Positions 1 to 32,973 of a stretch of 32,973 nucleotides of DNA are shown here, piece by piece. This DNA comes from an uncultured Gammaproteobacteria bacterium (GTDB taxonomy: Bacteria > Pseudomonadota > Gammaproteobacteria > GCA-001735895), in NCBI GenBank assembly GCA_937894085.1, contig CALCSG010000337.1, positions 1-32,973 on the forward strand, read 5' to 3'. A program made the translations under genes and the position numbers. Numbering within the stretch: the stretch's first letter is position 1; each line of letters opens with the position of its first letter. The notes under the pieces were generated by a model. It worked only from the letters and a program-made list of their open reading frames with translations. It was not told the origin of the DNA and made no database searches.

Positions 1-1145
1 CGTAAATCCATTAACCTATCTTGATATAACGACCGGCCACCTTCAGGTGAATCAGCACTCCCCCAACTAACACCATCGAATCGCTCTAAAATACTACAGA
101 GCTCATGATGGCCTAATTGAAACGGCGTAGCAGTCAAAAACAGCATCCTCTCAAACACACCCGCTAACTGCCCGCCTTTACTAATAGCATTCGCATCACC
201 TTCGCCCTCAGGACTATGAAACATAGATGCTAGGCGAGTACGTACATTCTTCAAATGGTGCGCTTCATCAAGAATAAGTAGCGGCATTTGGATATTGGTT
301 TGAAGAAAACAAAACTGCCATATTTTAGGCAATATTTTTTGAATTTCACTTCGAATCTTATTGATTCTCGAATTCAGTTTTGATGATTTTCTTTTTGGCA
401 GTCTTTTTATTTCTTCCCACAAATTATCAAACAATGGTTTTAATTCAGGGGAATCCAACGCCACCATTATGTGATGAGGCACAGGATCATCCTTTAATTT
501 TTTTGCTTCATCATTTTTGAGTGTCCTGTTCACTATATTCATCCATTTTGAGGGATGTCTGTTCAACAGCTCCTCCCAAAGATCCTTATGATTTTTTGCG
601 TAGTATTTCATCCATAAAAGATCGCCAGCGTAACGCGACATAGATCGATACTCACCGGCAGCATTTTTCTTATATTTCATAGCACGTTGTAGAATAGCCA
701 ACTTGACCCATGCATCAGATAAGTTACGACTTAAAGCACCGTGCGCAAGAAAAATCACCTGTTTACGTCGCCCATCAGGATCATCGAGGTATTTCAGAAA
801 CTCCACACCATTATTTGCCACACCACTGCTTATTTTTTTACGGGTAGGCACATCAAGGCAGTTCTCTACAAAAACACTTAAATCCCTTTGCCATTTTTCA
901 AGAACAGCTGGTGGCACCATGATTACAACAGGGCGTTTTTCATGTAGAGCGACTGACGCTGCAACGGCAAGAGCAACAAAAGTTTTCCCCATCCCAACTT
1001 CATCAGCGAGTATCTGACCAGGACTAGTAGAAAAACGCCTAAGGATTTCTTTTGCTGTTCGAGCCTGTCGTTCTGCATCTTCCCGGCTAATACGATTTGA
1101 ACCATCCAGTTTTATATGTAAATCAAAGTGATGTGACCAGGTCAT
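1..1145 (-). CDS. SNF2-family helicase/ATPase, C-terminus beyond window
   Basis: This is the first ~381 residues of an SF2 (SNF2/DEAD-like) ATPase, read from the minus strand and cut by the left edge. Visible motifs are a Walker A (ADEVGMGKT, about residue 46-54), a Walker B/DEAH box (LILDEAHHLKN) and motif III (LTATPF). A lysine- and arginine-rich helical insert separates motif I from the DEAH box. The start ATG at 1145 overlaps the stop of the upstream phospholipase-D gene as ATGA, which implies translational coupling. Family knowledge: SNF2 proteins move along duplex DNA by ATP hydrolysis. SNF2 plus PLD pairs recur in defence systems such as DISARM (DrmD/DrmC) and Dpd (DpdE/DpdK), but no methylase or Dpd synthesis gene is seen here. 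The second RecA lobe and any C-terminal nuclease cannot be seen. Confidence 0.9.
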   Translation of the reverse strand, partial: MTWSHHFDLHIKLDGSNRISREDAERQARTAKEILRRFSTSPGQILADEVGMGKTFVALAVAASVALHEKRPVVIMVPPAVLEKWQRDLSVFVENCLDVPTRKKISSGVANNGVEFLKYLDDPDGRRKQVIFLAHGALSRNLSDAWVKLAILQRAMKYKKNAAGEYRSMSRYAGDLLWMKYYAKNHKDLWEELLNRHPSKWMNIVNRTLKNDEAKKLKDDPVPHHIMVALDSPELKPLFDNLWEEIKRLPKRKSSKLNSRINKIRSEIQKILPKIWQFCFLQTNIQMPLLILDEAHHLKNVRTRLASMFHSPEGEGDANAISKGGQLAGVFERMLFLTATPFQLGHHELCSILERFDGVSWGSADSPEGGRSLYQDRLMDL

Positions 1146-3226
1146 TCGAAACCCTCACAAACCCTTGCATCTATCTCTTTAAGAACATCAGTGCAATATA
1201 TTTTGATCATGGATGATGAACTACCCCTGGCCTGCTTAATGTCTGGAATGATTTCCTTCAATATATTACTAATATGCCCATAAAAGACTTCATTGCTTAA
1301 GGTATTATCAGACTCACTGTAAGAAATTCTTGCGATATCTAACGCCAGTTCCGCCATTAAAAATGCAAACTCATCGTTATCATTTGTGGCATGCTTCCTT
1401 AAGGCCTTAGTAACAGCTCTAACGCCTATTGGACCATACAATCGCCATTTAAGAGCCTCCTCTGTAACCACTGGTCGCTCAAGACGACTACGCAACCCAA
1501 CAAGCGCCCTGCTTATACGCCTAGTTCGAGGTATTAAATATTGGCTGGTATCAATTCGTTTATGAGGATCAAGCTCATCCAATAACTTGTTTTTTTCACT
1601 CGCCTGCTGCTTTGCTTTTCGCCTTAGAATTCGACGCATAACATCACGTAAAGAACCCTGGCTACTTAAAATCTCAATTAAAGCCTCTATAGATAAATCC
1701 TGCAGCTCTTCTGGTGGAGGCAGTATTGATAAATTTGCAATATTCACCGTCCAATAAGCAGACATGTCAACATCCCAATACACATGTAATAGGGAAGGAA
1801 GAACTTGTTTTGTCCATGGTATATACCACTTTTCATGGCTCCCCGCTTGCTGCCATAACTTTTCTGTTCCTATCGTTTCCTGCTCTTCTCCAAATACAAT
1901 CCTCCATTTATCAGGCGGGTTGTTAATACTCAGTTCCAGATAAAGGTACCCAGTGTCTGATTGTTGCAGAAGCGCTTCACCAAAACACGATGGTAAGACA
2001 TTCTGTTTATTATCTTCTTCACTATCATCGGTTAGCGTATCGCCAAAGCCAAGTTGAGCTGACTCAACACGAACACCTTCTAACAATGCCCGATTAAATA
2101 GCTTATGTGCTGAGCGCAAGTCCTCCTTAAAGAGATAAAGAAGGTTCGCCTCTATATTTGGGTTATTACTTAGGCCAGTTCCCCTTTGAGTGAAGTTACT
2201 TGACCCACAGATAAAACCAGCCCAGCGATTATTGGCAAACCATAAAGATTTTGCGTGTAGCGGCCTATAATGCTCTTCACCATCTTCAGTCACTTTTTCA
2301 CTGATACGATAAAAATATGAACTGATATTCTTTCTACTGGGCACCTTCTCACATGCTGCTGGTAAATTCATATGCCAATAACCAACATCTGGCGATTCAA
2401 TTGCGGTGGTATGCCATCTAACGGTCTTCTCGGTATTTCTTGCATTAAGTAGTCGCATTAAACTTCTTACGGTTTTTTCCGCAACAAATTCCTCGGCGTC
2501 AAAAAAGGGGCTACAAACATAAGCTTCATAAATACCACCACGGTTTCCCCAAAACTGTTTAAACTGATTAAAAATATTGTCACTATCAGGAAGAATAAAA
2601 ATAGGCAAAATCGACAATGATGCGTCATTTTTATTTTCACCCCACTCTTCAGCTATTCCACGCGCTTTATTAATAACCGTTTGCCAGCGCTTCATTGTGA
2701 TGCTGTCATGTTCGACAGAGATATGAAGAGATAAAGATGCAAGAAAATTGAGGGTAGCATCTAGAGATTGTTTTGGAAAAGTCGAACCTGAGAAATAATC
2801 CAGTGAAGTAAAAACTTCCTGATTTTTATAGTATCCGTCTTCAGTCATATTCGCGGAAGTAAAGATCACACGGATATGATTTTGCCAAATCAAAAGTGAA
2901 ACCTTTGCATGTTGAACACCACCATGCACACGTGCAGGAATAACATCCCAACGTAAACTACGTGTTTCGGTGCAGTGCTGACTGTCCGCCAACACAATTG
3001 CACGAACTAGGCCTGACATTTTCTCTTCACGCTCAATAAGATAATCAACACCATCCGCAACAGGATCACTGTCCATTGCTAAAAAACGTGACAAACACTG
3101 TTCTTCAAAAAAAGATGCAGAAAAAGTATAGGTAGTCGTTAAACAAGCAATGGGTTTACCTGCATCATCCGGCGGAGCCCACATAGACAACAGCTTTTCA
3201 TAGCGACCTTTCTGTCTAGCAGACAT
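1142..3226 (-). CDS. Phospholipase D-like (two-HKD) nuclease of the candidate defence operon
   Basis: This 694-residue protein carries two HKD-type half sites, the signature of PLD-superfamily nucleases. The first is H106-x-K108 followed by SAN near residue 124-126. The second is H324-x-K326 followed by GSSN near 341-344. In this family the two half sites form one catalytic centre and a histidine makes a covalent phospho-enzyme intermediate. Both have Asn where classical HKD enzymes have Asp, which is common in the helicase-associated branch. The C-terminal ~300 residues are helical, basic in part (RRILRRKAKQQ) and unrecognised. The start ATG follows the stop of the 437-residue gene with no spacer, and the stop overlaps the SNF2 start. 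No signal peptide or membrane segment is seen, so it should act in the cytoplasm on DNA. Confidence 0.85.
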   Translation of the reverse strand: MSARQKGRYEKLLSMWAPPDDAGKPIACLTTTYTFSASFFEEQCLSRFLAMDSDPVADGVDYLIEREEKMSGLVRAIVLADSQHCTETRSLRWDVIPARVHGGVQHAKVSLLIWQNHIRVIFTSANMTEDGYYKNQEVFTSLDYFSGSTFPKQSLDATLNFLASLSLHISVEHDSITMKRWQTVINKARGIAEEWGENKNDASLSILPIFILPDSDNIFNQFKQFWGNRGGIYEAYVCSPFFDAEEFVAEKTVRSLMRLLNARNTEKTVRWHTTAIESPDVGYWHMNLPAACEKVPSRKNISSYFYRISEKVTEDGEEHYRPLHAKSLWFANNRWAGFICGSSNFTQRGTGLSNNPNIEANLLYLFKEDLRSAHKLFNRALLEGVRVESAQLGFGDTLTDDSEEDNKQNVLPSCFGEALLQQSDTGYLYLELSINNPPDKWRIVFGEEQETIGTEKLWQQAGSHEKWYIPWTKQVLPSLLHVYWDVDMSAYWTVNIANLSILPPPEELQDLSIEALIEILSSQGSLRDVMRRILRRKAKQQASEKNKLLDELDPHKRIDTSQYLIPRTRRISRALVGLRSRLERPVVTEEALKWRLYGPIGVRAVTKALRKHATNDNDEFAFLMAELALDIARISYSESDNTLSNEVFYGHISNILKEIIPDIKQARGSSSSMIKIYCTDVLKEIDARVCEGFE

Positions 3227-4540
3227 CTAAACCTTCCCAATATCTTCAGCAAATGACCATAATGAAGCCAGACGGTAAGCGTGCACATAATCGCCTGCTT
3301 CCGTTGGCGCACTAGCTTGCTGATAAGCATGACGCGTTCTTATCGTACCATCATCAAAATAATCAAAAAAAGGCATTTTTCCATTTGGGAGTTTGTCCTG
3401 CTGATTTTTCACATGATGTCCTAGCAGAGCATTTACCCACTCTTCTTTATTGCCAGTAGTGTTAAATAAGTTTAAAAATGCATTAAATCGAAAATCCAGA
3501 TTATATCGGGCAAGTCCATCCTGTAACTTGTCTCTTATAATGGGTAATCGTTTAATCGCAGCTTTAACTGAACTAAGAGAAGTCAGCTCACTAGGGCTGA
3601 CTTTCTTCTCTGATTTTGATGCGACATAAAGTATATGATAAAAAGCATCTGTAATTAACCGTGAAAACTCTTCATACAACTGAATGTTTTTTATTATTGC
3701 CGTCATATCTGACGATGCTGATTTCAGTAATTCAGCATGCAGAACTTTCTCATTTATTTCAGAATCAGTAGTAATAACCTTAGCACCTTGCTTGACAATA
3801 AATTGAAAATACTCAGACCGAAGTTTCACATTTATATCTGTAAGTAATTCCCAAATAACAGCACTAGACTTTTTGCCAGGATCATTTGTAACTAATGGTC
3901 TCGCAAACGTTTCCCAGTGTTTCCAGATTTTCTGTGTTTTATGATTATTCAGGCCGTATGTCACAGCTTCATGAACTAAATCATAATATTTTCTTAAATC
4001 ACCAATATCATTTTTAACATCTTGCTCCCAGGCCATTTTTAAGCGTGCACAGTCTGGCCCCATACTATCGCCGCTCAATACATCCAATTCTCTGGCCAGT
4101 ACTTTATAAACTCCGTAAAAGCCAAAAACTGCTGGCGTCTTCAGGTAGTTTCCTTCCGTAACGCAGGCTGATTGCATTAATGCAGTAGCGACTTTTTCCC
4201 TACCTGGTAGCCCTGTTAATCGTTTAGGTTTACTTGCTCCATAAGTTTTAACCAATGCGTGAACTACATACCATTCGAACACCTGCATGGGCGTTACCAC
4301 CTTGTCATTAAGATAGCTTTCCGTAAAGCTCTCAGTGACACTTGCACCTATGGCAATTGTAGCCAGAAAACCTGGATGTTTCTGGCGCTCTCGAATACCA
4401 GGGCAGAGATATTTTACCGTTATGGCATCAGATATGGGATATAGCCCAAGAGGGTCAAGAGCACCTTCTGGCACTTCAGGTTGGTCGTAGGCAGATAGAT
4501 AGGGTACTACTTGATTAAGTGACTTAGACAATAGCTTCAT
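3227..4540 (-). CDS. Unrecognised 437-residue protein in the candidate defence operon
   Basis: I do not recognise this family. The protein is soluble and mostly helical, with no signal peptide, transmembrane stretch, Walker motif, zinc ligand cluster or obvious nuclease motif. A hydrophobic, glycine-containing stretch (GFYGVYKVLARELDVL, about residues 145-160) is the most motif-like part. Its ATG lies 2 nt after the stop of the UvrD-like gene, and an AGGAGG Shine-Dalgarno sits inside the end of that gene. The position between the two helicase-nuclease modules suggests a structural, adaptor or DNA-recognition subunit. That role is inferred only from context. Confidence 0.75.
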   Translation of the reverse strand: MKLLSKSLNQVVPYLSAYDQPEVPEGALDPLGLYPISDAITVKYLCPGIRERQKHPGFLATIAIGASVTESFTESYLNDKVVTPMQVFEWYVVHALVKTYGASKPKRLTGLPGREKVATALMQSACVTEGNYLKTPAVFGFYGVYKVLARELDVLSGDSMGPDCARLKMAWEQDVKNDIGDLRKYYDLVHEAVTYGLNNHKTQKIWKHWETFARPLVTNDPGKKSSAVIWELLTDINVKLRSEYFQFIVKQGAKVITTDSEINEKVLHAELLKSASSDMTAIIKNIQLYEEFSRLITDAFYHILYVASKSEKKVSPSELTSLSSVKAAIKRLPIIRDKLQDGLARYNLDFRFNAFLNLFNTTGNKEEWVNALLGHHVKNQQDKLPNGKMPFFDYFDDGTIRTRHAYQQASAPTEAGDYVHAYRLASLWSFAEDIGKV

Positions 4541-4542
4541 AA

Positions 4543-7500
4543 TTAAATGGAACCTCCTGCTTTATAGTCACCAACATTTACCGCCACCGCCAACCCCATC
4601 ACCGCAAAATGGATCCAGCAATCCAACACGGGCTTTTCTGATACAGCCTCAACAGCCTCTTTATAAAGCTTGAGTTGCCCCGAATATTTCAATGCTTCCG
4701 TCTCAGACTCTTTTCGAGATTTAGGTGATGATTTATGATCAACAATAATAAACCCCTCATCGGTTTCGATTAACGCATCGATCCATCCGGTAACAAACTG
4801 TCCATTGGGCATTTGATACTCTATCGGATATTCAAGCAGTACTTTTTTTGCTTTCAGGTGATTACTGGTAAACTTTCTAAACCTTTCTGCAAGCTCTAGC
4901 GCGTCATTCGCAGTAATAGAATTATCCACGTCATGTGCACGTAATATGCTTGTCACCAGGTCATTATCTATGGCTTCATCGTGGATCATATTCACCGCGA
5001 TAACCGCATGAATTGCCGAACCCAATTGAGCCATATCTTTGATATTAGACATAGAGACTCGATCACCTAGCTCTATCGCTTCGGTAACTTTGGCAGTTTC
5101 TATCGCTATTTGTGATGAAGGAGAGATGGTTGCCGGTAACTTTTCAGTTTTTGCTGCTGATTCTGGAAACCAGAACAAGGGTTCTTTTTTGATCTGAATA
5201 TCTGCCGTGACTTCTTCATCAGCATATTCTTTGAACTCTGTCGGGATCGTGCCTGCTTTTCCGGGTAATTCTAATTCATCTCCTTGTGGCAGCATCCACT
5301 CAGTGGCACCTACCGAGTCAAGCCACTCACCTTCTGGTTTTTGCATTGGCAGGATCAATAGTTCACTGGGTCGAGTAAAACTGACGTACATTAGACGCTT
5401 ATCTTCTTCTAAGGCATTTTTGTGTTCTTGTATGCCTACAGAAGATTCTTCCACTCGATCTTTTAATGCGATACCTGTAGCTTGCTTGCCAAATGTCCAT
5501 GGCCAGTATCTTAGTGCTCGACCTTTTAATGGCTGACTGACATCTAGGTCATTTGATTGACTGGTTACTCTTAAACCCCATAATCGACTGCGTACCTTTT
5601 TATGTAAATCCAGTGCAATTACTACAGGCCATTCCAATCCTTTAGCTCCATGGTGGGTTAACAGTTTTACGGCTAGCTGACTATTTGCTGCCTCCATTAA
5701 ATCAATATCTTCGCTGGATTTCCCATTGAGCCAAAGTATCAGGCCTGCAACAGTCGCTGGAAGTTTTTCTGATTGACAGAATTGCTCATATTCTTCAGCC
5801 ATTAGCTCTAACTGATTTATGTTCTGCAACCGCTGACTGGCACTACGGTAAGTATTTGACCATTGCAATACTATTTTACGCGCCTGTATGGTATTGATGA
5901 CTACGCTCAATGCTTCAGAAGGCGTTAAGTGGCTTAGTCGGTGACCTTGTTGCTCAAGGTTCTGTACTATCGCTGATTCACGCCCCCATTCGGATTCTTT
6001 GTAATCTTCATTCTGAATAAAATCAAGACGGGCATTCAGCCATTCTTCCGGTTCTTTGCATTCACTCAATACCAGCAGTTCTGTCACTGACAAGCTGTCT
6101 CTTTTTGGATCGAGTAAAAAGCGGAGTCCTGCTAAAATGAGGGTAGATTCTGGTGTACTCAATAAGCCTGATGTCTTCCTTGCTGTGGGTATGCCCCAGG
6201 CATCCAGTGTAACTGCAAGATTGTCGAGCGCATCATTGGATCTAGCCAGTACCGTTATATCGCCATATTGTATTGGTCGCGAAATATTATGGTGCCGATC
6301 CTCTATCGGGTAACCAGAAGCCACTAAGGATTGTATGCCTTGTGCCAGGTTGTGCTCTCTTTTCCCTGCATTTGAGCCTTTCAACTGCCAGTAAGCGACA
6401 GCGGGGGTTTTCTTTTTTGATGTGAAAGCAGGCGTTAAACGTACCCTGTCTTCGGGTAATGTATTTGAAAAAGCAGGCACAAATATTTCATTAACATAAC
6501 TCACTAGCTCTGGGCACGAACGCCAGGAGTTTTCCAACACTTCTACTTTGCCACCCTTTTTTTCCAGTTGCTCGATAATACCGATCATTAATTCAGGATC
6601 AGAACCACGAAACCCATAAATTGCCTGCTTAATATCGCCTACCCAAATAACCTTTTTAGCCAACTGCGCTAGTTTTAGAAATAATGCTAATTGAATGGGT
6701 GAAGTATCCTGAAATTCATCAACCATGAGCAGATCTAATTCGTCTTGCATCACTGAAGAAACCGCAGGATTATCCAGTACCTGATAAAGCAATTGTTCCT
6801 GATCGACAAAATCAATCATACCTTTCTTTTGTTTCATGCTTTGAAACTGTTCTAATGATTGCGAAGCAATCAGGAATATATCATTAATAAAAGTTTTTAA
6901 GTCATTCTGAAAATTTGAATTCTTTTCAAATTCCGAAGCAATTATTGAAACAGGTTCGGCAATAACTTCACTCTTTTTAGCAGGACCTGACTTTGACAGT
7001 TTTACCCAATCTGCCCAACAGTATCGCTGGGTTTTCAGCTTTCTCTGACAATCCTTTATAAATGATACATACCCTCGTGTTCCTTTGGTTTTATCAACTT
7101 TAAGATCAATATTTGCAATTGCAGTTTGTATAGCTGATAGCAATTCAGCATTGAGATCTCTTTTACTAGCCGCTGGTAAGAACTTGAATAGTTCATCAAT
7201 ACTTGTTTTGCTGAATGCCGCTAACTGAGCGGAGGGTAGATTATTCGCTCTCGCCGTTTGCACAATGCCTTTTACTTCTTTACGCCAGTCATCGATGCTA
7301 AGTCTTTGCGCAAGAGCATTCATAGACTTAACCTTATCCAACGTCAGAACAGACTCAAGAGCAACTGCGAATAAATGTTCAGCCGCTTGCTCTTCTATTA
7401 CGTTTTGCACAGGTGACAACCCTGCTTCAAAAGAAAAACGTTTGAGTAATTGACCGCAAACACCATTCACCGTACCGATGAGAGCCTGCTCCATTCTTAC

Positions 7501-7725
7501 TGCCAGGTCGTTATGCCCCGTTTCATTGAGGCGCTGCCTCACACGTCCACGTAACTCATTGGCGGCCAGTTTTGTAAAGGTAGTCGCAATAACGCCTGAG
7601 GGTCTAAATTCATCGGCCTGTTCTATGAGTAATTTGCCCAGGTCTTGCGTCAGTCTATAAGTTTTTCCACTGCCTGCACCGGCACTGATGAAGGTAATGT
7701 TATCCATACTCGTTTCTATAACCAT
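4543..7725 (-). CDS. UvrD-family helicase with C-terminal RecB-type nuclease (AddA-like)
   Basis: This 1060-residue protein is an SF1A helicase fused to a PD-(D/E)XK nuclease, the architecture of AddA and RecB. Helicase motifs in order are Walker A (AGAGSGKT, K21), motif Ia (TTFTKLAANELRGR), DEFQDTS near residue 335, motif III (VGDIKQAIYGFRG), motif IV (NSWRS), motif V (THHGAKGLEWPVV) and motif VI (LMYVSFTRPSE). The nuclease has a RecB-like H in GSAIHAV, then GWID, VDHKSS and a downstream QLKLY. The start lies within GGAGGAAGTCGTAATGG and overlaps the upstream AddB-like stop by one base; a second Met at residue 7 is an alternative. Housekeeping AddA/RecB processes double-strand ends at Chi. 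A plasmid copy in an operon with PLD and SNF2 genes suggests defence rather than repair, which is inference. Confidence 0.92.
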   Translation of the reverse strand: MVIETSMDNITFISAGAGSGKTYRLTQDLGKLLIEQADEFRPSGVIATTFTKLAANELRGRVRQRLNETGHNDLAVRMEQALIGTVNGVCGQLLKRFSFEAGLSPVQNVIEEQAAEHLFAVALESVLTLDKVKSMNALAQRLSIDDWRKEVKGIVQTARANNLPSAQLAAFSKTSIDELFKFLPAASKRDLNAELLSAIQTAIANIDLKVDKTKGTRGYVSFIKDCQRKLKTQRYCWADWVKLSKSGPAKKSEVIAEPVSIIASEFEKNSNFQNDLKTFINDIFLIASQSLEQFQSMKQKKGMIDFVDQEQLLYQVLDNPAVSSVMQDELDLLMVDEFQDTSPIQLALFLKLAQLAKKVIWVGDIKQAIYGFRGSDPELMIGIIEQLEKKGGKVEVLENSWRSCPELVSYVNEIFVPAFSNTLPEDRVRLTPAFTSKKKTPAVAYWQLKGSNAGKREHNLAQGIQSLVASGYPIEDRHHNISRPIQYGDITVLARSNDALDNLAVTLDAWGIPTARKTSGLLSTPESTLILAGLRFLLDPKRDSLSVTELLVLSECKEPEEWLNARLDFIQNEDYKESEWGRESAIVQNLEQQGHRLSHLTPSEALSVVINTIQARKIVLQWSNTYRSASQRLQNINQLELMAEEYEQFCQSEKLPATVAGLILWLNGKSSEDIDLMEAANSQLAVKLLTHHGAKGLEWPVVIALDLHKKVRSRLWGLRVTSQSNDLDVSQPLKGRALRYWPWTFGKQATGIALKDRVEESSVGIQEHKNALEEDKRLMYVSFTRPSELLILPMQKPEGEWLDSVGATEWMLPQGDELELPGKAGTIPTEFKEYADEEVTADIQIKKEPLFWFPESAAKTEKLPATISPSSQIAIETAKVTEAIELGDRVSMSNIKDMAQLGSAIHAVIAVNMIHDEAIDNDLVTSILRAHDVDNSITANDALELAERFRKFTSNHLKAKKVLLEYPIEYQMPNGQFVTGWIDALIETDEGFIIVDHKSSPKSRKESETEALKYSGQLKLYKEAVEAVSEKPVLDCWIHFAVMGLAVAVNVGDYKAGGSI

Positions 7726-10439
7726 TACGACTTCCTCCAGCCAGTCAGTGCCCCGTAATCGCTGTAATAATCGTTACTATCAGGTATTGGCAATCCATCT
7801 TCTCCCGGTTGTGAGTTTTCATCAGGTTCTGAATTTTTTATAGTGACCTCAATCACTCCCTGGTTGATCTGCACCTGTCGCCACTGCCAGGTATGTTTTA
7901 TTCGTTGCCAAACCTGTTTGATATTTTCATCTGAATTTTTATTCACTACCCAGGCTTTAGGAAAGAATTCATTGTTGTGAGATAACAGAACAGCATCATC
8001 AATAATGAAATAGGCTACTGGTGGCCATCCCTGAGATTTCAACTTCAGATCTCTCAGGTATGAATAGATGACGAGTTGTAGGTGTTTGTTCTCGCTGAGA
8101 TCATTTTCTTTATACTTTTTTCCTCCCCATTTGATATCAATAATGGCTTCTAACCCGTCACTATTGACTACTCGAACATCAATGGAGCCTGAAAGCATAC
8201 CTCCGAAAAATACACCTTCGTTGTAACCTTCCATTTCTATTTCAACTACTTTGGCAGCACGTAACTGTCCAATTAGTTCAAATAGTGATCTTCTGGTCGT
8301 TTCTTCAAATCGGGCTTTTTCAATCGTTCGACCCGGTTGCAATAGCACCAGTCCTTCCTGATTTAATAGCTGGTTAAAGGCTTCGTCAAACCAGTCATTG
8401 ATAGATTTATTATCTAATTTTTTATCTGTGAGAACATGGTTGTTATTTAAAAAAAATAATTCATACAAATGGTGAACCAATGTGCCTTTCAGCAAATTGC
8501 CATCTGCTATTTCAACCAGCGCACCTGACCTCAGCCGTGCTTTATAATTTAAAATCCATTGATAAGGACTTTTGAACATGAGCTCCAGGCTGGAGAATGA
8601 CTCACGCTCTCTTTTCCCTAAATTCTTATCCGGTTTTATTTCCCACCACCGGCGATAGGCTGGTAGAGAATTAAATTCAGAACCCTGCATATTTGCACTC
8701 TCTTTACTTAGAGAATTTCCTGTTAGTAACTCATCATCCAGAGTTATTGCTTCCCACCCATCCATACTACTAATCATTTGATCCACCAGAGGATGTTGAT
8801 TTTCACAGTCATCATGCAGGATGAGCATGAGTTTCTTTGTGGCCGATAAGATGGGTTTCATGCTATTAATAGCATCCATTTTATACAAATCTTCGGGCAT
8901 GATTAAATCCACGCCATTTGATTCAAGACATTCAACTTCTGATTTTGAGAATGGATTTACAGGCTTACTTTGCCCCTGAATATCCCACCAAATCACCGTA
9001 TCAAAGTGACTTATAAACGTTGATGGGGTCGTTGTCGCTACTAAATTTATGGGCTTGTCTGGTGAGCATTCAGCATAGCGGTCGATTAAGTCGGTACCGC
9101 TGCCGGTCACTTGCTCAATCAAATAATGGATTTGCTCAGATGATAAAAGCATTTCCTGATCTTCAAAGTGCCCCAGGACAACCGCTAATTCATTTACCTG
9201 ATTATTAGCAGCTCGAAATAGTGCAATCTGGGCTTCATCATTATCAAGCGCTAATCGCCTGGCGATCCAGTCGACTATCAGTAAAGTTCGATCATGTAAA
9301 ACATCTAAAGGAATACCTTCAGTGACTTTATATCTCTGTGGGTTTAGCCAAAGATCAATTACTTCCCTAATTTTCTTTTGCGAAGCTTCATCATCTTTTT
9401 TCAGTAACTTTTCTAAGGTTGAATTCCATGATGTGCCATTCATCCCAGGGCTATCTGCTACGACAGAGGCCAGTGCCCTTCTCAGGCCTTTTGGTATAGG
9501 GGCATAAGGTAGTAGCAAAAATCCTAATAAGGTTTCCGGGTTAAGCGGTTCCCAGAGCAAATCAATTGCCAATGGAAGTAATTGTAGTAAAGGCCGTGCT
9601 GAAGAATATCGTTTGAACCCTGACCGGGGTAAGTTAAATCTTTCAAAAGCTTCATCAAGTTCTACGCCATCGCTACTTGAAAGTAATGCTGTATTTTCTG
9701 AATCCGAATTTAAAAATGATGCTACTGCTAAAGCTGATACAGACTTTGAACCGGATTTAACAACCTGAACACTGCCATCATTTTTCAGGATTGGTTTAAC
9801 AATATCTTCCGAGTTATTTAAAGCAGGCTCTCCGGACTGTAACTCTATGAGTGTCTGCTGTAAGCGTCTTAAATCAGTTCCGGCTTCAGCTTTGGGTGAC
9901 AGAACATCCACTTTCCTTTCATCAAATGAACGAATGACCAATCTCCATTTTTTTGGAAAATTAGCGATAGGATCAATTAGCTGTAACTCATTAATTTGAG
10001 TTTTCTGATGCTGTAGAGCTGTGAGTACAGCCTGTAACCTTTCACCCTCTCCTGGAGCTAGCGGTATTTGACTTTGCTTTTCTATATCCGCTACATCAAG
10101 CAATTTTTTCTCGTTTCCTGATGTTAAATTATCGTTCCTTATCTGGCCATTCCAGCCTCCTGAATACCATTGATCTCTCCAGTTCAATAGTTCGGCAGCT
10201 ACATTAAATTTATCTACCAAGCAACTTTTCTCAAAAAAGCGTCCCTCAATACCTGCTGACTCCATTCTTTTCAGGTAGCTCACTACTCTTGATGTATATG
10301 AGCTATCCCGAACAGGAATACCCAACTGTGTTTCTAATATATGTAGAAACCCATCCGGGCCAACAGTTTTGATCCCAAGACGATTTTCTTTTTTATGGGG
10401 GTTCATGCCATCGGCATGGAGTCCAAAGATTATTTTCAT
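7725..10439 (-). CDS. PD-(D/E)XK nuclease, AddB-like partner
   Basis: This 904-residue protein is the likely heterodimer partner of the downstream AddA-like enzyme. The C-terminal third holds a RecB/AddB/Cas4-type nuclease fold: LKGTLVHHL (His), GSID, IIDIKWGGKKY and a QLVIYSY helix. The N-terminal two thirds resemble an inactivated helicase scaffold and show no Walker A, as expected of AddB. AddB enzymes normally carry a four-cysteine iron-sulphur staple around the nuclease. Here I find no cysteine in the last ~320 residues, so that cluster appears absent. The start is preceded by AAAGGAA eight nt upstream. A 70-nt gap separates it from the WYL gene and contains a candidate operator. The AddB assignment is from architecture and gene order; nuclease activity is well supported by motifs. 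Confidence 0.82.
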   Translation of the reverse strand: MKIIFGLHADGMNPHKKENRLGIKTVGPDGFLHILETQLGIPVRDSSYTSRVVSYLKRMESAGIEGRFFEKSCLVDKFNVAAELLNWRDQWYSGGWNGQIRNDNLTSGNEKKLLDVADIEKQSQIPLAPGEGERLQAVLTALQHQKTQINELQLIDPIANFPKKWRLVIRSFDERKVDVLSPKAEAGTDLRRLQQTLIELQSGEPALNNSEDIVKPILKNDGSVQVVKSGSKSVSALAVASFLNSDSENTALLSSSDGVELDEAFERFNLPRSGFKRYSSARPLLQLLPLAIDLLWEPLNPETLLGFLLLPYAPIPKGLRRALASVVADSPGMNGTSWNSTLEKLLKKDDEASQKKIREVIDLWLNPQRYKVTEGIPLDVLHDRTLLIVDWIARRLALDNDEAQIALFRAANNQVNELAVVLGHFEDQEMLLSSEQIHYLIEQVTGSGTDLIDRYAECSPDKPINLVATTTPSTFISHFDTVIWWDIQGQSKPVNPFSKSEVECLESNGVDLIMPEDLYKMDAINSMKPILSATKKLMLILHDDCENQHPLVDQMISSMDGWEAITLDDELLTGNSLSKESANMQGSEFNSLPAYRRWWEIKPDKNLGKRERESFSSLELMFKSPYQWILNYKARLRSGALVEIADGNLLKGTLVHHLYELFFLNNNHVLTDKKLDNKSINDWFDEAFNQLLNQEGLVLLQPGRTIEKARFEETTRRSLFELIGQLRAAKVVEIEMEGYNEGVFFGGMLSGSIDVRVVNSDGLEAIIDIKWGGKKYKENDLSENKHLQLVIYSYLRDLKLKSQGWPPVAYFIIDDAVLLSHNNEFFPKAWVVNKNSDENIKQVWQRIKHTWQWRQVQINQGVIEVTIKNSEPDENSQPGEDGLPIPDSNDYYSDYGALTGWRKS

Positions 10440-10490
10440 TTAATATTTCCTTTTACTAATTTTATTTTTGTTATTTTACAACCCACCTAA

Positions 10491-10503
10491 GACAAATTAT
10501 GTC
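10491..10503. promoter_or_regulatory. Candidate operator GAC-N7-GTC in the WYL/AddB-like gap
   Basis: GACAAATTATGTC forms a GAC/GTC dyad separated by seven A/T bases. It lies in the 70-nt gap between the regulator and the effector genes. A similar dyad (TGCGAC-TAAATAT-GTCGCA) lies upstream at 11795-11813. WYL regulators of the BrxR/CapW kind repress their own defence operons by binding dyads, so this is a plausible binding site, but it rests on two short matches. Confidence 0.35.
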
Positions 10504-10509
10504 GCTCAG

Positions 10510-11502
10510 CTAAGCATTATATTTATCGAACATTGCTTTGACCATTTCAATCATTTCTTTTCGAAGTTTTGCCGGTTGTTTTACCTCAACACCATCCCCA
10601 AACCCTAGTAACCACCAGCGTAGCTGCTGGGTATCCTTTACTGTCGCAGTGAGCAAACTACTGTTTTCATCAATTACCTTAATTACCTGATCTTCACTTA
10701 GTGCGGTTTCCTGTAAATGTTTGGCAATATATTTATTGATCAGTAATTTTAGCCTGATGCTTTTATCCTGCTCGATATAATCAAACTCTCCACTTTGAAT
10801 ATAGGTATCCAGATGAAAGCTTATTTTTTTAACCGTTTTATCTAACAGTTTTATGTCACTCATCCTGTGCAGCACTAGCTGCTTGATATCACTATAGCCC
10901 CAAAGCGTTGCCAACAGATAGATAACTTGATCTCGAATAACCAGCCCCCGTGGACTAACTTCATATTCTTGTTCTTCACCATGTCTCGGATGGTATGTGA
11001 CATGAAATTGCTTATCCATCAGCAAAGCCTGATAAACAGTATCAATGACGGTTTCTTTTATGTCAGGGGGTAAAAGATGCTGAGTTCTAGATAACACCCT
11101 AATTTTATTTCTCCACTGTTTGAGCTTCTTCCCTTTCATTCCATCTAAAACATTTCCTGCAAGTTTAATGTGAGAACTGATGTTATTTAAAATTTCAGGT
11201 GGCATTAACAGACCCAGAAATTTTTCACTTAAATAAAAAGTCATCGCAGTATTAATATCCATTGAGGGGAGATCGTATACAGGAGAATTCTTTGACCATG
11301 ACCAGCCGAAGGGCTTGTCACGTTCATCACTTATTAATGGAAAATTTTTAGAGAGCTTTATAAGATCACGTTGAATGGTTCTATCGGTAGTATCATAGCC
11401 ATGGACATTCAATTGCTTATTGATTTTTTGAACAGATACTTTTCTCGGTGATCGCGGAATAAGCTGTAACATCACCCAATGCCGATATAAAACATCACTC
11501 AT
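10510..11502 (-). CDS. WYL-domain transcriptional regulator
   Basis: This 330-residue protein has the DeoR/YafY-like layout: an N-terminal winged helix (about residues 1-65, including GYDTTDRTIQRDLIKLS), a linker, and a WYL domain at about 145-215 (FHVTYHPRHGEEQEYEVSPRG, then IYLLATLWGY), followed by a WCX-like C-terminus. The start ATG is preceded by AGAGG at a good distance. It is the first gene of the minus-strand operon. Family knowledge: WYL domains sense nucleic acid or nucleotide ligands, and the BrxR/CapW relatives keep defence operons silent until infection. I infer the same role here, which supports reading the downstream nuclease genes as a defence locus. Confidence 0.9.
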   Translation of the reverse strand: MSDVLYRHWVMLQLIPRSPRKVSVQKINKQLNVHGYDTTDRTIQRDLIKLSKNFPLISDERDKPFGWSWSKNSPVYDLPSMDINTAMTFYLSEKFLGLLMPPEILNNISSHIKLAGNVLDGMKGKKLKQWRNKIRVLSRTQHLLPPDIKETVIDTVYQALLMDKQFHVTYHPRHGEEQEYEVSPRGLVIRDQVIYLLATLWGYSDIKQLVLHRMSDIKLLDKTVKKISFHLDTYIQSGEFDYIEQDKSIRLKLLINKYIAKHLQETALSEDQVIKVIDENSSLLTATVKDTQQLRWWLLGFGDGVEVKQPAKLRKEMIEMVKAMFDKYNA

Positions 11503-11567
11503 GGTTAGTCCTCTTGTCTTGTGATCCAGATGAAATTATCATTATTAATTGCAGATCTCATTAAAAA

Positions 11568-11749
11568 TTACTCATAGAACAATTCAGAGTCATCACTGCT
11601 AACTGTCAACTCAATCACTTTTGGCACATAGTTGTTCATACTCATTTCTTGGCCAATTTTCTCAGATATATCGATAGAACCCCACTTATAGAAAAAAATC
11701 TCATCAATTCTTTGATAAAGTTCTTTTCTTTATTTAATTTATTTCCCAT
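11568..11749 (-). pseudogene. Broken small gene upstream of the defence operon
   Basis: A well-placed AAGGA precedes an ATG at 11749 (MGNKLNKEKN...). After about nine codons the coherent reading continues one frame over as ELYQRIDEIFFYKWGSID, then a stretch ending in SDDSELFYE, and stops at 11568-11570. In the original frame translation ends after about 35 codons. The second half reminds me of small hypothetical proteins beginning ELYxRIDEILFYxWDPIG that occur with toxin or immunity genes. That family link is from memory and unverified. The gene looks frameshifted and truncated. Confidence 0.5.
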
Positions 11750-11794
11750 CAAATGATCCTTTTTAAAAGTATTCAATTATTTATACTACTTCAA

Positions 11795-11813
11795 TGCGAC
11801 TAAATATGTCGCA
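11795..11813. promoter_or_regulatory. TGCGAC/GTCGCA inverted repeat, candidate operator
   Basis: A perfect 6-bp inverted repeat separated by seven bases (TGCGAC-TAAATAT-GTCGCA). It lies 46 bp upstream of the broken small gene and about 290 bp upstream of the WYL gene. Its core GAC-N7-GTC recurs at 10491-10503. A TATAAA box lies just downstream on the minus strand, so binding could affect a promoter. Confidence 0.4.
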
Positions 11814-12216
11814 CATTTAAGACTGAGTATAAATTTGGTGATTTTGCTATTTTACTTGTAAATCGAAGGTTCTACTTACTCCTATGTCCGGTATGGAGGA
11901 ACTAGGAAGTTAGAATTTGGATTTTCTGGTTTAAGTATTTTTTTCAATAATCTGATAGCTAAGATTTCCCAGAGTATCGAAATCATCCGATTTCCTATTA
12001 GGATTCATACAAATCATTTTATCTCACTTCAAATAGATCGAATTCCAATTTTCTTGAAAAATAATGAGTAGAGATTAAAAATCTGTGCACCAATACACAT
12101 AAGAGCCCCAGCTAAAAATCATGTAACCTCTTCTGCTTTTAATCCGTTTTAAATCCGTTTTTAACCCGTATTTATATCTTCATTATCTGTTAATAAATCT
12201 GTACCGGTGGTACTTA
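11814..12216. other. Intergenic region without a recognised gene
   Basis: About 400 bp of AT-rich sequence with no open reading frame I can support on either strand. It holds three short imperfect direct repeats at 12137-12168 and, near the end of the membrane-protein gene, the dyad GTACC-GGT-GGTAC at about 12201-12213. Confidence 0.5.
12137..12168. repeat. Three imperfect tandem 10-11 bp repeats
   Basis: TTTTAATCCG, TTTTAAATCCG and TTTTTAACCCG follow one another without spacers. The period of 10-11 bp places each repeat on the same DNA face. They lie just past the 3' end of the minus-strand membrane gene. Function is unknown and they may be chance. Confidence 0.45.
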
Positions 12217-12654
12217 TTACCCCCCCAAAAAAGCTGGATTAAAAAAATAAAAGATAACAGAGAGCACAATACCTATTACAAATACTGAGCCGATTATTAC
12301 AACAGTCTCTGTAGCAGCTGTTTTAGTTATACCCCACAAACTTATCTCCTTGCCAGTCAGTTTGCCAAGTAAGACCCAGTAGACCAAGAAGCTAAAAATT
12401 GAAATAATCACCATTGCACCAATCTGCAAAGCACCATCTATAGTGGCTGCATCACCCTGAAGCCCTATCCTCACAGCATATCCCAGCGAAAATCCAGCCA
12501 ATAAGCCTGCCAAGGATCTCCCTGTTACCGCTATGCCTGAATTAAAGTAGGAAACATCAATGCCAAGAACACGCTTGGTGGACCAACGAGTAATCACTGT
12601 ATTTGCCGCCAGCGATAATATAAAAAGAACACCGATAAAGAGAATTGCATTCAT
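12217..12654 (-). CDS. Small integral membrane protein, unknown function
   Basis: This 145-residue protein has four likely transmembrane helices: about residues 3-20, 45-65, 75-100 and 115-140, the last pair glycine- and valine-rich. It has no recognisable catalytic motif and I do not recognise the family. The start is supported by GGTGA six nt upstream of ATG. It stands alone, transcribed in the same direction as the defence operon but separated from it by over 700 bp, so it is probably not part of that operon. Confidence 0.7.
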   Translation of the reverse strand: MNAILFIGVLFILSLAANTVITRWSTKRVLGIDVSYFNSGIAVTGRSLAGLLAGFSLGYAVRIGLQGDAATIDGALQIGAMVIISIFSFLVYWVLLGKLTGKEISLWGITKTAATETVVIIGSVFVIGIVLSVIFYFFNPAFLGG

Positions 12655-13135
12655 ACTGATTCACCAACTTGCATAATTATATTTTTTGTTAGAATGTACT
12701 TCATTATTGGCAATAATTAAATATGTCACTCGCAGAAAGTATAGTTTTATTTACTGGGATAATTCTGATTATTATTAGGTGTCACCAATATAAGGCGAAA
12801 GCCCCCCTTAGGAGAGCTAAAACTCCCTTAAATGAGCAAGACATAGCAACGGCCACCCCAGCATCATTGCACGGCAGGCCGAACCAAGTGCTGCGCCTAA
12901 GACGGTTGTTTTTTATCATTGATACTAAGCACCGAGCAAAACATCGCGTTTATCCATCGGATATCGCCCAGTAATCTGTTTATCCAACAATTCTTGAAAG
13001 CCTGGGTCACCAGGTTTGTGATTTTGGTTTATTACGATTCCCCAGTACAAGTAATAAACCTAAATATCTCAAGGTGAAGCTATATAGTTATAATCATGTG
13101 GTCCGATTGTTCAGACGCTACAAACAGGTGAACTA
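12655..13135. other. Region between membrane gene and TnpB relic, no supported gene
   Basis: About 480 bp. A plus-strand frame of 83 codons (12723-12974) begins without a Shine-Dalgarno and has a strange composition, so I do not call it. The stretch after about 12880 is less AT-rich than its surroundings and may be mobile-element debris, but I cannot identify it. Confidence 0.4.
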
Positions 13136-13182
13136 CTCGTCACTAAAGCAGCGAGCTTCTAAAAGAGCTGTTTACACAGCTC
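13136..13182 (-). other. Right-end hairpins of the decayed TnpB element
   Basis: Two adjacent dyads: CTCGTCAC-TAAA-GCAGCGAG (13136-13155, imperfect) and a perfect GAGCTG-TTTACA-CAGCTC (13165-13182). On the minus strand they end in GAGTAGTTCACC. Subterminal hairpins overlapping the 3' end of tnpB are typical of IS200/IS605 elements, where they serve TnpA recognition and form the scaffold of the guide RNA (omega RNA). This is the likely transposon boundary, near 13126. Confidence 0.55.
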
Positions 13183-14617
13183 GATTGTCTATTTAGCGCA
13201 TCCACGGTTGTTGCTTTCTGAGTTGAAAGACTTACAAAACCTTCGCAACCTAAAGACGGCAATTCCACCACCTTCTTTCTCCTAACACTGGCTTTACGAA
13301 CAGTCTTCTCTTTTGAAAACTTTCCTGATCGTATCAGCATGATTCCTCGTTTTTTTATTACCTTTGACGCATTGTAATCGGCATTGTCTGTATGACCACA
13401 GGATAAACATTTAAATTCTGATTGAGAGGGCCTGTTTTTCTTTTCAGTGTGCCCGCATTTTGCACATTCCTGACTGGAGTAATGGGGTTTTACCTTTAAG
13501 AACAATTTGCCTTTGAGCTTTAATTTATACTCTGCAAAAGACCTTATCTGACCCAGGTTTACATTCAGCAGGGATTTATTTAATCCGGATTTAGCTTTAG
13601 CGCCGTTGCGTAACCAGTGCCCGGTTTCCGGGCATGGTTTTGCTTTGGGCCGTAAAACCATATTATTGAGTTTCAGCGCTTCAAAAACAACGACCAAAGG
13701 CGCTGAATCAGCAATATCTTTTGAAATATGGTGCGAGGTATTTCTACGGATATGGGCGATCTTTTCCGATTGCTTTCGTATTTTAGCCTGTTGTTTTTGC
13801 TCGCCCTTTGTGCGCTTTCGCTGAATGCCTGACTTCTTATCATTGGCTCTGGCCATCCGTGCATAACGGCGTTGGTATTTGCTTTTCTTTCTTTCAACAT
13901 CGAGTAAAGATTTTTGTACGTCTTACGGCATATGATAAACAAAACCTTTTGATGAAACGGCTTGTTTATTAATCCCAAGGTCGATGCCCACCACGGCCTG
14001 TTCCAGCTCTTTATGGGTTAAGGTGGATGCAATGTGCTCCACTTCTGATTGGGTTAAATCTTCATTACTGTAATCATAGGCCATGGACAACCAGAACCGA
14101 GAACCCTTTCTGGATAAGAAGAAAGCTTTCCCCGCTTTCTCTTTGGGAAAGGGTAAGACTACCCCGGCTAAATAACGACCATGGTCTTCTTTTTTATCAC
14201 TACGTTTAATCTGAACCAGACATCGATCATCATCGATATGCTGGACATCGAACAATTCGTTGGTGACGTAACAATTACGCTTTTTATGTTTGGCTTTGAC
14301 TTTGGGCTTTTTACGCAATCCGACTAAAGCCGCATTCATGGCTTCAAACCATTTTGCCCCGGCATTACGTCGGATCTGGGAAGGAATGTCCGAGAGGAAC
14401 TCAAAACTTTGCTTTAGTTTGGCAACCTGAGTGTTAATAATGGCTTTCCTGATTCCGGTTTACCCGCTTCTAACCATTCCTTGTAGCCCCTGTCCGCTTC
14501 CATTGTTTTCTGATTGTAAATTACGGTATAACAACCAATCCAACGGGCAAGCTCTTGCGCTGCCTGGCTGGACAATTGATGGGTTATTTCAACAGAATGA
14601 CCTAATTTGGTTTGCAT
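13143..14617 (-). pseudogene. tnpB: tnpB-like RNA-guided nuclease gene, decayed
   Basis: An IS605 OrfB/TnpB of about 490 residues, broken twice. It begins MQTKLGHSVEITHQL at 14617. Near 14440 the frame shifts: after KPESGKP the family sequence resumes in another frame as IINTQVAKLKQSFEFLSDIP. At 13923-13925 an in-frame TAA interrupts VYHMP-stop-DVQKSLL where the family usually has Glu, consistent with a single GAA to TAA change. RuvC landmarks remain readable: Asp in VGIDLGINKQ, Glu in VVVFEALKLNN and Asp in NADYNAS, with a zinc ribbon CAKC...CLSC between the last two. The start codon directly abuts the right end of the neighbouring TnpB element, so this gene has lost its native upstream region. 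Confidence 0.85.
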
Positions 14618-14736
14618 TCGGAACTCATCAAATCCCCCGTCATACCTGTTCCAGACAGGCATTAGGTTGATCTAAACTTCGCGGTGACACAGCCATGGGG
14701 TAAACCCCTTCGCCGCCAGCGTCGCGCAATTGTGGC
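14618..14736 (-). repeat. TnpB element right end, copy A (guide-RNA scaffold region)
   Basis: This 119-bp stretch covers the last ~97 bp of the intact tnpB and 22 bp beyond its stop. It matches 25337-25456 with about 96-97 % identity. Shared dyads are CCTGT-TCCAG-ACAGG and GGGG-TAAA-CCCC. The homology ends precisely at 14618, next to the start codon of the decayed tnpB, which fixes the right-end boundary. In TnpB systems this region is transcribed as the omega RNA scaffold and the bases just outside the boundary become the guide. Confidence 0.7.
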
Positions 14737-15908
14737 CCCTTTGTTCCTACGGGTGCCAATTGGGTTAACCCTTTGATTTCTGTATTTTTAGCTGCATTAA
14801 TATCTCGATCATGGACTACACCGCATTGCGGGCATGTCCAGGTTCGGATTTTCAGCGTCAGCTTTTCTGCTTTGTAATCACAACCCGGTGTTGAGCACAG
14901 CTTACTGGACGGGAAGAACCGGTCTACTTTAATCAGGGTTCTGCCATACCAGTCAGATTTATATTCCAGTTGTCGGGTGATTTCACCGAAGGAGACATCC
15001 AGGATAGAACGGTTTAAACCAGATTTTTGCTTAACCTTTTTACCAGGATTATCGAGGGTTCCCTTACTGCTACGAGACAGACCGGATACATTCAGATCCT
15101 CAATCATGATCACTTGGTTATCGTTGATCATGCGTCGGGTTATTTGATGAATGTATGCATGGCGTTCATCGGCAATACGGGTGTGTAATTTTGCAATGCG
15201 GAATTTGGTTTTTAAACGGCGGTTTGACCCTTTCTGTTGTCGGGCCAAGCGTTGTTGTAAACATTTGAGCTGAACTTTCTTTTTCAATAAATGGCGTGGA
15301 TTAACAAACTGGGCACCGTCAGAGAGTGTCATGACTTGATTAACACCCAGATCAATACCAACGGTTTTACCCACTGCCGGCAAAGATTGAATAGCTTCTT
15401 CAACGGCCATTGATACAAAATACCTACCTGCTGAATCTTTGCTGACAGTGACCATCTTGGGCAGTCCTTCCGGTACCCTGGTCCAGCGTACCTTGATCTG
15501 TCCAAGTCCGGGAATCTTGAGCAGTTCACCGGCTTTGTAATTTTTAACGATCACGCGCTGGTCTAGCTGAAAACGAATGGACTGCAGCTGGTGACGACTC
15601 TTAAATCTGGGATAACCAGCACCTTCTTTGAAGAATTTCCGAAAGGCTGCATCCTGATCTCTCAAGGCCTGACTATAAACGGTTGTCGGTGTGTCTTTCA
15701 ACCAACGGTAAGACTCCAGCTTTTTAAGCTCAGTCAGCCCCCGGCTAAAATCGATGCCAGTGACTGATTCGAAATATTCTTTATAAATATTTGATCGCCA
15801 GGCCAGGCAGGTATTCCAGACAAAACGCTTTGACCCAAAAAAACGGCTCAATAATTGAATCTGTGTTTTGTTTGGGTAAATTCGATATTTATAGGATCGA
15901 CGCTTCAT
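14640..15908 (-). CDS. tnpB: TnpB, RNA-guided DNA nuclease (IS605 OrfB family), intact
   Basis: This 422-residue protein, starting MKRRSYKYRIYPNKTQ, is complete by family length. An N-terminal wedge/helix-turn-helix part is followed by a RuvC-like nuclease with Asp in VGIDLGVNQ, Glu in MIEDLNVSGL and Asp in HDRDINAAKN. A zinc ribbon (CSTPGC...CPQC) sits before the last Asp. All catalytic residues are present. Two further in-frame Met codons lie 3 and 13 codons upstream; I chose the Met beginning the conserved KRRSYKYRIYP start. Family knowledge: TnpB uses an omega RNA from the 3' end of its own element to cut DNA next to a short target-adjacent motif and helps retain the IS after excision. 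The C-terminal ~30 codons overlap the RNA scaffold region. Confidence 0.92.
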   Translation of the reverse strand: MKRRSYKYRIYPNKTQIQLLSRFFGSKRFVWNTCLAWRSNIYKEYFESVTGIDFSRGLTELKKLESYRWLKDTPTTVYSQALRDQDAAFRKFFKEGAGYPRFKSRHQLQSIRFQLDQRVIVKNYKAGELLKIPGLGQIKVRWTRVPEGLPKMVTVSKDSAGRYFVSMAVEEAIQSLPAVGKTVGIDLGVNQVMTLSDGAQFVNPRHLLKKKVQLKCLQQRLARQQKGSNRRLKTKFRIAKLHTRIADERHAYIHQITRRMINDNQVIMIEDLNVSGLSRSSKGTLDNPGKKVKQKSGLNRSILDVSFGEITRQLEYKSDWYGRTLIKVDRFFPSSKLCSTPGCDYKAEKLTLKIRTWTCPQCGVVHDRDINAAKNTEIKGLTQLAPVGTKGPQLRDAGGEGVYPMAVSPRSLDQPNACLEQV

Positions 15909-16021
15909 GAGTCTCATTATAATGCACAGAGAACATATTGAGAACAATTAAAGCGAAGTTATTTGATTTATGAAAGCTATTTGGCCTGTGTTTCTCCTAC
16001 GCCAACCGTCTCAGCGGGGTC

Positions 16022-16055
16022 GTCGGCTCCTTGCCTCCTTCGAGGTACGCCCGAC
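16022..16055. other. Hairpin upstream of tnpB, candidate left end
   Basis: GTCGGC pairs with GCCCGAC around an inner stem CCTC-CTTC-GAGG. It lies about 110 bp upstream of the intact tnpB. IS200/IS605 left ends contain such subterminal hairpins. No second copy is seen in the window to define the boundary. Confidence 0.4.
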
Positions 16056-16114
16056 AGACTTGCAATTGCGGAAAACATACCTAAAATAAATGGATAATTA
16101 AGGATATGGTAAGA

Positions 16115-16330
16115 ATGGAATCACAAAACACACGACAACAATATCAATCCAACATCGATCAACTTGATTACTGGATCAAAAGGGCCAAGCTGGTATTCGA
16201 GCTCAACAAGATGTACTCACAGGTTGAAATCGCCTCAGGCAGTTTAAAAATTCAACTTCTGAATAAAATAGAGAACCATGAGGCTCGGCTGGAGCAATTG
16301 TATAGAACCAACCATCTGTTTCACCCCTGA
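16115..16330 (+). CDS. Small helical protein, unknown
   Basis: About 71 residues (MESQNTRQQYQSNIDQLDYW...), charged and almost entirely helical or coiled-coil, with no recognised domain. I prefer the ATG at 16115, which has AAGGA ten nt upstream, over the ATG at 16106, which is only one nt from it. Its 3' end overlaps the convergent parB-like gene by 10 bp. It lies between the TnpB element and the partition operon. Confidence 0.5.
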   Translation: MESQNTRQQYQSNIDQLDYWIKRAKLVFELNKMYSQVEIASGSLKIQLLNKIENHEARLEQLYRTNHLFHP

Positions 16331-17157
16331 GTTTTCTCTGACAAACCCCAGGCATTCAGTAACCCATGCAGCTCATCAATTGAGTTCCACTCAAATGTTA
16401 AAGTGCCTCGACTTTTCTTTTGATCAAAATCAAGCTTTGTAGGCATGGAGTAGCGTTCTGAAATAATAGACTCCACTCGATTAATATCGGAGTTCTCTCT
16501 TTCAACGCACAGCCCTTCCTTACTCAATAAAACTTTCAGCTCTACCGCGCGTTTCCCAACCTTACGGACACTCCAGCCATGACGAACTGCCATTCTGGCG
16601 AGATCAAGCTGTAGCCGCACAGACAAGGTTACGAGATGTTTCCCGTGGCCTGCATCCAGATCCCCTGCCCTCAGATAATTCTGAATGGTTGGATGCAATT
16701 CCAAAAGTCGTAAACTGTTAGTGATATAAGATCGGGATTTACCAGTACGCTTTCCTGCTTCCTGGTGAGTTATATGTAGCTGATCAATTAACGCCTTAAT
16801 ACCTTCAGCCTCTTCAATAGGATTAAGATCTTCTCGCTGTAGATTCTCAATCAACGCCATTGATCTCGCCTGATCATCTGTTAGATCGTTACGAACTATC
16901 ACCGGTACCTGATATACCATCGCTAACTGGGAAGCTCTCCAGCGACGCTCACCAGCGATTATCTCAAATAAACCGTCTAACTTGTCGAATCGTGTGATAA
17001 TTGGCTCAATGATACCCACCTGCTCAATACTATCAGCCAACTCCTGGAGCTTGGTTTCATCAAAATGCCTTCTTGGCTGCCAGCGCCCCCTTTTAAGCAA
17101 GTCTACATCCACAAATCGATCGTTTTGTTCTGTTACTACCATATCAATACTATTCAC
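16321..17157 (-). CDS. Second ParB/Spo0J-family protein
   Basis: This 278-residue protein has the full ParB N-terminal domain: RWQPRRHFDETKLQELADSI, the CTP-binding arginine box GERRWRAS, and ENLQREDLNPIEEAEG. A helix-turn-helix follows (ITHQEAGKRTGKSRSYITNSLRLL) and then a C-terminal region that probably dimerises. Family members load on parS and slide as CTP-dependent clamps. The first possible start is a GTG at 17157 touching AAGGCGGA; an ATG five codons later is an alternative. It follows the RHH gene by 88 bp in the same direction as parA-parB, so it is probably the last gene of the partition operon. Having two ParB-like genes downstream of one parA is unusual. Confidence 0.9.
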   Translation of the reverse strand: MNSIDMVVTEQNDRFVDVDLLKRGRWQPRRHFDETKLQELADSIEQVGIIEPIITRFDKLDGLFEIIAGERRWRASQLAMVYQVPVIVRNDLTDDQARSMALIENLQREDLNPIEEAEGIKALIDQLHITHQEAGKRTGKSRSYITNSLRLLELHPTIQNYLRAGDLDAGHGKHLVTLSVRLQLDLARMAVRHGWSVRKVGKRAVELKVLLSKEGLCVERENSDINRVESIISERYSMPTKLDFDQKKSRGTLTFEWNSIDELHGLLNAWGLSEKTQG

Positions 17158-17245
17158 TCCGCCTTAATGTTACACGTAGAACATTGTAAATTCTAAAATA
17201 ATCAACAGCTTATGAAAATCAAAGTGTAAAATAACAGTTCTGAGA

Positions 17246-17620
17246 TCAAAATTTAATCCCCATACACCTACGTTGAATTGCCGCTCTGATTATTGATGCC
17301 ATACTTGGGTTTAGAAATGGTTTTTCTGACGATAGCCTTCTCACCTCATGGGTTAATTTTTCATGCAAGGTTAACGGTATTGTGTACACATCTACTTCAC
17401 CTTTAAAGATGCTCGCCTGTGACATTAACGCCCCCTCCCAGTCCTTTCGACTGATCATCGCCTCAATCGCTACACAGATCCACTTACTTTTTTGTCTGAA
17501 ATTATACCCCTCTTTAATCATTGTTTTAGGGATATCCTCTTTCATATACTTAGGCATCCTGATAGTAATTTTTTTTACTCGTGAAGATGCTTTTGCACCT
17601 GGAAGTTTTGGTCTATCCAT
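17246..17620 (-). CDS. Ribbon-helix-helix-like protein of the partition operon
   Basis: A 124-residue protein beginning MDRPKLPGAKASSRVKK. A strand-helix-helix unit (KKITIRMPKYMKEDIPKTMI...) looks like an RHH DNA-binding domain. The C-terminal part (DVYTIPLTLHEKLTHEV... through SIIRAAIQRRCMG) repeats the same pattern, so it may be a tandem RHH. The start ATG overlaps the parB stop by 8 bp (ATGGATAG). A longer frame extends upstream inside parB but is unlikely to be used. It could be a centromere-binding accessory protein or the autorepressor of the operon. Both are inference. Confidence 0.7.
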   Translation of the reverse strand: MDRPKLPGAKASSRVKKITIRMPKYMKEDIPKTMIKEGYNFRQKSKWICVAIEAMISRKDWEGALMSQASIFKGEVDVYTIPLTLHEKLTHEVRRLSSEKPFLNPSMASIIRAAIQRRCMGIKF

Positions 17621-18659
17621 TATCTTGCTCCCACAAGTCGAAAAAATGAATAAAAGCTTTTTTAACTTTTGTGGGATTACTCCAATCAACAGAATCAAAC
17701 TCAACATGCAGTTTTTTATCCAGATTAGTAAAAATTAATTTTTTTACTGATCCAAGATTTGTCGTTTTTACACCTATACTGTGTTTTCTGGGACCGTCCA
17801 CCGGTGGACGCTTTTTCCCGACATTCCGTTCAAAAACCTCTTGCTTATCCTCTGCATGCGCAATTTCCGCTAATAGAGAAAAGGATAATTTATCTTCTTT
17901 AACCAGGTCGATCGCTTTACCAACCCAGGTATTACTACGCTCAGTCAGTACCTTTACCCACTTGAATGCTTGCGACCGATTAACACCAATCGTACCGGTA
18001 AGCTCACTCCAGTGTATTGACTGATCGTCTGCCTCTTTTCTCTCTGTAATACGAAGTGCCCAATTCAGTTTTGATTTTAGCGTAAGACCTTCATGAAGAT
18101 TATCAGCCATACCAATTTTTTCAATCATCATAGGATCTGGCTTACGCACAAAAACTTTAACTGGAATCAGAGTTGATTCCAGTAGACTTAAATCTGGCGT
18201 TTCATTAATCACCGAATCAAAAGAAACTCCACCCTTTTCAAGCTGCTCTGATGCAATGTGAAATAGACTATAAATCATGGCCATAGTCCGACGCTGACCA
18301 CCAATCAGTCTTACACGCTGACCAGGTAAGCTGTAGGCTATAGGAGGATTATTCATGCCAGTATCTTTGATACTAATTGCCAGCGTTACAATACCAATAA
18401 GATCATGTTCTTTTTCTGTATGCAATGGATCGTCTTTTTCAATCCAACCGCGAATAACATCATCAATAGTTAAATAGATATCACGTGGCTGCTCATCCCA
18501 TAGCTGAATAGAAGCCACTGGTATTCTTGTTACATGGTAATCTTTTGTATTGGCTTTATCAGCCGCTTCCATTTTAGCAGCCACGTTTTCAATAGTTTTT
18601 TTACTAACCCCTCTTCTAATACCGGGTCGTCTGGGTTTTTTTGTTTCAGCGCTCATCAC
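17613..18659 (-). CDS. parB: ParB-family partition protein encoded next to ParA
   Basis: A 348-residue plasmid-type ParB. The N-terminus is basic (KPRRPGIRRGVSKKT). Residues ~45-130 form the ParB core with DEQPRDIY and a GGQRRTMAM box corresponding to the arginine motif. A helix-turn-helix follows (TGTIGVNRSQAFKWVKVL). The C-terminus contains a KKLIFTNLDKKLHVEF stretch that probably dimerises. The start overlaps the parA stop by 14 bp, so the two are translated together. A perfect copy of the 16-bp centromere-like palindrome lies inside this gene (17795-17810), encoding part of KKRPPVDGP. Which of the two ParBs binds that palindrome cannot be told from sequence. Confidence 0.9.
   Translation of the reverse strand: MMSAETKKPRRPGIRRGVSKKTIENVAAKMEAADKANTKDYHVTRIPVASIQLWDEQPRDIYLTIDDVIRGWIEKDDPLHTEKEHDLIGIVTLAISIKDTGMNNPPIAYSLPGQRVRLIGGQRRTMAMIYSLFHIASEQLEKGGVSFDSVINETPDLSLLESTLIPVKVFVRKPDPMMIEKIGMADNLHEGLTLKSKLNWALRITERKEADDQSIHWSELTGTIGVNRSQAFKWVKVLTERSNTWVGKAIDLVKEDKLSFSLLAEIAHAEDKQEVFERNVGKKRPPVDGPRKHSIGVKTTNLGSVKKLIFTNLDKKLHVEFDSVDWSNPTKVKKAFIHFFDLWEQDNG
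17795..17810. promoter_or_regulatory. parS-like palindrome inside parB
   Basis: CGTCCACCGGTGGACG, a perfect 16-bp palindrome identical to copies at 19583, 19637 and 21329. Here it lies within the parB coding sequence. Four identical copies confined to 3.6 kb around parA, parB and repA mark it as the probable centromere site. Confidence 0.8.
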
Positions 18660-19560
18660 TAAATACCCTCTTATAAATTACATCACAAAATTGTTCTGCT
18701 TCAATTTTTGCTGGCGTTTTATCATGCATCTCAAACAAGGACTGAGGGTTTGCATAGGTCGAAGAACTGTTGGCATACGTTTGTAAGTAACGCATAGGAG
18801 GAGTGATCAGCTTATCTGAAAAATAACTACCCTCCGCATTCAGGTCATCATAGGTATTCCTTTGGGCCGCTGAACTCTTGTCGTACTTCGTTGGTAATAC
18901 GCCTACCAGGTTTAATCGATCTCCTATTCTTGAACGATTTTCTGTTTCCCAGAGCTGGGCCATATCAGCCATTCCAGAAACTGAATCCTCCTGCATTTCT
19001 GTAGGTATTAATAAATGAGTAGCCGCCCTGACAGCAGATGCTGTCAACGAGGAAGCTTGAGGAGGCGTATCAATCACCACAACATCAATCTCATCCTGGT
19101 AATACTCATCCAGAAAAATTGTCCTCATTAAATTTACGATATCCTCTTCACGATTGATTTTTTCTACCTGATCAAGAAACTCCTGCAATTCAGTTTTATG
19201 CGATGGGATGAACTTAAGGTTCTGGTATTGAGTTGAATAAGGCTCAACGTAACCAATTTTAAATAACTCGGAAATTGACCAATACCCAGGAGGTGGATAT
19301 GGAAGCTCATCCCAGTCTGGGTCATCTGCATTAAATTCAGGATGAATGGGCGGAGAACCATCATCACGCATTTCAACAAAACGGGCTGAAAAATTACATT
19401 GGGGGTCAATATCAACACCCAGTACACGTTTACCCTTATTTAAAAAATATTCGGTGATAATTTTCGAAAGACTGGTTTTACCAACACCCCCTTTATGATT
19501 ATTTATTGTTAAAACCTTAAGAGAGGGGTAATCAAATTCTTCTTGTGCTGGGTTCACCAT
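18646..19560 (-). CDS. parA: ParA partition ATPase
   Basis: A 304-residue deviant-Walker ATPase of the MinD/ParA family. It shows KGGVGKT at residues 23-29, the second loop GVDIDPQCNFS and Walker B VVVIDTPPQAS. The N-terminus is short with no extra helix-turn-helix, so repression of the operon probably falls to a ParB or the RHH protein. ParA forms nucleotide-dependent gradients on the nucleoid and moves ParB-bound plasmid copies apart. Two parS-like palindromes lie 23 and 76 bp upstream of its start, in the promoter region shared with the divergent repA. Confidence 0.95.
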   Translation of the reverse strand: MVNPAQEEFDYPSLKVLTINNHKGGVGKTSLSKIITEYFLNKGKRVLGVDIDPQCNFSARFVEMRDDGSPPIHPEFNADDPDWDELPYPPPGYWSISELFKIGYVEPYSTQYQNLKFIPSHKTELQEFLDQVEKINREEDIVNLMRTIFLDEYYQDEIDVVVIDTPPQASSLTASAVRAATHLLIPTEMQEDSVSGMADMAQLWETENRSRIGDRLNLVGVLPTKYDKSSAAQRNTYDDLNAEGSYFSDKLITPPMRYLQTYANSSSTYANPQSLFEMHDKTPAKIEAEQFCDVIYKRVFSDER

Positions 19561-19582
19561 TTCTGGGCCTCCAATTATAAAC

Positions 19583-19598
19583 CGTCCACCGGTGGACG
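19583..19598. promoter_or_regulatory. parS-like palindrome upstream of parA
   Basis: Perfect CGTCCACCGGTGGACG 23 bp upstream of the parA ATG, close enough for bound ParB to block parA transcription. This fits the usual autoregulation of par operons. Confidence 0.85.
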
Positions 19599-19635
19599 AT
19601 TAGTTATCAGATGTTTAATTATAGGTAAATACAAA

Positions 19636-19653
19636 CCGTCCACCGGTGGACGG
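19636..19653. promoter_or_regulatory. parS-like palindrome (18 bp)
   Basis: CCGTCCACCGGTGGACGG, the longest of the four copies at 18 bp of perfect dyad. It lies midway between the divergent parA and repA genes, 54 bp from the copy at 19583. Confidence 0.85.
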
Positions 19654-19665
19654 TTGTTAATTCAT

Positions 19666-19700
19666 TGAACGCTTGATTATACTGTACAATCAAGCGTTCA
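19666..19700. promoter_or_regulatory. 13-bp inverted repeat between parA and repA
   Basis: TGAACGCTTGATT and its exact complement AATCAAGCGTTCA are separated by 9 bp. It lies just upstream of the probable repA promoter. It may be an operator for RepA or the RHH protein, or a transcribed hairpin. The sequence is unrelated to the parS palindrome. Confidence 0.6.
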
Positions 19701-19711
19701 GTAAAATTAAT

Positions 19712-19740
19712 TTGTCTGAATAATGAAATACTGGTACATT
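19712..19740 (+). promoter_or_regulatory. Probable repA promoter
   Basis: TTGTCT and TACATT are separated by exactly 17 bp, a fair sigma-70 match. It is followed by a 16-bp palindrome at 19754-19769 that would lie at the start of the transcript, and by repA 83 bp downstream. Confidence 0.5.
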
Positions 19741-19753
19741 ACAGAAAATTTAC

Positions 19754-19769
19754 ACACTATATATAGTGT
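19754..19769. promoter_or_regulatory. Palindrome ACACTATATATAGTGT before repA
   Basis: A perfect 16-bp palindrome just downstream of the proposed repA promoter. Its place fits an operator for repA autoregulation or an AT-rich hairpin. It does not match the iterons, so any RepA binding would need a different mode. Confidence 0.5.
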
Positions 19770-19822
19770 ATACCGTATTGAAATAGCGCTAAATCGATTG
19801 CTCGTCCGGAGAGAGGGGATAA

Positions 19823-20860
19823 ATGAGTAATAATAATTATATGCTTGAGAAACTGGCAAACCTCGCAGAAATCTCAAAAGAAAGGAATCGGCTGAAAGAA
19901 CAAGAAACCAAGAAAAGCTCTAAGCCTGGTAACCCTAACCGTAAATTATCCACACACCTTCTTGAGGACGCGAATGACACGCTGGATAAAAACCAGCAGT
20001 TAGGCCTTTTTGACAGTTACGAAATTACAAAAACCAAATCATTTCCAACACTGCTTGGACGCTTACCTATATTTATCCCCGGCCCATCAAGCCGACAAAA
20101 GGAAATGATCGATGAGGACTTTGCATTAACCTTTAAAACTCCTTTTGGAAGAGGGCGTCGATTCGGCCCCCCGGTTTCGTGCAAAGACGAAGAGGTTCTG
20201 TTTGCATTGTTACGACTATCTGAAAAACGCCTTGTGGGTAAAGGGGATCGTTTGCCGATTGCTCTTGAACGGTCTGGGCAGTGGTTAACAGATGAAAAGA
20301 ATAACTTAACTGTTCAGATAACAATGGCCACTATTGGGCAAATAATTGAAGAGCTGGGGTTACGCACTAAAGGTGGTAATAATTACAAAAATGTTCTCGC
20401 ATCCTTAAAGCGACTTAATCAAATTAGCATTGAACTGGAAACCCGAAAGCAGGATATGTATTTTGGAACATCCTGGACAGGTGGAAAATTCAGAATAGTC
20501 GATATCGAATGGAAAACATACACGGACCAGGGGCTTATATTTTGTCAATTTACACCTCTAATGGTGAAATGGCTTAAAGAGCATGCGACATATTACAGCT
20601 GGGATATTCGACGCCAATTGAAAACAGATAATGGCAAAACCTTACATCGCTTTCTAAGCACCCAAGGGAATAGCTATTCACAATCGTTGGCCTATATAGC
20701 TGACACAATTGAATGGTACGGAAATAGATCTCGATTAAAACCTCAGATGCAATCTATTTTGGAAACATTAAAGGATGACCATCAATGGTGTGATTTCAGA
20801 ATAACGGGGAATGGGCGAAAGGCCCCATACCACCTGGATTTTTGGCGTACCAAAAAATAA
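19823..20860 (+). CDS. repA: Plasmid replication initiator, RepA/TrfA-like
   Basis: A 345-residue initiator. Residues 1-55 are charged and probably flexible. Residues ~85-345 form two winged-helix-like units, with landmarks KTPFGRGRRFGPPVSCKDEEVLFALLRL, an ITMATIGQIIEELGLRTKGGNNYKNVLASLKRL helix-turn-helix region and FCQFTPLMVKWL. The start has a strong Shine-Dalgarno (GGAGAGAGGGG). The protein is followed at once by the iteron region, the arrangement expected of an iteron-controlled plasmid in which Rep monomers bind direct repeats and open the origin. The subfamily is uncertain; TrfA-like is the closest I can name. A perfect DnaA box, TTATCCACA at 19946-19954, falls inside the gene. Confidence 0.88.
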   Translation: MSNNNYMLEKLANLAEISKERNRLKEQETKKSSKPGNPNRKLSTHLLEDANDTLDKNQQLGLFDSYEITKTKSFPTLLGRLPIFIPGPSSRQKEMIDEDFALTFKTPFGRGRRFGPPVSCKDEEVLFALLRLSEKRLVGKGDRLPIALERSGQWLTDEKNNLTVQITMATIGQIIEELGLRTKGGNNYKNVLASLKRLNQISIELETRKQDMYFGTSWTGGKFRIVDIEWKTYTDQGLIFCQFTPLMVKWLKEHATYYSWDIRRQLKTDNGKTLHRFLSTQGNSYSQSLAYIADTIEWYGNRSRLKPQMQSILETLKDDHQWCDFRITGNGRKAPYHLDFWRTKK

Positions 20861-21328
20861 ACCCTGTATAGAACCAATGTTTTTCTACTGGTGGATGATT
20901 TACCTTTTGCTGCAGCCCGGAAATTCACCCGCATAAGCGGGGATATAAGGATTTCAAGTAGCACTTTAACTTCGTACTGTAATGACATGAATGCAGTTAA
21001 AGCATCTATCAATAGCATCGTAAATAATTCCAACTCATTAAAAGGCCACTAAAAATAAAGATTATCCATATAATCTAACCGCATACCGTTATTACATCCA
21101 ATTAAAGTCCACAGCTAGACGGCACATAACTACTTAATCCGGATTACAGTAACGTACTGGAATTACATGGATTTAATAAACTCAATAATATCAATTACAT
21201 AACGAAATAAAATTAAGAAAAAATCCATAAAATATAATAGTAAACGTATCTTTTTATCGTACTGGAACGACATGAACGGAATCAATTTTAGTTTAAATAG
21301 GCACTATTAACTGAATAAAAGCCGAAAT

Positions 21329-21344
21329 CGTCCACCGGTGGACG
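21329..21344. promoter_or_regulatory. parS-like palindrome within oriV
   Basis: Fourth copy of CGTCCACCGGTGGACG, between iterons 3 and 4. It physically links the partition site with the replication origin. Confidence 0.8.
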
Positions 21345-21697
21345 GTCTTCTATTGTATTACCCTGCTACAAATTAGGCCTCACCAGTTGATATATTGTTA
21401 AAATCAATAATGTAGAAACAGTTGAGGTAAAGAAAATATTTATGTCGTACTGGATTAACATGGAAATGAAGTTTTCCCCTGAACAATTCATAGACACCAC
21501 CTCTAACGAATCTAACATATTGATAAATATAGTTTTTTAAGTAAAATATTTCCTAGCTTCAATAAGTCTTTTTAAAATTAAACTAAACACTTCCGAAGAT
21601 ATCGATTTTAACAATGGAATTTTCCAAAATGGAGAATAAGGATCTTATGAAAGCAGATGCGCCTGAAAATAAAATCATAATAGTTATACACAGGGTT

Positions 21698-21804
21698 CGT
21701 ACTAGGATGACATTGAGTTCGTACTAAACTGACAGAAATGTCGTATTAGAGGCGCATGGATCTCGTACTAGAATCGCATGGGTAACGTACTGGAATAACA
21801 TGAA
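21698..21804 (+). repeat. Five iterons at exact 22-bp spacing
   Basis: Repeats start at 21698, 21720, 21742, 21764 and 21786. Each begins CGTACT (CGTATT in the third) and four of the five keep a CAT(G) block about 14-16 bases on. A 22-bp period equals about two helical turns, so bound initiator molecules would line up on one DNA face. This is the core RepA-binding array. Confidence 0.9.
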
Positions 21805-21849
21805 TATCTCTCATTGAACAAGTAAGTCCTTGATTCTCTTAGTGATTTT

Positions 21850-22262
21850 ATGCCGCATTATTCTCCTAGTACTTTAAAGTATTTATTAGTATTTAATAGT
21901 AGCAACACTTTCAGCGTTGCTCTTTGTAATATAAATAAAACTAAAAACCAAACCAAGACCGATTCCAATCCACTGAATAAATTAAATCACAAGATATTAA
22001 ATAATACCCGAAAAGGGTACTCAGAAAAAACGGAATTCAGCATGAAGTGTAAGACAATAGGATTCTTTAACGGGAAGCTTCATGCAAACACCAACAAATT
22101 CAATACGATTAGCTGCAATATCGGATTATCACGGTACAGCAATAATCATGCTTACTGTTACCCAAAAAAATAATCCCTAACAAACTGAAAATAAAACTCG
22201 CCATATCCGGAATTGTTGCCATCTTTTTTTGTTATTTCCTGATGACACTATTTTTATATTAA
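21850..22262 (+). CDS. Doubtful small gene with a possible -1 frameshift tail
   Basis: A 107-codon frame starts at 21850 just after the iterons and stops at 22171-22173. It has no clear Shine-Dalgarno and an Asn/Lys/Ser-rich composition that AT-rich noncoding DNA can give. Its last codons are CCA AAA AAA TAA, which contains the slippery heptamer A-AAA-AAA immediately before the stop. Slipping back one base would add 30 residues (IIPNKLKIKLAISGIVAIFF and ten more) containing a good membrane helix, ending at 22262. The tail frame has no start codon of its own. Either a frameshifted membrane protein or chance. Confidence 0.25.
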
Positions 22263-22277
22263 TTTAGATTATCCTTT

Positions 22278-23240
22278 ATGATTGAACCCAAAAAAGAAAC
22301 TCTTGAGTTAGACAGAGGCCTGGTTGAAGAGCTGCTGCTATATTCAAATAATGAATTAACTCGAATACGACGTAATCGGATCTTTAATTATTTCGTAAAA
22401 GGAGGCCTTGTAGTCGGTGTATTAATGATTGCCTATATTATAGGTGGAACAAATGTAGGCGGAGCTATGGGGGATAAACACAAACATCACCTTGCTTATG
22501 TCGAGATCTATGGCCCCATTGCTAGTGGCCAGCTGGCGGATACTAATCGACTAATCCCTTCGCTACATAAAGCATTTGAAGACCCTTTATCAAAAGCCGT
22601 CGCATTGCGTATTAACTCGCCAGGTGGATCACCCGTGCAAGCGGGACAAATGTACAAAGAGATTAATAACCTCAAAGAAAAGTATCCAGATAAACCTCTG
22701 TATGCAGTTATTGAAGAGCTAGGTGCATCAGCTGCTTACTACATTGCTTCTGCCGCTGACAAAATATATGTCGATCCAGCATCAATGGTGGGTTCTATAG
22801 GTGTGATTTCTGCCGGCTTTGGTTACAGCGATGTCATGGAAAAAGTGGGTGTAGAACGTCGAGTGCTCACGTCTGGTACTAACAAGTCATTACTGGATCC
22901 TTACTTACCTATCGATCCAAAAGTAGTCGACTACTGGAAAGAAATGCTCAATGAAATTCATGGACAGTTTATAGCGGCTGTTAAAGAGGGTCGAGGTGAC
23001 CGATTAAAGGCGGATTATCCCGATCTTTTCTCCGGGTTAATCTGGACCGGGCAGAAAAGTATTGAAATTGGATTAACTGATGAAGTAGGGAGCATGGCAA
23101 GTGTATCCCGCGCTACTGTGGATAATTTAAATATAGTGAATTACACACCATCCCCCGATTTACTAAAACAACTGGTCGATAGTACCCACGCAATGGTATC
23201 TGCAGCGAAATACAGCATGATGACCCCTCAACTGTATTAA
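22278..23240 (+). CDS. S49-family membrane peptidase (SppA/SohB-like)
   Basis: A 320-residue protein with a short cytoplasmic N-terminus, one transmembrane helix (about 41-57) and an S49 protease domain outside. The catalytic Ser is S151 in ELGASAAYYIASAA and the general-base Lys is probably K203 in SGTNKSLLDPY. RINSPGGSP is the conserved glycine-rich stretch. Short S49 proteins cleave membrane-bound peptides or membrane proteins. The start lacks a strong Shine-Dalgarno. It is followed 20 bp later by a DsbA-like gene and then a small membrane protein, probably one operon. S49 and Dsb-type genes are often carried on conjugative elements, but no transfer gene is in view. Confidence 0.9.
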   Translation: MIEPKKETLELDRGLVEELLLYSNNELTRIRRNRIFNYFVKGGLVVGVLMIAYIIGGTNVGGAMGDKHKHHLAYVEIYGPIASGQLADTNRLIPSLHKAFEDPLSKAVALRINSPGGSPVQAGQMYKEINNLKEKYPDKPLYAVIEELGASAAYYIASAADKIYVDPASMVGSIGVISAGFGYSDVMEKVGVERRVLTSGTNKSLLDPYLPIDPKVVDYWKEMLNEIHGQFIAAVKEGRGDRLKADYPDLFSGLIWTGQKSIEIGLTDEVGSMASVSRATVDNLNIVNYTPSPDLLKQLVDSTHAMVSAAKYSMMTPQLY

Positions 23241-23260
23241 ATATACAAAGGAAAAGAAAT

Positions 23261-24109
23261 ATGAAAAAACTTGTAATCTTATCCTGGGTGTTGGCGATAT
23301 CAGGCATTACTGCAGCTGCGTATGCTAACTACCAGGTGACACAACTAAATACAATGGTGACAGAGCTTCGGAGCCAAAACCAATTCAACACGATGCTTGA
23401 GAAAAATGCGCCCGAATTTAATGATCATATACAAAAGCGTATTTCGGTCTTTATTGATAATGAGCGCAAGAAGGTTGCCCAGGCAAAATTCAACAAATAT
23501 AAAAGTGCAAGTACATCACTTTCAAATGAAGGCAAGCGTATATATGGTTCGGAAAAAGCACGTTATACGCTGGTTGAATTCTCGGACACAGAATGCCCAT
23601 ATTGTAAAAAGTTTCATGACACGCCCAAACAGTTGGTTGATGCGTCGAATGGACTGGTGAACTGGGAATGGAAGCACATGCCTCTGGGATTTCATAATCC
23701 ATCAGCACTGCAAGCATCCGTTGCGGCAGAGTGTGCTAATGATATTGGCGGTAATCAGGCATTCTGGACATTTTTGCAATCTGTGTTTGATACAACCAAA
23801 GGAAACGGGCAGGGGGCAGGTAACTTGATAAATCTGGCAATGGATTTAAATCTTGATACGGAAGCCTTTGCAAAATGCTTAAAAGATCCAAAGCATCTGG
23901 AAAAAGTACAAGCCGATTTGCAACATGCTGAGTCGATTGGTGTGAAGTCAACGCCGGTTACTTATATTGTGGATAACAAGACAGGCCGGCAACTTAAAAT
24001 GAAAGGTATGGTGAAGCCTGTGGCACTGGTATCCGCTATTCAAAAACTGAAAAAAGAAGCTGATGATGTGTCTTCCTCAGAATCAGCAAAGCAAGAAAAA
24101 AAGGGGTAA
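23261..24109 (+). CDS. DsbA-like periplasmic thiol oxidoreductase
   Basis: A 282-residue exported protein. An N-terminal signal or anchor (residues 1-22, ending AYA) is followed by a coiled-coil region to about 85, then a DsbA/thioredoxin-4 fold with the redox motif C112-P-Y-C115 and the cis-proline loop KSTPVTYI. The CPYC dipeptide is typical of thiol oxidases. The C-terminus is charged and Ser-rich. An AGGAAAAG Shine-Dalgarno precedes the ATG. It probably forms or shuffles disulphides in cell-envelope proteins, perhaps together with the S49 protease in assembling a plasmid-encoded surface structure (inference). Confidence 0.88.
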   Translation: MKKLVILSWVLAISGITAAAYANYQVTQLNTMVTELRSQNQFNTMLEKNAPEFNDHIQKRISVFIDNERKKVAQAKFNKYKSASTSLSNEGKRIYGSEKARYTLVEFSDTECPYCKKFHDTPKQLVDASNGLVNWEWKHMPLGFHNPSALQASVAAECANDIGGNQAFWTFLQSVFDTTKGNGQGAGNLINLAMDLNLDTEAFAKCLKDPKHLEKVQADLQHAESIGVKSTPVTYIVDNKTGRQLKMKGMVKPVALVSAIQKLKKEADDVSSSESAKQEKKG

Positions 24110-24114
24110 TAGCA

Positions 24115-24342
24115 ATGGGGATATTTAACTGGAAAAACAAAGCAACTGACCCACAGCAACCGCATACAACGCAAACAGTAAATTATGCGATTCCTTACTA
24201 CAGAATAATTCGAGTAAGAATGTTCTGGATCATTCTATTTTTTATTCTGGGCGCAACTTCGCAGTTTTTATTGGCTGTATATATACCTGATTTGTGGAAC
24301 TATATTTATGGTGTATTTGCCAAAAATGTTCCAGCTCTTTAA
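24115..24342 (+). CDS. Small single-pass membrane protein
   Basis: A 75-residue protein with a hydrophilic N-terminus and one transmembrane helix at about 38-60 (FWIILFFILGATSQFLLAVY). It starts 5 bp after the Dsb-like stop, with GGGG/AGCA spacing that suggests translational coupling. I recognise no family. It is probably a partner of the S49/Dsb pair. Confidence 0.7.
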   Translation: MGIFNWKNKATDPQQPHTTQTVNYAIPYYRIIRVRMFWIILFFILGATSQFLLAVYIPDLWNYIYGVFAKNVPAL

Positions 24343-24417
24343 TGAATTTTAACCTAAATTGTATTGTGTAATAAAAAATTTAGAGAGAAACTATATTGAC
24401 AAATATCTGTAGACTGA

Positions 24418-24531
24418 TTGAGGCGATCCCGTACCGAGGAGTTAGAAGCGAAAATCGATGGTAGTCAGCCAGCAGGTTGGGTTTATGAATATATGGGGTA
24501 TATTAATACTACCAATGATCAGTATTTTTAG
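24418..24531 (+). pseudogene. Possible gene remnant before kfrA
   Basis: A 37-codon frame that opens only with TTG and reads coherently as EELEAKIDGSQPAGWVYEYM and on to NDQYF. It lacks its own Shine-Dalgarno. It ends 4 bp inside the convergent KfrA-like gene. It could be the tail of a small gene that lost its start. Support is weak. Confidence 0.25.
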
Positions 24532-25148
24532 ATGTTTCGCAAATTGCGGTTGTCTTCTTTTATTTCAGAAAGATCTGCTTCAAGTTTACTTAGTGCCTTT
24601 TCTTGAGCTGCTATTGTTGCCTGGGCAGCGGCTAACTCTTTCTCGGCAGCGTGCCCTTTTTCAATAGCTGCGGATAATTTATCATCAGACTCAGTTTTTG
24701 CTTGAGTGGAATCAATAACCCTTTGTTCGAGTGCTGCAATATCTTTGGCATGTCGAATATCAATACCGGAGAGTTGTTGGTTTTTTTCTTTAAGCTCACT
24801 TTCAAGAGAGTGAATCTTCTCTTCTAGCTCAGAGCGCAATAAGTCACTTTCATCAAGCAATAATGAAACAGATTTATATTGTTCTGTAATTGTTTCCTTT
24901 CCATCTTTGGCCGCTTGAAACAAAGCCGATTTAAGTTCATCCGCGAGATTTACAGGCAACTGAATGTCTCTGTTTGCCTCCTTTTCGGCGACATCAGCAA
25001 GATAGGCCTTGAGGTGAGCTTGAATGGTACCTTTGCTCCCGCTACCGAGCCTTTCCCTAATTCGATCCAGAGATGGGTTGATGCCCTCTGCCTTTAAATC
25101 ATTGTAGGTAGTAGAAACCAGATCTTGAGTGATTTTTGAAGTTGCCAT
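24528..25148 (-). CDS. kfrA: KfrA-like DNA-binding coiled-coil protein
   Basis: A 206-residue protein. Residues 1-55 match the KfrA N-terminal DNA-binding domain (ITQDLVSTTYNDLKAEGINP, then GSGSKGTIQAHLKAYL). Residues ~95-200 form a long heptad-rich, Glu/Lys/Ala coiled coil. KfrA on IncP-type plasmids is an autoregulated, filament-like segregation accessory factor. The gene's own upstream region carries a dyad operator at 25169-25218 that overlaps a TATACT -10-like box on the minus strand, consistent with autorepression. Confidence 0.87.
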   Translation of the reverse strand: MATSKITQDLVSTTYNDLKAEGINPSLDRIRERLGSGSKGTIQAHLKAYLADVAEKEANRDIQLPVNLADELKSALFQAAKDGKETITEQYKSVSLLLDESDLLRSELEEKIHSLESELKEKNQQLSGIDIRHAKDIAALEQRVIDSTQAKTESDDKLSAAIEKGHAAEKELAAAQATIAAQEKALSKLEADLSEIKEDNRNLRNI

Positions 25149-25168
25149 GTTTATCCAGGATTAAGTAA

Positions 25169-25218
25169 AGATTTAACTGTACTGATTTAAATAGTACAGT
25201 ACGGTACAGTATAAATCT
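25169..25218. promoter_or_regulatory. kfrA operator region
   Basis: Nested repeats upstream of kfrA: an outer AGATTTA/TAAATCT pair, an inner ACTGTAC/GTACAGT pair, and a second GTACAGT at 25204-25210. KfrA proteins bind inverted repeats in their own promoter, so this is the likely site. Confidence 0.65.
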
Positions 25219-25336
25219 AGTTGAAAGAATGAAACAAAGAAACAAATGAATCTATTGGGCGACAATAATTCCGGGGTTACTTTTTCAAGCTGTAGAAAAT
25301 ACTGTGATTCGCTATGGAGATAGTAGGACAAGTCAA

Positions 25337-25456
25337 TCGGAACTCATCAAATCCCCCGTCATACCTGTTCCAGACAGGCATTAGGTTGATCTAAACTTCG
25401 CGGTGACACGGCCATGGGGTAAAACCCCTTCGCTGCTAGCGTCGCGCAATTGTGGC
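25337..25456 (-). repeat. Orphan copy of the TnpB element right end (copy B)
   Basis: A 120-bp near-identical copy of 14618-14736, in the same minus orientation. Differences are three or four substitutions and one inserted A. The inserted A enlarges the loop of GGGG-TAAAA-CCCC but keeps the stem, and it shifts the former tnpB reading frame. No tnpB body and no recognisable left end lie next to it. It could be a deletion relic, or a free-standing guide-RNA scaffold used in trans by the intact TnpB. Its potential guide, read outward on the minus strand, begins TTGACTTGTCCTACTATCTC. Confidence 0.75.
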
Positions 25457-25526
25457 AGCTTGGGGTAATCCTGGAAATAATCTAGATAGAGGGGAAGAAG
25501 TGAAGACATTATTATCCGAAATTAAA

Positions 25527-25766
25527 TTACGTTGTCTCAGCATCACAAAGCAGGGCAGCCCATTCATCCTTTGTACCAAAAGAAAGATAAAGAATTGATC
25601 TTCTATAAATAAAAAAATGTATTGAGCGGTACAAAATAATTCTAAAAAATGCTATAAAATGGCCACCTCTTGAAAATTTGTGGGTAACTTTGGCAGAATA
25701 CAGAATATTATTGTAAGTCTTTGAGTTATTAAAAATACCGAGCGACAGCTCTTCTTTATTTCTCAT
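25527..25766 (-). CDS. Doubtful small protein
   Basis: About 79 residues starting MRNKEELSLGIFNN, basic and aromatic with a hydrophobic middle (HFIAFFRIILYRSIHFFIY), ending GTKDEWAALLCDAETT. There is no Shine-Dalgarno. I do not recognise it, and it may be a remnant or noncoding. Confidence 0.25.
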   Translation of the reverse strand: MRNKEELSLGIFNNSKTYNNILYSAKVTHKFSRGGHFIAFFRIILYRSIHFFIYRRSILYLSFGTKDEWAALLCDAETT

Positions 25767-25818
25767 ACTCAAAAACTATATGATCTTTTTTAGTCGTCCT
25801 TTTTCCATCACCATTAAA

Positions 25819-25907
25819 GTCGGTCGCACCCGTACACCCTGGCTGGCGTAGACAGTGAGGGGCAAAAGGGCGACGTAAATCTTGCTCCGACCCTGAAGCT
25901 GAAGGAG
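25819..25907 (+). ncRNA. Candidate structured leader or small RNA
   Basis: A GC-rich island in AT-rich DNA in which nested helices can be drawn: GTCGG/CCGAC (25819-25823 with 25887-25891), TCG+CCC with GGG+CGA, CCCT/AGGG, and an inner CTG/CAG. A terminator-like hairpin follows directly at 25908-25946. The same strand also has a frame without stops across it, so a decayed coding segment is an alternative. No known riboswitch class is recognised. Confidence 0.3.
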
Positions 25908-25946
25908 TTGGCTCTCCCACTAATTTTCTTGAAGAGCCAAGTTTTT
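25908..25946 (+). terminator. Terminator-like hairpin upstream of the 143-residue gene
   Basis: Perfect 8-bp stem TTGGCTCT/AGAGCCAA with a 17-nt loop, followed by GTTTTT. It lies 17 bp upstream of the GTG at 25963, so it could attenuate that gene or end the structured RNA before it. Confidence 0.5.
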
Positions 25947-25962
25947 AAAAGATGGGTTTACA

Positions 25963-26394
25963 GTGAAATATTTTTTAAGAGACTTTAGAGGAAGTAATGT
26001 GCACCAAAATTTCACAATAACCTTACAGGCATGTGGTAAAGATAAAAACAAGCTCTCTGCTCTATTATCTGAACTTGACGCTGAGAAGCGATCTCTTAAA
26101 TCACTTCTTAGTCGTTTGTCCAGTGAGCCAGAAGGAAGCTATGGCAGAGGTAGAGAGCGGCAGGTTAAGATTCGTAAAATGAAAGATAAACTCTCGTTCT
26201 TAACTGAAGAGCGAGAAGCTGTTAGAGAAAGGCTGGGTACTATGAAAATGGATGCAAAAGCGCTTAACAGAGCAACCAATAGTCGTTCAATTGATTTTGC
26301 ACATGCTTTTATAGCTGCTGCTGAACGACTGTTACCAGATGAAATGTTTTTAGAGCTGGAGTCTAGGGCTGCGGATATTTTGTCTTCAGAATAA
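25963..26394 (+). CDS. Coiled-coil hypothetical protein
   Basis: A 143-residue protein with a GTG start, no signal peptide and two predicted coiled-coil stretches (about 28-55 and 65-95) rich in Lys, Glu and Leu, flanking a GSYGRGRERQ linker. I recognise no family. It is followed 8 bp later by a 67-residue gene in the same direction. Composition fits the surrounding plasmid genes. Confidence 0.6.
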   Translation: MKYFLRDFRGSNVHQNFTITLQACGKDKNKLSALLSELDAEKRSLKSLLSRLSSEPEGSYGRGRERQVKIRKMKDKLSFLTEEREAVRERLGTMKMDAKALNRATNSRSIDFAHAFIAAAERLLPDEMFLELESRAADILSSE

Positions 26395-26402
26395 AACTAG
26401 AA

Positions 26403-26606
26403 ATGATAATGATCGGAAAAAAATATGAAATATCAGGTATGACCCTGGAAATTAAAGCTGATGCAGGGGAAGAGTGGGAAATAATAAATACCACAACAAA
26501 GGAAATCATTTACTTTAATAAAATCCAACTTCAAAATGCTATTAAACTCGGTAAGGTCATCGAAATTTTGGATGGTAGTGAAAAGTCCCTGCGTGTTAAT
26601 GCATAA
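26403..26606 (+). CDS. Small beta-rich hypothetical protein
   Basis: 67 residues (MIMIGKKYEISGMTLEIKAD...) that read as a compact beta-rich fold with a final helix. Function is unknown. The start could be either ATG (26403 or 26409), with no strong Shine-Dalgarno. Probably co-transcribed with the preceding coiled-coil gene. Confidence 0.55.
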   Translation: MIMIGKKYEISGMTLEIKADAGEEWEIINTTTKEIIYFNKIQLQNAIKLGKVIEILDGSEKSLRVNA

Positions 26607-26754
26607 TTTATTTAGAGGGGTAATAAATATTCATATATTGGCTGTATAAGCAATTGTTGAGCATTAACCTCTGGTATTTCTCTGGACCCTTATTCGATCT
26701 GTTATTTAAGGTAAACGACTAGAAAAGAAAGAAAAATAGCAGAGGAGGGCAGTT

Positions 26755-27017
26755 ATGCGACATATTGCCGCCGTTCATCGAAATTAAGCCATCGGCATGT
26801 CCATGGACTGGCGCTACAACAACGCAACAAATGAGATTATATTCGAGGGGGTTGGCTCGCTGGAACTCGGTGAGTCGTCCCAAGATGGCTGGGAAGCGAA
26901 TCCGGTGGTGTCCATCTGCCTAGGTGCTGACGTCCCACCTTATTAGACTTCTTCGATTGGAGTGGTGGTTTCTGGGAAGTAATGACAGAAAGATACCCAA
27001 GATTAGTGGTTTTCTAA
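26755..27017 (+). pseudogene. Interrupted small gene (nonsense codon plus frameshift)
   Basis: AGGAGG sits six nt before ATG 26755, the best Shine-Dalgarno in this area, but the frame hits TAA after ten codons (MRHIAAVHRN). The same frame then continues AIGMSMDWRYNNATNEIIFE and on to GADVPPY, stopping at 26944. The adjacent frame carries on coherently as LLDFFDWSGGFWEVMTERYP and ends RLVVF at 27015-27017, two bases before the next gene. The segment is more GC-rich than its neighbours. I read this as one ~87-residue gene broken by a stop and a frameshift. Confidence 0.5.
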
Positions 27018-27018
27018 A

Positions 27019-27333
27019 ATGGCGTTTATCACTGAACCTACAGAATATATTAAAACTGCTCTATCTGAACTACAGGGTGCGTGGGGTAATTTAAGAAATG
27101 CTGTCGTAGATAATTTTGGTTTTCCTGATTCTGATAAATTACTGTTCCATATAGATGAGGCTATGAGTTGGGAATCAGTCAGAAACCTGAAAACAATGAA
27201 ATCTACATTCATATTGATTCAAAACATTGCCCTGCAAACAGAAACAGCAGAAGAGGTTACTGAATGGATTGATAATGTAAGAGATAGTTTAGATGCAACA
27301 TTTGAAGCCATAGCTGAAGGTGAAGCGGAATAA
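27019..27333 (+). CDS. Hypothetical protein, acidic helical
   Basis: 104 residues, helical and acidic (pattern ETAEEVTEWIDNVRDSLDATFEAIAEGEAE), with no recognised domain. There is no Shine-Dalgarno, but the ATG follows the end of the broken upstream gene by one base, so it was probably translated by coupling. If that upstream gene is dead, expression of this one may be reduced. Confidence 0.5.
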   Translation: MAFITEPTEYIKTALSELQGAWGNLRNAVVDNFGFPDSDKLLFHIDEAMSWESVRNLKTMKSTFILIQNIALQTETAEEVTEWIDNVRDSLDATFEAIAEGEAE

Positions 27334-27401
27334 TGGTTATCAATAATTGAATTCAAACGGGTAGAATTGCATTGAATTTAGATCAGAATGATTGCTTTAA
27401 T

Positions 27402-27905
27402 TTAGCCAAGTGCTTCTTTCCAGTATTTCAAGGTAAGCGAGGTAATACCAAAATCTTTTTCTGATTGTTGAAGGCTTTTCAAACAATTGTAAAAAAGCTG
27501 AGCGTCTGTTTCTAAACCCAGACAAATTAAGCTTTTAAGAATTCGTGTTATCCGTAAATTATTGTGCGTATCTTGAGTAAAACAGTTTTCTTTTCGGTCA
27601 TTCCAGTTCGATGATTTTATAATCTGACTGTTTAAATACTTAAGCCCATAAAATGAAAGTAATCTGATAAAGCTTGCTTTCAAGTGATCTCTCAATAATT
27701 CATCATTAAGAAAAGCTGCTTCAATTTCTTTTGTGATAATAGGAGCATTTGGTGTGACTCTGCTAAATTCTTTTGTTGGGAATAACCATTGGATATAGTC
27801 ATGCGTCACCTCAAGCCAGGTATCATCCTGTTCCAATATTTCGGATAGATATCGGCCTCGATGATCAGGGTGGCTACCAAGGTAAAAGAGAATAAATTTT
27901 CTCAC
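27402..27905 (-). CDS. OGFr_N-domain protein
   Basis: A 167-residue protein matching the opioid-growth-factor-receptor conserved region found in scattered bacteria: FYLGSHPDHRGRYLSEIL, then HDYIQWLFPTKEFSRV and NAPIITKEIEAAF. The bacterial function is unknown. It overlaps the upstream 64-residue gene by 4 bp and is the last gene of the minus-strand run that begins at csrA. Confidence 0.75.
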   Translation of the reverse strand: MRKFILFYLGSHPDHRGRYLSEILEQDDTWLEVTHDYIQWLFPTKEFSRVTPNAPIITKEIEAAFLNDELLRDHLKASFIRLLSFYGLKYLNSQIIKSSNWNDRKENCFTQDTHNNLRITRILKSLICLGLETDAQLFYNCLKSLQQSEKDFGITSLTLKYWKEALG

Positions 27906-28096
27906 AAAGTAGCAATTCCTTTTTCAAATACTGGTATGTTAAGTTTTTTAGCTACATCGGCATGAAAAGCCTGATCTGAAGGCCAGAAATACTTATCTTT
28001 TGTTTCAGGCTCTTCTATCCATTTAGCTGCTTTATCTTTGGAGTGATCGAGGACTTCTTGAAGCTGTTCGTTACTAGGATTTTTAACTATTAGCAT
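27902..28096 (-). CDS. Small protein paired with OGFr_N gene
   Basis: 64 residues, charged and probably helical, no recognised domain. Its stop overlaps the OGFr-domain start as ATGA, suggesting stoichiometric expression and a functional pair. Confidence 0.6.
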   Translation of the reverse strand: MLIVKNPSNEQLQEVLDHSKDKAAKWIEEPETKDKYFWPSDQAFHADVAKKLNIPVFEKGIATL

Positions 28097-28195
28097 GGCA
28101 ATTATTTTGTCTTTTATGTCTTCAAATTATACCAGCTTTAGGGCTGAAAATAGTCTGGGCTAACCTTTTTGATAGTTTTAAGTTACATTAAATTT

Positions 28196-28381
28196 TCAGC
28201 CAGAGCCCGGTATATTTTTGTATTCGACAAGCAAATCCTGACCTTTAGAGCCGCATATACTACAACGTAGTTTATCAGTGTGCTTTTTCTGTTCTACTGA
28301 TAAGACTATTTCAGCAGTGTGTCTACATTTGTTGCAGATCACTTTGATTTTAGAGGGTTCGGGTATGGGTGGATTGATCAT
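28196..28381 (-). CDS. Zinc-ribbon small protein
   Basis: 61 residues with CNKC (about 16-19) and CSIC (about 40-43), the four cysteines of a zinc ribbon, separated by a predicted strand pair. Small zinc ribbons bind nucleic acid or protein. It lies 49 bp downstream of the HNH gene in the same direction. Confidence 0.6.
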   Translation of the reverse strand: MINPPIPEPSKIKVICNKCRHTAEIVLSVEQKKHTDKLRCSICGSKGQDLLVEYKNIPGSG

Positions 28382-28430
28382 GGTTAATTACTCGCCAGGA
28401 CAAGCCATAGCACGCTGATAAATGTATAAA

Positions 28431-29483
28431 CTAATCAGCTATTGACTGCAAAATAGAGGTCCACTTATTCGACAGCTTTGTGAAACCCTTTTGATGACCT
28501 ATCCATACTAAGCCATAATTATCTGAACACTGTTTATACGCCCATTTTGACACAGATATAGATGTGCTTAAATCGTGAGTAAGCTTCTGATCATCAAAGT
28601 AACTAGACAGCATATCTCCTGAAACCAGGTTCCGTTTTACCCATTTATCTAAAAAATTCTCTGATGCAAGATAATCACTTTTATCACCATTGCAGTTCTT
28701 ATGTGATAGCACAAAATTATGTCCCAAATCTACTGCATATCTTGCCCAGGGTATGAAATGATCTACTTCAGGAGCCCCTCTGATCTGCCTGTCACAATAG
28801 AAGCAATTATTGTGTTGTTCTTCTTTTAATACAGGAATAAAAAGCTGTAAATTAGAACGCTTTGATTCAAATAAAAAGCTCTCAAGGTTAATATTCTGTC
28901 CCAACATTGCCTGGTTATTAGTTGCTTTCTGTATCCAGCGTATCCAGGCACTGTGAACCATATCTGTTATTTGTCCGTAGAATTTCCTGAAGCAATAACT
29001 GACGCCAGGCATAAGTGTAATCACGTTTCCTTTAGCAGTCTGTAAGTATAAGAACTCTACAGTCGAATCACTGACAACCTGCAGTTTCCATAGAGGCATT
29101 TGCTTGATAGTATTTGAAACAGAAGTCAGTAATTGCCTGTATTCCTGGTGGGACTTGAAAATAGATAATTTTGAATTAACTTTTCTTGCCTGCTGTATCT
29201 GGTTGATGATTGCAGCCTGATTACCATTATTCTGGTATAGAACATCTGAGTCACTTTCATTCGGAAACTTTACCGTTTGCATCCAGTACAAATCTATAAA
29301 CTTTGCAGCCAGTGCTTTTGTAGTGATAGTCAGCTCTTCATTATTATCAGAGCCTGTTTCAATACAGTGGTCGGCTATGGCATGAAGTAATGCAAATTTA
29401 TAAGTTGATACGAATACACCTTCTTTCAGGATACGCTGGATGTTTTGTAAAAACTGGATCTGGTATTCGTAAGAAGGTTGCAT
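28431..29483 (-). CDS. HNH endonuclease-domain protein
   Basis: A 350-residue protein with a C-terminal HNH/His-Me finger: CFYC, then EVDHFIPWARY, and NFVLSHKNCNGDKSDYL, giving the catalytic His and the Asn/His positions around a zinc knuckle. The N-terminal ~210 residues are helical and unrecognised and may recognise a substrate or partner. Its start lies 9 bp after the HIT-family stop. HNH domains cut DNA or RNA. The coupling to a HIT hydrolase suggests a nucleotide-linked defence or maintenance unit (inference). Confidence 0.82.
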   Translation of the reverse strand: MQPSYEYQIQFLQNIQRILKEGVFVSTYKFALLHAIADHCIETGSDNNEELTITTKALAAKFIDLYWMQTVKFPNESDSDVLYQNNGNQAAIINQIQQARKVNSKLSIFKSHQEYRQLLTSVSNTIKQMPLWKLQVVSDSTVEFLYLQTAKGNVITLMPGVSYCFRKFYGQITDMVHSAWIRWIQKATNNQAMLGQNINLESFLFESKRSNLQLFIPVLKEEQHNNCFYCDRQIRGAPEVDHFIPWARYAVDLGHNFVLSHKNCNGDKSDYLASENFLDKWVKRNLVSGDMLSSYFDDQKLTHDLSTSISVSKWAYKQCSDNYGLVWIGHQKGFTKLSNKWTSILQSIAD

Positions 29484-29492
29484 CAGATTTAC

Positions 29493-29861
29493 TCAGTATT
29501 GCTGTTTGCCGGGAATAACGCCTCTCACACCACCCTTTGGATTATCCATATCACCAGGCCTACGTGGTATTAGGTGAATGTGACAGTGAAAGATAGTTTG
29601 CCCCGCCGATTCACCGTTATTTGTCCCTATGTTAAAACCATCAACCGCTGAGTCTTCCAGTTGGATCTGATCTTTCAACTTTACTAACAACTGATGGCAA
29701 GCTTCTCTTTCTTCTTTTGTCAGTTCAAAATAAGTTTCTGCATGCCTTTTGGGGATGATCAGTGTATGTAGTTCTGTTACTGGATAACCATCATAAATAG
29801 CATACGCTAGATCGTTTTCAGCTACGATCCTACTGGTTTCTATGTCACAGAAAATACACAT
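29493..29861 (-). CDS. HIT-family nucleotide hydrolase/transferase
   Basis: A complete 122-residue HIT protein. It has the zinc-type N-terminus CIFCDIE, the LHTLIIPKRH strand and the catalytic HCHIHLIPR (HxHxH) motif. Family enzymes hydrolyse nucleotide phosphoramidates, dinucleoside polyphosphates or adenylates. It sits between a 97-residue gene and the HNH nuclease with gaps of 11 and 9 bp. The sequence is standard Hint/Fhit-like; the unusual point is its tight link to a nuclease. Confidence 0.9.
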   Translation of the reverse strand: MCIFCDIETSRIVAENDLAYAIYDGYPVTELHTLIIPKRHAETYFELTKEEREACHQLLVKLKDQIQLEDSAVDGFNIGTNNGESAGQTIFHCHIHLIPRRPGDMDNPKGGVRGVIPGKQQY

Positions 29862-29872
29862 AGTTTACAACC

Positions 29873-30166
29873 TTAACGCTCAAATGTAGGCATATCATAT
29901 TGACTGTAATCTATAGACTCATCATTCCAGGCAGCACCTTTTTTTAGCTTCCTTTCTTCGATAGTCATATTGAATATGGAAAGGTGGGTTTCATTCATTA
30001 ACGCTTGTATTTCAACATTAGAGACAAGCTTCATAAAGACACCAGCATGAATAAACCCTTCAAGTCGATATCGCTGTACTTCAGGGACTTTATAACCTTC
30101 TTTTGAAGCATTAAAAATATTGATCAGCTTATCTTGAACTTCTGATAGAAATTTTTTCTTGTTCAT
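29873..30166 (-). CDS. Small hypothetical protein upstream of the HIT gene
   Basis: 97 residues (MNKKKFLSEVQDKLINIFNAS...), helical, no recognised domain, ending in an acidic tail WNDESIDYSQYDMPTFER. It is tightly linked to the downstream HIT-HNH pair. Confidence 0.6.
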   Translation of the reverse strand: MNKKKFLSEVQDKLINIFNASKEGYKVPEVQRYRLEGFIHAGVFMKLVSNVEIQALMNETHLSIFNMTIEERKLKKGAAWNDESIDYSQYDMPTFER

Positions 30167-30210
30167 TTTACTTTAGATTCAAGTCCATGTAATTTTTATA
30201 ATCAAGCTTG

Positions 30211-30912
30211 CTATTCAATAAACTTATTGCCATTACCTTGTACGGCTTTTATACGACGATTCCTCATAAGTTCGTTTGCATCAACTGGGTCAGTTTTGTC
30301 CCAAGCATTGAATAATCTCTTTTGTTGCTTCGACAATCTCAACTTGTACCGATCTGACATGTAAAAATAGGTTCTGGCAATATTACCTCGAACACCTGGT
30401 GGTGGCTCCATCTTCTTTGCTTTGAAATCAACTTCAAAATCACATTGTCCATACTTTCGTGTTTCGCCTTCCAACATACTGAAGCGGTAGTTGGAGCGGT
30501 CAGCGTTCAATTCACCGATTGCGGGTTGAAGATTGTGCATATCTCCTTCCATCTGTTTAAAGCGTTTATTCTTTTTGCAGGCTTTTCTACCCCCATCCTG
30601 CCAGCACTGAAGTTGATGTCCAAACCAGTACGTCGGCATAATGTGTTCCCATTCGATACGTTTAGCTCGCTGGTTTACATTACCTGATCTTGTAACAGCA
30701 TTCCTCGGTTTATACCCACATGAGTCAGCATCGGGAGAACCCTTTTTGCCTTTCCATTTTATATCGCAGCCACAATAAAAAGTTGTGGCTTCAGGATTAG
30801 CCTGATACATATTTATCAGCTGCTTCTTCGCTTTACTAAAAGATACTGATTGGTTTCCTGATACCAGCGTTGATACTGTTAGAAAAGTAATAAGTAGTAT
30901 TACTCGATTCAT
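30211..30912 (-). CDS. endA: Periplasmic endonuclease I
   Basis: A protein of 233 residues from the ATG at 30912 (a TTG five codons earlier is an unlikely start). Signal peptide MNRVILLITFLTVSTLVSG is followed by the endonuclease I family core: FYCGCDI and SCGYKP cysteines, the His-Me finger motif RIEWEHIMPTYWFG, and HNLQPAIGELNADRSNYRF. Paired cysteines fit a periplasmic disulphide-bonded enzyme, which could be a client of the plasmid DsbA-like protein. Endonuclease I degrades incoming duplex DNA and can serve as an entry barrier or nutrient scavenger. Confidence 0.9.
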   Translation of the reverse strand: MNRVILLITFLTVSTLVSGNQSVSFSKAKKQLINMYQANPEATTFYCGCDIKWKGKKGSPDADSCGYKPRNAVTRSGNVNQRAKRIEWEHIMPTYWFGHQLQCWQDGGRKACKKNKRFKQMEGDMHNLQPAIGELNADRSNYRFSMLEGETRKYGQCDFEVDFKAKKMEPPPGVRGNIARTYFYMSDRYKLRLSKQQKRLFNAWDKTDPVDANELMRNRRIKAVQGNGNKFIE

Positions 30913-31029
30913 ATTGTTTTGTAACAATAAGAGGTGACTATCATTTAGCTCGAATATTCAAGGCGATCAGAAAATGTTTCTTTTGAATACGGAGAAATTA
31001 TCCAGAGTATGCAAATGAGGGACTTATTT

Positions 31030-31215
31030 TTAATCATTATTTACTTCCGATTGTTCAGCCTGAATTCTGTCATAGACTTCTTCCCTGTGAACAGGTATTT
31101 CGCGGGGTGCATCGATTCCCAAATGGATTTGACCGTGATTATTCTTAACGACCTTAACCTTAACGTCATCACCGATCATTAAAGATTCACCAATACTACG
31201 TGTAAGTATTAACAC
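31030..31215 (-). CDS. csrA: CsrA/RsmA RNA-binding global regulator
   Basis: A complete 61-residue CsrA: MLILTRSIGESLMIGDDVKV with R6, the central GIDAPREIPVHREEVY containing the binding arginine (R44 region), then a short helix. The start codon is GTG with GGAG seven nt upstream. CsrA dimers bind GGA motifs in mRNA leaders to block translation. Its own leader holds three GGA motifs, so it probably represses itself. A plasmid-borne copy could rewire host gene expression. Confidence 0.95.
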   Translation of the reverse strand: MLILTRSIGESLMIGDDVKVKVVKNNHGQIHLGIDAPREIPVHREEVYDRIQAEQSEVNND

Positions 31216-31232
31216 TCCTGTTCTCCATTTCC
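31216..31232 (-). promoter_or_regulatory. CsrA leader with three GGA motifs
   Basis: On the minus strand the 17 nt before the GTG contain GGA at 31216-31218, 31224-31226 and 31230-31232. One is in ACAGGAGTG, close to the CsrA binding consensus and touching the start codon. The GGA copies also serve as Shine-Dalgarno, so CsrA binding would block ribosome access. Confidence 0.55.
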
Positions 31233-31329
31233 ATTTTTATTATTAAGCCATTATCCTATACCGGTATCTCACTGATTACCATCCTAACTGCAGAAGAGTA
31301 GAACACAGCTTATGGATAAATTTTTTATG

Positions 31330-31357
31330 TTGACATCTTTGAGTAGGACTTTAGTAT
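31330..31357 (+). promoter_or_regulatory. Probable promoter for the AHH toxin gene
   Basis: TTGACA at 31330-31335 and TAGTAT at 31352-31357 with a 16-bp spacer. It lies ~95 bp upstream of the ATG at 31454. Confidence 0.5.
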
Positions 31358-31453
31358 TTCCGATGCTTGTGAGTATAGAGGTATTGCATTACCTACTTCA
31401 ATGAAGGAATGTCATCACAGGGTTGTGTGTCAATTTTAATAAGGACAGTGATT

Positions 31454-32167
31454 ATGAAATATGAAGTAGATGAGGATGACGCGGTATATGCTTATCAATC
31501 TAAAATTGATAGCTGTATTGATCAACATAAAAAACAAGCTACCAAATATTATAAAGAGATTAACAAATTAGAAAATGCTCCCAAAGATGTTCAAGAAGAA
31601 CGAAAGGAAAAGCTAAAAGAAGCTCATAAGTGGTTAGAGCATGAAAGGCGTCTACTAGAAACGAAAACAGACGTATTGGCTGAATTAGCTTTTTACCAAG
31701 AGCGAGGACGTACTGCAATCAAAGGAAATCGTAAAGAGGTTTCTATAAAGCAGGAGGCACTGCTAGGTGAGGGACATCATCAATCTGGCAGAGCTACTGA
31801 GTTAGAAAAGTATATGCGAGCAGTCCCTATACCAAAACCTTCTGGTAATCATACAGCTCATCATATTGTGCCTGGTAAAGGTAAAACAAAAGCTGCTGTT
31901 CGAGCAAGGATTAGAATTCACCTATACGGTATTAGAATAAACGATCCTAGTAATGGCGTATGGCTACCAACATATTCTAAACACACACCTCATTGGTCAA
32001 TGCCAAATTCTCTAGGCCATTTGCAATACCATACCGAAAATTATGAATCGTGGGTTTTAAAGAAAGTTAGGGCTAAATCAGGAGAGCTACCATTAAAGCA
32101 AGAGCTAAAAATGATAGGTATGATGTTACAGAACAACACTCTTCCCCCAGAAGCACGAAAAAAGTAG
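31454..32167 (+). CDS. AHH-family nuclease toxin
   Basis: A protein of 237 residues from ATG 31454, which has AAGGA well placed upstream; an earlier in-frame ATG at 31409 lacks one. The first ~105 residues are charged and coiled-coil. The second half contains the AHH nuclease core HTAHHIVPGKGKTKAAVRAR and a downstream GVWLP...HWSMPNS. AHH domains are His-Me nucleases found as toxin tips of polymorphic toxins. Unlike most, this one has no secretion or Rhs/filament domain, so it is a stand-alone toxin or a cytoplasmic cargo effector. The next gene is a probable immunity protein. Confidence 0.82.
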   Translation: MKYEVDEDDAVYAYQSKIDSCIDQHKKQATKYYKEINKLENAPKDVQEERKEKLKEAHKWLEHERRLLETKTDVLAELAFYQERGRTAIKGNRKEVSIKQEALLGEGHHQSGRATELEKYMRAVPIPKPSGNHTAHHIVPGKGKTKAAVRARIRIHLYGIRINDPSNGVWLPTYSKHTPHWSMPNSLGHLQYHTENYESWVLKKVRAKSGELPLKQELKMIGMMLQNNTLPPEARKK

Positions 32168-32177
32168 GACATATTAA

Positions 32178-32654
32178 GTGATTTATACAATAGAACGCGA
32201 TGGTTATAAGTTTAAAGAGCTCGATCTTGAAGTGAGTGACTTCATTGATGTTTTTCCTGAAGGTATTGATTATGTCTCGGCTCAAGAATTTTGTGAAAAC
32301 AATATCTCTCTTGCATCATCATGGAAACTGCTTAAAACAGAATTTTCAGATATTGAAGGTCACGAGAATTTAGTGCCCGATATTTGCACCTGGATTGATG
32401 CATCTTTGCTGTTATCTCCTAAAGCAAAACGTTTGTTAGGTGATCTTCTTACGGAATATGGTGAGTTTTTGCCTATTATGATCGGCGATCAACAATATGA
32501 AATTTTTAATTGCTTAACATTAAAAGATACAAAAGATGCAAGCGACTTGATATTTAAATCTGCCGATTCAAACTGCGCCTATCTTTTTTGCCAGCAGAGG
32601 TTAAAAGACTTAGTGGAAGATTTTGATTTACAAGGCGTAATATTCACTTCTTAG
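32178..32654 (+). CDS. Probable immunity protein for the AHH toxin
   Basis: A soluble acidic protein of 158 residues, starting 10 bp after the toxin stop. The second half (LLLSPKAKRLLGDLLTEYGEFLPI, and YEIFNCLT) resembles the Imm11/Imm43 (DUF1629-like) immunity fold, in which an SxxAKxLL element precedes a glutamate-rich strand. Acidity and adjacency fit a basic nuclease toxin. The family link is by eye. Confidence 0.7.
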   Translation: MIYTIERDGYKFKELDLEVSDFIDVFPEGIDYVSAQEFCENNISLASSWKLLKTEFSDIEGHENLVPDICTWIDASLLLSPKAKRLLGDLLTEYGEFLPIMIGDQQYEIFNCLTLKDTKDASDLIFKSADSNCAYLFCQQRLKDLVEDFDLQGVIFTS

Positions 32655-32833
32655 GATTAAGTAAAGCTATATTCAGTATTTTCCTAGATGGTATTTCACC
32701 AATCGCAGTATTTGGGCGTTCATTATTCTATGTCCAAAGCCTCTTAGTGACTAATAATTGTGCCTGCTCAACGGTTACAAAAATATGTAAATCCAACACC
32801 TAATGCCGTACAGTTGTTCTAGGCAATTAAAGT
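32655..32833. other. Noncoding stretch after the immunity gene
   Basis: About 180 bp with no frame I can support on either strand and no clear repeat or structure. Confidence 0.4.
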
Positions 32834-32908
32834 CGAAATCTCTTTACACACCAAGGTGTTCGAGGAAATGGATGGCATTCTGATGAATATAAGGAGTTAG
32901 CATCCTAA
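32834..32908 (+). pseudogene. Possible orphan toxin-tail fragment
   Basis: A 24-codon stretch (RNLFTHQGVRGNGWHSDEYK then ELAS) that reads like the very C-terminus of a nuclease toxin and has no start of its own. It lies just downstream of the toxin/immunity pair, where orphan toxin tips accumulate. It is short, so it may be chance. Confidence 0.25.
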
Positions 32909-32939
32909 CGTCCGCTTCGTTGATAAAGGGGGCGTTCGC

Positions 32940-32973
32940 ATGATTATAAAAATAGGTAAGCGCCTACAAAAAG
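32940..32973 (+). CDS. Start of a possible gene running off the right edge
   Basis: ATG at 32940 preceded by AAAGGGGG at good spacing, reading MIIKIGKRLQK to the edge. Too short to identify. Confidence 0.3.
   Translation, partial: MIIKIGKRLQK

Follow-up and report, generated by a model that had tools for sequence, protein, structure and literature searches.

The free-standing right-end (RE) copy beside the kfrA-like gene of this contig is very probably an inert truncation relic. It would be left over from the 3' end of a second IS1341-like element of the kind found elsewhere in the window, and has drifted since. The window is the whole stretch analysed, 32,973 nt, and comprises all of contig G000:C337 of a 6.0-Mb draft genome. 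An earlier note had offered two readings of this copy (hereafter the orphan), either a deletion relic or an orphan guide RNA that the intact TnpB could use in trans. These data favor the former: a sister genome carries the same truncation, the sequence is under no detectable constraint, its changes break predicted base pairs, its guide has no target in the genome, and shorter RE tips occur in the same genome. The trans-acting guide RNA found no positive support, with no excess conservation, a damaged stem 1 and no genomic target.

The orphan and the intact tnpB element

The orphan is a 120-nt RE copy of the tnpB element at about 16045-14618 on the same strand (Table 1). A blastn search of the genome with it hits the intact element's RE at 96-97% identity, with an E of about 1e-50, far beyond chance. 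A direct-repeat search recovers the same relationship in two stretches, 14615-14708 / 25334-25427 at 97% and 14697-14741 / 25417-25461 at 87%, spaced by 10719-10720 nt. The roughly 120 bp of free-standing RE-like sequence that had been described is thereby confirmed, as is its distance of 10.7 kb from the intact tnpB. It was also correctly said to lack a tnpB body and a left end (LE): tblastn recovers the last 25 codons only, and a search with the LE of the intact element found none nearby. An Rfam search of the orphan at gathering thresholds returned no family. The same exact RE end, ...TTCCGA, meets six different flanks, namely those of the intact element, the orphan, contigs C198 and C397 of the same genome, and contigs C13 and C131 of the sister genome G002, which shows that the guide proposed in the earlier note, TTGACTTGTCCTACTATCTC, begins at the correct base. 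As in an omegaRNA, the RE scaffold ends exactly at the element terminus and the flank follows as guide.

Table 1. Window positions of the orphan RE copy, the intact element and associated features.
Feature	Position	Strand	Description
Free-standing RE/omegaRNA scaffold copy	25337..25456	-	Ends exactly in RE terminus ...GAGTTCCGA at 25337; truncated 5' within what were C-terminal codons of tnpB
Guide-position sequence past RE terminus (TTGACTTGTCCTACTATCTC)	25317..25336	-	Old insertion-site flank; 1 nt differs in G002
Truncation junction	25456..25457	-	Abrupt stop of tnpB homology; same base in G002
KfrA-like plasmid gene, downstream of orphan	24528..25148	-	Same strand as orphan; syntenic in G002
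Apparently intact IS1341-type element, tnpB only	14618..16045	-	LE about 16045-15909; RE terminus at 14618
TnpB, apparently intact, 422 aa from ATG	14640..15908	-	GIDLG (184), IEDLN (269), DRDINAA (367), zinc-finger cysteines
Guide position of intact element	14598..14617	-	Within first codons of second, broken tnpB (ATGCAAACCAAATTAGG...)

The 1.43-kb intact element holds tnpB alone, with no tnpA (Y1 transposase) within it. Judged by its sequence, the TnpB is apparently intact and has kept its catalytic motifs: the RuvC D-E-D motifs and Cys pairs are present, aligned with a solved TnpB-like chain, both Pfam domains exceed their cut-offs (OrfB_IS605, 84 bits; Cas12f1-like_TNB, 78 bits), and the NCBIfam guided_TnpB model NF040570 scores 326 bits against a cut-off of 100. 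The left border near 16045 was set where five copies begin to agree (GAAGGAGGCAAGG), and is thus accurate to a few bases. The bases just before the LE in these five copies are ACCTC, ACCTT, GCCTT, TCATT and TCCTT, making a YCCTT-like motif the putative TAM. A second, distant tnpB at 13143-14662 is broken, its coding sequence spread over three reading frames. The intact element seems to lie right at the start of this gene, hence the placement of the element's own guide position.

The window element resembles known IS200/IS605 elements of the tnpB-only (IS1341) type with an RE-encoded omegaRNA/reRNA, in that the scaffold overlaps the tnpB 3' end, the RE terminus is followed by a flank-derived guide, a hairpin is capped by UUUA, and the protein belongs to the Pfam/NCBIfam TnpB families. 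The orphan, unlike these elements, lacks both tnpB and LE. The RE layout differs from that of plasmid relatives at 40% identity (L065-L071), which instead possess ..TTTA..GGGGAG..GTCAA-type ends; here the scaffold (14618-14746) lies within the tnpB C-terminal extension and ends in GAGTTCCGA, and the family features a GGGGUUUACCCC hairpin about 80-90 nt ahead of the guide. The omegaRNA scaffold of ISDra2 TnpB is 116 nt long; it has a stem 1 and a long hairpin of stems 2/3, and its 3' segment folds back to form a pseudoknot (PMC10097598). The present scaffold is of similar size and stem order, with the stems matched by layout only, and an equivalent GAA/UUC pairing is possible.

A sister copy with the same truncation

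Searches of the genus, family and class identified close relatives in only one sister MAG, G002 (SI039_bin4). Its contig C91 is syntenic with window positions 22148-26809 (4.7 kb, 96.5% identity). The free-standing RE recurs there, with the junction ...CCCCAAGCT/GCCACAATTG and the downstream flank both shared. That the two replicons have the truncated copy and its junction in common shows that the orphan was inherited and is older than their split. Elsewhere in G002, contig C131 holds what appears to be a complete element whose TnpB is 70% identical, a TnpB fragment at 96% identity runs off contig C92, and contig C13 opens with the RE of a tnpB copy. Across 41 family genomes the orphan locus was found only in G002, and neither an ancestral full element nor an empty site was detected in these genomes, PLSDB, INPHARED or IMG/VR. 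Likewise, blastn of the orphan and its flanks against PLSDB and phage records gave no match, nor did IMG/VR scans with the RE tip, the right flank and the left flank. The full ancestral element that the earlier note envisaged in a related replicon was therefore not found; the sole relative located already has the truncated form.

We suggest that a full element once sat at the orphan site beside kfrA, and that a deletion, or partial repair after loss of the element, removed the LE and nearly all of tnpB. This event would have ended 120 nt before the RE terminus, leaving behind the RE/omegaRNA scaffold and its adjoining flank. The truncation preceded the split of the window replicon and G002:C91, since when the fragment has drifted and pairs have been lost from the stem 1 region. 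The orphan presumably lacks function. Counting against this account are the missing ancestral site, the absence of changes in the 3' half of the scaffold, and the fact that the truncation spares roughly the whole structured scaffold (120 nt, compared with 116 nt in ISDra2), which is a mild coincidence. A truncation must end somewhere, and neither the scaffold length, the unchanged 3' half nor the missing ancestral site requires selection.

Comparison of the two orphans shows 4 substitutions plus 1 insertion across the 120 nt of the scaffold (3.3%) and 1 substitution in the 20-nt guide. The noncoding sequences alongside have substitution rates of 3.7% and 8.0%, and kfrA one of 1.45%. The orphan scaffold is thus about as diverged as its surroundings, with no conservation in excess of the neutral flank. 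In 60-nt bins, all scaffold changes fall within 25397-25456, and the orphans do not differ in the 60 nt at the 3' end; about one change is expected there at the local rate, and zero is expected fairly often. The 240 nt adjacent to the scaffold (25457-25696) contain 3 substitutions.

The structural model was obtained by minimum free energy (MFE) prediction and checked by script, and draws on a small set, three tnpB-linked copies set against two orphans. In stem 1, all three tnpB-linked copies preserve pairs 32-35/54-57: pair 35-54 shows a compensatory change on both sides in G002:C131 (C-G to U-A), and pair 33-56 occurs as G.U, G-C and A-U variants. Pair 31-58 is non-standard in C131. Each of the four lineage-specific substitutions in the orphans turns a standard pair into a mismatch in the predicted stem 1/apical hairpin, namely A.C at pair 33-56 in the window and C.C, G.G and A.C mismatches in G002, where pairs 32-57, 34-55 and 41-48 are hit. 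Neither orphan is predicted to keep the stem 1 pairing of an omegaRNA scaffold. Relative to shuffled sequences, the fold z-scores are -1.87 and -2.95 for two tnpB-linked copies, -0.20 for the third, C131, -1.57 for the window orphan and 0.07 for the G002 orphan; given the values for C131 and the window orphan, folding energy alone is weak evidence. A closing helix, GGGGC/GUUCC, appears in the MFE model and would be lost in the orphan, and was dropped as evidence because it is weakly supported (GU to GC in C13, a break in C131) and a GAA/UUC pseudoknot is an alternative. The covariation test is not extendable to relatives at 40-51% identity, whose RE layouts differ.

The earlier note also described an extra base that leaves the GGGG/CCCC stem intact. 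This is accurate for the window orphan, where the UUUA loop holds the additional base, a T, the GGGG/CCCC hairpin is whole, and the long hairpin and 3' end are unchanged. It does not extend to the G002 ortholog, which lacks the extra base and has a broken hairpin (GGGG to GGAG). Since this ortholog lacks it, the T was most likely gained when the copy was already free-standing.

Guide, targets and alternative origins

The alternative that survives best, improbable as we judge it, is that the orphan is an omegaRNA working in trans, in which a putative transcript would be bound by TnpB, either the intact protein encoded 10.7 kb away or another copy, and its guide TTGACTTGTCCTACTATCTC would aim the protein at a foreign or plasmid target. 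The same contig does encode an apparently intact TnpB, the orphan persists in two species, and in the window copy neither hairpin (long or GGGG/CCCC) nor the 3' end has been lost. However, neither scaffold nor guide is conserved in excess (the guide differs at 1/20 positions), stem 1 is damaged in both copies, and the promoter-like sites, 4 against 2.0 +/- 1.3 expected from shuffles, include none clearly above background. Allowing <=3 mismatches in 18 nt, the guide has 3 other matches in its own genome versus 16 in a reversed-pattern control, and hence no genomic target beyond that control. One IMG/VR contig matches 18 nt of the guide exactly, a match that we estimate to be at about chance level for a collection of this size, and that is preceded by CAAAT, which is unlike the motif flanking the LE. 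In the genome and IMG/VR, the host or phage match contemplated in the earlier note comes down to this lone 18-mer lacking a TAM-like flank. The orphan's own locus is not a usual target, since the scaffold rather than a TAM precedes the guide match, and the flank appears guide-like because every RE precedes its insertion-site flank. A marginally fainter prospect is that a putatively expressed orphan would equip the resident TnpB with a second, fixed guide directed at a phage or rival replicon outside the databases searched.

Altae-Tran et al. reportedly described, in 2021, standalone omegaRNAs in IscB/TnpB systems, comprising scaffold and guide with no nuclease gene. The orphan differs from these in having no genomic target, no conservation beyond that of its flanks, and a damaged stem; the literature searched contained no natural case of exactly this kind. 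A TldR, a nuclease-dead TnpB repressor with a guide RNA, was also considered and rejected: the intact TnpB keeps D-E-D, and no TnpB-like protein is adjacent to the orphan.

Other fragments of the element occur in the window genome. Two bare RE tips with exact 3' ends, of about 40 nt (G000:C198:11051-11089, L029) and 28 nt (G000:C397:7268-7293, L030), are too short for scaffolds, and no empty site was recovered for either, their flanks not being found in other genomes of the genus. An LE-only fragment with 90 N-terminal codons lies on C36 and ends beside an ORF that, on reading its sequence, we take to be an IS6-family transposase. Broken copies of the window tnpB element are thus common in this genome. 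RE-only fragments outnumber LE-only fragments 3 to 1, too few to judge.

PATE/MITE elements derived from IS200/IS605 are gene-less DNA bearing an element end, and the orphan could be conceived as such a non-autonomous unit, mobilized by TnpA in trans. Its exact RE end and the several short RE copies in the genome accord with this, but the short copies have no common 5' border (120, 40 and 28 nt) and the orphan has only one end, whereas excision requires both. The missing LE largely refutes this reading, which we consider very unlikely. No more probable is abortive gap repair, in which TnpB would cut an emptied donor site and the RE would be copied from the flank side with an early stop, such that RE ends come to outnumber LE ends. 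This pattern fits the ratio of three RE-only fragments, precise at the 3' end and variable at the 5' end, to a single LE-only fragment, that beside the IS6-like ORF; yet the copies are far too few and ordinary deletion yields the same products. Moreover, gap repair would be a special route to the same relic, not a function.

Replicon context and implications

The ParA/ParB- and KfrA-like genes suggest that the contig is of plasmid character; its ends were compared for circularity and show no terminal overlap. Just upstream of the kfrA-like gene, at 25165-25215, near-palindromic TACTGTAC/GTACAGTA-like repeats are seen on reading the sequence and are perhaps its operator. On the other side of the orphan, stretches at about 25673-25782 and about 25881-25948 resemble repeats of G019 (C427, C61, C49) in the same order, with about 100 extra bases between them in the window; part of 25673-25948 also matches G000:C225. 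These stretches are perhaps the relic of another mobile element. An operon-like block on the minus strand (1142-11502) encodes a WYL-type regulator, an AddA/UvrD-like helicase and three further proteins, of 904 aa (no family match in the libraries tried), 437 aa (no PADLOC match) and 694 aa (weak ZacB/DrmC similarity), and is possibly a defence island. In a 350-aa protein at 28431-29483, an HNH-like segment shows weak similarity to the HNH models of PtuB/Cas9.

Activity of the orphan in trans, if real, would exemplify a TnpB that draws its second guide from a detached locus. As a relic the orphan is of little importance in itself, but it illustrates that a decayed right end of an IS200/IS605 element readily passes for an orphan guide RNA: whatever flank follows such a fragment automatically looks like a guide. 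Stem pairing, together with divergence relative to the flanks across orthologous copies, provides a useful check on orphan-guide candidates.
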